Positions 1-56,763 of a stretch of 56,763 nt of DNA are shown here, piece after piece; position 1 is the first letter of the stretch; each line of letters starts with the position of its first letter. The stretch lies in contig JANXYV010000159.1 in NCBI GenBank assembly GCA_025355875.1, forward strand, positions 1-56,763, given 5' to 3'. The stretch is from Prolixibacteraceae bacterium (GTDB taxonomy: Bacteria; Bacteroidota; Bacteroidia; Bacteroidales; Prolixibacteraceae). Both the position numbers and the translations under genes were made by a program. The notes beneath the pieces were generated by a model. That model had not been told where the DNA came from, did no database searches, and was given only the letters and a program-made list of their open reading frames with translations.

Positions 1-1
1 C

Positions 2-1036
2 GTGTGGTTTAATAAAATCCCCTACTTGTGGCCAGTAAATTCGCCGGATTCATGGCTCCTGAATATTTCTAAATTCAAAGCTCACGGAATGGGGATGACA
101 CTTTGCTCCAAGAATATACAGGGAACAATCGCGATGAATTACCAGGCACATTGCACCGCTTATGGTGACACAATGTTCGGTGTTGACCCTAATCACATTC
201 AGGATAACGCAGAGACTGAAATCTATCAGAATTACTTCAAACACAAGGCCGCCGGAATTCCGCGATGGGATCGTCCGGGTAAAGGGAGCGGCGGAATCTG
301 GATGGAAACCTGGGCCAGCCGTTGTCTCGACAACAACTCGGTTAATCATGCAGGATTGCATATTATAGAAGGAATTTACGGAAGGGACGGCAATTTTCTG
401 GATGGCCCGGCAGTGGGTGATCTGGCAACCGATTTCATGACTAACTACATCATTTTTGGAAGAAATTCTTTCCATGTTGACAATATTGGCCATTATCTTG
501 CCGGCCACGAACCCGGTAATTTCGGGCTTTTCCACATGGCCAAAGAGCGTGGGATGGCCAAAACCATCAATCCATCCGAAATCCCGTTGTATGACTGGGG
601 CCAAACTACTGGGCCAAAATCAGCACAGTTAACCGACTTTCAGCGTTTTCCGCTAAGGACCTACTACCTGCAACGCGATTACAACGGGCAGACGGAAGCA
701 AAATGGCACCTTGTAAACGAACCTTACGATTACGGAACATCAACCGGTATCGATAATATTCAGGAAGATTTGACCGATTTTTACATGAAGGAAGTTTATC
801 CGAACCCGGTGCGCGAGCAGGCCTCCATCAGGTTTTATGTACCGCGCGACGGACATGTTTCAATCAATCTGTACGACTCGGCAGGGCAGTTAAAATCAGC
901 GCTGTTCGACAGGCAGACCGGCTATGGGAATTATGCTGTTGACCTAAAATGTCGTGGATTTTCATCTGGATTGTACCTAGTAAAAATGAATTTTGAGAAT
1001 AGCGTAAAAATCCAGAAAATTTTGGTTCACCGGTAA
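2..1036 (+). CDS. DUF362-like secreted protein with T9SS sorting domain (5' partial)
   Basis: The reading frame is open from the left edge, so the start and any signal peptide lie outside the window. The first ~230 residues resemble the C-terminal half of DUF362 proteins: a GLHIIEGIYGRDG segment, GPAVGDLATDF, then a conserved tail mentioning HVDNIGHYLAGHEPG and KERG. The last ~80 residues, from VYPNPVRE to the end, form a typical T9SS type A sorting domain, which is cleaved on the cell surface. DUF362 proteins are usually thought of as intracellular and sometimes carry iron-sulfur clusters; a T9SS tail points to export. The function is unknown. The convergent gene on the other strand ends 33 bases downstream. 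Family call by eye, moderately sure; T9SS tail very likely. Confidence 0.72.
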   Translation: MWFNKIPYLWPVNSPDSWLLNISKFKAHGMGMTLCSKNIQGTIAMNYQAHCTAYGDTMFGVDPNHIQDNAETEIYQNYFKHKAAGIPRWDRPGKGSGGIWMETWASRCLDNNSVNHAGLHIIEGIYGRDGNFLDGPAVGDLATDFMTNYIIFGRNSFHVDNIGHYLAGHEPGNFGLFHMAKERGMAKTINPSEIPLYDWGQTTGPKSAQLTDFQRFPLRTYYLQRDYNGQTEAKWHLVNEPYDYGTSTGIDNIQEDLTDFYMKEVYPNPVREQASIRFYVPRDGHVSINLYDSAGQLKSALFDRQTGYGNYAVDLKCRGFSSGLYLVKMNFENSVKIQKILVHR

Positions 1037-1069
1037 TTGACGCATTGTCGCCGTGTGATTCTAGGAGCA

Positions 1070-2080
1070 TTATTTCTTGTAGTTCAGCCAATTCGTTCCA
1101 TTATAACTGGAAACTCCTGAATCGGTTGCTGCCCATACAATTCCTTTGGAATCGATGGCAATATCGTTTACATGATTGATACCCGAGTCGCTGCTTGCCG
1201 GTACGTTTTTCCAGGTTTTGCCATCGAAATGGGATACTCCCGAATCTGTTCCTACCCAAATTTTTCCATCTTTATCTGCCGCAATTGCCTGGATCCGGTT
1301 ACTGGCTAATCCTTCTTTAATCGTATAAACGGTCCAGCCCTTTTTTGTTTCCCAAACCTGATGATAAGCTAAACCCTGTGGAGTGCCAATCCACTGACCA
1401 TTGTTTGCATCGGTTAGAATGCACAATATCGTGTCGGAAGGCAGAATTGTCCATTCCGAAGTATAATACGATGCGCCTGATATGGCATCGGTAAGCTCAT
1501 CGTATTTATACCGTCCAACGCCTTTCCCCGAAGTGCCGGCAAAGACCCATCCATCACTTTGGGCGGCAATTGAAATTACCGGGGCTATAGTCAAATCGCC
1601 CCAATCATCGGTAAAATACCATTTGTCGCGTGTTAAACAACCGATGTTTATGGATGATGAAATCCAGTTTTCGTTACCTCTACCGGCAATCAATGAGGTC
1701 ACTTTTGTATTGGACGGATACTGGTTTTCAGTCTTCAAATAAGTAAAAACCGAGTCGTTTTTGCAGCTTGCCAGAAAAATATCTGATCCTGTTGTCAGCA
1801 TCAGGGCAGCTTGGGTTAACCGGTTACCGTTGTATTTACAAATTTTCACAACAGGCTCAGTGCCATTGCCGGGATGGGTTTTCCAATGGCCGTCGTAAAA
1901 ACTTACAAGTCCTTTATCAGTACCTACCCAAACCACATCAGAGGCATCCACAAAAACTGCAAAGGCCTTATTTGCCGGAAATGAAATTTTGGCAGCTGCT
2001 TGTTCTTTGCTGCACGAATTGTTCAATACTGATATTACCGACAGAAACAGTAAACCAATCAGAAGCCTGGAATTAGTCAT
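1070..2080 (-). CDS. Propeller lipoprotein (two-component-regulator-propeller type)
   Basis: This 336-residue protein is the only clear gene on the minus strand. I chose the ATG at 2080 because it gives a lipoprotein signal at once: a basic start, a hydrophobic run, then NNSC with Cys23. A longer frame to 2188 would add 36 hydrophilic residues before that signal and is less likely. The mature part repeats blades of the form VWVGTDKGLVSFYDGHWK, IWVGTDSGVSHFDGKTW and VWAATDSGVSSYNGTNW, the signature of the reg_prop beta-propeller found in periplasmic sensors of hybrid two-component systems. Here there is no kinase or HTH part, so it is a stand-alone propeller, probably anchored to a membrane. 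Ligand unknown. It is transcribed away from the GH105 gene. Confidence 0.75.
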   Translation of the reverse strand: MTNSRLLIGLLFLSVISVLNNSCSKEQAAAKISFPANKAFAVFVDASDVVWVGTDKGLVSFYDGHWKTHPGNGTEPVVKICKYNGNRLTQAALMLTTGSDIFLASCKNDSVFTYLKTENQYPSNTKVTSLIAGRGNENWISSSINIGCLTRDKWYFTDDWGDLTIAPVISIAAQSDGWVFAGTSGKGVGRYKYDELTDAISGASYYTSEWTILPSDTILCILTDANNGQWIGTPQGLAYHQVWETKKGWTVYTIKEGLASNRIQAIAADKDGKIWVGTDSGVSHFDGKTWKNVPASSDSGINHVNDIAIDSKGIVWAATDSGVSSYNGTNWLNYKK

Positions 2081-2426
2081 TTTAAAGGGACACAATAAAT
2101 TAACAATTGGGTTTTCCGTCCGGTGAAATCCGCCATTTTTTAAAATTTTTAATCCTGTCATAAAATGGGTATAGCTCGCTTTAAACATTTGAACATCAAA
2201 TTTAGAAGATTATCAAAATGCAAATTTAACGAATATCGGGTTGCCTTTAACACGCCAACACCGAACTTGGAAATTAATACCATCAATAAGAAGAAAAGTA
2301 TTATCTTATTGTAAACGATCGGTCTATTTTAGAAACCTGAATAAATAAAGTTTCCAAACCTGGGGTAGTTGAATATTACTCCTGAAATTGTATTTTTAAT
2401 GGTGTAATTTTAAATCGGATTCATCC
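2081..2426. other. Divergent intergenic region, 346 bp
   Basis: This AT-rich stretch separates the minus-strand propeller gene from the plus-strand GH105 gene and should hold both promoters. I see an 8-bp inverted repeat CAATAAGA (2284-2291) / TCTTATTG (2304-2311). On the plus strand there is a weak Bacteroidota-like promoter: TTG at 2369-2371 and TATTTTTA at 2391-2398, 28 bases before the GH105 ATG, compared with the -33 TTTG and -7 TAnnTTTG consensus. No open frame here looks coding. Confidence 0.4.
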
Positions 2427-3653
2427 ATGAAACTAAAATCAGTTATTATCTTAATCCTCCTTATTCATGCTACATTTTCATTTGCTCAGGAGAAAAATGC
2501 AGATCAGGTAAAAAGGGTGGCCGATTTGATTTTAAACGAGAATTACGAAGGCTTTAAACTTACCGGCACCAGCCAAATGATCACCGACTACTCCAAAATT
2601 CCGGACAATGAAAATCTTCAGCTGGCAAGTCGTTACCGCACCTGGGAATACTGGAACGGAGTGCTGAATACCGCGATGCTCAAGCTATATGAATATACCG
2701 GCGAAGAGAAGTATAAACAGTATTCGCTTAAAAACTATGCCTTCATTTTCGACAACTACGAACTATTGAAAAAGCTGGATGCTGAAAAGCACCTCGGCGG
2801 GGACGTTTCCCAATTGTACAAAATGGGTTTACTCGACCATTGCGGCTCGATGGGTTCTGGTCTGCTCGAAGTTTATAAGCTCGACAAACGGAAAGACTAC
2901 CTCGACTACCTGAATAAAGTGGCCGACCACATGCTGAACAAGGAAGTCAGGCTCGACGACGGTACTTTTGCGCGTTTAACGCCTTACCCAAAAACCGTTT
3001 GGCTCGACGACCTGTACATGAGCATCCCGTTTTTGGCGCGGATGGGGCAGTTAACCGGCGATAAAAAGTATTTCGATCTTGCCGCAAAACAAATCATCCA
3101 GTTTACCAAGTACCTTTACGACCCGCAAACGCAGCTTTACTTTCACGCATATTACGCCGACGAGAAAGAACCCGGCGTCGCCCATTGGGGCCGCGCCAAC
3201 GGCTGGTGCATCGTGGCTCAGGTCAACCTGCTCGAATTCCTTCCCAAAAACCATCCAGACAGGCCCGAATTGTTGCGGATACTGAAACAGCAAATCACCG
3301 GGTTGGCGCGCTATCAAAGCGAATCGGGCTTGTGGCATCAGATACTCGACCGTACCGATTCCTATCTAGAAACATCGTGTACTGCCATGTTTACCTACGC
3401 CATTGCCAAAGCCGTAAACGAAGGTTGGATTGAACCACGCTACAAAACCATTGCCGAAGAGGGCTGGAAAGGTGTAATTACTATGATTAACGAAAAAGGC
3501 CAGGTCAGCAACATTTGCATGGGAACCGGAACCAGCACTTCGATGGTGCATTACTATAAAAGGCCAACGCCGCTGAACGATATCCATGGCCTCGGCGCCG
3601 TTCTGTTTGCCGGAATTGAGGTGCTTAAACTACCGAAAGATGCCGAAAATTAG
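2427..3653 (+). CDS. GH105 unsaturated rhamnogalacturonyl/glucuronyl hydrolase
   Basis: A 408-residue secreted protein with a Sec signal peptide ending near FSFAQ (residues 1-20). The body is the (alpha/alpha)6 barrel of GH105, the YteR/RhiN family, which removes 4,5-unsaturated uronic acid from the non-reducing end of oligosaccharides left by polysaccharide lyases. Family hallmarks are WLDDLYMSIPFL at about 192-203, whose Asp matches the catalytic Asp of YteR-type enzymes, WGRANGW at 254-260, and a GLWHQ segment. Length is normal. It is the first plus-strand gene of the pectin-flavoured cluster and lies 22 bases before the next gene, so co-transcription is likely. The exact substrate (rhamnogalacturonan I or another uronate glycan) cannot be read from the sequence. 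Confidence 0.9.
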   Translation: MKLKSVIILILLIHATFSFAQEKNADQVKRVADLILNENYEGFKLTGTSQMITDYSKIPDNENLQLASRYRTWEYWNGVLNTAMLKLYEYTGEEKYKQYSLKNYAFIFDNYELLKKLDAEKHLGGDVSQLYKMGLLDHCGSMGSGLLEVYKLDKRKDYLDYLNKVADHMLNKEVRLDDGTFARLTPYPKTVWLDDLYMSIPFLARMGQLTGDKKYFDLAAKQIIQFTKYLYDPQTQLYFHAYYADEKEPGVAHWGRANGWCIVAQVNLLEFLPKNHPDRPELLRILKQQITGLARYQSESGLWHQILDRTDSYLETSCTAMFTYAIAKAVNEGWIEPRYKTIAEEGWKGVITMINEKGQVSNICMGTGTSTSMVHYYKRPTPLNDIHGLGAVLFAGIEVLKLPKDAEN

Positions 3654-3675
3654 CATTATTTTAAATTAGTATATC

Positions 3676-5283
3676 ATGAAATCACTGTCGGTTACTGTAT
3701 TCGTTAGTATCGTATTGCTGGTTATTTCAGTAAAAACTGGTTCCGGGCAAATTAAATTCGAAGATGTTGCCCAAAAGGCTGGCCTGGTTGAGCCATTAAA
3801 AGGCATGATCGGACACTGCGCCGCATGGGGCGATGTAAATGGCGATGGTTTCCCCGACCTTTATTTCGGCACTTTTGCAGGTTGGGCAAAAGGCGGGGAA
3901 CCAAGCGGCGGAACATCGCCAAATAAACTGTTCCTTAACAAAGGCGATGGCACTTTTGAGGAAGTAATGGACAGTCCGGTACGTGTTATTGGCTGGAATT
4001 CAGGCGCTGCCTTTGCCGATTTCGATAACGACGGCGATCTCGACCTGGTGGTTTCGCATCAGGCACACAAAGGAAAACCTTATGGTAAGGTCAACAATTT
4101 TCTTTTTGAAAACGACGGCAAGGGCAATTTTACTGATGTAAGCAAAAATTCGGGACTGTGTTTTGATACGCCTTTTTTAGGGCGAAACACGTTCGTTTTC
4201 GATTTTGATGGAGATGGATTACTCGATATATTAATGCAGGAAGATTTTGTATTGGCAGATGATGCCGGTGGAAATTCGAGATTGATGAAAAATATGGGAA
4301 ATCTAAAATTTCAGGATGTTACCGAAAAGGCCGGTCTCCCTCACGGGTTTCGCCAGGGACTATACGGGCTTGGTGGATTTGTAGGCGATATTAACGGCGA
4401 TGGCTGGCCGGATATATTTTTTGCCCATAGTTGCCGAATGTTTATCAACAATAAAAATGGCACTTTTCACGAAAAGGAATACCACATGGTTGATAAAAAA
4501 TTCACCCAACCGGCAACGGTAAACCCACACTGGACTTGTGGCGCTGATTTAGGCGATTTCGACAACGATGGCGATATGGATATGGCTATGGGCGACCATT
4601 TCACAATGGATACCACTTTCCACCGCATGTATATTTATCTTAACGAAGGCAATGACCAAAATGGCGACCCCATTCTGCGCGATATTACCGTTGAGTCAGG
4701 AATTATAAACCCCAACCAGCGGACTTTTCACCTTCAGATTCAGGATATGGACAATGATGGCAAAATGGATATTGTTACCAGTCGCTGCAACAGTATCGTT
4801 TACCGGAACAAGGGCGTCGTTAATGGCATTCCTCAGTTCGAAAAACCTGTTGATACAGGCCTCAAAGGAGGTCTCGGCTATTGGGCCGGTGGTGCGCTCG
4901 CCGATTACGACCACGACGGCAGGCTCGATTTTATGGGACCTGAGTGGGAATGGACTATTCCATCGGTACTTCTGCGAAATGTTACACCCGGGGCCGAAAA
5001 CTATATAACTATAAAACCCGAACTTGGAAACGGCCCGAACCGCAACGCCATTGGCGCTAAAGTAGAAATCTTTAAAGCAGGTAAACTGGGTGATAAAAGG
5101 GATTTACTTGGAACAACAATTATATCTGTTTCGAATGGTTATAGTTGTGGTAATGAAGCAATTGCGCACTTTGGATTGCCAAACGATGAATTTGTGGATG
5201 TTCGGTTGACCATGCCCTGCAACGGGAAGATTTATACCGCTGCTTCAGTAAAACGAAATCAGATTTTTATCCTGAAAAAATAA
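3676..5283 (+). CDS. CRTAC1-like FG-GAP/VCBS repeat protein with UnbV_ASPIC domain
   Basis: A 535-residue exported protein; the signal peptide ends around TGSGQ (residue 25). Asp-rich calcium-binding-type loops repeat along it: DVNGDGFPD (53-61), DFDNDGDLD, DFDGDGLLD, DINGDGWPD, DFDNDGDMD, DMDNDGKMD and DYDHDGRLD. They mark the blades of an integrin-like beta-propeller. The C-terminal ~100 residues (NAIGAKVEIF, VSNGYSCGNEAIAHFGLP) are the UnbV_ASPIC domain found with such propellers in CRTAC1-type proteins. These proteins are common in Bacteroidota polysaccharide loci; their role (binding, adhesion or catalysis) is not known. A close paralogue lies at 7000-8718 on the far side of the GH31 gene. 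Confidence 0.85.
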   Translation: MKSLSVTVFVSIVLLVISVKTGSGQIKFEDVAQKAGLVEPLKGMIGHCAAWGDVNGDGFPDLYFGTFAGWAKGGEPSGGTSPNKLFLNKGDGTFEEVMDSPVRVIGWNSGAAFADFDNDGDLDLVVSHQAHKGKPYGKVNNFLFENDGKGNFTDVSKNSGLCFDTPFLGRNTFVFDFDGDGLLDILMQEDFVLADDAGGNSRLMKNMGNLKFQDVTEKAGLPHGFRQGLYGLGGFVGDINGDGWPDIFFAHSCRMFINNKNGTFHEKEYHMVDKKFTQPATVNPHWTCGADLGDFDNDGDMDMAMGDHFTMDTTFHRMYIYLNEGNDQNGDPILRDITVESGIINPNQRTFHLQIQDMDNDGKMDIVTSRCNSIVYRNKGVVNGIPQFEKPVDTGLKGGLGYWAGGALADYDHDGRLDFMGPEWEWTIPSVLLRNVTPGAENYITIKPELGNGPNRNAIGAKVEIFKAGKLGDKRDLLGTTIISVSNGYSCGNEAIAHFGLPNDEFVDVRLTMPCNGKIYTAASVKRNQIFILKK

Positions 5284-5358
5284 ACGGATGCTTTTATCCG
5301 GAAGTAAAAACAGAACTATTCAAAACAGAAATTTTTAAACATAAATCAATAAATTAAC

Positions 5359-6963
5359 ATGACAAAATTTAACGTTTACCTGCTTGCTTTTTTAATCGGT
5401 TTATTAGGCATTGCGGTGGCTTGCACACAACAAAAACCTGCTGAAACCAAAAAGGAAATCACCATCCTTGAAAATGAAAAATGGTGGGGCGGCGCAGTTC
5501 TCGACGGGCGGAATTCGCCTCTGCAAACCGACTCGTTTAAGTATAACCAGAATAACAATTGCAAGGACAATCAGGCGGCGCCACTGTTTATATCCAATAA
5601 AGGCCGCTTTATCTGGAGCGAAAAACCAATCAATATTGAAATCACGAAAGGAGTTATTCGCGTTCAGGACAAAAATGGCGAAGTAATTACCGGCAACAGC
5701 GGAACAACTTTGAAAGATGCGCTGCTTCAGGCTGGCAAACAGTATTTCCCACCTTCAGGAAAAACTCCCGACCCGCTGCTTTTTACCAGTCCGCAGTACA
5801 ATACCTGGATTGAACTTCAGTACAACCAGAACGAGAAGGATATTTTGAAATATGCCGAGTCGATTGTAGCGAATGGATTTCCGGTGGGGGTACTTATGAT
5901 TGACGACACCTGGCAAACAAATTACGGGAAATGGACTTTTGATGCCGAAAAATTTTCAGACCCGAAGGGGATGATTAAAAAGCTTCATGCGATGGGTTTC
6001 AAAGTGATGCTTTGGGTTTGCCCTTTTATAAGCGCCGATTCACGGAATTTCAGGAGTTTGGCTGCCCGAAAGATGATGTTGTTTCAAGATTCAGCAAAAA
6101 AAATCCCTGCAATTGTAAGGTGGTGGAATGGCGCCAGCGGATTGCTCGATTTATCGAATCCTGAAAGCGAAAAATGGTTTCGGGACGAGCTGAGGACTTT
6201 GGTCAGCGAATATGGAGTGGATGGGTTTAAACTCGATGCCGGCGACCCGCAGTTTTATGTTGGGTCGTATTCGTTAAACAATTACAGCCCGAATGAGCAG
6301 TGCGAGGCTTACGCGAAAATTGGACTTTCATTTCCGTTAAACGAATTGCGCGCCTGCTGGAAAATGGCCGGACAGCCTCTGGTACAGCGGCTACGCGACA
6401 AAAATCATATCTGGAGCGATGTGCGGGTTTTAATTCCCGACATGATTGGACTGGGATTGATTGGCCATCAGTTTGGCTGCCCCGATATGATTGGCGGCGG
6501 CGATTTTTCATCCTTCTCCAACGCGGCTGTGATGGACGAAGAGCTGATTGTACGGTCGGCACAGGTGAGTACATTGATGCCAATGATGCAGTTTTCGGTT
6601 GCTCCATGGCGGGTTTTGAGCAAAGAAAACCTGGCTATCTGTAAAAATATGGCCAATCTTCACTATCGGTTGGGAAACGAAATTATGGAACTGGCCAAAA
6701 AATGTGCAGTTTCGGGCGAACCGATGGTACGGAACCTGGAATATGAATTTCCGGGGAAAGGTTATGAAGGAATAAAAGACCAGTTTTTATTGGGCAACAA
6801 AATTATGGTTGCCCCGGTAGTCGAAAAAGGTGCGCGTTCGCGCGAAGTTGTTTTTCCTGAAGGAAAATGGATGGGCGACGACGGCAGCGAAGTTACTGGC
6901 CCGGCCAAACTGAAAATTGATGTTCCTTTGGAACGTTTGCCCTGGTTTCGGATTGTAAATTAA
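5359..6963 (+). CDS. GH31-family glycosidase lipoprotein
   Basis: A 534-residue lipoprotein (signal to AVAC, Cys22). It has the GH31 TIM-barrel pattern: MIDDTWQ near 180-185, GFKVMLWVCPFIS near 213-224, and the nucleophile motif DGFKLDAGDP with Asp293. Later CPDMIGGGDF (374-383) is in the position where the acid/base Asp of the MYORG/SITS-like branch of GH31 is found, and LMPMMQFSVAPW with a C-terminal VAPVVEKGARSREVVFPEGKW segment is also typical. GH31 covers alpha-glucosidase, alpha-xylosidase and alpha-galactosidase activities, so the substrate stays open. It sits between two CRTAC1-like paralogues on the same strand. Family call secure; substrate unknown. Confidence 0.87.
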   Translation: MTKFNVYLLAFLIGLLGIAVACTQQKPAETKKEITILENEKWWGGAVLDGRNSPLQTDSFKYNQNNNCKDNQAAPLFISNKGRFIWSEKPINIEITKGVIRVQDKNGEVITGNSGTTLKDALLQAGKQYFPPSGKTPDPLLFTSPQYNTWIELQYNQNEKDILKYAESIVANGFPVGVLMIDDTWQTNYGKWTFDAEKFSDPKGMIKKLHAMGFKVMLWVCPFISADSRNFRSLAARKMMLFQDSAKKIPAIVRWWNGASGLLDLSNPESEKWFRDELRTLVSEYGVDGFKLDAGDPQFYVGSYSLNNYSPNEQCEAYAKIGLSFPLNELRACWKMAGQPLVQRLRDKNHIWSDVRVLIPDMIGLGLIGHQFGCPDMIGGGDFSSFSNAAVMDEELIVRSAQVSTLMPMMQFSVAPWRVLSKENLAICKNMANLHYRLGNEIMELAKKCAVSGEPMVRNLEYEFPGKGYEGIKDQFLLGNKIMVAPVVEKGARSREVVFPEGKWMGDDGSEVTGPAKLKIDVPLERLPWFRIVN

Positions 6964-6999
6964 AGGAATAGAATGAATTATTAGAATTAGTTCACATAT

Positions 7000-8718
7000 A
7001 TGAGAAGGATTAATGGCAAAAATGAAACTTGCTTTTTTAGAAGCCTCCCCTTTTGGGGGAGGTTTGGAGGGGGCTTTAAATCAATATCAATTAAATCAGT
7101 CCTTGTTTCCTGCATATTTTTCTTTGCAGGATTTGCCGTTTCGGCTCAGATAAAATTTGAAGATGTTACCGAAAAGGCCGGATTGATTGAACCTTTAAAG
7201 GGAATGGCAGCGCATTGTGCAGTTACCGGCGATGTGAACGGAGATGGATACCCCGAGCTTTTTGTCGGCACATTTACCCACTTTGAAGATTCGATGTACA
7301 ATGTACGCGGCCATAAAACTGGCAAGGAGCCGAATAAATTTTTCTTCAACAATGGAAACGGTACATTTACAGAGAACAAGGAGTTTCCGGGCAGCGTGAA
7401 AGGTAAAAATTCGGGTGGCGCTTTTGCCGATTTCGATAACGATGGAGACCTGGACATGATTATTACACACCAATCGCACCTGGTAAAATGGCCGGGAGAC
7501 TTGCTTGAAGCAGGCATTGAGCGCAATATGCTTTTTGAAAACGATGGCAAAGGCAACTTCACCAATGTCACGTTTCATTCAGGCGTTGATTTCTGGTATC
7601 CTTTCATGGGGCGTTCAACTTTCGTGTTTGATTACGATGGCGATGGCTTGCTCGATATTTTTATTCAGGAAGATTTTACACTTGGCGATATTTCAGCCGG
7701 AAATTCGCGCCTCCTGAAAAACATGGGGAACCTGAAATTTAAGGATGTTACCAAAGAAGCCGGATTTCCAACAGGCCCTAAAACCGGATTGTATGGTTTG
7801 GGCGGCTTTGTCGATGATATTAACGGCGACAGCTGGCCTGATGTTTTCTTCTCACACAGTTGCAGGCTCTTCATTAACAACAGGAATGGCACTTTCAGGG
7901 AAATTCCTTTCCCAATGCCTGATACCAAATATACTTTGCCGTCATCAATCAATAAGGATTACGCCTACTACTGCGGCGCGAATACCGGCGACCTCGACAA
8001 TGATGGCGACCTTGATTTTGTTGTTGGCGACCACCTCGAAATGGCCTCGGAAAAACACAGGCTTTTTGTTTTCCAAAACCAGGGAAATGATGCCAACGGC
8101 AATCCTATTTTTAAGGATATCACCACTGAAAGCGGCATACAACCCGTTGGCGGCAGAGCTATTTACATTCATTTAACTGATATAGATAACGATGGTAATA
8201 TTGACATCTGCACAAGTAAATACACTTCTTTTGTTTACAGGAACAAAGGGGTTGTTGATGGAATCCCAAAATTTGAACCTCCTTTGAATTCGGGATTTGG
8301 AGGCTCATTGGGTTACTGGGCTGGAGGTTCGTTTTTCGATTTCGACCGCGATGGCCGCATCGACTTTTTTGGCCCCGAATGGTGGCCGATTGACCATTCT
8401 GTCCTGCTCCGGAATGTCACTCCCGGGGCTGAAAATTACATTGATATCAAGCTTGATTTAAAAAACAGCCCAAACAGAAATGGAATTGGCGCCAGGGTTG
8501 AAATTTTCAAAGCCGGATATTTAGGGAATACAAAAAAACGGCTGGGAACCCATGTTATTTCGGTTGCCAACGGTTATAGTTCAGGATATGAAGCCATTGC
8601 TCATTTTGGTTTGCCCAACGACGAAAAAATTGACATTCAGGTTACAATGCCTTGTAATGGAGCAGTTTATACCGCAAGGGGTGTTAAACGAAATCAATTG
8701 TTTAAGTTGAAAGAGTAA
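7000..8718 (+). CDS. CRTAC1-like FG-GAP/UnbV protein, paralogue 2, with hairpin repeat in its 5' end
   Basis: This 572-residue protein is a paralogue of the one at 3676-5283: the same opening IKFEDVTEKAGLIEPLKGM, the same Asp-rich propeller loops (DVNGDGYPE, DFDNDGDLD, DYDGDGLLD, DINGDSWPD, DLDNDGDLD, DIDNDGNID, DFDRDGRID) and the same UnbV_ASPIC tail. The N-terminus is odd. After MRRINGKNETCF, residues encoded by a GC-rich hairpin repeat (7041-7076) precede the hydrophobic signal segment (VLVSCIFFFAGFAVSAQ). No ATG follows the repeat before that segment, so the start at 7000 is the only ATG that keeps the signal peptide. Either the repeat inserted into the gene and kept it open, or translation really starts at a non-ATG codon after the repeat. 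Confidence 0.82.
   Translation: MRRINGKNETCFFRSLPFWGRFGGGFKSISIKSVLVSCIFFFAGFAVSAQIKFEDVTEKAGLIEPLKGMAAHCAVTGDVNGDGYPELFVGTFTHFEDSMYNVRGHKTGKEPNKFFFNNGNGTFTENKEFPGSVKGKNSGGAFADFDNDGDLDMIITHQSHLVKWPGDLLEAGIERNMLFENDGKGNFTNVTFHSGVDFWYPFMGRSTFVFDYDGDGLLDIFIQEDFTLGDISAGNSRLLKNMGNLKFKDVTKEAGFPTGPKTGLYGLGGFVDDINGDSWPDVFFSHSCRLFINNRNGTFREIPFPMPDTKYTLPSSINKDYAYYCGANTGDLDNDGDLDFVVGDHLEMASEKHRLFVFQNQGNDANGNPIFKDITTESGIQPVGGRAIYIHLTDIDNDGNIDICTSKYTSFVYRNKGVVDGIPKFEPPLNSGFGGSLGYWAGGSFFDFDRDGRIDFFGPEWWPIDHSVLLRNVTPGAENYIDIKLDLKNSPNRNGIGARVEIFKAGYLGNTKKRLGTHVISVANGYSSGYEAIAHFGLPNDEKIDIQVTMPCNGAVYTARGVKRNQLFKLKE
7041..7076 (+). repeat. GC-rich palindromic repeat inside a signal-peptide region, copy 1
   Basis: AAGCCTCCCC (7041-7050) pairs with GGGGAGGTTT (7056-7065), one G-T wobble, and the outer AAGCC (7041-7045) can instead pair with GGCTT (7072-7076). 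A second element with the same outer AAGCC...GGCTT, a central CCC-TTTT-GGG hairpin and the GAGGTTT...AG.GGG spacer lies at 35992-36032. Short dispersed hairpins of this form (aagcc-tccc...gggaggttt-ggagggctt) recur between genes in many Bacteroidota; here it is inside a coding sequence. Confidence 0.75.
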
Positions 8719-8754
8719 TGTTTGAAATTCAAATTGTTTTGAAACCAATTTATC

Positions 8755-10188
8755 ATGAAGTCTGCTAAAATTCAATTCATCAGAAATGTTATCTTAAGCG
8801 CAACCTTACTTTTTGCTATCGCTTCAGAAAACTTTGCCCAAAAGCCGGAAACAAATAATAGCGCAGAAAAGATTTGTTCGGTTTCCACCATTTCCATGAA
8901 CCGGATTTGCAAGGAATGGGATGGCCAATGGCAGGGAATGATGGTCGCCTCCGACGGGAATTGCTATTTTGCATCGTCAACGCATTCGGCATCGCATGGG
9001 GCGGGTTTTCACAGGTACGACCCCCGTACAAAAAAGCATACCGTTCTTGCCGAAGACATGACCATTATTTGTGGTGAGGAAAATACGAAAACCCAGCAGG
9101 GCAAAATACACAGCCCTATTATTGAGTGCGATGGCTGGCTCTATTTTTCAACCCATCTTTCAAACTACTGGAAAGAGGGAATTGAAAAATACCCCGGCGC
9201 GCATATTGTTGGTTACCAGTTGGCAACAGGCAAATTCAGGGATTTGGGAATTGTCCGGCCACGGTATTCTGTGTATTCCGCCGTTAATGTTGACCCTGTC
9301 AGGAAAAAACTGTACGTTTTGTCGGTTCCCTTTTTAGACTCTTTAATTAAGACCGATGGCAGTCATCTTTTTAGTATCGACATTGCCACGGGCGAAAAGA
9401 AGGATTTAGGCCTGGTTACAGATAAGAAAAAAGGTGTTTCATTTTGGTTTTTTGCCGATAATAAAGGGAATGTCTGGTTCACGTTATGGAAAATGCACGA
9501 ACAGTATGATTTCGACCACGGCAACTTGTATTGTTACCGGCCAGATAAAAACAAAATTGAAACGTACAAGGATGTTTTGCCCATGGGAAAACTCATCGAC
9601 GGAACTGAAGTTACCAATGAAAAAATGAAAAGACAAAGGGCCTGGACCTGGGCAAAAGCGCTCCCCGGAAACGAAAAATGCCTGTTTACAATGGGTTCGT
9701 GGGGCGGCGGCGACGAACGTTTGTGGATTTTCGACCCGTCAAAAAATATTGAAACTGGTGAGGCTTTTCAGGATATTGCCCCAATTGGTTCAACATTCCT
9801 TCAGGTTGCACTGGGAGGCGACAGCTTGTATTTTATTCAGTATGAAAATATTCAGTTCGAGCGTGATTCGGCGGCTGAATCAACCCGTGACCTGGATCCG
9901 GATAAATTTGGATATAACGAAAACCTTCATTTAAGAAGCATTTCCATTAAAAAAGGCGCCAGCCAAAAAATCAGCGACCATGGTAAAATTGTGGATATGG
10001 AAGGGCGCGCTTTGCGGTTTTCAAATTCAATGGCAGCCGATGATAAAGGCCATGTTTTTATGTATGGCAGCTGGTACGTAAAATCGCTGAAAGAAGCTTC
10101 ATTCCAAATTCTTTTTTCGAAATACCCCGGCGAGGGAATTTATAAATTGATGAAAAGGGGCGAATTCTTTGGAGTTGCAGATTTGTAA
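8755..10188 (+). CDS. Secreted beta-propeller protein, unknown enzyme or binding function
   Basis: A 477-residue protein with a signal peptide ending near ENFAQ (residue 29). The rest has the rhythm of a seven- or eight-bladed propeller: GQWQGMMVASDGNCYFASST, GKIHSPIIECDGWLYFSTH, HIVGYQLATGKFRDLGI, HLFSIDIATGEKKDLG, and SNSMAADDKGHVFMYGSW near the end. I do not recognise a named family with certainty. Propeller folds are used by several polysaccharide lyases (oligogalacturonate PL22, ulvan PL24/PL25), and the HSP...DGWLYFSTH segment has the look of such enzymes, so a lyase is possible, but no catalytic set can be assigned by eye. Position between CRTAC1-like and GH27 genes supports a role in glycan breakdown. 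Confidence 0.7.
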   Translation: MKSAKIQFIRNVILSATLLFAIASENFAQKPETNNSAEKICSVSTISMNRICKEWDGQWQGMMVASDGNCYFASSTHSASHGAGFHRYDPRTKKHTVLAEDMTIICGEENTKTQQGKIHSPIIECDGWLYFSTHLSNYWKEGIEKYPGAHIVGYQLATGKFRDLGIVRPRYSVYSAVNVDPVRKKLYVLSVPFLDSLIKTDGSHLFSIDIATGEKKDLGLVTDKKKGVSFWFFADNKGNVWFTLWKMHEQYDFDHGNLYCYRPDKNKIETYKDVLPMGKLIDGTEVTNEKMKRQRAWTWAKALPGNEKCLFTMGSWGGGDERLWIFDPSKNIETGEAFQDIAPIGSTFLQVALGGDSLYFIQYENIQFERDSAAESTRDLDPDKFGYNENLHLRSISIKKGASQKISDHGKIVDMEGRALRFSNSMAADDKGHVFMYGSWYVKSLKEASFQILFSKYPGEGIYKLMKRGEFFGVADL

Positions 10189-10261
10189 AAGAAAAAATAA
10201 GTTTAATGATAATTTGAAATAAGTCCTAACCTGAATATTTTAAACAAAAAAAACAGAAATA

Positions 10262-11659
10262 ATGAAAAAAATGTCGCGTATGTTTTGTGTTGTACTAATG
10301 GCAGTTGTATTATTTTCATGCCAGAATAAAAATGCTAAAAAAGTGGTTGAAATAAAAAGTGATACCACTCCCCCACTCGATAAATCCCTGGCGCTGAAGC
10401 CGCCAATGGGATGGAATTCGTGGAATTGCATGGGTTGGGATATTAATGAGAAGGAAGTGAAGGCCGCCGCCGATTTTATGGCCAAAAACCTAAAAGACCT
10501 TGGTTACGAATACATTATAATCGACCAGATGTGGTATGGCGACGATAAGGCTTCCGATTTCGAAGCTTTTGTTCAGGAAACCATTCCGGTGAAACCCAAT
10601 TACGCCATGGACGAATTTGGACGTTTACTACCCGACCCTGTAAAATTTCCATCCTCAGCCAATGGCAAGGGTTTTAAACCGCTGGCTGATTATTGTCACA
10701 GTCTGGGCCTGAAATTCGGCGTTCACCTGTTGCGCGGTATTCCCTGGAAAGCCGCCGACAATAACCTAAAGATAAAAGGCACTGAAATTGGCGCGGCTTC
10801 CATTGCCCAGCCCGACAAAGGCTGCGACTGGTACGATGGATTTTATGGAGTTGATATGAGCAAAACCGGTGCTCAGGAATATTACAATTCAGTATTTCAC
10901 TTGTTTGCCGAATGGGGCATCGACTTTGTAAAAGCCGACGACATGAACGATGCCGATATTGTCGGGATGAGCCATGCCCTGCGCAGTTCAGGAAGGCCAA
11001 TGGTATTCAGTGTTGTGCCGAATGAGCAAAATATTCCGCTGTTAAAAGAAAATGTCCACATGGCACGCACCGGTGGCGATTTCTGGGATGTGTGGCAAAT
11101 GCTGAAAGTTGGTTTCCCGGTCGCTGCCAAAGCAATCAAGAATCAGGAACCTGGATTCTGGCCTGATTTGGATATGCTCCCGGTTGGAAAAATCGGAATC
11201 AGGTTATCTTACAAAGGCCCGAATCCCCGCATTTCGAACTTCACCAAAGATGAGTTACACACCCTGCTGACCCTTTGGTACATTGCGCGGCAACCACTTT
11301 TTATCGGCAGTTACCTTCCCGAAACCGATGCCACAACCATGGAACTACTTACCAACAAGGAAGCGCTTGCTGTTAACAGGAACGGTATCAATCCGAGGCA
11401 AATTAAATTCAAGAATGCGGTGATAATCTGGGCTGCCGATATCAAGGATTCACCCGATAAATACCTGGCCTTTTTCAACCAGTGGGAATCGAAAGAACCG
11501 GTTAACTTCCGGGTAAAGTTCGAACAACTTGGCCTGAACGCGACCGATACTTACAAAGTCCGCGATTTGTGGGCGCAAAAAGATTTGGGCGAATTTAAAG
11601 GTGAGTTTATCTGGCCGATTATCGCGCATGGCGCTGGACTTTATAAAATCTCAAAATAA
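10262..11659 (+). CDS. GH27 alpha-galactosidase / alpha-N-acetylgalactosaminidase lipoprotein
   Basis: A 465-residue lipoprotein (signal to LFSC, Cys20). The GH27 signature PPMGWNSWNCMGW is at 48-59. The nucleophile region is FVKADDM (222-228, Asp226 after Lys224), and the acid/base is expected in ARTGGDFWDVW near Asp273. The C-terminal beta-sandwich part (AVNRNGINPRQI...) completes a usual length. GH27 removes terminal alpha-linked galactose or GalNAc, for example from pectin side chains. A downstream gene starts 13 bases after its stop, so the two are probably co-transcribed. Substrate specificity is not visible. Confidence 0.92.
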   Translation: MKKMSRMFCVVLMAVVLFSCQNKNAKKVVEIKSDTTPPLDKSLALKPPMGWNSWNCMGWDINEKEVKAAADFMAKNLKDLGYEYIIIDQMWYGDDKASDFEAFVQETIPVKPNYAMDEFGRLLPDPVKFPSSANGKGFKPLADYCHSLGLKFGVHLLRGIPWKAADNNLKIKGTEIGAASIAQPDKGCDWYDGFYGVDMSKTGAQEYYNSVFHLFAEWGIDFVKADDMNDADIVGMSHALRSSGRPMVFSVVPNEQNIPLLKENVHMARTGGDFWDVWQMLKVGFPVAAKAIKNQEPGFWPDLDMLPVGKIGIRLSYKGPNPRISNFTKDELHTLLTLWYIARQPLFIGSYLPETDATTMELLTNKEALAVNRNGINPRQIKFKNAVIIWAADIKDSPDKYLAFFNQWESKEPVNFRVKFEQLGLNATDTYKVRDLWAQKDLGEFKGEFIWPIIAHGAGLYKISK

Positions 11660-11672
11660 AACACTGACCAGA

Positions 11673-12755
11673 ATGGAAAAAAAATGGACTCTGGAACTGG
11701 AGCAAAAGCCCGATTTTGATCAGGCGATGCAACGGATTTACGCCTGGTATGAGCAGGAAATGGTTGACCGGCCACCCATCCGGTTTTCAGCTCACAATGC
11801 CGAGTATTCAGCATCGCCACATCTGCGGAAAGAGTGGCCCTGTCTGAAAGACCGTTGGTTTGATACCGAATATCAGGTTGATTTATTTATCGATTCAATC
11901 AAAGGCCGAAAGTTTTATGCTGAATCGTTCCCGGTTTTTTGTCCCAACCTTGGTCCGGAAGTTTATACTGCATTTCATGGAAGCGAGCTTGAATATAAGG
12001 AAGTAACTTCCTACGCCGTTCCTTTTGTGAAAGAATGGGACGATATGAAGCGAATCAATTTCGACTGGAAGAACCCGTATTTATTGAAAATCGATGAGTT
12101 AATGCAACTTGCCCTTGAAAAATGCTCCGGAAAGTTCATGGTTGGCTATACCGATTTGCATCCGGGAATAGATTGCATGGCTGCCTGGCGCGACCCGCAG
12201 AACTTATGTATGGATTTGATGCTCTATCCTGATGAAGTTAAACAGCTCGGATTCAAGGCCAATGAGCATTTTCAACAGCTCTTTGACCATTACGATAGCA
12301 TCTTAAAAAAGCATCATCAGCTTTCGGTCGCATGGATGGGTATTCCATCATTTGGGAAGATGCACATTCCGAGTTGCGATTTCAGCGCCATGATTTCGCC
12401 CGAACAATTTGACGAATTCGTCTTGCCAATTCTTCAGGAAGAAATAAAACCCATGTCGCACAATGTGTTTCATGTTGATGGCAAGGGAGTTGCCAACCAC
12501 CTCGACCAGATACTGGCCTTGCCCGAAATCAATGCCATTCAGTGGGTTCAGGGTATGGGCGATAATCTTCCAATTATGCAATGGTTACCATTAATCCGGA
12601 AAATTCAGGCTGCCGGTAAATCGGTAGTGGTTGATTTGCAACCGAATGAATTGGAACAATTTATCCGGGAGATGAATCCAAAGGGATTGCTCTTGTGTAT
12701 TGCTGCCGACGAAGATATTCAACCAGATATTATCCGACGCATCGAAAAATGGTAA
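11673..12755 (+). CDS. Uroporphyrinogen-decarboxylase-like (UroD/MtaA superfamily) protein
   Basis: A 360-residue protein without a signal peptide, so cytoplasmic, unlike nearly all its neighbours. I use the ATG at 11673 because the longer frame (TTG-type start at 11601) runs inside the GH27 gene. The fold pattern is that of the UroD TIM barrel: KFMVGYTDLHPGIDCMAAWRDP, HVDGKGVANHLDQIL (267-281) and IQWVQGMGDNLPIMQWLPLI. The superfamily includes heme-pathway decarboxylases and corrinoid-dependent methyltransferases. Candidate metal ligands are H231, C235 and H267, but I cannot match them to the known Zn set. No corrinoid protein is encoded nearby. Its presence in a polysaccharide locus is unexplained. 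Confidence 0.7.
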   Translation: MEKKWTLELEQKPDFDQAMQRIYAWYEQEMVDRPPIRFSAHNAEYSASPHLRKEWPCLKDRWFDTEYQVDLFIDSIKGRKFYAESFPVFCPNLGPEVYTAFHGSELEYKEVTSYAVPFVKEWDDMKRINFDWKNPYLLKIDELMQLALEKCSGKFMVGYTDLHPGIDCMAAWRDPQNLCMDLMLYPDEVKQLGFKANEHFQQLFDHYDSILKKHHQLSVAWMGIPSFGKMHIPSCDFSAMISPEQFDEFVLPILQEEIKPMSHNVFHVDGKGVANHLDQILALPEINAIQWVQGMGDNLPIMQWLPLIRKIQAAGKSVVVDLQPNELEQFIREMNPKGLLLCIAADEDIQPDIIRRIEKW

Positions 12756-12784
12756 ATCATTATTAAAAATCTAATCTGTTCAAT

Positions 12785-14026
12785 ATGAAGACTCATTTAT
12801 TGCCTGCAATCATCGCCTTCCTTCTGCTTGGCTGTCAAGTCAAACCACAGAAACCAACCCTCCGGCAAGCCGATTTTTACACCGAAGACCAAGGAAAAGC
12901 CGAACTGGCCAAGCTTGAAAAAATGTATACAACAAAGGCCGAATGGGAAACCCGAAAGGCCTTGCTGAAAACCTGTATCCTCGAAGGGATGAACCTTTCG
13001 CCGCTGCCAAAGCGCACACCGTTAAACGCAGTGATTGGCGAAAAGCGGGTTTACGATGGCTATTCGGTCGAAAATGTTTATTTCGAGAGCATTCCGGGCT
13101 TTTATCTCTGCGGAAACCTGTATCGCCCACTCGACCAAAGTGTAAAACATCCGGCAGTTCTTTGTCCACATGGCCATTTTGGAGGGAAAGAACTGGGTGA
13201 TTTCGGGCGTTTCAGACCCGACCAGCAAAAACGTTGCGCTACTTTTGCGCGGATGGGCGCAGTGGTATTCAGCTACAACATGTTTGCCTATGGCGAAAAC
13301 ATCAGGCAACTCAACGATAGCGCGGTAATTGAAAAGCCCAACGAAAAAAACATCGGAATCCACAATGACACTCCGCTGGCGCTCACCATGCAAACCTGGA
13401 ACAGCATTCGTGCGCTCGATTTTCTGGAGACCTTGCCCGAAGTTGATTTGTCGAAAATTGCGGTAACGGGCGCTTCGGGTGGAGGCACACAAACCTTTTT
13501 ACTGGCAGCGCTCGACGACCGCATCAGTGTCAGTATTCCGGTGGTGATGGTTTCCTGTTATTTCTACGGAGGTTGCGGCTGCGAAAGTGGTTTACCCATC
13601 CATCAAAGTACAAAACATTTTACCAATAATGCCGAAATCGCATCAATGATTGCCCCAAAACCGCTGCTGATGATTTCGGACGGCTCTGACTGGACCAAAA
13701 ACGAACCGCTTGTTGAGTTCCCGTTCATCAAACGCACATTTGGTTTTTATGGAGCGGAAGACAAGGTTGAAAACGTTCATTTCGCGAACGCTAAACACAA
13801 TTACAATGCCGAAAAACGGGTTCCGGTTTATGCCTTTCTGGCCAAACACCTCGGGCTAAACCTGGCCGCTGTCTCAGATTCTTCAGGCTTAATCGACGAA
13901 AGCAAAAGCGTGCTTGAACCTGCCGAAAGTTTGCTGTCGTTTTCAAGCCAAAAGCCGCTTCCGGCCAATGCCTTGTTCGGCTTGGAAGCCATTGAAAATG
14001 CCTTGAAAAGTCTTCAGAAAAAGTAA
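12785..14026 (+). CDS. Alpha/beta-hydrolase esterase lipoprotein (Abhydrolase_7 / acetyl-xylan-esterase-like)
   Basis: A 413-residue lipoprotein (signal to LLGC, Cys17). The nucleophile elbow is VTGASGGGTQTF, with Ser231; the early PAVLCPHGHFGGK (123-135) supplies the oxyanion-hole region, and KHNYNAEKR holds the likely catalytic His338. An acidic partner near SDGSDWT (299-304) is plausible. The pattern matches the Abhydrolase_7/acetyl-xylan-esterase-like group in Bacteroidota polysaccharide loci, which removes acetyl or other ester groups from glycans. A Cys-rich stretch (YGGCGCESG) after the active site is also seen in that group. The substrate here could be acetylated or methylated pectin, but this is inference. 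Confidence 0.82.
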   Translation: MKTHLLPAIIAFLLLGCQVKPQKPTLRQADFYTEDQGKAELAKLEKMYTTKAEWETRKALLKTCILEGMNLSPLPKRTPLNAVIGEKRVYDGYSVENVYFESIPGFYLCGNLYRPLDQSVKHPAVLCPHGHFGGKELGDFGRFRPDQQKRCATFARMGAVVFSYNMFAYGENIRQLNDSAVIEKPNEKNIGIHNDTPLALTMQTWNSIRALDFLETLPEVDLSKIAVTGASGGGTQTFLLAALDDRISVSIPVVMVSCYFYGGCGCESGLPIHQSTKHFTNNAEIASMIAPKPLLMISDGSDWTKNEPLVEFPFIKRTFGFYGAEDKVENVHFANAKHNYNAEKRVPVYAFLAKHLGLNLAAVSDSSGLIDESKSVLEPAESLLSFSSQKPLPANALFGLEAIENALKSLQKK

Positions 14027-14042
14027 ATACATTGCTTGAAAA

Positions 14043-14837
14043 ATGAAACGGAAACTGCTTATTTTGATTTGTCTGCTGCCATTGTTGGCAAGCTCACAAA
14101 AACCTCCGGTAAAAGTTACGCTCGACCGTTATTTCAACCACGAATGGCGAAAAACTCCGGATGGCAAGGCCGAATGGTTTCATTACATCTGGGAAGAAAC
14201 CGACCAGCAGGGATTCAGCTTGTTCGGGAAAGCATTTACCGATCAGAATGCCAGCCTCGCCTCACTCCTCGATGCCCCAACTAAAAAAAACCTGAAGAAT
14301 ACCCAAATTTACATCATTGTTGACCCCGACAACCTTCGCGATTGCGAAAACCCAAAATCCATTGAAGCCGCTCATGTCAAAGTGTTGAAAGATTGGGTTT
14401 CGAAAGGTGGGGTACTGGTTTTGATGGGAAACGACAGCGTCAATTGCGATCTTCAGGGACTGAACAAACTGGCAAATACCTTCGGGATTAATTTCTCGAA
14501 CCGTAGCCGCAACATGGTAAAAGATCACGAGTTTGCTACCGGGGCTGTGATGCTGACCGAAAAAAACGAGATTTTCAGCAAGGCAAAAAAAGCCTACCTG
14601 AAAGAAATCAGCGTACTCGATGTGAAAACACCTGCCAAAGCTGTTATTTCGAAAAACAACGAGGTGGTGATGGCCGTATCGGAATATGGAAAGGGAACAG
14701 TTTTCGCGGTAGGCGACCCCTGGTTGTACAACGAATATGTTAATGGCACAAACATCCCCGCCGAATACGAAAACATGGAAGCCGGACAGGAATTGGCGAA
14801 GTGGCTTATTTCAAAAACAAAATCACGGGGAAATTAA
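14043..14837 (+). CDS. Secreted DUF4350-like protein
   Basis: A 264-residue exported protein; the signal peptide ends at LASSQ (residue 19). It has the class-I amidotransferase-like fold of DUF4350: NTQIYIIVDPDN, then VKVLKDWVSKGGVLVLMGNDS near 112-132, and near the end YGKGTVFAVGDPWLYNEYVNG. This domain is often fused to, or encoded beside, GH105 hydrolases in pectin and rhamnogalacturonan loci, and here a GH105 is 11 kb upstream in the same cluster. No classical amidotransferase Cys-His-Glu triad is evident, so a binding or structural role is likely. The next gene, a GH28, follows after 83 bases. Confidence 0.7.
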   Translation: MKRKLLILICLLPLLASSQKPPVKVTLDRYFNHEWRKTPDGKAEWFHYIWEETDQQGFSLFGKAFTDQNASLASLLDAPTKKNLKNTQIYIIVDPDNLRDCENPKSIEAAHVKVLKDWVSKGGVLVLMGNDSVNCDLQGLNKLANTFGINFSNRSRNMVKDHEFATGAVMLTEKNEIFSKAKKAYLKEISVLDVKTPAKAVISKNNEVVMAVSEYGKGTVFAVGDPWLYNEYVNGTNIPAEYENMEAGQELAKWLISKTKSRGN

Positions 14838-14848
14838 CTTTGCCTTTG

Positions 14849-14911
14849 ATGAAAATCATGAACGTACACAGGCTCGATTACAACCGGATGTTTACCATTC
14901 CGAATAAATAA
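14849..14911 (+). CDS. Possible 20-residue peptide ORF between DUF4350 and GH28 genes
   Basis: In the short gap before the GH28 gene an ATG at 14849 opens a 20-codon frame (MKIMNVHRL..., ending ..TIPNK). It has no recognisable features. It could equally be a decayed 3' end of another gene or chance. Listed only because the gap is otherwise empty. Confidence 0.12.
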   Translation: MKIMNVHRLDYNRMFTIPNK

Positions 14912-14920
14912 TTACATTTT

Positions 14921-16519
14921 ATGAAACTGAATTCAATCTTTTTACTGTTACTTGCTATTGCCATGTATGCCGGCCCTGCTGTTGCCGGTGATTACCCAAT
15001 CACGAAATTCGGGGCAACTGCCGACACCTCAAAATTGAGTACTCTGGCTATTCAGCAGGCCATTGATGCATGTGCCGCAGCAGGCGGAGGACGGGTAATA
15101 ATTCCGACCGGAAAATTCAAAACCGGCACCATTATCCTGAAAAGCAATGTGGAGTTTTACCTCGAAAATGGGGCAACGCTTTACGGGAGCAAAAATATCA
15201 GGGATTACAAGCGAATAAAAACCGAATATATCTCGCTGCGTACGCAGGATTCCACGGTTCAATTGATTTTTGCTGAAAACTGTCATAACCTGGCCATCAC
15301 AGGCTTTGGCGAAATAAACGGACAGGGCGGTAAATTCGAATACCACCCCAACGATGAGGGGATTACACGACCGCACCTCATCCGGTTTATCAATTGTCAG
15401 GACATTAACATTGAAGACCTTACATTAAAAAATTCGGGATGCTGGATGCAGCACTACCTCGCCTGCGACCGCCTGAAAATCCGAGGAGTGAAAGTGTATA
15501 ACCGCGTTCAGGAAAACAACGATGCGCTCGATATTGACGGTTGCAAAGATGTAACTGTTTCCGATTTCACCTCCGATACCGAAGACGATGGCATCACCTT
15601 GAAAAGCACTTCAGGAAGAATTTGTGAAAATGTTGTGGTTACCAACTGCGTTTGCAGCAGCCGGTGGAGCGCCATCAAACTGGGTACCGAGTCGAGCGGT
15701 GGCTTCCGCAACATTGCAATTTCGAATTGTATCATCAAGTCTCCCGACCGCCAGGTTTGGAACGACGGCTCGACCGATGTTCCGCTTTCGGCCATTTCAC
15801 TCATCATGGTCGATGGTGGTGTACTCGAAAACATTGCCATCTCAAATATTGTTGTCGACAACACAAAATCGCCCATCTACATCAGGCTGGGCGACCGCCG
15901 CAGACCTTACCGCCGCGATATGACGGTTAACAATGTTGGCAAAGTGAGCGACATTTCGATTGACAACGTGCGCATCACCCGCTGCAACAACTATGGCTGT
16001 TCCATCACCGGTTTGCCTGGCTACCCGGTTGAAAGGGTGCGTTTGACCAACATTGCAATGTACCTTGATGGCGGAGGAACGGCAGAATTGATAACACAGG
16101 ATATGCCCGAAACACCTAAAGCGTATCCGACTGCCAACATGAACGGACCGCTTCCGGCATACGGTTTTTTCGTGAGGCATGTAAACAACATCACCTTTTC
16201 AGGAATTGAATATTACACCAAAACCCCCGATGCGCGGCCGGCATTTTACCTCGACGATGTAAATGGCGCCAAACTGACCAATATGCAATTGCCCGGAAGT
16301 GAAAAGAATCCGGCGAATATCCTACTTAAAAATTCGCAGGATATTGATATTCAAGGAAATTCAATCGCAAAAGAATCGGCCTGTTTTGTAAAGGTGGAAG
16401 GCGAAAAATCTTCAGGAATCCTTATTTTGAACAACATCCTTCCAAAATCGTGCACTGTATTTTCGCCGGAAACTGAAAGTAAAGGAAAAATTCAGGAGAA
16501 TGGAACTGTGAAATATTGA
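14921..16519 (+). CDS. GH28 polygalacturonase-family enzyme
   Basis: A 532-residue secreted protein (signal to AVAG, about residue 23). It is a right-handed beta-helix with GH28 catalytic segments: ENNDALDIDG (199-207) for the usual NTD, DTEDDGITLKS (219-229) for the DD pair, and SRWSAIKLGTES (247-258). The last stands where GHGxSIGS is usual and lacks the His, a feature of a divergent Bacteroidota GH28 subgroup. The N-terminus (YPITKFGATADT, AIQQAIDACAAAGGGRVIIP) is the standard GH28 opening. GH28 enzymes cleave alpha-galacturonide or rhamnogalacturonide links in pectin. The changed third motif makes exo- or side-chain specificity plausible rather than classic endo-polygalacturonase. Confidence 0.88.
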   Translation: MKLNSIFLLLLAIAMYAGPAVAGDYPITKFGATADTSKLSTLAIQQAIDACAAAGGGRVIIPTGKFKTGTIILKSNVEFYLENGATLYGSKNIRDYKRIKTEYISLRTQDSTVQLIFAENCHNLAITGFGEINGQGGKFEYHPNDEGITRPHLIRFINCQDINIEDLTLKNSGCWMQHYLACDRLKIRGVKVYNRVQENNDALDIDGCKDVTVSDFTSDTEDDGITLKSTSGRICENVVVTNCVCSSRWSAIKLGTESSGGFRNIAISNCIIKSPDRQVWNDGSTDVPLSAISLIMVDGGVLENIAISNIVVDNTKSPIYIRLGDRRRPYRRDMTVNNVGKVSDISIDNVRITRCNNYGCSITGLPGYPVERVRLTNIAMYLDGGGTAELITQDMPETPKAYPTANMNGPLPAYGFFVRHVNNITFSGIEYYTKTPDARPAFYLDDVNGAKLTNMQLPGSEKNPANILLKNSQDIDIQGNSIAKESACFVKVEGEKSSGILILNNILPKSCTVFSPETESKGKIQENGTVKY

Positions 16520-16533
16520 AATTCAGAAGAATC

Positions 16534-17976
16534 ATGAAAAGAAAAACTTTCTTAAAAACAATCATCCCCGCACTCTTCCTGGTCGCCTGTGGCATTACTG
16601 TGTCGGCACAATCAGTGCTGAAGGCCGGAGCTTCGAAGGTGAATATTACGCCTCCGTTCGGCACCATCATCAATGGCGATTTTCTACCTTTTTACACCCA
16701 GGAAATCCATGATTCGCTGTATGTGAAGTCGCTGGCATTCGGGAGTGGTAAAGAACGTTTTGTGTTCGTGGTGGTTGACAACATGACGGTTGATGGCGAC
16801 CTGATTAACGATGCCAAAGCCCTTATACTGAAAAACACGGGCTTGCAACCTGGTCAGGTGATGGTTTCCTCCACACATTCACATTCGTGCGGTTCGGTCA
16901 TCGAAACCGCTACCTGTCAGGCCGATTTGAGTTACCGTCTTTCACTTCCGGCTAAAATTGCTGAATCTGTCCGGATTGCCCTCTCCAAACTTCAGCCTGT
17001 AAAAATTGCCTGGGGACATATCGACGTTCCTAAACATGTGGCTTGCCGCAGATGGTTCATGAAGGCGGGTTACCCGATGGTAAACCCTTTTGGCGAAACT
17101 GAAAGGGTTTGGATGAACCCCGAACCGGGAAGCGAATTTTTAGACCACCCGGTCAGCCCAACCGACCCGCAGGTGAGCTACCTGGCTGTTAAAACCATCG
17201 CCGGAAAATGGATAAGTATTCTCGGCAATTATTCAACACACTACGCTGGCGGAATCCCCGAAAACACCATCTCTGCCGATTATTACGGTGAAATGGATAT
17301 TCAGCTGAAAGCAAAATTAAATGCCGGCGACGACTTCATCGGCATAATGACCAACGGCACCAGCGGCGACGTGAATACCTTCGATTTCAGGCAAACAAAA
17401 CATTACCCAACCGGGAATTTCGAAAAAATGAAACTGATTGCTAACGATATTTCCGACTCGATTTTGGTTTCGCTGAAACAGGCAAGCTGGGACTCCAAAG
17501 CGGCGCTCAAACATGCCAATGCTGAGGTTGCTGTGGATCGGCGTCAGCCGTCAAAAGAGCTTTTAGCCCGCGAAAAGGAAATTGTGCGAAAAACCAATTA
17601 CGGTTCGCTCGGTAGCATCGACAAGGCCGGGAGCGATTATTCGCGCCTTTATGCGTTGGACGTGGTGAAACTCGATGCCTACCAGCCAAAAACTTTTCAG
17701 TTGCCGGTACAGGCCATCAGCTTGGGCGAAGGAACAATCGGGACTTTGCCGGGCGAATTTTTTGCTGAAACCGGTTTGAATTTGAAACAGCTGGCTTCAT
17801 CTAAATTCTACTTCTCAATTTCGCTGGCAAACGCCATGATTGGTTATGTTCCGCCTGCCCCGCAGTTTCAGCTTGGGGGCTACGAAACCTGGCTTTGCTC
17901 GGGAAGTTGCACCGAAGTGGGCGCCGAAGCGAAAATTTCAGGAACACTGATTGGCCTGATAAAATCGGTTCAGTAA
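16534..17976 (+). CDS. Neutral/alkaline non-lysosomal ceramidase-family hydrolase, paralogue 1
   Basis: A 480-residue protein with a signal peptide (to VSAQ, about residue 26); the ATG at 16534 is preferred over a TTG that overlaps the GH28 stop. The N-terminal domain matches the neutral ceramidase family: LKAGASKVNITPPFG, SLYVKSLAFGSG, and the metal motif STHSHS at 113-118. In true neutral ceramidases the nucleophile Ser is in a GDVSPN motif; here the corresponding NGTSGDVNTF has Asn after GDV. The C-terminal immunoglobulin-like domain of real ceramidases is absent. It therefore probably acts on another amide or ester. A second, signal-less relative is at 28254-29576. Confidence 0.82.
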   Translation: MKRKTFLKTIIPALFLVACGITVSAQSVLKAGASKVNITPPFGTIINGDFLPFYTQEIHDSLYVKSLAFGSGKERFVFVVVDNMTVDGDLINDAKALILKNTGLQPGQVMVSSTHSHSCGSVIETATCQADLSYRLSLPAKIAESVRIALSKLQPVKIAWGHIDVPKHVACRRWFMKAGYPMVNPFGETERVWMNPEPGSEFLDHPVSPTDPQVSYLAVKTIAGKWISILGNYSTHYAGGIPENTISADYYGEMDIQLKAKLNAGDDFIGIMTNGTSGDVNTFDFRQTKHYPTGNFEKMKLIANDISDSILVSLKQASWDSKAALKHANAEVAVDRRQPSKELLAREKEIVRKTNYGSLGSIDKAGSDYSRLYALDVVKLDAYQPKTFQLPVQAISLGEGTIGTLPGEFFAETGLNLKQLASSKFYFSISLANAMIGYVPPAPQFQLGGYETWLCSGSCTEVGAEAKISGTLIGLIKSVQ

Positions 17977-18023
17977 ATTCCTGAAAATAGTTTTATCTTT
18001 CCGGAGAAACCAAAACCAATAAA

Positions 18024-20660
18024 ATGATGAGAAATATTTTTTCGATATTGATATTTCTTTTGCTGATTTTTTCTTTTTCTGCCGGAGCAGCCGGTAAAAG
18101 CTATTTTGTTTCACCCTCCGGAAATGACTCAAATACAGGATTATCACAGGAATCACCTTTTAAAACAATACAAAAGGCGGCGAACCTGACCTTACCGGGC
18201 GATACCGTTTTTTTAATGAGCGGCACATTTCTTTTTCAGAACACAAACCTTAGCATTACGCGTTCAGGAAAGGTCAATGAATGGATTACTTACAAAGCGT
18301 TGAAAGGCCATCAACCCAAAATCAAGGAAATTGGCAAGGTTTGGCAAACCGTTCTGATTGAAGCCGATTACATTGTTTTTGAAGGCGTTGAATTGGAGGG
18401 CGACATGCAAAATCCGGAATTGACCTTGGAAACAGCTCAGGCATATTCCGAAGAGGTTATTGCACTGCTGGCTTCGGGAGGAACAATTAATTACAACAAA
18501 TATGCTGAGTACAATACGAACGGAATTGTGTTGGGTGGCAACAATTCAAAGGGAAATCACGATTTTATTGTTTGTAATTGTAAAATTCACGATTTCCCTG
18601 CTTCCGGAATTGGAACCGCACGTTCAGAGCGTATCACCGTTGACAATAACCTGATTTACAACGTGAATAATTATACCATGTGGCCAAGCAGCGCCATCAG
18701 CCTGTACCATTTGTCGAATTTGGATGCTGAAACCGGCTATAAGAATTTTATCCGCCGGAACGTATGCTACAACAGCAAGGCATTTGTTAAATGGATCTCG
18801 ACAAACGGTTTGTCTGACGGAAATGGAATTATTATTGACGACAGCCGGAACGAACAAAACGGCGCCCTGACAAAAGTTCCCTACTTGGGGCGGACATTGA
18901 TTGAAAATAATTTGTGCTATAACAACGGCGGTTCCGGAATACATGCTTATAACAGCGACCATGTTGATATTATTAACAATACCACATTCAACAACGGTTT
19001 GGTGGTTGATTATGCCGAGATTTTTCAGGCAGATGCATCGGACGGTATGGTGATGAACAACATTATGTACGCCAAAAACAATGGCGCAGTCAATTCTGCC
19101 GGCAACATCCAAAATGTGGGTTACGACTATAATATTTATTTTAACGGATATGCCGCTGTAAAAGGTACGCACGACAAGTTTGCTGATCCGATGTTCGCAA
19201 ATGCTTCCATTGATCCGCTATTAGCTGATTTTCATTTGACTGAAGGAAGTCTGGCTATTGATTATGCTACCTCTGTATTTACTGAACCGGCATCAGCGCC
19301 GGCATCCGATATTTTGGGTAACGTACGGCCACAGGGCAATGGAATTGATGCCGGAGCTTACGAATCGCCGTTTGTGGCGTCGCCCAACGAGTGTTTCGTG
19401 ATTGCACCTGCAAGTGGCGAATCGTATATGGCCGGGGCGAACATCCCTATTTCGGCTTTTGCAAAAGCTACGGAAGCTGTCGTTTCGAAAATCGAATTTT
19501 ATCAGGGAAGTACCAAACTGGGCGAATCAACAAATTATCCATATAGTTTTGTCTGGAAAAATGTTTCAGCCGGAAATTACACCATCACGGCAAAAGCTTA
19601 TGATTCGAAGAATGTTCCGGCGGTTTCGGAAGGAATTCCGGTGCGGGTGAGTTCGTTGGAAAGCGTTGACAAACTGGTAAACGGTGAAATGGACGACAAT
19701 ACTACCGGCTGGTCGTTAATTGTGATGAATGGTGTTGCCGGAAATTTTTCATTAGATTTGAATTCTGCGCTTTCAGGAACAAATTCGGCAATGATAAATA
19801 TTACCACCAAGGGAATAAACAATTGGGAAGCGCAGTTCAGGCAAAAAGTTGCATTGGTAAAAGGTAGAAAATATACCTTGACTTTTACCTCCAAAGCAGA
19901 TGTAAATAAAGCAATTGGAGTAGCAATTCAGAAAAATGGATCGCCTTATACCACGTTCTATTCAAAAAATGTGAGCCTGACAACAGTAGCACAGAATTTT
20001 GGTCCGTTTACCTATACTTCCTCTGTTACCGACCCCGACTGTTCGCTGGAATTTTTACTGGCCTTGAATTTGGGGAAAGTATGGCTCGATAACATTGTTT
20101 TGACTGAAATTGATGACCAAACAAAACCAGAATGTAGTATCACCAGTCCTGCTATATCTGCAAGTTACGATAATCCGGCATCAGTTGATATAGCTGCAAA
20201 TGCGTTGGCTACAGGTACAACGATATCAAAAGTTGATTTCTATGCCAACAACCTATTATTAGGTACTGATAAAGCCAAACCATATAATTTCACCTGGACG
20301 GGTTTCAAAAACGGCGATTATCTTTTAACCGTGGTTGCAACCGATGGCAACGGTAATATCGCAAGTTCTCCTGTAATCAATATTTCAATTTCGAACGTTA
20401 CCGGAGTGGTGAATATTAAACGTAACCTGGTTAAGATTTTCCCGAACCCGGCCACTAACTTTTTCAGGATAGAAAATGACATGGAAAACTTAGTGAACCG
20501 AATCTCAGTATTCAACCTTCTGGGGCAAAAGTTGATTGATATTCCGGATCCTGTTAAAATCTCTGCGCCAATTGATATCAGTGCATTAAAAACAGGTGTC
20601 TATTTTGTAAAAATGCAAATTGGGACCAGCAATTCAGTACAAAAAATAATTGTGAACTAA
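18024..20660 (+). CDS. Modular secreted beta-helix protein with Ig-like, CBM and T9SS domains
   Basis: An 878-residue protein: signal peptide (~1-24); DUF1565-type start SYFVSPSGNDSNTGLSQESP; right-handed beta-helix to ~455 with repeated N-rich turns (NNLIYNVNN, NNLCYNNGGSGIHAYNSDHV); bacterial Ig-like domain (~455-548, VSKIEFYQGSTKLGES); a CBM4/9-like jelly roll (~550-700, LVNGEMDDNTTGWSL); a second Ig-like domain (~702-793, SKVDFYANNLLLGTD); and a T9SS sorting tail (~798-878, KIFPNPATNFF). The helix resembles pectate-lyase-like PL9/DUF1565 proteins, but no catalytic Lys/Asp set is assigned. It is likely a surface or released polysaccharide lyase or binding protein. The next gene starts six bases after its stop. 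Confidence 0.85.
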   Translation: MMRNIFSILIFLLLIFSFSAGAAGKSYFVSPSGNDSNTGLSQESPFKTIQKAANLTLPGDTVFLMSGTFLFQNTNLSITRSGKVNEWITYKALKGHQPKIKEIGKVWQTVLIEADYIVFEGVELEGDMQNPELTLETAQAYSEEVIALLASGGTINYNKYAEYNTNGIVLGGNNSKGNHDFIVCNCKIHDFPASGIGTARSERITVDNNLIYNVNNYTMWPSSAISLYHLSNLDAETGYKNFIRRNVCYNSKAFVKWISTNGLSDGNGIIIDDSRNEQNGALTKVPYLGRTLIENNLCYNNGGSGIHAYNSDHVDIINNTTFNNGLVVDYAEIFQADASDGMVMNNIMYAKNNGAVNSAGNIQNVGYDYNIYFNGYAAVKGTHDKFADPMFANASIDPLLADFHLTEGSLAIDYATSVFTEPASAPASDILGNVRPQGNGIDAGAYESPFVASPNECFVIAPASGESYMAGANIPISAFAKATEAVVSKIEFYQGSTKLGESTNYPYSFVWKNVSAGNYTITAKAYDSKNVPAVSEGIPVRVSSLESVDKLVNGEMDDNTTGWSLIVMNGVAGNFSLDLNSALSGTNSAMINITTKGINNWEAQFRQKVALVKGRKYTLTFTSKADVNKAIGVAIQKNGSPYTTFYSKNVSLTTVAQNFGPFTYTSSVTDPDCSLEFLLALNLGKVWLDNIVLTEIDDQTKPECSITSPAISASYDNPASVDIAANALATGTTISKVDFYANNLLLGTDKAKPYNFTWTGFKNGDYLLTVVATDGNGNIASSPVINISISNVTGVVNIKRNLVKIFPNPATNFFRIENDMENLVNRISVFNLLGQKLIDIPDPVKISAPIDISALKTGVYFVKMQIGTSNSVQKIIVN

Positions 20661-20666
20661 TTAATA

Positions 20667-22328
20667 ATGAATACCATCAAATTTAGATTTCGGCGTATGG
20701 CCGCGGTGTTGGGATTGATTGCAATTTCGAACATTGGACTGTACCAACTTACTCAGGCTCAAAATGTGGCAACAGTGTCGGCTACCGATCAGCAAATCCT
20801 CAAAGGCTGGGGCTGCTGTCCGCTGTGGATCGACAACAACGACATTTCGACCAAACCACTTGCGCAAAAGGCGGTTTTTGGGATGGGGGCAACCATCGTC
20901 CGTTTGAGCCAACTTGCTACTACCGGCGATGGCAATGGAAACATCACTACAGCCGGAACTGATAAACTTTGCCGGGCAATCAAAGTTACTTCTGATAATA
21001 AGCTCCCGTATATTCTGGCGAGTTGGTCGCCTCCTGCCGGGATGAAAACCATCGAAGTAAACGGTTCCCTTTCAGGAACTTCACTGGTTTACCTCCGCGA
21101 AGACAAAGAACAGGCTTATTGCGATTTTGTGGTAACGCTTTTCAACTACATCAGCGCGACCAAGAAACTGCCGCTTCCTATCGCTTACAGTTTGCAAAAC
21201 GAACCGCTGAATCAAACCGTTTGGCAAGGCTGTATTTATGGCGCTGCTCAATATCAGCGGGTTGTCAAACTTTTACGCAAAACATTGGATAATGCCGGTT
21301 TTGAAAAGGTCATGCTGCTTGGTCCTGAAGACGGCTACAATGGATATGATTTTCTTGGCGGCGCCGGTTTTTCAGCCCTGAACGATGCCGGATTAAATTC
21401 GGCAATAGGGGCATTTTCGAGCCACAGTTACATTTGGACTGGCATGAACATAAATTTCAGCCAATGGATTGCAGGTTGCGATAAACGGGGCAAAGATCGC
21501 TGGCAAACCGAATATTGTTACATTGATGGTGGAACCGACAAAGATTCGCACGCAGTGGGCACTGTTCGCCGCATGATTGCTGACCTCGCCTATTTTAAAG
21601 ACAATTATTGGTTTACCTGGACAGTGACTACGGGCTATCCAAATGATGACAACGATAGTATGACTTTTGGCGATGGCGTGGGTACCCTCACAAAAAAGCC
21701 CACATATTATGTGCTGAAAAAGATATTTTCGAGCATTCCGACAGGCTCCAAAATCAGGCGGGTGACCAGCAACGACAGCCAGTTGAGGACGACAAATGCC
21801 ACACGGATGGATATGGTTGCCTTTGTCAGCGACACGAATATGGTGGTGGTGTTGGCCAATCCTACTATTTCTGACAAGGTTACCAACATCAAAGGCTTGA
21901 CCGGTTCATCGGCCAAAGTTTTTCAAATGTCTGCGGCGACCTATAATACCGACATGGAGTTGATTGGTTCACCAGCAATTACTGATCATCAGATTTCGGG
22001 CATCAGCATGCCCCCCAATAGTGTGACCATCGTGGCTACATCGGGCGTGGCTACAAAAGTGGCCAATCTGGAAATAAATCCGGAGCAATTCGAAGTTTAC
22101 CCAAACCCGGTAAAAGATGGAATGTTCAGGATTAAACTGAACGGCGCCGGAAATCAATACAAATTAACGGCAAGCCTGATTGATATTCAGGGAAAGACAA
22201 TCTGGACACAGAATTTTCAGGCGAAATCGGAACTGGTTATTTCTGTTCCTGAAATTCAAGCAGGAGTATATTTTGTAAAAATTAAGGGTGAAGGAATCAA
22301 TGCAGCAAAGAAGATAATTGTGCAATAA
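20667..22328 (+). CDS. GH30-family glycoside hydrolase with T9SS sorting domain
   Basis: A 553-residue secreted enzyme (signal to about AQ32; Met11 is an alternative start). GH30 features are the opening ILKGWGCCPLWI, ILASWSPPAGMK (117-127), the acid/base motif SLQNEPL with Glu179 and the nucleophile region DRWQTEYCY with Glu282. A beta-sandwich with VVVLANPT follows, then a T9SS sorting tail (about 472-553, FEVYPNPVKDG ... VYFVKIKG). GH30 includes beta-glucosylceramidase, beta-1,6-galactanase, beta-1,6-glucanase and xylanase activities; galactan or arabinogalactan side chains would suit this cluster but cannot be read directly. It closes the first carbohydrate block; the next gene is a respiratory anchor. 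Confidence 0.88.
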   Translation: MNTIKFRFRRMAAVLGLIAISNIGLYQLTQAQNVATVSATDQQILKGWGCCPLWIDNNDISTKPLAQKAVFGMGATIVRLSQLATTGDGNGNITTAGTDKLCRAIKVTSDNKLPYILASWSPPAGMKTIEVNGSLSGTSLVYLREDKEQAYCDFVVTLFNYISATKKLPLPIAYSLQNEPLNQTVWQGCIYGAAQYQRVVKLLRKTLDNAGFEKVMLLGPEDGYNGYDFLGGAGFSALNDAGLNSAIGAFSSHSYIWTGMNINFSQWIAGCDKRGKDRWQTEYCYIDGGTDKDSHAVGTVRRMIADLAYFKDNYWFTWTVTTGYPNDDNDSMTFGDGVGTLTKKPTYYVLKKIFSSIPTGSKIRRVTSNDSQLRTTNATRMDMVAFVSDTNMVVVLANPTISDKVTNIKGLTGSSAKVFQMSAATYNTDMELIGSPAITDHQISGISMPPNSVTIVATSGVATKVANLEINPEQFEVYPNPVKDGMFRIKLNGAGNQYKLTASLIDIQGKTIWTQNFQAKSELVISVPEIQAGVYFVKIKGEGINAAKKIIVQ

Positions 22329-22369
22329 ATTCATAAGAGATAGGCATGTAAATAAAAATAAACTTGAAA

Positions 22370-23215
22370 ATGAAAGAACGCTCGCTTGTATTTTTTACGC
22401 TCCTGATGCAGGCTTCGGTAGGTTTGTGCCTGTGTATGAGCCTACTGGAAATTGGGAACCTCACATTGCTGCCCGAAATCGCCTTGTACTTTAAGGTGAG
22501 TTGGATACATGCCTTCCTTCTTGCTGCGTTTGGGCTTGGTTCTTCATTTTTTCATCTGAAAACACCGCTCCATGCCTGGCGGGCGCTGTCGAACCTGAGA
22601 ACATCGTGGTTAAGCCGCGAAATATTATTCGCAAGTATTTATACGGTTTCTTCGCTTGCAATCGCCTCTTTTCAGGTGTTCACTGTGATGGAAAACTTTG
22701 TTGATTTTTTTAAAGGACTGAGCATATCTGCCGGCCTATTCATGATTTTTTGCATGGGTTCAGCCTACCGCCTGAGAACGGTTAGATTTTGGGATTCACG
22801 ACAAACCATTTTTGCATTCTACTTTACTTCTGCAATATTGGGAATCCTGATTACTATGATTTTACGGTGGGTTTTATTGTCATGGGATTTCGATTGCATG
22901 CTTTGTCCTGTCCATTCAGGCGGAATATTTGCGTTTTTGTTGCTGCTTAGTCTTTATTTTTCCGTCAGCGGCTACCAACGCCTCGTTTCAGGAACTGAAG
23001 AATCATTTCCGCAGATAAAAAGAATACTGATTTTCCGGTGCATAACCGGGATTCTTGCCGTTTTTTTGTCGCTGACGATTTATTTTTCTGATATGGAAAT
23101 GGGCGACAAGCTGTTTTGGCCGCTTGCTTTTGCGGCGATTCTTTCCGAATTCTCCGGACGTGTGCTTTTCTATATGGCGCAAGTTCCATCCGGCGTTTAT
23201 TTGCTCAAAGAATAA
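22370..23215 (+). CDS. dmsC: DMSO-reductase-type membrane anchor subunit (DmsC family)
   Basis: A 281-residue integral membrane protein; the ATG at 22370 is preferred to a TTG two codons earlier. It has about eight hydrophobic segments, and the conserved ...LRTSWLSREILFAS segment after the second to third helix matches the DmsC anchor family (PF04976), which holds the catalytic pair at the membrane and takes electrons from quinol. Two cysteines lie in FDCMLCPVHSGG near residue 180. It is first in the operon, 26 bases ahead of the catalytic subunit, whereas the E. coli order is dmsABC. Confidence 0.8.
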   Translation: MKERSLVFFTLLMQASVGLCLCMSLLEIGNLTLLPEIALYFKVSWIHAFLLAAFGLGSSFFHLKTPLHAWRALSNLRTSWLSREILFASIYTVSSLAIASFQVFTVMENFVDFFKGLSISAGLFMIFCMGSAYRLRTVRFWDSRQTIFAFYFTSAILGILITMILRWVLLSWDFDCMLCPVHSGGIFAFLLLLSLYFSVSGYQRLVSGTEESFPQIKRILIFRCITGILAVFLSLTIYFSDMEMGDKLFWPLAFAAILSEFSGRVLFYMAQVPSGVYLLKE

Positions 23216-23241
23216 TTTGGATAACCTGAAATTGAAAAACG

Positions 23242-25818
23242 ATGAGTAAAATATCAGATACAATAAAAGGAATTTTCTCAATCCATCCGGATACGCTGGC
23301 TGCCAAACGGGCAAAACGTCCGGTTGACGGCAATTGGGTGCCGGTGGTTTGCTGGCACGACTGCGGCGGCCGATGTGCCCTGAAAGCTTTGGTTGCCGAT
23401 GGCCAGGTTGTCAGGCTGAAAGGCGACGATACCCACCCCGATTCGCCCGATTATCCACAGCAACGCGCCTGTGTGCGGGGCCGTTCGCAACGGATGCAGG
23501 TTTGTGCCCCCGACCGACTGAAATACCCGATGCGCCGGAAACACTGGGAACCGGGGGGCGGCGACAAATCGCTCCGAGGAAAAGACGAGTGGGTTCGCAT
23601 CAGTTGGGATGAAGCTTTGGATATGGTCGTGAGTGAATTGAAGCGGGTCAAAGAAAATTTTGGGAACGAATCGATTTACTGCCGGGGTGGCGAAATTAAA
23701 CGTACCATCAATTTATTTGGCGGTTGTGTAGATAGCTGGATGACCGATTCTTATGGTTCGTGGATGGGTACAGGCAAACGCATCGGCCTTTACCATAAAA
23801 AGACGGGCAGCAAGTTTGAAACATTTACCTCGATTGGCGACCGGATGGACATGCGGAACAGCGAACTGGTTGTTATGTGGGGTGCAAACCCGGCATGGAG
23901 CAGTCCGGGCAGCCCAACCTGGCATTTCCTTCAGGTTAAAAAAGCAGGGGCAAGGTTCATATTTATCGACCCGTTTTACAGTTCGTCGGCGGCTTTGCTT
24001 GGCGATGACTGGTACCCGGTTCGCCCTGGAACCGACCATGCCCTGATACTGAGCATTATGCACACGCTCCTGATGGAAGACGACCCGGAGAAAAATCCGC
24101 TCATCGATTGGGATTTCCTAAACCGCTGCACCGTTGGTTTCGATGCCGGGCACATGCCCGAAGGCGTTGAACCTTCAGAAAATTTCAAAGACTATATTCT
24201 TGGCCTGAAAGACGGCAAACCCAAAAGCGCCGAATGGGCATCAGAGATTTGTGGCATTTCGGTTGACCGCATCAAACAGCTGGCCCGCGAAATTGGTGGA
24301 ACAAAAAAGGTCGCTTTGCTCACCAGTTGGGCACCTGCACGCATCAACAATGCCGATTCGTGGCCACAGGCCTTTATGACTTTGGGCTGCATGGCCGGGC
24401 ATTTGGGGCAATCGGGGCGAATGACCGGCACTTCGAGCCATGTTGGAGCCGGAAATGGCGGTCGGCCTTTGGTATTTGCCGGAGGAAATGGCCTGGTCGA
24501 AATTCCGAACCCCGTTGGCGCGGCAGCAAATTACCAGGGTGGCCGTCCCGACGGTGGGATTAGCATACCGGGCAACCAGCTTTGGAGCGCTATACTGAAC
24601 GGTGAATACACCGAAGGAAAGGATAAAACCCGAAAAGTGGACATCCGGATGATGGTCCATTCCGGCGAAACCAATATGCTGGCCTCGCGCGAAGGCCAGA
24701 AAAAAGGGATTGAAGCCGTTCGGAATCTCGAATTTATGGTTTGCAATGCCATGTTTTTGCACACTACCGCCCAATATTCCGATTTGGTATTGCCCGTCAC
24801 TTCGCAGTGGGAACGTGATGGATTGCTCCAGGACGACGGCAACCGCGAAGCTGTTTTTATGGGCAGCAAAGCCATCGAACCACTTTTTGAATCAAAGGAC
24901 GATATCTGGATTGCACGCGAAATTGGCGCAAGATTGGGTTTGGATACCAATCTTATCGAGTCGGCAACTTTGCCGCAACAAATCTACAATTCGGCAAGTG
25001 GCGCAATGGTAATTACTGAAGATGGCAAAGATTACGAACCGCTTTTAACGATTACCGAAGAAGATATTCAGAATTTGGGTGCAGTTGGAAAAACGCAAAC
25101 CGGACGGATACCGTTCAAAGAATTCAAAGAAAAAGGGATTTATCAGGTGAAACGTTCGCCCAACGACAATTATGGGTTTATTCCGCTGGAAGACTTCAGA
25201 AAGGATCCGGAGAAATTCCCGATTACTACAAAAAGTGGTAAGCTCGAAATCCATTGTCAGGATTTGGCTGAATTTGTCAACGGTTGCGGCTGGAGCGAAA
25301 TCAAGCCAACCGCCGAATACATCAGGCCAATCGAAGGTTTTGAAGCCAGTTTTTCGGATTGGGAAACCAAGACCAAAGGCGAATTTCCCTTGCAGTTTTA
25401 TTCTATCCATTACCTGCGGCGCGCCGGAACGACCTACAACAATGTGGAGTGGCTGCGCGAAGCCTGGCCTCAGGATTTTTTCATAAATACGCTCGACGCC
25501 GAAGAACGGGGAATCAGGCATGGCGATACAATCAAGGCATTTAGCCGTCATGGCGCGGTAATCCGTCGTGCCCATGTTACCAACCGAATCCGTCCCGGCG
25601 TAACCTGCATGGGTGGCGGCGCCTGGCCCGAATGGGACGAAAAACACGCCGTTGACAAAGCCGGTAATGCAAACGTTCTGACCGGGGATATTACCACCGG
25701 ACAGGGAACAAGCGGCTGGAATTCGTGCCTGGTGGAAGTCGGAAAATACCATAAACAGTTGCTCCCCGACCACCTCTGGCCCAGCCGGACACTTTTTAAA
25801 AGCAAGCGCCATGAGTAA
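23242..25818 (+). CDS. dmsA: Molybdopterin oxidoreductase, DMSO-reductase catalytic subunit (DmsA-like)
   Basis: An 858-residue Mo-bisMGD enzyme. The N-terminal [4Fe-4S] site is Cys37-x3-Cys41-x3-Cys45-x31-Cys77. Pterin-binding segments include NSELVVMWGANPAWSSPGSP, FIFIDPFYSSSAAL, ALLTSWAPARINNADSW and, near the C-terminus, NTLDAEERGIRHGDTIKAFSRHG. The family reduces DMSO, TMAO and related acceptors during anaerobic respiration. The Mo ligand should be in the stretch DSYGSWMG (169-176), but which residue binds is uncertain by eye. The N-terminus has no twin-arginine motif followed by a hydrophobic core, unlike E. coli DmsA. The stop overlaps the dmsB start by eight bases, so the two subunits are translationally coupled. 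True substrate unknown. Confidence 0.9.
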   Translation: MSKISDTIKGIFSIHPDTLAAKRAKRPVDGNWVPVVCWHDCGGRCALKALVADGQVVRLKGDDTHPDSPDYPQQRACVRGRSQRMQVCAPDRLKYPMRRKHWEPGGGDKSLRGKDEWVRISWDEALDMVVSELKRVKENFGNESIYCRGGEIKRTINLFGGCVDSWMTDSYGSWMGTGKRIGLYHKKTGSKFETFTSIGDRMDMRNSELVVMWGANPAWSSPGSPTWHFLQVKKAGARFIFIDPFYSSSAALLGDDWYPVRPGTDHALILSIMHTLLMEDDPEKNPLIDWDFLNRCTVGFDAGHMPEGVEPSENFKDYILGLKDGKPKSAEWASEICGISVDRIKQLAREIGGTKKVALLTSWAPARINNADSWPQAFMTLGCMAGHLGQSGRMTGTSSHVGAGNGGRPLVFAGGNGLVEIPNPVGAAANYQGGRPDGGISIPGNQLWSAILNGEYTEGKDKTRKVDIRMMVHSGETNMLASREGQKKGIEAVRNLEFMVCNAMFLHTTAQYSDLVLPVTSQWERDGLLQDDGNREAVFMGSKAIEPLFESKDDIWIAREIGARLGLDTNLIESATLPQQIYNSASGAMVITEDGKDYEPLLTITEEDIQNLGAVGKTQTGRIPFKEFKEKGIYQVKRSPNDNYGFIPLEDFRKDPEKFPITTKSGKLEIHCQDLAEFVNGCGWSEIKPTAEYIRPIEGFEASFSDWETKTKGEFPLQFYSIHYLRRAGTTYNNVEWLREAWPQDFFINTLDAEERGIRHGDTIKAFSRHGAVIRRAHVTNRIRPGVTCMGGGAWPEWDEKHAVDKAGNANVLTGDITTGQGTSGWNSCLVEVGKYHKQLLPDHLWPSRTLFKSKRHE

Positions 25819-26479
25819 AAAACGGCAACTCGGATTTTATCTCGATTCGGGCGCCTGCATCGGATGCAAGGCTTGCCAAACTGCCTGCAAAGACAAAAAC
25901 GACTTGCCCGTGGGTGTGAACTGGCGGAAGGTGGTCGAATTTACCGGAGGCTCGTGGAAACAGGAAAAGAAAAACCTGGTTCCCGAAAATGTGTTTGCCT
26001 ATTACCTCACCGTTTCGTGCCAGCACTGCGAAAACCCGCCCTGCCTGCCGGTTTGTCCAACTTCGGCCATCACAAAAGACGATGACGGGATTGTTCATAT
26101 CGACCCAAACAAGTGCATGGGTTGTCAATACTGTTCCTGGGCTTGTCCGTATGGCGCGCCGCAGTTTGGGAAAAAGGGAGAACCCATGAGCAAATGCGAT
26201 ATGTGTGCCGACCTGCGCACCATCGACCAGAACCCGGCCTGTGTGGATGCCTGTCCGGTACGGGCTTTGGATTGGGGCGATATGGACGATTTGCGCGAAA
26301 AATATGGAAACGTGGTTGCAGTTGCCCCTCTGCCAGATGGCGCTTATACCAATCCATCGATGATAATTACCCCGCACCGGAAAACAAATCTGCCAGGGTA
26401 TTTTGCCAAACTTCCGGAGAGCGACCCGAAAGGGAAAGATGTAATTGGCCCGAATACAGTAAAATATCAAAAACTATAA
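25811..26479 (+). CDS. dmsB: Four-cluster ferredoxin-like electron-transfer subunit (DmsB-like)
   Basis: A 222-residue iron-sulfur protein with 16 cysteines in four motifs: C16-x2-C19-x2-C22-x3-C26; C70-x2-C73-x4-C78-x3-C82; C102-x2-C105-x2-C108-x3-C112; and C129-x2-C132-x11-C144-x3-C148. This is the DmsB/NrfC pattern for four [4Fe-4S] clusters that carry electrons from the anchor to the molybdoenzyme. Its start lies inside the last codons of dmsA. The C-terminal ~55 residues (MIITPHRKTNLPGYF...) are the usual tail. Confidence 0.92.
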   Translation: MSKKRQLGFYLDSGACIGCKACQTACKDKNDLPVGVNWRKVVEFTGGSWKQEKKNLVPENVFAYYLTVSCQHCENPPCLPVCPTSAITKDDDGIVHIDPNKCMGCQYCSWACPYGAPQFGKKGEPMSKCDMCADLRTIDQNPACVDACPVRALDWGDMDDLREKYGNVVAVAPLPDGAYTNPSMIITPHRKTNLPGYFAKLPESDPKGKDVIGPNTVKYQKL

Positions 26480-26481
26480 TC

Positions 26482-27078
26482 GTGAAAAAACTGCCCGCTT
26501 TTCTGCTTTTCGTATGCTCAATTTCGATGCTTGTCAATTTGTATCCGGCTTTGAATGGCTTTCGCGAACATACTTTCGACAGTATTTCATTGATTTCGAG
26601 TACTATTGCCTGGTTCGCGTATTTGTTCAGCCTTTATTTTTTAATCTGGAAGCCGAAGGATTGGAATTCGCTGGTTGTTCTCAATAGGCTGCTTTTTATT
26701 GCGATTCTTTTTCCGCTTTTCGATGTGTTTTTAAAATCTCCTGAAAACTTTGAACAAGCTTCCACAGGGCTTTTGCCAGGATTGTACGTGTTCATGAATT
26801 ACACTTCCCGGATTTCGCTTCTGGCCATCTCTGTAGGAATTCTGATGAGAAAAGAGCTTGCCCTTCGAATTGCCATGGTTTCGCTGGCTTCGCTCATATT
26901 TATTTCTTTTACGGTGACTTCTTATGAATTAATTGTGCTGATTTTCAGGTCAGAACCTTCAGCCTGTTTTGCCAGGGTTTCCAAAATCCTTGACCCTGTT
27001 GCAATTCTGTTTATGTTTCTGTTGCAGATTTATTCTGTGTTAAACCGGAGAATAGTTGTTGAAGCTATGAAAAGCTGA
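26482..27078 (+). CDS. Small polytopic membrane protein in the dms operon, unknown
   Basis: The gene begins with GTG two bases after the dmsB stop; the frame gives VKKLPAFLLFVCSISMLVNL onwards, 198 residues. About five to six hydrophobic stretches are visible, with short charged loops (WKPKDWNS, RKELALR). It is not a TorD/DmsD chaperone, which is soluble. The tight spacing makes it part of the dms unit. I do not recognise the family; a role in anchoring, assembly or quinone access would be inference. A longer frame reaching back to 26113 would overlap dmsB in another frame and is rejected. Confidence 0.7.
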   Translation: MKKLPAFLLFVCSISMLVNLYPALNGFREHTFDSISLISSTIAWFAYLFSLYFLIWKPKDWNSLVVLNRLLFIAILFPLFDVFLKSPENFEQASTGLLPGLYVFMNYTSRISLLAISVGILMRKELALRIAMVSLASLIFISFTVTSYELIVLIFRSEPSACFARVSKILDPVAILFMFLLQIYSVLNRRIVVEAMKS

Positions 27079-27144
27079 TGCCGTTTTTATAATTGAAAAT
27101 CAGGCTAAATTAAAATATCGATAACATAAAATTTCGATTTTTAT

Positions 27145-27849
27145 ATGAACACGAACCACAATTCAGAAAATCAACTTCAGGGAAATACATTGGCCTTTGA
27201 TGTTTACGGAACCCTTGTTGACACTTATGGGATTTTAATTGCACTTAAACGGCTGGTAAATGTTCAGGCTGAATTATTTATGAATACCTGGAGGGGAAAA
27301 CAACTTGAATATTCGTTCCGGAGGGGATTGATGCAAAACTATGTTGATTTTAATATCTGTACCCGCCAATCATTGGATTATACCTGCCTTTATTTGAAAA
27401 TTAATCTGACGAATGACGAGAAAGAGGAACTGATGCAGGAGTGGGATGTACTGCCCGCTTTCCCTGATGTTAAAGAAGGATTGGACAATCTTAAAAAATC
27501 GGATTGCAGAATGTATGCATTTTCAAATGGCAAAGCCGAAAACGTGAAAAGAGTGATTCAAAATGCCGGACTGGAACATTATTTTGAAGGAGTTGTAAGT
27601 GTTGATGATGTAAAAAGCTATAAGCCCGATCCCAGGGTTTATTCATATTTTCTACGCAAAACGGAATCTGCTGCAATGAAATCCTGGCTAATTTCGAGTA
27701 ATCCATTTGATGTGATCGGAGCTGTTTCCAGTGGAATGCGTTCGGTTTGGATAAAGAGGACTCCCAACGCCATTTGTGATCTCTGGGAAATTGAACCAAC
27801 TGCAATTGCAGGATCAATCATGGATTTGAATACAATTCTAAAAATTTAA
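27145..27849 (+). CDS. HAD-superfamily hydrolase, type II haloacid dehalogenase-like
   Basis: A 234-residue cytoplasmic protein with the HAD motifs: LAFDVYGTLVD, Asp19 being the expected nucleophile; FSNGKAENV for motif II; and DDVKSYKPDPRVY with Lys for motif III; the C-terminal part holds SSNPFDVIGAVSSGM for motif IV. The layout matches type II (S)-2-haloacid dehalogenases, but many relatives are phosphatases. It follows the dms operon by 66 bases and precedes the large catabolic cluster, so its pathway is unclear; a sugar-phosphate phosphatase role is possible. Confidence 0.82.
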   Translation: MNTNHNSENQLQGNTLAFDVYGTLVDTYGILIALKRLVNVQAELFMNTWRGKQLEYSFRRGLMQNYVDFNICTRQSLDYTCLYLKINLTNDEKEELMQEWDVLPAFPDVKEGLDNLKKSDCRMYAFSNGKAENVKRVIQNAGLEHYFEGVVSVDDVKSYKPDPRVYSYFLRKTESAAMKSWLISSNPFDVIGAVSSGMRSVWIKRTPNAICDLWEIEPTAIAGSIMDLNTILKI

Positions 27850-28027
27850 GGATAGCTTGTAAAAGCAGTCAAAAGCAGTCAATGTTACCGGATTAATTGC
27901 TTTTTCAATTTCAACCCGCTGTCCAGTATTAATATTGAATTCCCAACCTAACATTGTCCTGATTGTTCAATATTGCAACCTCCAGGGAATCAGTCTGCAA
28001 TTATTTGATTCTGTGTATTTTCAGGCG

Positions 28028-28067
28028 TGTAATTTCGTATTACAATTGCGTTTGAAAGTATTACAAT
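28028..28067 (+). promoter_or_regulatory. Candidate AraC-type operator: direct repeats 21 bp apart plus inverted half
   Basis: GTATTACAAT occurs exactly at 28037-28046 and 28058-28067, start to start 21 bases (two helical turns). A third half, TGTAAT at 28028-28033, makes the inverted pair TGTAAT-n5-ATTACA with the first copy. The downstream repeat ends 17 bases before the TATTTTTG box, covering the normal -33 area. Direct repeats about 21 bp apart are typical for AraC-family activators, and an AraC-type gene lies at 39561. That this protein binds here is inference. Confidence 0.5.
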
Positions 28068-28084
28068 GTAGATAGCGTAATGGA

Positions 28085-28092
28085 TATTTTTG
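28085..28092 (+). promoter_or_regulatory. Promoter -7 box TATTTTTG
   Basis: TATTTTTG matches the Bacteroidota -7 consensus TAnnTTTG exactly. No TTTG is found at the right -33 distance (the nearest, 28051-28054, is 30 bases upstream), which fits a promoter needing an activator. It would give a start near 28100, about 50 bases before the ATG at 28151. Confidence 0.5.
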
Positions 28093-28150
28093 AATAATAA
28101 ATAATACTGAACAGCTTTTAATATTTAAACAAATGACTAAGATCTGGAAA

Positions 28151-28270
28151 ATGAGTTTAACACTACATAAGTTACCGTTTTCATTTCTGATAGTTTTTTT
28201 TTCCTTGTTTTTTTTTCTCTTGTACACAGGTCAATATTCATCATTCGAAGTCTATGATTGGATTTGCTGA
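28151..28270 (+). other. Out-of-frame lipoprotein signal peptide upstream of the ceramidase-like gene
   Basis: An ATG at 28151 opens a 39-codon frame beginning MSLTLHKLPFSFLIVFF. It passes through two runs of nine T (28194-28202 and 28208-28216). One base out of step, the same DNA reads ...LFFFSCTQVN and joins directly to MIGFAEINYTP of the next gene. One T fewer in the second run would thus give a full lipoprotein signal (LFFFSC) fused to the hydrolase. As written, the frame ends at 28270. Either a sequencing error in a homopolymer or a phase-variable tract. Confidence 0.65.
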
Positions 28271-29576
28271 AATAAACTATACTCCGGAAGTAGGATTGGA
28301 TCTTGCAGGGAACTATCGTGGCAATGATTATGCCTCACGCGGAGTTCATGATTCTTTATACGCCAGGGCCATTGTAGCATTGGGAGAAACGGGAGAAAAG
28401 GTGGCCATCGTTTCTGTTGATATTTGTGCCTTGAAAAATGATGCGGTTGAATTTATGAGGAAACATATCGCACAAAAAACAGACATCAGGCCCGAAAATA
28501 TAATGATTACCGCTACTCATACACACAGTGGCCCGGTTTCAAACCTGGATGCCCCAAAAGCAAAGGAATACCTTGCAAAAGCTGCGGAAGCAGCGATACT
28601 CGCCAATGAAAGGCTGAAACCTACGGTTCTTTCGGTTGGTCGTGCCACCGAAGACCGGATTTCGCACAACCGGCGATTGAAATGCAAGGATGGAAGCACG
28701 CACATGTGCTGGGAAAAATTTGAGCCGGGATTTGTTATTGAACCCTGGGGGCCGATCGATCCTGAAGTAATAACCATCTCACTTAAACAATCTGGAAATC
28801 AAACTGGGGTGATTGTAAATTTTGGCTGCCATGCCACTACACTGACGGGCAATAACTGGCTGTATTCAGCAGATTTTCCCGGATATCTGGGCGAAGCGCT
28901 CCGGAAAGTAAAAGGAAAGGATTATATCCCGATGTTCTTAAACGGAACCTGCGGAAATGTCACACAAGTGGATTACCGGGTTGGTTTTCCGGATACTTAT
29001 CAGGAATGTCAGCGGATTGGATATATGTTGTCTGTCAGCACGATGGAAGCAATCCAAAACGAAGTGGCAGTAAACAGCAGTGTCGTTAAAGTTTCGAGGG
29101 AAATGGTTGCACTTAAACGAATTACGATTTCGGATCAGCAACTGGAATGGGCCAAAGCGGTAATGAAAAAAGTTGAAAAGGACGGCATGCCTCCTGCGCA
29201 GGCTGATGGAATTCCGGATGCTGAATATGCTGCCGACTGGATCAAAATGCATGAAATTCAGGATCAGGTTGATAGTTTGGAAGTCATGGTTGTTCGAATC
29301 GGCGACATTTCATTTGTTGGCTTGCCTGGCGAAATGTTTTGTGAATTTGGGCTTGATATTAAATCCCGTTCGCCATTCAAAAATACCTTGGTTATGGGTT
29401 TGACCAACGATGATCGCAATTATTTCCCAACCAAAATTTCTTTTACTCAGGGATCAAAAGGTTTTACGCCGATGATTACCGGGTACGAAACTACTCCAGG
29501 TTCAACCATTTATGAAATCGGTGCAGGTGAGAAATTGGTTGAGTCAGCAGTCAATCAATTGAAAAGCCTGTTTTAA
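28254..29576 (+). CDS. Neutral/alkaline ceramidase-family hydrolase, paralogue 2 (start affected by frameshift)
   Basis: The frame from ATG 28254 gives 440 residues that start at once in the family core: FAEINYTPEVGLDLAGNYRG, then the metal motif ATHTHSGP (87-94), and later FGCHATTLTGN and FVGLPGEMFCEFG. The site matching the ceramidase nucleophile reads NGTCGNVTQVD, again without the GDVSPN Ser. There is no signal peptide in this frame, but one lies just upstream one base out of step, so the true product is probably a lipoprotein of about 474 residues starting at 28151. It leads a block of aminotransferase, dehydrogenase, deacetylase and NagB-like genes; an exported amidase releasing an amine or N-acyl sugar for that pathway would fit. 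Confidence 0.82.
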   Translation: MIGFAEINYTPEVGLDLAGNYRGNDYASRGVHDSLYARAIVALGETGEKVAIVSVDICALKNDAVEFMRKHIAQKTDIRPENIMITATHTHSGPVSNLDAPKAKEYLAKAAEAAILANERLKPTVLSVGRATEDRISHNRRLKCKDGSTHMCWEKFEPGFVIEPWGPIDPEVITISLKQSGNQTGVIVNFGCHATTLTGNNWLYSADFPGYLGEALRKVKGKDYIPMFLNGTCGNVTQVDYRVGFPDTYQECQRIGYMLSVSTMEAIQNEVAVNSSVVKVSREMVALKRITISDQQLEWAKAVMKKVEKDGMPPAQADGIPDAEYAADWIKMHEIQDQVDSLEVMVVRIGDISFVGLPGEMFCEFGLDIKSRSPFKNTLVMGLTNDDRNYFPTKISFTQGSKGFTPMITGYETTPGSTIYEIGAGEKLVESAVNQLKSLF

Positions 29577-29651
29577 GTTCAGGAATAATGAAAAACAGAA
29601 GATAAAAATATAAAGAAATAAATTTTTTAAATAACAATCAAAGAAGATATT

Positions 29652-30926
29652 ATGTCAGAAGAATTAGCAATTAATGGCGGCCCTAAAACGGTAACTAGTA
29701 CCAAAATTAACTGGCCTCAATTTGATGAAAATACCATCAAAGCAGTTGAAAACGTTTTACGTTCAGGAAAAGTAAATTATTGGACAGGCAGTAAAGGGAT
29801 GGAATTTGAACAAAAGTTTGCCGACTGGCAAGGCAGCAAATATGCAATTTCGGTTGCCACCGGAACTGCGGCTTTGCATGTTGGTTTAACCGCGATGGGC
29901 ATTGGCCCCGGCGACGAAGTGATTGTTCCGAGCTACACGTTTATCGCGTCAAGTTTTTCCATACTTCAGGCAGGCGCAATCCCCCGGTTTGCTGATGTAA
30001 ATCTGGACGACCACTGTATTAGTGTCGAGTCGGCTGAGAAACTGGTGAACGAACGGACCAAGGCCATTATGGTTGTTCATTTATATGGCAATGTATGCGA
30101 CATGGACAAGATCAATGCTTTTGCCAGGAAACATAATCTGAAAGTGATTGAAGATAATGCCGAAGCGTTTGGCGGATCATACAAAGGTAAAAAAACAGGT
30201 ACTCTGGGAGATATTGCCGGATGTAGTTTTTGCCAGAGCAAGACGTTTACAACCGGTGGTGAAGGTGGAATGGTAACTACCGACAACGAAGAATATGCAT
30301 GGATTGCACGTAGTTTCAGGGATCACGGATATGATGTAAAAAGCCGTTTGTCGCTGCTCGAACTTGAACAAAAGCTTTCGTACATACACAATATGGTAGG
30401 TTTTAATTACCGTATGACCGAAATGCAATCGGCCATGGGAATCTGTGAGCTGGAGCGCATGGAAACCTGGAACATGCCAAACCGCAGAAGAAATGCGCAC
30501 ATCATTATCGATAAAATAAAAGATTTGCCCGCAGTTTTGTACACGCCAATTGATACTCCTGAACGGCAAAATGGCTGGTTTGTGATGGCTTTTTCGCTCG
30601 ATATAGAAAATATGACCTGCGACATCAAGCAATTTGTTGATGCCTGTGGCGCTGAGGGAGCTATGACCTGGAAAGTATTTTGGCCACAATGCCATGTTGA
30701 ACAGGCGTTTCAGCAACATCTGGCTTTTGGAAATTCAGGCTTTCCATTCAAATCAAAAGAATATACCAATCCGGCAAGTGTTGATTATTCCAATGTTGAT
30801 GTCCCGAATGCCAAATGGCACGAAAAACACACTTTTACCTGTTTTGCCTACCCAACTTATACCGTTGAAAATTGCGAACAGATCGGAGATGCACTGCGGA
30901 AAGTAATTCTGGCTTATTCAAAATAA
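29652..30926 (+). CDS. DegT/DnrJ/EryC1/StrS-family PLP aminotransferase
   Basis: A 424-residue cytoplasmic protein. DegT-family features: ATGTAALHVGLTAMGIGPGDEVIVPSYTF (69-97), VIEDNAEAFGG (165-175) with the PLP-binding Asp, and SFCQSKTFTTGGEGGMVTT (192-210) with Lys197 as the Schiff-base residue. This family transfers an amino group to or from keto-sugars or keto-cyclitols. It is followed after 14 bases by a Gfo/Idh/MocA dehydrogenase, the same pair used in kanosamine synthesis (NtdA/NtdC) and in amino-cyclitol pathways. In a catabolic setting it could run in the deaminating direction. Confidence 0.88.
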   Translation: MSEELAINGGPKTVTSTKINWPQFDENTIKAVENVLRSGKVNYWTGSKGMEFEQKFADWQGSKYAISVATGTAALHVGLTAMGIGPGDEVIVPSYTFIASSFSILQAGAIPRFADVNLDDHCISVESAEKLVNERTKAIMVVHLYGNVCDMDKINAFARKHNLKVIEDNAEAFGGSYKGKKTGTLGDIAGCSFCQSKTFTTGGEGGMVTTDNEEYAWIARSFRDHGYDVKSRLSLLELEQKLSYIHNMVGFNYRMTEMQSAMGICELERMETWNMPNRRRNAHIIIDKIKDLPAVLYTPIDTPERQNGWFVMAFSLDIENMTCDIKQFVDACGAEGAMTWKVFWPQCHVEQAFQQHLAFGNSGFPFKSKEYTNPASVDYSNVDVPNAKWHEKHTFTCFAYPTYTVENCEQIGDALRKVILAYSK

Positions 30927-30940
30927 AAGGAGAAACTACC

Positions 30941-31981
30941 TTGAAAAAGATAATAAAATGGGGCGTAATTGGCTCCGGGGGTATCGCACAGCGGAGAACA
31001 ATCCCCGAGGGGATCATTCAGGCAGAACATGCAGGACTGGTGGCCGTTTACGATATTCATCAGGAAGTGAACCTTGCCATAGCCGCGAAGTTTGGGGCAA
31101 AAGCAGTTGAAAGTATCCCTGAACTTTTAGCATCAGATATTGATGCGGTTTATGTTGCCTCTCCGGTAAACCTGCACCTTGAGCATGTGATAGCCTGTGC
31201 CAAAGCAAGGAAGCATATTTTTTGCGAAAAACCACTGGGAATGACGGTTGACGAAGCCGAAGCCATGATTAAATACTGCGAACACGAAGGAGTATATCTG
31301 GGAACCGGGCTGATGATGCGGTTTCTGGCACAACATCAGGCAGCGCTGAAACTGATTCAGGAAGGGAAGTTGGGTAAGCCAGTTTACGGCAGGGCACAGT
31401 TGTCGTGCTGGTATCCACCAATTGAAGGAGCATGGAGGCAAGATCCGGCTGTTGGCGGGGGCGGCTCGTTAATGGATATGGGCAGCCATTGCATCGACCT
31501 GCTTGAAATGTTTTTTGGCCCCGTAAAAAGTGTGAGTTGCTTTATTAGCAACAGTGTTCATGCTTATCCGTCGGAAGATGCTGCGATTGTTTCACTGATT
31601 TTTCAAAATGGAGCTTTGGCAACGGTTGATTCCTGTTTCTGTATTCCGGATAACAGCAGCAAAAATATTCTTGAACTTTATGGTTCTAATGGCAGTATCC
31701 TTGCGAAAGGGACGATAGGACAGGGAACTTCAGGAGAAATGACAGCATATCTGGAAAATGGTGCTGGTGAATACGATGCCAGTCAGGTAAGAACTGATGG
31801 TAATGGTTTTTCTGTTTCGCCTGAACCGGTAAATACCTACATGGCCGAAATTGAAGAATTCAGCTGTGCCATTCTTGAAAAACGGCAACCTTCGAACAAT
31901 GCTGCACTCGGACTGCAAAGTCAAAAGGTATTGACAGCCTGTTATTTGTCAGCAAGCGCCGGTAAGGTAATTGAAGTATAA
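30941..31981 (+). CDS. Gfo/Idh/MocA-family NAD(P)-dependent sugar dehydrogenase
   Basis: A 346-residue cytoplasmic enzyme. The TTG at 30941 is chosen because an AGGAG lies eight bases before it and the product starts right at the Rossmann fold (IKWGVIGSGGIA); a longer frame starting at 30872 would overlap the aminotransferase. The family motif CEKPLGMTVDEAE with Lys97 is at 95-107, and GGGGSLMDMGSHCIDLL supplies the usual catalytic-domain His. The enzymes oxidise a sugar or cyclitol hydroxyl, often at C3. With the aminotransferase just upstream it suggests handling of a 3-amino or 3-keto sugar, as inference. Confidence 0.9.
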   Translation: MKKIIKWGVIGSGGIAQRRTIPEGIIQAEHAGLVAVYDIHQEVNLAIAAKFGAKAVESIPELLASDIDAVYVASPVNLHLEHVIACAKARKHIFCEKPLGMTVDEAEAMIKYCEHEGVYLGTGLMMRFLAQHQAALKLIQEGKLGKPVYGRAQLSCWYPPIEGAWRQDPAVGGGGSLMDMGSHCIDLLEMFFGPVKSVSCFISNSVHAYPSEDAAIVSLIFQNGALATVDSCFCIPDNSSKNILELYGSNGSILAKGTIGQGTSGEMTAYLENGAGEYDASQVRTDGNGFSVSPEPVNTYMAEIEEFSCAILEKRQPSNNAALGLQSQKVLTACYLSASAGKVIEV

Positions 31982-31992
31982 ATGAATTGAAT

Positions 31993-32751
31993 ATGGAAAA
32001 GATTGTTTTAGGAATATTTGCACATCCGGATGATTGCGAGATTGTTTGCGCCGGAACTTTATCGTTGCTGAAAAATGCCGGGTGGACAGTCCATATTGCC
32101 ACTTTGGCGCCCGGAGACAAAGGTACCGCTGAGTACAACCGCGAAGATATTACCCGCATCCGGAAAGCCGAAGCCGCCGAAGCCGCTAAACTGCTCGATG
32201 CAACCTATCATTGCCTCGATTACGAAGATGTTTACATCATGTACGACAGGCATTCGGTGAACAAAACAACTTCACTGATCCGTCAGGTCAAACCTTCACT
32301 GGTTTTTACACATAATCCGAGCGATTACATGGTTGACCATGAAACAACCAGCAAGATTGTCCAGACCGCTTGTTTCTCAACAGGCATTATGAACCTTGAA
32401 ATTCCGGAAGCTATTTATGAACCCGTTCCATTCCTTTATTATTGCGACTCGATGGAAGCAAAAGATATATTGGGTCGGCCAATTTACACGACCATGTTCG
32501 CTGATATTTCCAGCGAAATTTCGGTGAAGGAGAAAATGCTTACCTGCCATGCCAGTCAGCGGAACTGGCTGCTTACCCATCATAAAATGGACGAGTATGT
32601 TCATTCAATGAAGAGGTTTGGGGAGCAGCGCGGAAAGGAAATCAATGTGGCTTTTGCCGAAGGTTTCAGGCAACACCTGGGACACGGGTATGCACAGAAT
32701 AATTTTCTGAAAGAGATTCTGGGCGATGCAATTACTCTCGTAAAGAATTAA
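31993..32751 (+). CDS. PIG-L/LmbE-family N-deacetylase
   Basis: A 252-residue cytoplasmic protein; the ATG at 31993 is preferred over a TTG two codons earlier. The zinc-binding motif AHPDDCEI follows directly after the start (residues 10-17), and the later VFTHNPSDYMVDHETTSKIV contains the His-x-x-His region of the family. PIG-L enzymes remove acetyl groups from GlcNAc-type amides such as GlcNAc-inositol and N-acetyl sugars. It lies 11 bases after the dehydrogenase and 21 before the NagB-like gene, so it is very probably part of the same pathway. Confidence 0.9.
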   Translation: MEKIVLGIFAHPDDCEIVCAGTLSLLKNAGWTVHIATLAPGDKGTAEYNREDITRIRKAEAAEAAKLLDATYHCLDYEDVYIMYDRHSVNKTTSLIRQVKPSLVFTHNPSDYMVDHETTSKIVQTACFSTGIMNLEIPEAIYEPVPFLYYCDSMEAKDILGRPIYTTMFADISSEISVKEKMLTCHASQRNWLLTHHKMDEYVHSMKRFGEQRGKEINVAFAEGFRQHLGHGYAQNNFLKEILGDAITLVKN

Positions 32752-32772
32752 AAAATAATAACTAGCAAAACT

Positions 32773-33705
32773 ATGTCAAGAAAATTAAGCATGTTGGCTC
32801 CTGAATGGTGGGACTTTACCACTTTGGAGGACGATTTACTGAACGATGCGGCAAAACTTTCGTTGAAAGATATGCTGCAATTGTCGAGGCCTGGCTTTAA
32901 TGTCGTGTTCTACGACACTTTGGAAGATTTTTATATGGCCGAAGCGTTGGAATACATTACCGCATGGAAACAAGCCACAGCAAGCAATCCGGTGGGTATT
33001 TGCGGACCGATTGGCCCAACCGAGCAGTTGCCCCTGGTTGCCCGTCTGGTGAATGAATTGCGCCTCGATTTGTCGAACGCTCATTTTTGGGGTATGGATG
33101 AATGGTATGTCGATGGTAAAGAATTGGAAGCGACACATCCTATTTCATTCGAAAAGGCTGACAGGGATTTATGTTTTAACCGGATTGACCCGAAGTTGAG
33201 GATTCCGGAAGCAAATCTTCATTTTCCAAAAGCTGATACTAGCAATTATATTAAAAGCTGGGAAAGTGGAGTTCGTTGCGCGGTGATGCAAGGCGGACAG
33301 GGCGATACCAAACACTGGGCATTCAATGATCCATTCCGGAGAGATGGTAAATACAAGGATGCACCGCCTACTCCTGAAGAATTCAGGAAACTGACTACCC
33401 GTGTAGTTGATCTGCACCCGATCACCTGTATGCAGAATGCCCGTACAAGCGCCGGTGGAGTGGTGATTGGTATTCCAAGACAAGCGCTGACTGTTGGACC
33501 GGTTCAAACATGGAAAGCCGATAAAGTTTCGATCTGGCAGGCCGGAGCGCACGATAACCCATTTGGGCAGCGCCTGACCGCTTTGATGATCAGCAAGGGA
33601 ATTCAGGATAGCGCCGTACCCATGTCGTTACTTGGCGGACATCCAAATGTTCAATTCAACTATTATACCGGTGGTATTGGCGTTTGCGAAACTGAGATGC
33701 ATTAA
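32773..33705 (+). CDS. NagB-like glucosamine-6-phosphate deaminase/isomerase homologue, altered active site
   Basis: A 310-residue cytoplasmic protein with the NagB/RpiA-type fold: [18 protein letters not shown] in the phosphate-loop position, [11 protein letters not shown] (105-115, with Asp109 matching Asp72 of E. coli NagB), [15 protein letters not shown] (173-187). In NagB the latter is GGVGNDGHIAFNEP, with the Asp141-His143-Glu148 triad; here the Asp is Thr179, His181 is kept and Glu is Asp186. A region near the end, [11 protein letters not shown], replaces the NagB lid/allosteric motif. It is likely a related sugar-phosphate enzyme with a different substrate or reaction. A terminator follows it. 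Confidence 0.82.
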
Positions 33706-33734
33706 TAAGCACAGAAATATTGTAAAGCGCTTTT

Positions 33735-33772
33735 TTTTTCATTGAGTGGAATTTTAGTTAGGTTTAGTTACG
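33735..33772 (+). repeat. Dispersed terminator-linked module, copy A
   Basis: TTTTTCAT-TGA-GTGGA-AT-TTTAGTTAG (33735-33761) matches, with five extra bases, TTTTTCAT-GTGGA-TTTAGTTAG at 48640-48661. Each copy is followed by a strong terminator hairpin. No protein frame explains the match. Confidence 0.45.
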
Positions 33773-33805
33773 GTTGGCTCAGGAATTTTCTTGAGCCAAC
33801 TTTTT
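33773..33805 (+). terminator. Rho-independent-type terminator
   Basis: GTTGGCTCA (33773-33781) pairs fully with TGAGCCAAC (33792-33800), with extra pairing in the loop, and is followed by TTTTT. It separates the NagB-like gene from the CBM9-like gene. Confidence 0.75.
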
Positions 33806-33828
33806 AACAATCAAGCAATTAAAAACTG

Positions 33829-34575
33829 ATGAAATTTAGAATAAGAATTACCGTTGTTGTCGCTTTTTGCGCACTCACTACTTTGGGAATAAAAAATCAA
33901 ACTATGAAGAAAGATTCTGAATACAAAGTCGCCAGGTTGGAAAAGTCCATTACCATCAATGCAGATTGGAACAAATCCGAATGGCAAAACGTGGAAGCCC
34001 TTCAACTGGAAAATTTTATGGGCGAAGCCCCAAAGTTCAAACCGGGGGTGAAGGTGAAAATGATGTATGATGACAACAATTTGTATGTTATTTTTCGGGT
34101 TGAGGATCATTACGTCCGGTGTGTGGTCAAAGAGATTAATGGCCCGGTTTACGAAGATGCCTGTGTCGAATTCTTCTTTTCGCCGGATAAAAATTCGCCA
34201 TTAAAATATTTTAACCTTGAAACCAATTGTGGTGGCACAGCCCTGATGTTTTACAACCGGATTCCCCGGAAAGATTATAAAATACTTCAGCCTGAAGATA
34301 TCCGAACAATCGAAATTGCACATTCAATGCCCGAAATTGTAGATCCTGAGATCACTCAACCAATTATCTGGACACTCGAATACCGCTTGCCCATTGCGCT
34401 CCTGAAAAAATATGCGACTGTTAGTCAGCCTGCCCCGGGAGTGGTTTGGAAAGGCAATTGCTATAAAATTGGGGATAAAACCTCCAACCCGCATTATCAG
34501 ACCTGGTCATTGGTCGATCAGGCCGAACCCGATTTTCATCTGCCACAGTTTTTTGGAAACCTTATTTTTCAATAG
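33829..34575 (+). CDS. CBM9-like carbohydrate-binding protein, exported
   Basis: A 248-residue protein with a short hydrophobic start (RITVVVAFCALTTLG), probably a signal peptide, followed by a CBM9-like (DOMON-type) jelly-roll: SITINADWNKSEWQNVEALQLENF, KMMYDDNNLYVIFRVEDHYVRC, and VEFFFSPDKN. This family binds sugars or heme in other contexts and is common in Bacteroidota glycan loci. It starts a second transcription block after the terminator and is 22 bases upstream of a permease, so it may supply the permease with substrate. Confidence 0.78.
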   Translation: MKFRIRITVVVAFCALTTLGIKNQTMKKDSEYKVARLEKSITINADWNKSEWQNVEALQLENFMGEAPKFKPGVKVKMMYDDNNLYVIFRVEDHYVRCVVKEINGPVYEDACVEFFFSPDKNSPLKYFNLETNCGGTALMFYNRIPRKDYKILQPEDIRTIEIAHSMPEIVDPEITQPIIWTLEYRLPIALLKKYATVSQPAPGVVWKGNCYKIGDKTSNPHYQTWSLVDQAEPDFHLPQFFGNLIFQ

Positions 34576-34597
34576 GGTATCCGTCAATCGTCAGTAA

Positions 34598-35977
34598 ATG
34601 AGCCAACAAGAAAATCTCTCCCAACTCGCTGCTTCGCCTGAAATTCCCCGGCTAAAACGTGTATTGGGTTTATGGGATTTGATTTTTTATGGTATCGTGC
34701 TTATTCAACCGATTGCGGCAGTTGGTTTGTTCGGTATTGCATCGCAGGTATCCCGCGGCCACATGGTCACCACCTTGCTGATTGCCATGTTTGGAATGAT
34801 GCTCACTGCCATCAGTTATGGACGGATGGCTTCTTCATTTCCTTCAGCCGGTTCGGCCTACACCTATGTTGGCAAAGGGCTGAATTTACACTTGGGTTTT
34901 CTGGCTGGCTGGGTCATGTTTCTCGATTATCTGATCGTTCCCATTATCAATACCGTTTACGCATCATTGACATTACAGAGATTAATGCCTACTGTTCCGT
35001 TTTTTGCATGGGTGTCTTTGTTTGTTATCGCCATCACGCTTGTAAACCTTCGGGGTATTCGCACCACAGCCCGTTCGAACGAAATTTTACTTGCTGTAAT
35101 GTGCGTGGTTATTGGTATTTTCATTGTACTGGCCATCCGGTATATTTTCCAGGAACAGAGTTGGAGCGGACTGTTTTCGTACAAACCACTTTATAATCCT
35201 GAAACCTTTAATCTGGGCGCGATTATGACAGCAACCTCCTTTGCAGCCCTTACCTATATTGGGTTCGATGGGGTTACAACCCTTTCGGAAGATGTAAAAA
35301 ATCCGAAAAGGAACATGTTGCTGGCTCCCATGCTGGTTTGTTTATTTACCGGCTTGTTTAGCGGATTGCAGATCTATCTGGCACAACAGGTCTGGCCCGA
35401 TTATACGACTTTTGCAAATCCTGAAACCGCTTTTTTCGATGTTTCGGCGAGGATAGGGGGGCAGTTTCTGTTCAATGCAATTGCAATAACTCTCTTTATA
35501 GCCTGTCTGGGGAGCGGAATTGCAGGGCAGTTTGGCGCGGCCCGTTTGCTTTTTGCGATGGGTCGCGATGGTGTAATCCCTAAAAAACCGTTCTCTCATC
35601 TACATGCCAAAAGTTCAACCCCAAGCTATAATATACTTTTTATGGGGGTACTGACCCTGTTTGGTTCTTTGATCCTGAGTTATCAGGGGGCAGCCGAATT
35701 ACTGAATTTTGGCGCTTTTCTGGCATTCATGGGAGTTAATATTGCCGCTTTCAGGCAATTTTATTTTCTTCGCCCGATGGAAGAAAAAAGTAATTTAATC
35801 GTTGACGCGATTATCCCGGTGTTGGGTTTTCTGGTTTGTTTCCTAATCTGGATCAGCCTGCCAACTCCTTCAAAAATCATAGGTGGTATCTGGTTGTTTG
35901 CCGGATTGATCTATTTGTTCTTTAAAACTGACGGATTTAAAGTAAGACCGGAAACTATCGACTTTAAAGAGATATAA
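34598..35977 (+). CDS. APC-superfamily amino acid/amine permease
   Basis: A 459-residue inner-membrane protein with about 12 transmembrane helices. APC features: GLWDLIFYGIVLIQPIAAVGLFG near the start, SYGRMASSFPSAGSAYTYVGKG in the substrate-binding helix region, TYIGFDGVTTLSEDVKNPKRNM, and ARLLFAMGRDGVIPKKPFSHL. The closest type by eye is the putrescine/amino-acid importer group. Between a sugar-binding protein and an epimerase, kinase and polyol dehydrogenase, it suggests uptake of an amine-bearing sugar compound; in E. coli the fructoselysine permease FrlA is also an APC protein beside a PfkB kinase. This parallel is inference. Confidence 0.9.
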   Translation: MSQQENLSQLAASPEIPRLKRVLGLWDLIFYGIVLIQPIAAVGLFGIASQVSRGHMVTTLLIAMFGMMLTAISYGRMASSFPSAGSAYTYVGKGLNLHLGFLAGWVMFLDYLIVPIINTVYASLTLQRLMPTVPFFAWVSLFVIAITLVNLRGIRTTARSNEILLAVMCVVIGIFIVLAIRYIFQEQSWSGLFSYKPLYNPETFNLGAIMTATSFAALTYIGFDGVTTLSEDVKNPKRNMLLAPMLVCLFTGLFSGLQIYLAQQVWPDYTTFANPETAFFDVSARIGGQFLFNAIAITLFIACLGSGIAGQFGAARLLFAMGRDGVIPKKPFSHLHAKSSTPSYNILFMGVLTLFGSLILSYQGAAELLNFGAFLAFMGVNIAAFRQFYFLRPMEEKSNLIVDAIIPVLGFLVCFLIWISLPTPSKIIGGIWLFAGLIYLFFKTDGFKVRPETIDFKEI

Positions 35978-35991
35978 ACTGTGCTTTTTTT

Positions 35992-36032
35992 AAGCCTTCC
36001 CGGTTTTACCGGGAGAGGTTTATAGAGGGCTT
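35992..36032 (+). repeat. GC-rich palindromic repeat, copy 2 (intergenic)
   Basis: AAGCC (35992-35996) and GGCTT (36028-36032) form the outer stem, with TTCCCGGT/ACCGGGAG (35997-36004 / 36008-36015) as an inner hairpin. It has the same plan as the copy at 7041-7076 (outer AAGCC...GGCTT, a GAGGTTT spacer and an AG.GGG run). It lies between the permease and epimerase genes and may act as a weak terminator or mRNA stabiliser. Confidence 0.7.
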
Positions 36033-36046
36033 CTAATACTAAACCG

Positions 36047-37069
36047 ATGAAACGAAACGAATTGCTTAATCACATTGGAAATCAGGCTCAGCTTGGCGGA
36101 AGCCGGCATTATGTGCTTGCCGATGGCTGGAGCCGCAACCTTCGGGGAATTGATGTAAACTCAGGAAGTGGCCTGCAATATACCATTTTGCCCGATCGGG
36201 GAATGGATATTTCGCTGGCCAGTTACAAAGGAATAAATCTGGTTTACCTGACCTGCAGCGGCGAAACCCATCCGGCATTTTTTGAACCCGAAAATTTTGG
36301 ATGGCTCCGGACTTTTACTGCCGGATTACTCACTACCTGCGGTTTGACCTACCTGGGAGCGCCGGTTACTGATGGAAACGAGCAACTTGGACTTCACGGT
36401 AGATATTCGACCATTCCGGCCAAACAAGTGGCTGATTTATCCGGGTGGATTGGCGATGAATATCACATCAAAATCAGAGGAACAGTTGAAGAAGCATCGA
36501 TGTTTGGCCACAAATTGCGATTGGTGAGGCAGATCGAAACGATTCAGGGACAAAACAGTCTCCGGATTACCGATACGGTGACTAATTTCGGCTGTTCACC
36601 AAGTCCTTATACCATTCTATATCACATGAATCTTGGATATCCATTATTAAATGAAAATGCTGAATTGCTGATCGAACCCCTTCATTCCGATCCAAAAACG
36701 GATCATGCCAGATCAGGATTGGGCGAATTCCGGAAATTTTTACCCCCAACAGCTGGTTTTCAGGAACAAGTTTATACTCATACCATGCAGGCTGGCGCTG
36801 ATGGTGAAACTTCAGCAACCTTGCAGAACAAAAAACTTGGAATGGCTCTGACTATTAAATTCAATATTAAACAACTGCCGTATCTGGTGCAATGGAAAAT
36901 GATGGGCCAGTGCGAATATGTACTTGGACTTGAGCCAAGTAATGTGCCGCTGAAAAACCGGAAAGAATTGCGCGATGAAAATATACTGCCAGTTCTTAAT
37001 CCGGGTGAAACTGCAATCAATACCATCGAGGTGGTTTTAACCGATATACAAAAATGCTATGATTACTGA
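36047..37069 (+). CDS. DUF4432 aldose-epimerase-like protein
   Basis: A 340-residue cytoplasmic protein of the galactose-mutarotase fold: TILPDRGMDISLASYKGINLVYL (45-67), FFEPENFGWLRTFTAGLLTTCGLTYLG (79-106), ELGLHGRYSTIPA and YTILYHMNLGYPLLNENAELLIEP. This matches the DUF4432 family, seen beside sugar kinases and dehydrogenases in several pathways; the substrate is not known. The next gene starts 11 bases before its stop, showing translational coupling. Confidence 0.85.
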   Translation: MKRNELLNHIGNQAQLGGSRHYVLADGWSRNLRGIDVNSGSGLQYTILPDRGMDISLASYKGINLVYLTCSGETHPAFFEPENFGWLRTFTAGLLTTCGLTYLGAPVTDGNEQLGLHGRYSTIPAKQVADLSGWIGDEYHIKIRGTVEEASMFGHKLRLVRQIETIQGQNSLRITDTVTNFGCSPSPYTILYHMNLGYPLLNENAELLIEPLHSDPKTDHARSGLGEFRKFLPPTAGFQEQVYTHTMQAGADGETSATLQNKKLGMALTIKFNIKQLPYLVQWKMMGQCEYVLGLEPSNVPLKNRKELRDENILPVLNPGETAINTIEVVLTDIQKCYDY

Positions 37070-38261
37070 AAAGATTATTATCTCTGGAACTGGTTGTGCG
37101 CTTGCCGATTACCTGTATAATGACATATCGTTTGAAAGTCCTGAATTCAAAAAATACCTTTCAAAAAAAACCGGTGACGGCGGTTTAGGTGCGGGGAAAC
37201 TGGTTTTTACTGAAGAACTTGAGAAGTTTGCTGGCAAGTCCTATCAAAAAATCATCAGTGATATAATCGGAAACCGCGCTCCTGATGCATTTAATGTTGG
37301 GGGTCCATCGCTGGTTTCTTTGATCCACGCCTCACAAATGCTAGACCGTAATAGTTTCAATGTAAAGTTTTTTGGAATTTCGGGTACTGATGAAACTGCC
37401 GACCGGATTTTAGGGATACTCTGCCCAATGCCCCTAAATATCAGGAATTACTCCACTACAATTCATCGGGCAACGCCTTTCACTCATGTTTTCTCTGATC
37501 CAAATTTTGACAACGGCCAGGGAGAACGGACTTTTGTAAATAGCATCGGGGCTGCCTGGGAATATTTTCCACAGCAGTTGACACGTGAGTTTTATGATTC
37601 GCACATTGTTTGCTTTGGTGGCACTGCTTTGGTTCCGCAACTGCATGACAACCTGACCCAACTTTTGAAAAAAGCTAAAAAAAACAACTGTATCACGGTT
37701 GTGAATACTGTTTATGATTTCAGAAATGAGAAAAATAAGCCCGGAGAATCATGGCCACTGGTCGATCAGGAAGAAAATTATGATTTAATCGACGTTCTGA
37801 TTATGAGCGCAGAAGAGGCCAAGAAAATCAGCGGGAGGGAAACCATTCATGAGGCGGCCAGCTATTTTGTTTCGACCAAAGTTTCATCGTTTATCATTAC
37901 CAACGGTGCGAACGAATTGATAGGCTGGTCGCAGGGCAGATTATTCCAAAAGTCTGAACTCATAAGCTTGCCGGTTTCTCAAAAAGTGACTGAAGAACTG
38001 AAATCGGCTACTTCGCAAAAGGGAGATACCACCGGTTGTGGAGATAATTTAGTCGGTGGCATTATTTCCTCCATTGCCTGGCAACTTAAAGATCGGGAAA
38101 GAGGTGATTTTGATCTGATTGAAGCACTTTCCTGGGGTATTGCTTCAGGAGGTTTTTGTTGTTTTACCGTTGGCGGTACTTATATAGAACGTACAAACGG
38201 TGAAAAGAGAACTGCCGTGGAACAAATACAAAAAGAGTATATCAAACAGATCAATCCATGA
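37059..38261 (+). CDS. PfkB-family carbohydrate kinase
   Basis: A 400-residue cytoplasmic kinase. PfkB features: NVGGPSLVSLIHASQML (79-95) with the GG substrate loop, MSAEEAKKISGRETI for the family NxxE-like region, and the anion-hole/catalytic motif KGDTTGCGDNLVGG with Asp329 as the likely base. Compared with common PfkB sugar kinases (about 300-330 residues) it is long, with an N-terminal extension of ~75 residues. It overlaps the epimerase gene by 11 bases and the dehydrogenase gene by four, so the three are made together and likely act on consecutive intermediates. Confidence 0.85.
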   Translation: MITEKIIISGTGCALADYLYNDISFESPEFKKYLSKKTGDGGLGAGKLVFTEELEKFAGKSYQKIISDIIGNRAPDAFNVGGPSLVSLIHASQMLDRNSFNVKFFGISGTDETADRILGILCPMPLNIRNYSTTIHRATPFTHVFSDPNFDNGQGERTFVNSIGAAWEYFPQQLTREFYDSHIVCFGGTALVPQLHDNLTQLLKKAKKNNCITVVNTVYDFRNEKNKPGESWPLVDQEENYDLIDVLIMSAEEAKKISGRETIHEAASYFVSTKVSSFIITNGANELIGWSQGRLFQKSELISLPVSQKVTEELKSATSQKGDTTGCGDNLVGGIISSIAWQLKDRERGDFDLIEALSWGIASGGFCCFTVGGTYIERTNGEKRTAVEQIQKEYIKQINP

Positions 38262-39463
38262 CCGAAAAAATCAGGCAGGATAAAATAGTCATTTTTGGCG
38301 CTGGAAAAATAGGAAGGTCGTTCATTGGCCAGCTTTTTAGCAGAGGTGGCTACGAGATTGTTTTTGTCGATGTTTTTAAGTCGCTTATTGATGAACTGAA
38401 TATTCGGGGAAATTACAAGGTGATCATCAAATCAGAACAGGAAGAAATACTTGTGATTACCAATGTAAGAGGGGTGCATGTTGACGATTCGGAAAACGTT
38501 GCTTTCGAGGTTGCCACTGCTGATATAGTAGCAGTTTCAGTCGGATTGCATGGATTGAAAGACATTATGCCATTGCTGGCAAAGGGTTTGCAACAAAGAT
38601 TCGCAATCGACAAACATTCAGCCTTAGATATTATTATTGCCGAAAACATGCGCAATGCCGACACCTTTTTTCGCGAAGAACTCGGAAAGGTTTTGCCTGA
38701 AGATTATCCTCTGGAAACGTTGGTTGGACTGGTTGAAACAAGTATAGGAAAAATGGTTCCAATCATGTTGAAAAAGGACATGGAGGAAGATATTTTGCAG
38801 GTGTTTGCCGAACCCTATAACACGCTGATCCTTGACAAGAAAGCGTTTAAAAATACGATTCCGCAAATTGATGGTTTATCGCCTAAAGTGAATATGAAAG
38901 CCTGGGTCGACCGTAAATTATTCATTCACAATTTAGGCCATGCAGCCACTGCCTACATAGGTTATTTGTATAATCCCGGATTTATTTATTTGTACGAAGC
39001 GCTTGCAGTGCAAGATGTACATGATCTGGTGCGGGAAACGATGGAGCAATCTGCTGATATTTTGATGCAAAAATATCCCGAAGAATTCTCAAAAGAAGAT
39101 TTAACTAATCACATCACCGATTTACTTGAACGTTTTCAGAATAAAGCGCTTGGAGATACTATTTATCGGGTAGGTTGCGATTTAATCCGGAAACTTGGTC
39201 CTGAAGACCGATTGTCGGGTGCGATCAGAGCAGCTATTCTGTATGACCTTCCCTATTCAAAGATACTTTATTCATTACTTTGCGGTTTTCATTTCAGAGC
39301 ATTTGATGAGAATAGCAAGATGTTGCCTCAGGATCTTGAATTCGTTCAGTTTTATAAAAAAGGAATTGAGTATGTTTTGACTTCAATTTGTGGTTTTGAC
39401 CCAGTTCAGGATAGTCACTTATATGAAAATGCAAGGGCAATTGACGAAGAATTATCGATTTAG
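38258..39463 (+). CDS. Mannitol-1-phosphate-5-dehydrogenase-like polyol-phosphate dehydrogenase
   Basis: A 401-residue NAD-dependent enzyme of the polyol-specific long-chain dehydrogenase family. The Rossmann motif VIFGAGKIGRSFIGQ is at 11-25. The catalytic set Lys220-x4-Asn225-x2-His228 (in DRKLFIHNLGHAATAYIGY) matches the Lys-Asn-His of mannitol dehydrogenases. AENMRNADTFF (128-138) is another conserved segment. MtlD-type enzymes interconvert mannitol-1-phosphate and fructose-6-phosphate, which would give the cluster an entry to glycolysis. The start overlaps the kinase stop in ATGA. Substrate inferred. Confidence 0.88.
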   Translation: MTEKIRQDKIVIFGAGKIGRSFIGQLFSRGGYEIVFVDVFKSLIDELNIRGNYKVIIKSEQEEILVITNVRGVHVDDSENVAFEVATADIVAVSVGLHGLKDIMPLLAKGLQQRFAIDKHSALDIIIAENMRNADTFFREELGKVLPEDYPLETLVGLVETSIGKMVPIMLKKDMEEDILQVFAEPYNTLILDKKAFKNTIPQIDGLSPKVNMKAWVDRKLFIHNLGHAATAYIGYLYNPGFIYLYEALAVQDVHDLVRETMEQSADILMQKYPEEFSKEDLTNHITDLLERFQNKALGDTIYRVGCDLIRKLGPEDRLSGAIRAAILYDLPYSKILYSLLCGFHFRAFDENSKMLPQDLEFVQFYKKGIEYVLTSICGFDPVQDSHLYENARAIDEELSI

Positions 39464-39560
39464 ACAAATATTTTTTTTTAGAAAATAATTTCAGGAATTT
39501 TATATTTCCGTTTGTTAGTTAAAATGATTCTGGATCATTCTATTTTAAAGGTTGACTATT

Positions 39561-40439
39561 ATGAAACTTGAGAATATCAGATTAATACAAGAGCCTGGAA
39601 AATCATTCATAGTTTATCACGAAACGCATCCTTTTTCCAGGTATCATAACCATCCCGAAATTGAACTTGTCTTGATACTGAAAGGAAAAGGAAAACGGAT
39701 TGTTGGCGATCACATCGACCGGTTTAAAAAGAATGACCTGGTATTGGTTGGTCAATATCTGCCTCATGAATGGTATTGTGACCGTGAATACTATGAGCAT
39801 CCTGATGGTTTTCAGGGAGAAGGTATTGTTTATCAGTTTGTTAGTGATTTTTTGGGCTCAAAATTTTTCGAAATTCCTGAAAACACAAGTTTAAAGCGAC
39901 TGTTGGACGAATCAAACCGGGGATTAAAATTTCATGGGAAAACAAAAGAGAAAATCATTGAGTTGATGGTTCAAAACTATGAACACGATGGCATTGACCG
40001 CTTGTATTCACTTTTCTCCATCTTCAGGATTCTTTCCAAAACTAAAGAATATACCTGTCTTTCCAGTAATGGATTTATGGAGCCATTTCATATCGAAGGG
40101 AATCAACCCATGCAAAAAGCGCTTGAATATATCCATCAAAATTTTCACCGGGAAGTTTCAATGAAGGAATTGCTAAGTGTTACGAGTATGTCGAATACTG
40201 CCTTTTGTATGGCATTTAAAAAAATGTACCGAATGACTTTTAAGGAATATTTACTGAATACCAGAATTGGCTATGCTTGTAAATTGTTATCGGATGACAC
40301 ATTAAATATCTCCCAAATAGCCTACAACTCGGGTTTTGAAAACATATCCAATTTCAACCGGCAATTTAAAAAACTGAAGGGTATAACTCCTTCTCAATTT
40401 CAGAATAAGCTGGAGTCTGACAAGAAGGCTTCAGCGTAA
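39561..40439 (+). CDS. AraC-family transcriptional regulator with cupin-type sensor domain
   Basis: A 292-residue cytoplasmic regulator; the ATG at 39561 is chosen over a TTG three codons earlier. The N-terminal half (about 15-80) is an AraC-binding cupin: HPFSRYHNHPEIELVLILKGKG and DLVLVGQYLPHEW. The C-terminal ~100 residues form the double HTH: ALEYIHQNFHREVSMKELLSVTSMSNTAFCMAFKKMYRMTFKEYL and ISQIAYNSGFENISNFNRQFKKLKGITPSQF. It lies 97 bases after the catabolic cluster and is a natural candidate to control it; direct repeats 21 bp apart before 28151 could be its site. Confidence 0.9.
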   Translation: MKLENIRLIQEPGKSFIVYHETHPFSRYHNHPEIELVLILKGKGKRIVGDHIDRFKKNDLVLVGQYLPHEWYCDREYYEHPDGFQGEGIVYQFVSDFLGSKFFEIPENTSLKRLLDESNRGLKFHGKTKEKIIELMVQNYEHDGIDRLYSLFSIFRILSKTKEYTCLSSNGFMEPFHIEGNQPMQKALEYIHQNFHREVSMKELLSVTSMSNTAFCMAFKKMYRMTFKEYLLNTRIGYACKLLSDDTLNISQIAYNSGFENISNFNRQFKKLKGITPSQFQNKLESDKKASA

Positions 40440-40485
40440 AGTTTATAAATCAACTTTGATTCTCCAATTCTAACATCATCATAAA

Positions 40486-41121
40486 TTGAAAGAGGGTAAT
40501 GAGCATTTGTTAGCATTGAAATCAGGAAGCGAAAAGGCTTTCCGAACGATTATGGACCACTGGTATTCACGCCTCTTTAATTTTGCAAATGGGTACCTGA
40601 AAAATGTGGAAGACTCAAAAGAAGTTCTTCAGGATGTTTTTCTTAGTTTATGGGATCACCGAGCCAATCTTGCGCACAATACCAATCTTAATGCCTACTT
40701 ATACACACTAACCAGGAACCGTTGCATTGACCTGATCAGAAAGGAAAGGCTTATCCTTCAATTCCGCACCGATAAACAGGAGGAATATAGCCGCCTAACC
40801 AAAAATTTCGAAGCATTATCAGATCCCATTCTGGATGAGATTTTCGCCAGGGAAATTGAGGTTGAGATATACCGCGCTGTTAATAAATTACCAGAACAAT
40901 GTCGGAAGGTTTTTACTTTGAGCCGCCGAAATGGATTAAAAAACAGGGAAATAAGTGCAACTCTTGAGCTTTCTGAAAAAACTATCGAGAGCCATCTATC
41001 AAAAGCCCTTAAAACGATCAGGAAGGCACTCGAACGAAAGTTTCCTGAAACTCTCCTATTGATAACCATTATTAGCCGGCGAATTGGTTTAATTTCAGGC
41101 ATTAATGACTTTAAAGATTGA
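40486..41121 (+). CDS. ECF-type RNA polymerase sigma factor
   Basis: A 211-residue sigma-70-family factor of the type that pairs with FecR-like anti-sigma factors in Bacteroidota. Region 2 is seen in FNFANGYLKNVEDSKEVLQDVFLSLWDH and NLNAYLYTLTRNRCID; region 4 in LPEQCRKVFTLSRRNGLKNREISATLELSEKTIESHLSKALKTIRKAL. The start is taken as TTG at 40486, since the first in-frame ATG is ~23 residues inside region 2. It starts 46 bases after the AraC gene and is followed by the anti-sigma factor, so signals sensed by the SusC of this locus likely reach it. Confidence 0.88.
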   Translation: MKEGNEHLLALKSGSEKAFRTIMDHWYSRLFNFANGYLKNVEDSKEVLQDVFLSLWDHRANLAHNTNLNAYLYTLTRNRCIDLIRKERLILQFRTDKQEEYSRLTKNFEALSDPILDEIFAREIEVEIYRAVNKLPEQCRKVFTLSRRNGLKNREISATLELSEKTIESHLSKALKTIRKALERKFPETLLLITIISRRIGLISGINDFKD

Positions 41122-41258
41122 ACTTGACTGATCTCTGTTGCCTCGTAAAATCTCAGTTCAGTATTAAAATTCACTTTTTTTCTAAAATATTAGAAAAATA
41201 TTAAATCTGGCTAAGGGTATTTTCGAGTCGGTTCGTTTATCTTTATATACACAAGAAA
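41122..41258. other. Short sigma/anti-sigma intergenic spacer
   Basis: AT-rich spacer of 137 bp. It holds an inverted repeat TTCTAA (41180-41185) / TTAGAA (41190-41195) and, just before the anti-sigma gene, TATCTTTA at 41238-41245, which is close to the TAnnTTTG -7 box. No gene seen. Confidence 0.35.
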
Positions 41259-42245
41259 ATGACTGATGAAATTTTATTCAAATTCATTTCTGGACAGGCT
41301 TCTCCTTCAGAAATAGAACAGGTATATGAATGGGCTCATGCTTCTGAAGAACGTAATCAGGAACTGATCCGTTTGAAGAATATCTGGATTATTTCCGGAA
41401 TTGAAAATGAGATGGACAGCGATTTTAAAAATCAGGAGATCGACCGGATATTGAATATGGTTCGGGGATTAATCATTAAAGACCAGAAAAAAATAATCCG
41501 TATCCGTTGGATGAAATATGCGGCTACAGTCCTTCTCATCATTGGCTTGTCAGGAACAGCAGGTTATTTCATTTCCAGATCAAACTATCAATCAACCAAA
41601 CTTTTTACAGAGATAATAGTTAAGAAAGGCGAGCGCTCAACCGTTGTGCTTCCCGATGGTTCAACGGTTCAGTTGAACAGCGATTCGCGCCTGAAGTTTC
41701 TTTCATCGTTTAACTCCGGAAATCGGCGGGTTACTCTTGAAGGTGAAGGGCTTTTTGAGGTTAAGCACGATGAAGCACTCCCGTTTATTGTTGAAACACC
41801 CAGTTTTAGTATTGAAGATTTGGGTACAGTCTTTAATGTGAGTTGTTATCCGAACGACCAGATCGAGACCGCTTTTTTAGAAATTGGAAAGGTGAAGATT
41901 AGTCACGCAAAAAATGAAGATATATTTCTGAATCCCAATGAAGCATTCTCCTACAATAAAATCACGCACGAATCGGTAAAAACAACAATACAAACCAAAC
42001 GCCTAACCGACTGGGCAAAAGGCTTTTTGACCATTGAAGGTGAAACCATCGGTGAGCTGGCAAAGAAACTTGAACGGAAATACAATATCCATATCGTTTT
42101 TAAAGACGAGGAAGTGAAGCAACACATCTATTCGGGTACAATTAAAGATGAAGATGTAAATACAGTACTCGAAGCATTGATTTTTGCTTCTTCCATAAGA
42201 TATGTACGTGACAAGGACACCATCATTTTGTCTTCGAAGCGTTAA
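41259..42245 (+). CDS. FecR-family anti-sigma factor (inner-membrane)
   Basis: A 328-residue inner-membrane protein. The first ~85 residues are the cytoplasmic sigma-binding part; a transmembrane helix follows at about 87-105; the periplasmic FecR domain has TEIIVKKGERSTVVLPDGSTVQLNSDSRL (about 117-146) and GEGLFEVKHDEALPFIVETPSF; the C-terminal DUF4974 domain is at ~250-318 (LAKKLERKYNIHIVFKDEEV). It is expected to hold the ECF sigma factor until the STN domain of the neighbouring SusC signals that ligand is bound. Confidence 0.92.
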   Translation: MTDEILFKFISGQASPSEIEQVYEWAHASEERNQELIRLKNIWIISGIENEMDSDFKNQEIDRILNMVRGLIIKDQKKIIRIRWMKYAATVLLIIGLSGTAGYFISRSNYQSTKLFTEIIVKKGERSTVVLPDGSTVQLNSDSRLKFLSSFNSGNRRVTLEGEGLFEVKHDEALPFIVETPSFSIEDLGTVFNVSCYPNDQIETAFLEIGKVKISHAKNEDIFLNPNEAFSYNKITHESVKTTIQTKRLTDWAKGFLTIEGETIGELAKKLERKYNIHIVFKDEEVKQHIYSGTIKDEDVNTVLEALIFASSIRYVRDKDTIILSSKR

Positions 42246-42251
42246 AAAAAT

Positions 42252-42285
42252 AACCGGAAAATGTTTGCAGCATTTCCCGGTTTTA
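42252..42285 (+). terminator. Terminator-like hairpin between anti-sigma and SusC genes
   Basis: AACCGGAAAATG (42252-42263) pairs with CATTTCCCGGTT (42271-42282), one mismatch, followed by a few T. It splits the regulatory pair from the SusC gene, which then needs its own promoter. A further short stem, GTGCCC (42304-42309) / GGGCAC (42327-42332), lies in the SusC leader. Confidence 0.55.
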
Positions 42286-42363
42286 ATGCAATAATTAATT
42301 ATCGTGCCCATTGATTAGCCGTCGGAGGGCACAAAGTTTAACTACCAAAAACTTTTCAAATTT

Positions 42364-45300
42364 ATGAAAAAAAAACGAACAAAGGATCAGCCTGGTATAA
42401 CTTCCAGATTGATTAGAAAGGGATTATTAATTATGAAATTATCTCTGTTATTAATGGTTCTCGGAGTGCTGCAAAGTGCCGCTTCGGTCTATTCGCAAAC
42501 CTGGCGATATAGTATGAACAAGAAAGAAATCACGATCAAAGAGGCCATCAGGGAGATCGAGAGCAACAGTGAGTTCAGGTTTTTCTACGAAGAAAAAAAA
42601 CTGGATGCCAGTAAAAAGGTTGATGTGGATATCAACAATGGTACAATTGACGAGGTATTAACTGAGTTGTTTGCAGCACAGAATATCGAATATAAAGTGC
42701 TGGATAATAACTTCATCGTGCTAAAATCAAATGGTGATGTATCCAAGTCGGCTATCGATTTATTTCTGGAACAACAAAAAACGGTCTCGGGAAAAGTAAC
42801 CGATTCATCGGGGGCATCACTTCCGGGAGTTTCAGTTGTTGTTTCTGGAACAACCAATGGGGTAATAACCAATGCGGACGGAAAGTTTTCTATTGCAAAT
42901 GTTGCTGACGACGCAACTTTGAAATTTGCATTGATTGGAATGAAAACCCAGGAAGTTCAGGTTGGAACTCAAACCAGCCTAAATATCGTTTTGGAGGAAG
43001 AAACAATAAATTTGAACGAGGTAATTGCCACTGGCTATGGAGTTCAAAAGAAAAGTGATGTGACCGGATCGGTTGTATCCCTTAAAGCTGAGGACCTGAG
43101 GACATTGCCTGCCCAGCGTGCCGACCAGGCAATTCAGGGCCGTGCAGCCGGAGTTATGGTAATGAATACCGATGGCGCTCCGGGAGGAAACACGACGATC
43201 CGTATCCGGGGGATGAATTCAATTATTGGAGGGAACGACGCGCTTATTGTAATCGATGGTCTTCAGGGCGGCAATATCAACACCCTTGATCCCAACGATA
43301 TAGAAACAATGGAAGTGTTAAAGGATGCATCAGCAACAGCGCTTTATGGATCAAGGGGAGCGAACGGAGTTATCCTGATTACCACCAAAGGCCGGCAGAA
43401 AGGAAAACCTTCGGTAAGTTATAATTTCAGCTATGGATCTCAGAGCCTGGTGAAAAAACTTGATCTGATGAATGCCTATGATTATGCAAGCATGGTCAAT
43501 GCAAACAAGATGACACAAGATGTTGGAAATGTACCCGTTCCAATATTCAGTGATTCTGAACTTGCCGGATTTAAGAAAAATCCGGGAACCGACTGGCAGA
43601 ATGAGATTTACCAGAATGCGCCAATCATGACCAATCAGATTTCGCTGACTGGTGGGAATGACAATACCACATATTATTTTTCAGCCGGACACCTGAAACA
43701 AGACGGTATCTTGTTAAATTCAGGATACAAGCGTCTGAATCTCCGTGGAAACCTGAATTCGCAGATCAATAAATGGTTAAAAGCAGGAATCAATATTGCA
43801 GTTATTAATTCAGAAGGTGCTGTTAACCCATTTGGTGGACAGGATAATTCAACGCTGCTTTCTGCTGTGCCTCTATTAACTCCGCTTTGGCCGGCTACTG
43901 TTCCGGTTCGTGATGCCAATGGCAAATATTCCTTAGCGCCAAATAACAATGGCCCAACAGGCACCTGGAACCCTGTAGCAAGTGCTTTAGGTACTCATAC
44001 CAATAATTACATCATGGACAATAATTTTAATGCCTATCTGGAAATGACAATTCTAAAGGGCTTAACTTTAAAAGTTACAGGTTCAGGAAATATAATTAAC
44101 CGCGATGTAAGAACATTCTGGGATGCAACAACTCTGGAGGGCATACCGAACAATGGTTTAGCCGGTAAAGGATTTATCAACCAGTCAACCAGTAAATATT
44201 TTCTGAATTCCAATATATTAACATACGACAAACAAGTTGAAAAGCACCATTTTACATTCACAGGTGTGGTAGAGGAACAGAAACAGACTAATAATACGAA
44301 TAATACAAATGCTTCGCAATTTGCTTTTCCTGACAATGGGCTGAACGATTTGGCCGGAGCAAAGCAAAAGACAATATCCTCGTTTGCCGATGAAAGGTCA
44401 ATGCTTTCATTCTTAGGCAGAATTGGTTATACTTTTGCCGATAAGTACTTGCTTACCGCCAGTTTACGCCGTGATGGTTCTTCGGTTTTCGGAGCCAATA
44501 ACAAATGGGGAAATTTCCCATCAATGGCTGCAGGATGGAGGATCTCGCAGGAATCTTTTATGGAAAACATGAAATCTATCAGTAATCTGAAATTGCGTTT
44601 TAGCTGGGGGATAACGGGTAATCAAGGGATCTCGCCTTATGGTTCACTGGCATCCATCAATTCAAACCCAGGGAATTTAAATTATCCTTATGATGGAACC
44701 GATAATACCACCACTACCGGGTATGCACTTTCAAGCCCTGCCAATCCAAATTTGAAGTGGGAAAGCACCACACAAACCAACATTGGATTAGATTTCGGAT
44801 TCTTCAACAATCGTCTGACAGGTACTATTGATATGTATAAAAAACTGACCGACAACCTTCTTATTTACCGTCAATTGCCTCCTATTACCGGATTCTATGG
44901 AATCACCGATAATATTGGATCGGTTCAGAATAAGGGTTTAGAATTAAGTATTGGCGGTGATCCTACGGTTGGCGTAGTAAAATGGCATACAAACGTTACC
45001 ATGACCTGGATGAAAAATGAAATTTTGGATATTGGTGACGCAACTGAAATTCCATTCCAAAGCAGCGGTGGAGGTTATGGCACCAACAATATGTCCTATT
45101 TGAGAAAAGGCGGCTCATTTGGAGACTGGTATGGTTTAAAGTACCTTGGAACCTGGAAAGAAAGCGAACGTAATGAAGCAAAATTATTTGGGCAACTTCC
45201 GGGCGATTCACATTTTCAGGATGTAAATAATGATCATAAAATTGACATTAATGACCGGGTTAAAATCGGAAATGCGTTGCCAAAAATGATTTACGGATGG

Positions 45301-45819
45301 ATGAACACCGTTTCGTATAAAGACTTCAGTCTTTCATTACTTTTCCAGGGAGTTCAGGGAGCCAGTATTTTCAATACTCCACGAATCCGTCAGGAACGTC
45401 CGGGTGAAGGAACCAGTCCTGCCTTACTCAACCATTATACAAGCGCCAACCCGTCAGATATTCCAGCATTTAATAAAGCGAGTGACTATCAGGCATTGGT
45501 GGCCGCAGGTTATCCGAGTACGATCAGCATCCAGAATGGTACCGAAGGCCAGACCACCAGGTGGGTTGAAGATGGATCATACTTCCGTCTTAAAAATATC
45601 ACTTTTTCATACAACCTTCCAAAGGATCTCCTGTCGAAAATAAAAATGAATCATGCAAGAGTCTATGTTGGAGCAACCAATCTATTCACCATATCGAATT
45701 ACAAAGGGTATGATCCTGAAGTGAGTTCCTTTAATTCAAATGACGCTTCAATAGGTATTGATTATGGTAACTATCCTGCGGTGAAAACTTACACGCTTGG
45801 TTTAGAAGTTACCTTCTGA
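42364..45819 (+). CDS. SusC/RagA-family TonB-dependent outer-membrane transporter with STN domain
   Basis: A 1151-residue outer-membrane porin that imports oligosaccharides with its SusD partner. After a long N-terminus with a second Met-led hydrophobic stretch (LLLMVLGVLQSAASVYSQ) comes an STN/secretin-like signalling domain (about 45-125, KEITIKEAIREIESNSEFRFFYE), the carboxypeptidase-regulatory-like domain (about 140-210, GKVTDSSGASLPGVSVVV), the plug start ATGYGVQKKSDVTGSV, IRIRGMNSIIGGNDALIVIDG, and LKDASATALYGSRGANGVI. The STN domain and the nearby ECF/FecR pair indicate trans-envelope signalling. Its C-terminal end (VKTYTLGLEVTF) is the usual barrel strand. Confidence 0.95.
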   Translation: MKKKRTKDQPGITSRLIRKGLLIMKLSLLLMVLGVLQSAASVYSQTWRYSMNKKEITIKEAIREIESNSEFRFFYEEKKLDASKKVDVDINNGTIDEVLTELFAAQNIEYKVLDNNFIVLKSNGDVSKSAIDLFLEQQKTVSGKVTDSSGASLPGVSVVVSGTTNGVITNADGKFSIANVADDATLKFALIGMKTQEVQVGTQTSLNIVLEEETINLNEVIATGYGVQKKSDVTGSVVSLKAEDLRTLPAQRADQAIQGRAAGVMVMNTDGAPGGNTTIRIRGMNSIIGGNDALIVIDGLQGGNINTLDPNDIETMEVLKDASATALYGSRGANGVILITTKGRQKGKPSVSYNFSYGSQSLVKKLDLMNAYDYASMVNANKMTQDVGNVPVPIFSDSELAGFKKNPGTDWQNEIYQNAPIMTNQISLTGGNDNTTYYFSAGHLKQDGILLNSGYKRLNLRGNLNSQINKWLKAGINIAVINSEGAVNPFGGQDNSTLLSAVPLLTPLWPATVPVRDANGKYSLAPNNNGPTGTWNPVASALGTHTNNYIMDNNFNAYLEMTILKGLTLKVTGSGNIINRDVRTFWDATTLEGIPNNGLAGKGFINQSTSKYFLNSNILTYDKQVEKHHFTFTGVVEEQKQTNNTNNTNASQFAFPDNGLNDLAGAKQKTISSFADERSMLSFLGRIGYTFADKYLLTASLRRDGSSVFGANNKWGNFPSMAAGWRISQESFMENMKSISNLKLRFSWGITGNQGISPYGSLASINSNPGNLNYPYDGTDNTTTTGYALSSPANPNLKWESTTQTNIGLDFGFFNNRLTGTIDMYKKLTDNLLIYRQLPPITGFYGITDNIGSVQNKGLELSIGGDPTVGVVKWHTNVTMTWMKNEILDIGDATEIPFQSSGGGYGTNNMSYLRKGGSFGDWYGLKYLGTWKESERNEAKLFGQLPGDSHFQDVNNDHKIDINDRVKIGNALPKMIYGWMNTVSYKDFSLSLLFQGVQGASIFNTPRIRQERPGEGTSPALLNHYTSANPSDIPAFNKASDYQALVAAGYPSTISIQNGTEGQTTRWVEDGSYFRLKNITFSYNLPKDLLSKIKMNHARVYVGATNLFTISNYKGYDPEVSSFNSNDASIGIDYGNYPAVKTYTLGLEVTF

Positions 45820-45862
45820 TCGGATAATCAGTATCATTTTTAATAAATTAAAACATGAAATT

Positions 45863-47335
45863 ATGAAAAAGATTAAAACATATTTTAACGTTTACATAGC
45901 CGCATTTGCACTTGGCTTGATTGTGCTTAGCGGATGCGCCGATTTTCTCGACGAAACACCGAAAAGTTCCATTGCACCTCAAAGTTTCTACACCACAATT
46001 CCGCAGTGCGAATCAGCAATTTCAGGAGCAATGGCTAGATTATGGGGCGAATGGAATGACCAAAGTTATGGTTATGGGTGGATATACTTTAAACGTGACG
46101 ACCAATTGGCAGGAGGAAATGACAATATCCCGGCTGATTTCGGGAGCTCACTATGGCAATCGCATTGGGCGGCCATATTAAATTGCAACGAAGTGATTAA
46201 AGCGGTTAACCGAGGTTCAGTCAAAGGGGCTAGCGCTACTGATCTGGATGTGGTATTGGCACAGGCAAAATTCGTAAGGGCCTGGAATTATTTTCAGGTG
46301 GTGCGTTTGTGGGGCGGAGTCCCAATTTACAATGAACTCAACGAGAGCGCTGCTTTAAATCCATTGCCAAGGGCAACAGTTGCAGAGGTTTATGCACAGA
46401 TTGTCAGTGATCTATCTTTTGCCGCGGAAAAGCTGCCCCCAAGCTGGAGTACTGATAAAAGAGGACGTCCGACACAGGGAGCTGCAAACGGTTTATTGGC
46501 AAAAGCTTATGTTGCAATGGCTACCAATCCGATGAACGCTACCGAAAATTACGCCAAAGCGAAAGATGCTGCCAATAAAGTAATAACTGGTGGAGTCTGG
46601 AATCTTACTCCAAAGATTGAAGATGTTTTTTTACGGGCCAATGAATACAGTCAGGAAATGATATGGTCTTTTCATTCGAATTCTGCCGATCCGGGTACCA
46701 GTGTACAAATCTGGAATACAAATAAGGGTTGGGGCGACAATGCCGCAGAAGCTACCTTGGATACCATTTGGCCAGCTCAGCCAAGGAAAACGGCCTATTT
46801 AACCACTGTAAATACGGACGGACAAAATTACAGGCAATGGAGCGGAACACAAGCTCCGTATTGCCAGAAATTTGTGCAGCCAAACGTTACTCAGGCTGAA
46901 TGGGATGCATATCAGTCGCAGGCAAATTTTCCAATTATCCGTTTTGCCGATGTGCTGTTAATTTATGCTGAAGCTTCGAATATGGCTTCCACTGGTGCAA
47001 ATGCTTCGCAGGACGCATGTGACGCTATCAACAGGATCATTGACCGCGCAAACGGAGGAGATGGAATTATTAATCCTGACACAAGGGCTTCTCGGGCTAC
47101 TACTGCCTGGACAAAGGCTGATTTTGACAAACGAGTAATTCAGGAACGTAATTTTGAACTTTGTTTTGAATACGACCGTTGGTTCGACATTATCCGTAAA
47201 CACTTGCTTCAGGATCCAGCTGTTAAACCTCCATATCTTGGATATTCGTATAAAGAATCAGATTACCTCTGGCCTCTCCCGAAACTGGATATCCAGAATA
47301 ATCCGCTGCTAGTGCAGAATCCGGGATACAAGTAA
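45863..47335 (+). CDS. SusD/RagB-family substrate-binding outer-membrane lipoprotein
   Basis: A 490-residue surface lipoprotein (signal to VLSGC, Cys25). SusD pattern: DFLDETPKSSIAPQSFYTT after the Cys, YFQVVRLWGGVPIYNE, AKAYVAMATNP in the TPR-like helices, and the C-terminal VIQERNFELCFEYDRWFDIIR and YLWPLPKLDIQNNPLLVQNPGY. It caps the SusC transporter and binds glycan; it starts 44 bases after the SusC stop and ends before a strong hairpin. Which glycan is bound cannot be told. Confidence 0.95.
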   Translation: MKKIKTYFNVYIAAFALGLIVLSGCADFLDETPKSSIAPQSFYTTIPQCESAISGAMARLWGEWNDQSYGYGWIYFKRDDQLAGGNDNIPADFGSSLWQSHWAAILNCNEVIKAVNRGSVKGASATDLDVVLAQAKFVRAWNYFQVVRLWGGVPIYNELNESAALNPLPRATVAEVYAQIVSDLSFAAEKLPPSWSTDKRGRPTQGAANGLLAKAYVAMATNPMNATENYAKAKDAANKVITGGVWNLTPKIEDVFLRANEYSQEMIWSFHSNSADPGTSVQIWNTNKGWGDNAAEATLDTIWPAQPRKTAYLTTVNTDGQNYRQWSGTQAPYCQKFVQPNVTQAEWDAYQSQANFPIIRFADVLLIYAEASNMASTGANASQDACDAINRIIDRANGGDGIINPDTRASRATTAWTKADFDKRVIQERNFELCFEYDRWFDIIRKHLLQDPAVKPPYLGYSYKESDYLWPLPKLDIQNNPLLVQNPGYK

Positions 47336-47364
47336 TATTTAGTTTGATTATACAGTTATTTTAC

Positions 47365-47402
47365 AGGTGTGTCATGCAATGTTCAAAATTGCATGACCAC
47401 CT
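47365..47402 (+). terminator. Long hairpin after SusD, probable terminator or structured 3' end
   Basis: AGGTGTGTCATGCAAT (47365-47380) pairs with ATTGCATGACCACCT (47388-47402) over 15 base pairs with one bulged T. The T tract after it is weak, so it may be a stabilising 3' end for the susCD transcript rather than a clean terminator. Confidence 0.5.
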
Positions 47403-47439
47403 TAAGTTTAAATCTCCTTCTTAAATTAAGCTAAGCAAT

Positions 47440-48561
47440 ATGAAGCATTCTTTCAGGGTGGTTCGGACAATGATTTGGAAATTTATCCAGGTTTGTTTCT
47501 GCTTTTTATTATTCAGCAACTGTACCCAGCAAATGCCCAAGCAGGTTGTAAAAGAAAATAACCCATTGTTAATTATGGCGCAACGACCTACTCCGGAAGG
47601 ATATCCTGCGGTAATTGTCAAAAATATCGAATACATTGAATCGCTTCCGTTCGACGGAATGTTTCTAAATTCAGTTTCGGGCTGGAATCTGATGAACGGA
47701 CAGCCAGTCAGTTGCGATTCGATTTACAGCGAATTTTCTATCCTGGAAGGCGCTTTCAAAAAATTTGACAACAATTTTATCTCCGTCTTTATCCATTATC
47801 CCGGCGATTTATGGGACGATCAGGCCTGGGCGGTAACTGCCCAAAACTTTGCTAACATGGCAAGAGTGGTTAAAACGCTTGGTTTCAAAGGAATTTTATT
47901 CGATAATGAAGAATACAGGATGCCAAAGTGGGTAAATTACGGCGAAGATTACCGTAATCCGAAATACAATTTACAGCAACATGGGAATCAAACCTCGCTT
48001 CGCGGAAAGCAAATCATGGAAGCCATGGTGTCTGTATTTCCTGAAATTGCTGTGATCCACATGCACGGTCCATACTTATCGGAACCAAATTACCGGATTC
48101 CAAAAGTCAACTTGAAGCAATCACCAAGCTGGGATAAACTGGAATTAATGGGGCCATTTTTCGTTGGGATGGTTTTGGGCAAAGGACCGAACTCATCCGT
48201 GATTGATGGCGGCGAACAATACCAGTACCGGACTGAAAAAGATTTTAAAGATTCATATGATCTCCGGAAATTCGAAATTGCCTCCGAAGAGACCAATTCC
48301 TGGTTTATCCCGGTTTCTTTGAGAAGAATCTGGCCGAATCAGGTAGAAATTGCTTTTGGCACTTTCGATATTGCCTGGGTAACCGGTTATCCGATGAATC
48401 ATGAAATTATGAAATCGACTCTGGCCAATGCCTTAAAAGCTACCGACAGATATGTGTGGTATTATACCGAAGGTGGCAGTTGGCTGCGGCCAGGCAAAAT
48501 GCCCAAGGAATGGCTCGATGCAGTTGTCGAAGCAAGAAAGGCAGTCCTGAATACAAATTAA
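47440..48561 (+). CDS. Lipoprotein with putative TIM-barrel, unknown family
   Basis: A 373-residue lipoprotein (signal to LFSNC, Cys28). The body alternates beta-strand-like and helical segments as in a TIM barrel: PLLIMAQRPTPEGYP, GMFLNSVSGWN, FISVFIHYPGDLW, FKGILFDNEEYRMPKW (with Asp and Glu in the position expected for catalytic acids), AVIHMHGPYL, DIAWVTGYPM and YVWYYTEGGSWLRP. I do not recognise the family. It directly follows SusD and precedes GH38-like and GH123-like genes, so a glycoside hydrolase role is likely but unproven. Confidence 0.72.
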   Translation: MKHSFRVVRTMIWKFIQVCFCFLLFSNCTQQMPKQVVKENNPLLIMAQRPTPEGYPAVIVKNIEYIESLPFDGMFLNSVSGWNLMNGQPVSCDSIYSEFSILEGAFKKFDNNFISVFIHYPGDLWDDQAWAVTAQNFANMARVVKTLGFKGILFDNEEYRMPKWVNYGEDYRNPKYNLQQHGNQTSLRGKQIMEAMVSVFPEIAVIHMHGPYLSEPNYRIPKVNLKQSPSWDKLELMGPFFVGMVLGKGPNSSVIDGGEQYQYRTEKDFKDSYDLRKFEIASEETNSWFIPVSLRRIWPNQVEIAFGTFDIAWVTGYPMNHEIMKSTLANALKATDRYVWYYTEGGSWLRPGKMPKEWLDAVVEARKAVLNTN

Positions 48562-48639
48562 GAATGAAATAGAGAGATTGTTTTTTGATACAAATAATAT
48601 GGACTGTAAAAACTCTCGGTTAAAAATCGTTATTAGATA

Positions 48640-48661
48640 TTTTTCATGTGGATTTAGTTAG
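48640..48661 (+). repeat. Dispersed terminator-linked module, copy B
   Basis: TTTTTCAT-GTGGA-TTTAGTTAG corresponds to copy A at 33735-33761. Like copy A, it stands just before a strong terminator hairpin in an intergenic region. Confidence 0.45.
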
Positions 48662-48671
48662 TTATTAGCTC

Positions 48672-48828
48672 GCAAGTTAGGTATTGGGAAGACTCTGATA
48701 GAGGACGTTTCCTTTGTCAGAGTTCTTTTTGATTATTAAATCAGATTCTGATTAACCTTGATTTTGTTGGCAAGTTAACTATTGAGAAGACTCTGGCAGT
48801 GGACGTTTCCTCTATCAGGGTACTTTCG
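48672..48828 (+). repeat. Two tandem ~59-bp hairpin repeats, 98 bp apart
   Basis: Copy 1 (48672-48730) and copy 2 (48770-48828) share GCAAGTTA, TATTG, GAAGACTCTG, AG, GGACGTTTCCT and TCAG in the same order. Both fold into a long stem with loop CGTT; the stems differ mostly in paired positions. Copy 2 lies just upstream of the DUF5054 gene start. The 300-bp gap 48562-48861 contains only these and the module at 48640. Confidence 0.7.
48692..48730 (+). terminator. Terminator hairpin (repeat copy 1)
   Basis: The stem ACTCTGATAGAGGA (48692-48705) / TCCTTTGTCAGAGT (48710-48723) pairs at all 14 positions if two G-T wobbles are allowed, loop CGTT, then TCTTTTT. It ends the susCD/lipoprotein transcript. 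Copy 2 (48790-48821) has two unpaired positions and a poor T tract (ACTTTCG), so it is a weaker or leader-type version. Confidence 0.75.
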
Positions 48829-48861
48829 GTTTCACAAGTCAGATCATATTCAAGCAAACTC

Positions 48862-50892
48862 ATGATAAAATTCAGCGCAATCATTTTATTTAGCCTGTTG
48901 TCCATTTCAGGAATGGCTCAGCCCGATACCGTGCATGTGGTTTTTAAAACTCATCTTGATGTCGGGTTTACCGATTTGGCGCCAAAAGTCATCGAAAAAT
49001 ACATGAACGAATATATCCCGAAAACCATCAAAACGGCGCGTTCGTTCGACAAAAACTCTTCTCAGAAATTCATCTGGACAACAGGTTCGTGGCTTATCTC
49101 AGAATACCTCAGGCTTGCTTCTCCTGAAAAAAAAACAGAACTGGAATCGGCCATCAAGGATGGATTAATTTGCTGGGGAGCATACCCTTTTTCAGCCAAC
49201 AATGAGCTGATGGATGCTGCGCTGTTTCGCGGGGCGCTGCAAATTTCCGCCGACCTCGACCAGAGGTTCGGGAAACAAACCCTTGCCGCCAAAATCACCG
49301 ATGTTCCCGGCGAAACCATCGGAGTCGTTCATCTTCTGGACGAAAATGGAATCCGGCTTCTCCACATCGGCAACAACCCTGCAAGCCCAAAGGCAGATGT
49401 GCCGCCTGTTTTTCTCTGGAAAGACCCGCAAGGCGGCGAGGTTGTGGTAATATCCGAAACCATTTATGGCGGAACTACCCAAATTTCAGGATTTCATCAT
49501 ATCCTTCAATTCGAATTTACGAACGACAACAATGGCCCGCAAACCGCTGAAGAAGTCAGCAAAATTTACCGTCTGCTGAAATTGAAATATCCGGCAGCGG
49601 TTATAAAAGCTTCGAGCCTGAATGAATATGCAGCCGAATTGTGGAAATTCAGGAAACATCTGCCGGTTGTTTCACAGGAGATAGGAAATACCTGGATTCA
49701 CGGCGCCGGATCCGACCCTTATAAATATGCCTGTTTCAGGGCGCTGATGCGTTTACGGACGCAATGGCTGACCGAAAAAAAGGTCGATCCGGAAGATCTT
49801 CATTTTAAACAATTCACTGTCAACCTCCTGCTAATGGCAGAACATACCGGCGGAATTGACGAAAAAAGCACCATCGATTTCGACCATTATTCCGTTGCTG
49901 AATTGGGAGCGGTACTGCAAACCCCTGCTTACCAGCGAATGGTGCAGTCGTGGAACGATTCGCGTTCGTATGCCGGTAAAGCAATTGCCGCGCTTGGCAA
50001 TTCGCCGTTGGCAGAGGAGGCCAAACGCGAACTTGAACTTTTAAAACCGGCTGCTCCAGATTTAACCGGTTTCAGTGTGATGGATTTCAGTAAAGAGCTG
50101 AAAACCGCCTATTTTAGCCTGAAATTAAATTCAGAGAATGGTACAATTGAAAACCTTACCGATTTGAAAACCAATAAGAAGTGGACTAATTCGCAGCCAC
50201 TTGGCCTGTTCTGGCACGAAACCTTTTCGGAAGAAGAATATGACCATTTTTTCAAACAATACCTCACGAAACAGGAGGAATGGGCTTTTCAGGATTTTGG
50301 CAAACCGAACATTGGCCGCCACGGCGCGGTTTCGTCGAAAACAGAAGCCAAGGTTTTGCAAGGCTGGACAAAAAATCAAAAGGAAGGAATTTCGTATTTC
50401 CTGAAATTGCAGATTGCTGATGTCCGGCAGCTTTACGGCACGCCGGAAGTGATATGGATTGAACTGTTTTTTCCAGAAAAGAAAAAGGAAATTGTATATA
50501 CCGTTCAATGGCTGAATAAAAAAGCAAGCCGACTGCCCGATGCGTATTGGTTTTCGATGAATTTTAAAGTGAATAATCCAAAACTTTGGACCATTGAAAA
50601 ACTCGACCGCCAGGTTTCTCCGCTGAATGTTGCGCCCAATGGCGCCCGATATTTACATGGTTTTAACCGTGGAGTTTTTTATACTGACAATCAACAAAGT
50701 ATTTCTATCGAATCGCCCGATTGCCCAATAGTTGCGCCCGGAACGCCGCATTTGCTCGAATTTAACAACCGGATGCCCGATATGGGCGAAGGCTGGCACT
50801 TCAATCTGCTGAACAACAAGTGGGGAACCAATTTTCCCACCTGGTACAGCGACGACGCCAAATTCAGGTTTATCGTTCACTTCGACAATTAA
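48862..50892 (+). CDS. DUF5054 protein with GH38-like N-terminal domain, secreted
   Basis: A 676-residue secreted protein (signal to GMAQ, residue 20). I use the ATG at 48862, since a GTG-led frame from 48799 would begin inside the hairpin repeat. The first part has HVVFKTHLDVGFTDLA (25-40) with His31-x-Asp33, as in the zinc site of GH38 alpha-mannosidases, and TTGSWLISEYLR follows in the same order. The remaining body matches DUF5054 proteins of Bacteroidota. GH38 enzymes cleave alpha-mannosides, but the substrate of DUF5054 members is not established. Nine bases separate it from the GH123-like gene. Confidence 0.85.
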   Translation: MIKFSAIILFSLLSISGMAQPDTVHVVFKTHLDVGFTDLAPKVIEKYMNEYIPKTIKTARSFDKNSSQKFIWTTGSWLISEYLRLASPEKKTELESAIKDGLICWGAYPFSANNELMDAALFRGALQISADLDQRFGKQTLAAKITDVPGETIGVVHLLDENGIRLLHIGNNPASPKADVPPVFLWKDPQGGEVVVISETIYGGTTQISGFHHILQFEFTNDNNGPQTAEEVSKIYRLLKLKYPAAVIKASSLNEYAAELWKFRKHLPVVSQEIGNTWIHGAGSDPYKYACFRALMRLRTQWLTEKKVDPEDLHFKQFTVNLLLMAEHTGGIDEKSTIDFDHYSVAELGAVLQTPAYQRMVQSWNDSRSYAGKAIAALGNSPLAEEAKRELELLKPAAPDLTGFSVMDFSKELKTAYFSLKLNSENGTIENLTDLKTNKKWTNSQPLGLFWHETFSEEEYDHFFKQYLTKQEEWAFQDFGKPNIGRHGAVSSKTEAKVLQGWTKNQKEGISYFLKLQIADVRQLYGTPEVIWIELFFPEKKKEIVYTVQWLNKKASRLPDAYWFSMNFKVNNPKLWTIEKLDRQVSPLNVAPNGARYLHGFNRGVFYTDNQQSISIESPDCPIVAPGTPHLLEFNNRMPDMGEGWHFNLLNNKWGTNFPTWYSDDAKFRFIVHFDN

Positions 50893-50901
50893 GCTCAAAC
50901 T

Positions 50902-52659
50902 ATGAAAGAAATTAAAATTCTGACTTTTGTTTTTGTCACACTTTTGCTGCTTTCTTTTACTGAATCCACCTCCAAAGATTTTCAGGAAGCAAGTGACCCA
51001 AATCCGGATAAAACGGCCAATTGGACGGCTGTTCCAAAAGGCTTGAATGCCGCTTTTGCCAGCCCGCTTATCAGGTTCCCTAAACATGCAATTCCTGAAA
51101 TTGAACCATTAACTACCTGTAATTTATCGGGTTGGAAAGGAGAGCGGGTTTACATTCAGCTAGTGATGTGGACAACTGATTCAATTGAAAATATTGAGTT
51201 TAATTTTTCAGTATTCAATTCAGGATTAAATAAAAAATTACCGGGTACAATAGCCAAAGCGCAATTTGTGAGCTACGTTTTGACCGATGAATATGGCGGC
51301 GGCTGCGATACGCGCAAACCCGAAGATTTTAAATCGTCGTTATCGCCCGACATTCTCGACAATGCACAAAGTTTCAGTATGTCGCCAAAAACAAGCCGTC
51401 CGGTTTGGATTACTGTTGATATTCCGGAGAATGCAGATCCCGGAAAATACATGTCGGTTGTATCTTTAAAGGCAAAAAATCAACCTGATAAGGAATTCAG
51501 GCTAAACCTTGAAGTAATTGACCAGGAACTTCCAAAACCAGCCGACTGGAAGTTTTACCTCGATTTGTGGCAAAATCCGTATTCTGTCGCCCGTTATCAT
51601 GGGGTAAAAGTATGGTCGAAAGAGCATTGGGATTTGCTGAAGCCATTGATGAAAATGCTGGCCGATGCCGGGCAGAAAACCATTACGGCATCAATTAACA
51701 ACCGCCCGTGGGGAACGCAAACCGAGGATCCCTACGAAAGTATGATTGTTTGGACGAAAAAAGCAAGTGGTCAGTGGGAATACGACTACACCATCTTCGA
51801 TAACTGGGTCCGGTTTATGATGGATCTTGGAATCCGGAAGCAAATAAACTGTTATTCACTGGTTCCGTGGGGGAACGAATTCTATTATTTCGATGAGAAA
51901 AGCAAGCAGGAAATCAAGCTCAAAGCCGAACCCGGATCATCTGAATATGCCGAAATCCTCACCCCTTTCCTGACCGACTTCAGGAGTCATCTTGAACAAA
52001 AGGGATGGAACAAAATTACCCGGCTGGCTATGGACGAGCGCGCCCCCGAAGAAATGAAAGCCATGCTGAAACTCGTGTCGGATATTGCGCCTGAATTTGG
52101 CGTCAGCCTGGCCGATAACCACAAAAGCTACAAACTTTATCCCGACCAGTTGAAAGATTTATCGGTCGCTTTCGGAGCTACAATTGACGCGCCTGATTTG
52201 GCTTACCGCAAATCGAACAATCTGGTCAGCACCTATTATTTGTGCTGTACAAACAACTTTCCGGGAACATTCACATTTTCGCCGCCCGCCGAAGCGATTT
52301 ACATTTCGTGGTATGCCATGGCGGCCAATTTCGATGGGTTTTTGCGCTGGTCGTACAACAACTGGGTAAAAGAACCTTTAATTGATTCGCGTTTCAGGAC
52401 CTGGCCTGCCGGAGATTGCGCTATTGTTTATCCCGATGCACGCAGTTCGGTGCGGTTCGAAATGTTGCGCGACGGGATTGAGGATGCAGAGAAAATACGA
52501 ATATTAAGAGAGCAGTTTTCTGCCCAAAATCAAACAGAAAAGCTGGCGAAACTGAATGAGCTGGTTGCCGGATTTATGGTAACTCAAGGACCGGCAAATA
52601 CCAATGAAATGGTATCGAAGGCGCAGGCTGGTTTAAATGAGTTGTCGAAAACGCGGTAA
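50902..52659 (+). CDS. GH123/DUF4091-like glycoside hydrolase
   Basis: A 585-residue exported protein (signal about 1-23). An N-terminal beta-sandwich (~40-210, GERVYIQLVMWTTDSIENIEF) is followed by a TIM barrel starting WKFYLDLWQNPYSVARYHGV. A DE pair at Asp378-Glu379 (RLAMDERAPEEMK) is in the position of the catalytic acid and stabilising Asp of GH123 beta-N-acetylgalactosaminidases. The tail SVRFEMLRDGIEDAEKIRILRE is the DUF4091 C-terminal signature. GH123 releases GalNAc by substrate-assisted catalysis, which would fit the upstream amino-sugar genes. Assignment to GH123 proper needs a search. Confidence 0.82.
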   Translation: MKEIKILTFVFVTLLLLSFTESTSKDFQEASDPNPDKTANWTAVPKGLNAAFASPLIRFPKHAIPEIEPLTTCNLSGWKGERVYIQLVMWTTDSIENIEFNFSVFNSGLNKKLPGTIAKAQFVSYVLTDEYGGGCDTRKPEDFKSSLSPDILDNAQSFSMSPKTSRPVWITVDIPENADPGKYMSVVSLKAKNQPDKEFRLNLEVIDQELPKPADWKFYLDLWQNPYSVARYHGVKVWSKEHWDLLKPLMKMLADAGQKTITASINNRPWGTQTEDPYESMIVWTKKASGQWEYDYTIFDNWVRFMMDLGIRKQINCYSLVPWGNEFYYFDEKSKQEIKLKAEPGSSEYAEILTPFLTDFRSHLEQKGWNKITRLAMDERAPEEMKAMLKLVSDIAPEFGVSLADNHKSYKLYPDQLKDLSVAFGATIDAPDLAYRKSNNLVSTYYLCCTNNFPGTFTFSPPAEAIYISWYAMAANFDGFLRWSYNNWVKEPLIDSRFRTWPAGDCAIVYPDARSSVRFEMLRDGIEDAEKIRILREQFSAQNQTEKLAKLNELVAGFMVTQGPANTNEMVSKAQAGLNELSKTR

Positions 52660-52797
52660 GTTAGTATTGCCCTTCGGTACAATTCTATTATTAATTGACC
52701 GATTTATAAAGTATATTTAGTGCCTTAAGAAATCAATGTAACACCAAGAAAAATTCATAGTTTATTCTAATTCAAATCATTAATTTAAATTTTTACA

Positions 52798-55700
52798 ATG
52801 AAATCAAAAAACTCTACTTTATGGCGCATACTCCGAAATTCGGGGTTTGCCTTGGGATTAATTGTGCTACTGGGTGGTGGTGCAATTGCCCAGAATTATC
52901 AAAACCGGTTGATCAATCCGGGTTTTGAAGATGGTTTTAACTCCGGATGGTCGAACTGGATGCCTGATAACAATGTGGTTGAGACCGACCTAACCAATGT
53001 GCATGGAGGAACTCAGTCAGTTTCGATGCACCCTGTTAACTGGAGTGGTTCCGGGTTCGGGCAATCCATTACAAGCGGCTTTAAAGCAGGCGAGACCTAC
53101 ACCTTTTCAGGTTACGGAAAAGTTAAAGGTGCCACTTCAGGTCATATTTCTGTCCAGCTCAAGGATGCTGGTGGCAACAAGACCAATTTTAACTCTGCCG
53201 ATTTTGCCAATACCGGTGCATTCGAGATGCAATCGTTAACCTTTGTCATTCCGGAAGGTACCGTAGAGGTCATTCCTAACATATGGTATGATAATAACGA
53301 CGGATCAGTTCTGATTGTTGATGATTTGAGATTAACTCTCGAACAGCCTAATTTGCTTGTAAACCCTGGTTTCGAAAATGGTTTTGCAAGTGGTTGGGCG
53401 AACTGGATGCCCGATAATAATGTAATTGAAACCGATTTGGCCAACGTGCATAGCGGTACTCAGTCTGTTGCTCTAAAGCCGGTTAACTGGAGTGGCTCAG
53501 GTTTCGGACAGTCTATTACAAGCGGTTTTACTGCGGGTCAGATAGTAATCTTTTCAGGTTATGGCAAAGTAAAAGGAGCCACCTCTGGTCATATTTCAAT
53601 ACAATTAAAAGATGCCGCAGGAACTAAAACCAACTTCAACTCTCCTGACTTTGCAAACACAGGGTCTTATGATATACAAACCCTGGTTGTTGCTATTCCT
53701 GCCGGAACTGTCGAAATTATCCCTAACGTATGGTATGATAACAACGACGGTTCAATTCTTTACGTTGATGACTTAAGTATGAGCCTGCAAGGCCCGAATA
53801 TCCTGGTTAATCCTGATTTTGAAGATGGTTTTGCAAGTGGCTGGGCAAACTGGATGCCTGATAACAATAAAGTAGAAACAGATCCTGCCAATGTGCAAAG
53901 CGGCGCGAAATCAGTTTCGCTGCACCCTGTTAACTGGAGTGGTTCGGGGTTTGGACAAAGTATGACTAAGGGCTTTACTGCCGGAGAACCTTGTGTTTTT
54001 GCAGGCTATGGCAAAGTTACCGGGGCTACTACCGGTCATTTGGCTATTCAGTTTAAAGATGCTGGCGGCAACAAAACCAATGTGTTTTCACCTGATTTTG
54101 CCAATACCGGCACTTTCGTAACACAGTCAGTCAGTGCTGTCATTCCTGACGGCACAGTAGAGGTGATCCCTAATGTATGGTACGACAACAACGATGGTTC
54201 AGTACTTACAGTTGACAATTTTATCTTTACCACACCATACAAAGCGCCGGTTATTGCAACCACACCTACAGGTACCGGGAAAAACTACAAACCTTCATTT
54301 ATCAGTATTACCGGCGGCGGTCCAATGCCTGACATAAGCAACGGGATTACTCTTAATTGTGATGGAACAGGTGCAACTGATGTTACCACAAACATACAGG
54401 CAGCGCTCGATGAAGCAAAAGCTGCCGGAAAACCTTTGCTCATTCCGGCAACAGATAAATTCTACCAGATCAGCGGTTCACTCAACGTTAGCTGTTCGGT
54501 GATTGGAATCGGGGGAATGCCTACCATTAAGCAGACCAACCCTTTGAAGTTCTCATTACTTCTGCTTGACGACATGACCGGTTGGATATACAACCTGCAT
54601 ATTGTTGGTCCTTATGATGGCTCGCCTAAGCCTCCGGTTACAAATGATTTTGGTCATAATATTGCAGTGCGTGGTGTAAATGGTTTGACAATCAGTAATA
54701 ATATTCTGGAAACTCCTATTGGCGATAACATCGGCGATGAAGGGGGTGCTCAAAAACCTGTGCGGAATATGCTTATTACTGGTAACACACTGCTTAATCC
54801 ATGGAGGTGCAATGTGTCGCTCACAGCAGTGGTTGACCGGGTCGCAATTATGAACAACTCACTGACTTACTATTCACAGTATGTTGACCCGATTGATATT
54901 GAACCATACCAGAATGCTTCCAATGTAACAAATGTCGAAATTGCTTATAATGATATTGAATCGCCAAAGCCGGTTTTAAGCGATGGAAATTCTCATTTTT
55001 ATGAAGCTATCCTTCAGGTGACCTCATACTGGGACGAAACCCCCGGAGGCAGCATTATCAGTCATCATAATTGGGGAACCTGGGGCGCACCATTTACTCA
55101 GGTCACAGGCTACCAGGGTGGTGCATCAGCATGGGTGAATATTCTTTCGATTAATAATGTGCAGGGAACTGATGTGCCTGGCGCCGATGTACAAGCCCCT
55201 GCTATTGTTACTAATGTGAAAGCTTCGAATATTACTAAAGCTGATATGACGCTAAACTGGGCCGCTGGTGCTGACAATGTTGGAGTAACCGGATATGTAG
55301 TTTATAGCAATGGTAATTTGACCACGATAACCCCGGCTCTTACGGTTAAAGCCACTGGTCTTACCTGCGGAAATGCTTATACAATGACAGTTAAAGCTTA
55401 TGATGCTGCGGGAAATGCTTCAGACGCCTCAAAAGATTACAGTGTTGCAACTTTGGATTGTGCCGGTGGTGTAAACTTGCTTTTGAATCCAGGATTTGAA
55501 GACGGTTTGGCTCATTGGGACGACTGGGGTGGCACTGCACTTGATTCTCTAACAGTGAGAACCGGATCAAATTCATTGAAGGTTGGCCCGGGCGATGGAG
55601 GACGCGCACAGCAATTCACCGGATTTACTCCCGGCGGTAATTACACGTTATCAGCCTATGGAATCTTAAAAGGCACCGGAGACTTTTATAAGCAGTCGGC

Positions 55701-56763
55701 CTATATCGGAACTCAGTTTAAAGATGCCGGTGGAGCAAAAATCGATACAAAAACTATGGCGTTTACCGACTCCACAAACTGGAAACAGACTTCACTTACC
55801 TTCACTGTGCCTGAAAATACGGCTTCGATGATTGTATTTGTTTATTATGAAGCCAGAGGTATTACCACTAATTATGTCTATACCGACGATTGGTCGTTGA
55901 TTGCGGTTACATCTGTCAAAAGTGTAGCGGTAAATCCGGCCACTGCAACGATGCCGGTAGGAATTATCAGGAAGCTAAAACCAGTTTTCACACCGATAGA
56001 CGCTTCCATTCAGGACGTAACCTGGGCATCAGGCGATACACTGATTGCTAAGGTAAACGCAAGCGGCGTAGTACAGGGAATGAAAGAAGGAAAGGCAACG
56101 ATCAGTGTAAAATCTGTGGATGGTGGATTTATCGGGACCAGCGAGATAACTGTTGCACCGCCTACCACGAATTTATTGAAAAACCCGGATATCGAACAGC
56201 CTTTATCCGTAGGTTGGGGTGGAGATTGGGGTAACAATAGCGTCCTTGGAACTGAATTTCACTCCGGCTCAAAATGCCTTGCAATTGGACCAAATGACGG
56301 AGGCCGTGCACAGCAGTTAACAACACTTATTCCGGGGAGTACTTATACCTTATCAGCATGGGGCAAATTGATCGGTGCCGGAGGATTCGCCAAGCAGTCT
56401 GCCTATATTGGCGCTGATATCCGCGATGCCGCGAATGTCAGGATTGCAATTCCAACCGCGCCAGTTACCGATACTTTAGGCTGGAAACAAACTCCACTTA
56501 CATTTACATTGCCTTTAAATGCTGCTTCAGTAAATGTATATATATATTATGAAACACACGGAATATCAACCAATTATGTACTTACAGATGATTGGGGATT
56601 AATCTCAGGCTGGAATCCTCTGCCATATATCCCAACTGCAATTTTTTCAAACAAAAGGGATAACTTTAACATGTATCCAAACCCATTGACTGGCCAGTCT
56701 TTATACCTTGAAGGTATTGAAGAAGCCAAGAGCATATCAATCTATGACATGACAGGTCGCCTG
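52798..56763 (+). CDS. Giant T9SS-exported beta-helix protein with five CBM-like repeats (3' partial)
   Basis: From the ATG at 52798 the frame is open to the right edge (1322 codons, no stop), so the end is missing. Domain order: signal peptide (~1-31); three near-identical ~148-residue CBM-like jelly rolls (about 38-185, 186-334, 335-482; each begins with the N-P-G/D-F motif and GW.NWMPDNN, contains HPVNWSGSGFGQS and ends NVWYDNNDGS); a pectate-lyase-type beta-helix (about 483-795, TNIQAALDEAKAAGKPLLIP); a fibronectin type III domain (~797-890); a fourth CBM (893-1035); a Big_2 domain (~1039-1118); a fifth CBM (1125-1273); and the start of a T9SS sorting tail (FNMYPNPLTG at 1290). Surface enzyme or glycan-binding protein; catalysis not assigned. 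Confidence 0.85.
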   Translation, partial: MKSKNSTLWRILRNSGFALGLIVLLGGGAIAQNYQNRLINPGFEDGFNSGWSNWMPDNNVVETDLTNVHGGTQSVSMHPVNWSGSGFGQSITSGFKAGETYTFSGYGKVKGATSGHISVQLKDAGGNKTNFNSADFANTGAFEMQSLTFVIPEGTVEVIPNIWYDNNDGSVLIVDDLRLTLEQPNLLVNPGFENGFASGWANWMPDNNVIETDLANVHSGTQSVALKPVNWSGSGFGQSITSGFTAGQIVIFSGYGKVKGATSGHISIQLKDAAGTKTNFNSPDFANTGSYDIQTLVVAIPAGTVEIIPNVWYDNNDGSILYVDDLSMSLQGPNILVNPDFEDGFASGWANWMPDNNKVETDPANVQSGAKSVSLHPVNWSGSGFGQSMTKGFTAGEPCVFAGYGKVTGATTGHLAIQFKDAGGNKTNVFSPDFANTGTFVTQSVSAVIPDGTVEVIPNVWYDNNDGSVLTVDNFIFTTPYKAPVIATTPTGTGKNYKPSFISITGGGPMPDISNGITLNCDGTGATDVTTNIQAALDEAKAAGKPLLIPATDKFYQISGSLNVSCSVIGIGGMPTIKQTNPLKFSLLLLDDMTGWIYNLHIVGPYDGSPKPPVTNDFGHNIAVRGVNGLTISNNILETPIGDNIGDEGGAQKPVRNMLITGNTLLNPWRCNVSLTAVVDRVAIMNNSLTYYSQYVDPIDIEPYQNASNVTNVEIAYNDIESPKPVLSDGNSHFYEAILQVTSYWDETPGGSIISHHNWGTWGAPFTQVTGYQGGASAWVNILSINNVQGTDVPGADVQAPAIVTNVKASNITKADMTLNWAAGADNVGVTGYVVYSNGNLTTITPALTVKATGLTCGNAYTMTVKAYDAAGNASDASKDYSVATLDCAGGVNLLLNPGFEDGLAHWDDWGGTALDSLTVRTGSNSLKVGPGDGGRAQQFTGFTPGGNYTLSAYGILKGTGDFYKQSAYIGTQFKDAGGAKIDTKTMAFTDSTNWKQTSLTFTVPENTASMIVFVYYEARGITTNYVYTDDWSLIAVTSVKSVAVNPATATMPVGIIRKLKPVFTPIDASIQDVTWASGDTLIAKVNASGVVQGMKEGKATISVKSVDGGFIGTSEITVAPPTTNLLKNPDIEQPLSVGWGGDWGNNSVLGTEFHSGSKCLAIGPNDGGRAQQLTTLIPGSTYTLSAWGKLIGAGGFAKQSAYIGADIRDAANVRIAIPTAPVTDTLGWKQTPLTFTLPLNAASVNVYIYYETHGISTNYVLTDDWGLISGWNPLPYIPTAIFSNKRDNFNMYPNPLTGQSLYLEGIEEAKSISIYDMTGRL

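Follow-up and report, generated by a model that had tools for sequence, protein, structure and literature searches.

Within the window, that is, the whole 56,763-nt stretch of DNA that was analysed, ten open reading frames form one co-directional run on the plus strand (28254-39463), with 404 nt preceding its first gene and spacings of -11 to +123 nt for the start codons as chosen. Nine of the ten proteins reach Pfam gathering scores, the exception being the NagB-like protein, which was assigned with an AlphaFold model and Foldseek; the gene set named in the original prediction is present where it had been placed.

28254..29576, + strand: ceramidase-like amidase, neutral/alkaline ceramidase N-terminal family (PF04734, Ceramidase_alk, 58.6 bits)
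29652..30926, + strand: DegT-family PLP aminotransferase (PF01041, 316.8 bits)
30872..31981, + strand: Gfo/Idh/MocA NAD-dependent oxidoreductase (PF01408, 92.6 bits; PF22725; PF02894); start codon uncertain, conserved part from about 30938
31987..32751, + strand: PIG-L-type de-N-acetylase (PF02585, 96.8 bits, gathering score 28.2); ORF from TTG at 31987, searches used ATG at 31993
32773..33705, + strand: NagB-like protein, predicted divergent hexosamine deaminase (AlphaFold model, Foldseek)
33829..34575, + strand: CBM9-like protein, presumed exported and sugar-binding (CBM9_2, PF16011, 121.2 bits)
34598..35977, + strand: APC-superfamily permease, presumed importer (AA_permease_2, PF13520, 109.7 bits)
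36047..37069, + strand: DUF4432 protein, which we take to be aldose-epimerase-like (PF14486, 325.8 bits)
37059..38261, + strand: PfkB-family kinase, fructokinase-like (PF00294, 48.5 bits)
38258..39463, + strand: mannitol-1-phosphate 5-dehydrogenase-like enzyme, MtlD (Mannitol_dh, PF01232, 116.1 bits; Mannitol_dh_C, PF08125, 81.8 bits)
39552..40439, + strand: AraC-type regulator (ORF; family named from the sequence), by position possibly that of the operon

The AraC-type gene starts 88 nt after MtlD, and six verrucomicrobial loci (L109, L113, L115, L116, L120 and L127) likewise have an AraC match ahead of the NagB-like gene. A Bacteroidota-type promoter pattern was matched twice in the window, where 2.5 matches would be expected, and neither match is at the operon; sigma-70 and terminator scans stayed at chance level.

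No Pfam family matches the NagB-like protein at E 0.001; it scores 27.3 bits against TIGR00502 (nagB), under the cut-off of 236.9, and receives no curated NCBIfam name over its cut-off. A search of the PDB with its AlphaFold model (pLDDT 90.2) returned glucosamine-6-phosphate deaminase 5hj5 as the top Foldseek match (E 1.1e-16), and in that ranking, obtained for a predicted model rather than a solved structure, deaminases stand above lactonases; the predicted fold is that of NagB/6-phosphogluconolactonase. Relatives number at least 569, of which the best 80, with 70-88% identity and spread across phyla, were used, so that identities and counts lean to close relatives. This is a separate family present in several phyla, and a family conserved across phyla with neither a Pfam match nor a curated name represents a clear annotation gap. 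The original prediction had not recognised the family as separate.

Residues were compared in an alignment of 45 of 81 sequences (the 80 loci and the window). We take D72, D141, H143 and E148 of E. coli NagB to be catalytic, Lys208 to bind phosphate and R172 to be another phosphate-binding residue. The columns matching D72, H143 and R172 are kept in all 45 sequences, and the E148 column is Asp in 45/45. The K208 column, Lys in 12/12 canonical NagBs, corresponds to Asp261 here and is Asp in 45/45, a pairing that comes from the gapless extension of an alignment ending two residues earlier. Since R172 is kept throughout, no more than half of the phosphate site can be altered. The D141 column holds Ile (30), Val (8), Thr (6) or Ala (1) among the 45. 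That change was dropped as evidence for the reading proposed below, because NagB-PIG-L fusion proteins in relatives (L013 and L014; 662 aa, PF01182 at 72-90 bits, PF02585 at 61-62 bits) are also without the Asp, having Ser in L013 and Thr in L014 as read by eye. Inspection by eye likewise found the Lys retained in the NagB domain of these fusions and in a second NagB family beside PfkB (L058), so that the presence of a NagB beside PfkB or PIG-L need not imply an unphosphorylated substrate.

Neighbourhoods in other genomes were scored by tblastn, the gene caller having lost NagB in GC-rich loci; the count of 89 loci leaves out two duplicates (L070 and L074), and a 48-row set holding the best PIG-L of each locus retains two duplicate pairs. 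Of the 83 distinct loci whose upstream sequence extends for 700 nt or more, 60 have PIG-L on the same strand within 1 kb upstream of the NagB-like gene, and 23 have none in that interval. Two other genomes contain the complete front group of five genes (ceramidase-like, DegT, Gfo, PIG-L, NagB-like), with identities of 68-84%. PIG-L, NagB-like, PfkB, DUF4432 and MtlD occur together in 15/89 loci, all Planctomycetota by title, with a kinase and dehydrogenase only remotely like those of the window. Over the same 89 loci the NagB-like gene has PfkB nearby in 21, DUF4432 in 16, a strong Gfo match in 10, DegT in 5 and APC in 3, and CBM9-like within 4 kb in 4. It directly adjoins PfkB-MtlD in L040, is followed by APC and then PfkB in L039, and pairs with APC in L034; the order is NagB, CBM9, APC in L071 and NagB, SSS carrier, PfkB in L075. 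The original prediction proposed a search of other Bacteroidota genomes for the same ordered block and staked its reading on the genes being conserved together: groups of them do recur, which leaves that reading standing, but the complete ten-gene set is found only in the window. Its division into two adjoining blocks needs correction: the genes make up a single co-directional run, and in some genomes genes from both blocks are direct neighbours. With the NagB-like gene joined to APC, PfkB and MtlD elsewhere and the five-gene front recurring, the two blocks appear to form a single module.

A different association dominates the relatives of the kinase, whose PfkB and MtlD proteins are 43-60% and 51-67% identical to those of the window. 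Directly upstream of PfkB in 25 relative loci stand D-lyxose isomerase (20), APC (3), the NagB-like gene (1) and another NagB (1). Eight of the 20 lyxose-isomerase-PfkB loci, the query's own (L047) included, have a strong match to a GH92 or GH38 mannosidase, which fits conversion of mannose to fructose, and seven have DUF4432 near. This tie of the PfkB-MtlD pair, which points to mannose and fructose, had gone unremarked in the original prediction. In a tree from a kinase alignment of 23 of 26 relatives (L050, L052 and L074 left out), the NagB-linked kinases (4 rows) fall in two parts, each beside lyxose-isomerase-linked ones, so that the kinase substrate is likely shared; the branch holding the window has weak support. 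Fructokinase was the most frequent curated name among 24 PfkB members scanned, 23 of which matched NF006957 at E <=0.001, weakly (best E 4e-11); the window's kinase scores 20.6 bits against this model, far under the cut-off of 450. The best curated match of MtlD is mannitol-1-phosphate dehydrogenase (M1PDH; NF002646, 245.5 bits, under the cut-off of 368), and both Pfam domains are present.

The window's own genome, 97.9% complete, encodes a canonical NagB (surveyed in 61 genomes), and D-lyxose isomerase was not found in it. Among 149 genomes, PfkB occurs in 10/11 carriers of the NagB-like gene versus 13/138 non-carriers (Fisher p 1e-8; p 6e-8 without the window's own genome, kinship being ignored in both). 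NagA, the usual GlcNAc-6-phosphate deacetylase, is found at E 1e-20 in 10/11 carriers, six over the curated cut-off and four slightly under, versus 39/138 other genomes; in the window's genome the NagA score does not exceed 21.3 bits. The idea that the NagB-like protein replaces a missing NagA was dropped, as the other ten carriers all have NagA at that threshold. In those genomes the module is no stand-in for the usual GlcNAc route, and its substrate may be another sugar.

Amino sugars form a large carbon and nitrogen store in soils, sediments and guts, and bacteria usually phosphorylate them before deamination. Our preferred reading, which we advance tentatively and at slightly less than even probability, is that the ten genes make up a single operon for the breakdown of an N-acetylated 2-amino hexose, or of a derivative, in which the NagB-like protein deaminates before phosphorylation. 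The gene set, its conservation, and the predicted fold and residue changes of the NagB-like protein are observed; the steps that follow are proposed. The APC permease would import the compound. The ceramidase-like protein, DegT and Gfo might then convert it to a plain N-acetylhexosamine, for example by removal of a second amino group and reduction of the resulting ketone. The ceramidase-like enzyme would serve in N-deacylation of the substrate; it is 69-71% identical to homologues of the same cluster in L038 and L071, lacks, unlike them, an in-frame signal peptide, and scores 36.7 bits against neutral ceramidase NF041649 (cut-off 1200) while having the PF04734 domain. DegT is 82-88% identical in four full-length homologues, with Lys197, presumably the PLP lysine, invariant in 5/5, and the solved structure nearest to Gfo by sequence is 1,5-anhydro-D-fructose reductase (130.7 bits). 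PIG-L, from its family, would deacetylate the sugar while it is still unphosphorylated, the NagB-like protein would deaminate and isomerise free glucosamine or mannosamine, giving D-fructose plus ammonia, and PfkB would yield fructose-6-phosphate. MtlD might interconvert fructose-6-phosphate and mannitol-1-phosphate, possibly providing an outlet for reducing power or an osmolyte; DUF4432 might be a mutarotase or epimerase. The joint presence of a fructokinase and M1PDH is not explained by this route. Of the earlier scheme, the outline (uptake, deacetylation, deamination, phosphorylation, entry to glycolysis) is supported and the order of steps is not; the substrate, an amine-bearing sugar, we infer.

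This reading is supported because the slot directly upstream of PfkB, occupied by D-lyxose isomerase in most relatives, is taken by the NagB-like gene in one locus, because the genome has a canonical NagB and no D-lyxose isomerase, because of the PIG-L linkage and the co-occurrence with PfkB, and because Lys208 is replaced by an invariant Asp and deaminases outrank lactonases as fold matches; the planctomycete loci with five of the genes, the kinase tree and the weak fructokinase matches count in its favour too. It is weakened by the retention of R172, by the changed catalytic D141 position, by the NagB proteins that keep the Lys beside PfkB or PIG-L, by the presence of NagA in most carriers, by the 23/83 loci without PIG-L just upstream and by the minority of loci in which PfkB, Gfo, DegT or APC lie near. 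In a rather unlikely alternative, phosphorylation of the amino sugar by PfkB comes first and deacetylation by PIG-L second, and the NagB-like protein serves as an unusual deaminase of glucosamine-6-phosphate or an isomer, as in the Nag pathway with other enzymes. The best structural matches, deaminases and lactonases alike, are all annotated for phosphorylated sugars, R172 is kept, and fusions retaining the Lys exist; set against these are the invariant Asp, the position of PfkB after D-lyxose isomerase and the canonical NagB already encoded in the genome.

That the amino-sugar genes at 28254-33705 and the hexose genes at 33829-39463 belong to two unrelated operons that happen to abut seems quite unlikely, although the largest gap in the run, 123 nt between the NagB-like and CBM9-like genes, separates them, 24/25 relative PfkB loci are without the NagB-like gene directly upstream and 68/89 NagB-like loci are without PfkB within 5 kb. 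It was rejected as the main reading because genes of both blocks stand together in L034, L039, L040, L071 and L075 and in the planctomycete operons.

An improbable reading makes the operon biosynthetic, with DegT and Gfo building an amino sugar or aminocyclitol of the kanosamine, 2,3-diamino-glucose or scyllo-inosamine type. Such pairs are indeed biosynthetic in the kanosamine and GlcN3N pathways, relatives of DegT include perosamine and scyllo-inosose aminotransferases, and Gfo scores 83.8 bits against archaeal UDP-GlcNAc 3-dehydrogenase (cut-off 450). The best solved match of DegT is 7l7x (242 bits) versus 129 bits for NtdA, which does not support the suggested resemblance to NtdA/NtdC. NagB, PIG-L, the permease and the fructokinase-like kinase indicate breakdown, as do glycosidase, creatininase, nitrilase-type and GH109-like genes near some related loci, and no nucleotidyl- or glycosyltransferase family exceeds its Pfam cut-off among the ten proteins. 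Use of an Amadori product is very improbable: APC accompanies PfkB, also without NagB nearby (L042, L044), but the likeness to FrlA/FrlD first suggested is not supported, with APC at 49.7 bits to FrlA (cut-off 800) versus 148.1 to BcaP, no FrlD-named NCBIfam match for PfkB, no deglycase family among the ten proteins by Pfam, and PfkB mostly tied to D-lyxose isomerase. The fructoselysine and kanosamine readings were both rejected on these family scores.

Returning to the route with early deamination, the NagB-like protein is a widespread, highly conserved putative deaminase that seems to act before sugar phosphorylation. It is conceivable, at odds of perhaps one in three, that it represents a new deaminase for unphosphorylated hexosamine, that PIG-L, NagB-like and ketohexokinase constitute a further general route for N-acetylated amino sugars in Bacteroidota, Balneolota, Planctomycetota, Verrucomicrobiota and other phyla, and that DegT and Gfo are an add-on feeding diamino or otherwise modified sugars. 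If true, a free-hexosamine deaminase would alter the interpretation of amino-sugar turnover in many planctomycetal and verrucomicrobial genomes. A search at the level of titles and abstracts returned no published account of the ten-gene set or of a NagB for free hexosamine.

Among known systems, kanosamine NtdABC and fructoselysine FrlABD share with the run the DegT/Gfo and APC/PfkB superfamilies, without a specific match. The canonical NagB (TIGR00502) resembles the NagB-like protein in predicted fold and most active-site columns (D72, H143, R172; E148 as Asp), but differs in score (27 bits versus a cut-off of 237), in Lys208 and in length (266 aa in E. coli versus 310 aa), and the two coexist in the window's genome. 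NagB-PIG-L fusions unite both families within a single polypeptide, with a canonical-like NagB domain that retains the Lys, whereas the window has two genes and a remote NagB. In the archaeal chitin pathway (Thermococcus Dac/GlmA/GlmD), PIG-L-type deacetylation precedes phosphorylation, as proposed here, but a glucosamine kinase and then a SIS-type deaminase follow, whereas the NagB-fold protein of the window seems to use the free sugar. Finally, the mannose module of relatives (D-lyxose isomerase, PfkB, MtlD) employs the same PfkB and MtlD families, at times with DUF4432 near; where it has the isomerase, the window has PIG-L and the NagB-like protein.

The ten families assigned to this run by the original prediction, which read it as a catabolic cluster for an amine-bearing sugar, were confirmed by Pfam in nine cases; the gene set holds, and the general outline of the interpretation is correct. 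The exception is the NagB-like protein, a divergent predicted hexosamine deaminase with no Pfam match, which scores 27.3 bits against TIGR00502 nagB (cut-off 236.9). The features concerned are as follows.

16516-17976: second, more remote ceramidase-like gene, upstream (PF04734 25.9 bits, below the cut-off of 32.1)
23242-26479: molybdopterin oxidoreductase and 4Fe-4S subunit, before the operon
28254-39463, + strand: ten-gene run (ceramidase-like, DegT, Gfo, PIG-L, NagB-like, CBM9, APC, DUF4432, PfkB, MtlD), intergenic spacings -11 to +123 nt, with a 404-nt gap 5' of it and an AraC-type gene 88 nt past its end
32773-33705, + strand: NagB-like gene
40486-47335: ECF-type sigma factor, FecR, TonB-dependent receptor and SusD genes, directly after the run; the usual composition of a polysaccharide utilisation locus

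The NagB-like family is the most valuable part of this cluster, being widespread, strongly conserved and without a curated name; the portion of the literature open to our search contained no report of it. Ten genomes besides the window's, among 149 searched, carry proteins 80-88% identical. At least 569 relatives exist in the wider genome collection, the best 80 of which are 70-88% identical and belong, by record title, to Bacteroidota, Balneolota, Planctomycetota, Verrucomicrobiota, Omnitrophota, Poribacteria, Chloroflexota and Armatimonadota. Measured against the window over 48 locus rows, NagB-like has a median identity of 77% and its neighbour PIG-L one of 57%, so NagB-like is under the stronger constraint. 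Genome G080, which belongs to the same family as the window's genome, and locus L074 (Mariniphaga anaerophila by record title) share NagB-like DNA that is more than 99% identical. The gene is split into two frames in L081 and in L041 (genome G037), with two TAA codons counted within one part of the latter.

The protein is predicted to deaminate an unphosphorylated hexosamine. Its AlphaFold model matches deaminases first and lactonases next. In a profile alignment of 45 family members with 12 canonical NagBs, read against the active-site roles that we take D72, D141, H143, E148, R172 and K208 to have in E. coli NagB, all 45 keep D72, H143 and R172 and replace E148 by Asp, while the D141 position holds Ile (30), Val (8), Thr (6) or Ala (1). 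K208, present in 12 of 12 canonical enzymes, pairs with Asp261 in 45 of 45, a pairing lying two columns past the alignment end. The phosphate site is thus altered by half at most; the changes favour a free sugar as substrate, short of proof. Against this reading counts the Lys retained in the L058 NagB and in NagB-PIG-L fusions. These fusions, 662 aa long, occur in relatives of the window's genome (L013:1381-3369, L014:334-2322), and both their canonical-like NagB (PF01182) and PIG-L (PF02585) domains were confirmed.

Neighbourhoods were compared at 89 distinct NagB-like loci (the best 80 of at least 569 relatives plus 11, less two duplicates, window excluded). Of the 83 with sufficient upstream sequence, 60 have PIG-L no more than 1 kb upstream and on the same strand; nearby, among all 89, are PfkB (21), DUF4432 (16), MtlD (16), strong Gfo (10), weaker Gfo just upstream (15), DegT (5), CBM9 (4), APC (3) and strong ceramidase-like genes (2). 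Within this same best-80-based set, 16 of the 23 loci lacking such a PIG-L are verrucomicrobial by record title; five of the 23 (L109, L113, L116, L120, L127) have one 3-4 kb upstream, and in L111 it adjoins NagB-like on the opposite strand. PIG-L, NagB-like, PfkB, DUF4432 and MtlD occur together in 15 of the 89, all Planctomycetota by record title; in 12 of these a xylose-isomerase-like match lies at most 3 kb away. The kinase and dehydrogenase of the 15 are of the same families as the window's, though only distantly similar to them.

The front block consists of the ceramidase-like, DegT, Gfo, PIG-L and NagB-like genes. Window-type DegT (>840 bits) is found in three of 149 genomes (the window's, G086 and G103), in the same cluster every time. 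The block is complete, at 68-84% identity gene by gene, in L071 and in L038 (G103, another family); L034 and L077 (Balneolales by record title) and L075, where a contig end cuts DegT, have DegT, Gfo, PIG-L and NagB-like. The DegT homologues are 82-88% identical, and Lys197 is kept in five of five. An EamA-type permease adjoins Gfo upstream in L073, L085 and L087; with APC, SSS (L075) or MFS (L115) at other loci, the transporter of the module varies. A HigB-type toxin-antitoxin domain protein separates NagB-like from CBM9 in L071 (11073-11726). GH109-like proteins, of an NAD-using glycosidase family, near the operon (L034:13553-14965, L039:539-1969) hint at N-acetylhexosaminide substrates. Several ceramidase-like genes also occur in L039, L071 and L075. 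The window's ceramidase-like ORF begins (28100-28260) where its L038 and L071 homologues are already beyond a signal-like N-terminus; two long T runs lie immediately 5', with a signal-peptide-like reading in another frame, and either an assembly error or a true frameshift could account for the mismatch.

Directly 5' of window-type PfkB, 25 relatives' loci hold D-lyxose isomerase (20), APC (3), NagB-like (1) or a second NagB (1). D-lyxose isomerase was not found in the window's genome (5.2 Mb, 97.9% complete), and in the window NagB-like appears to stand in for it, which suggests fructose as their common product. Among 24 kinases fructokinase is the most frequent curated name, applying to 23 (best E 4e-11), and mannitol-1-phosphate 5-dehydrogenase is the best curated match of each dehydrogenase type compared, those of the window, L090 and L091. 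In the PfkB tree the four NagB-linked kinases fall in two separate parts; the starred branches require two changes or more, the window-bearing fork being weakly supported. Strong GH92 or GH38 matches (>1000 bits) occur in eight of the 20 isomerase loci, including the locus from which the queries were taken; the sole match at NagB-like loci is weak (187 bits, L133).

The usual GlcNAc genes found in carriers also count against the proposed reading. NagA (E 1e-20) is present in 10 of 11 carriers, the window's genome being the sole exception, and in 39 of the 138 genomes without NagB-like (Fisher p 6e-5, window's genome included, kinship ignored); with that genome removed, PfkB occurs in nine of 10 carriers (p 6e-8, kinship likewise ignored). 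Canonical NagB was found in all four carriers among the 61 genomes searched for it. In most carriers the module therefore supplements the usual GlcNAc route, and its substrate may be a sugar other than GlcNAc.
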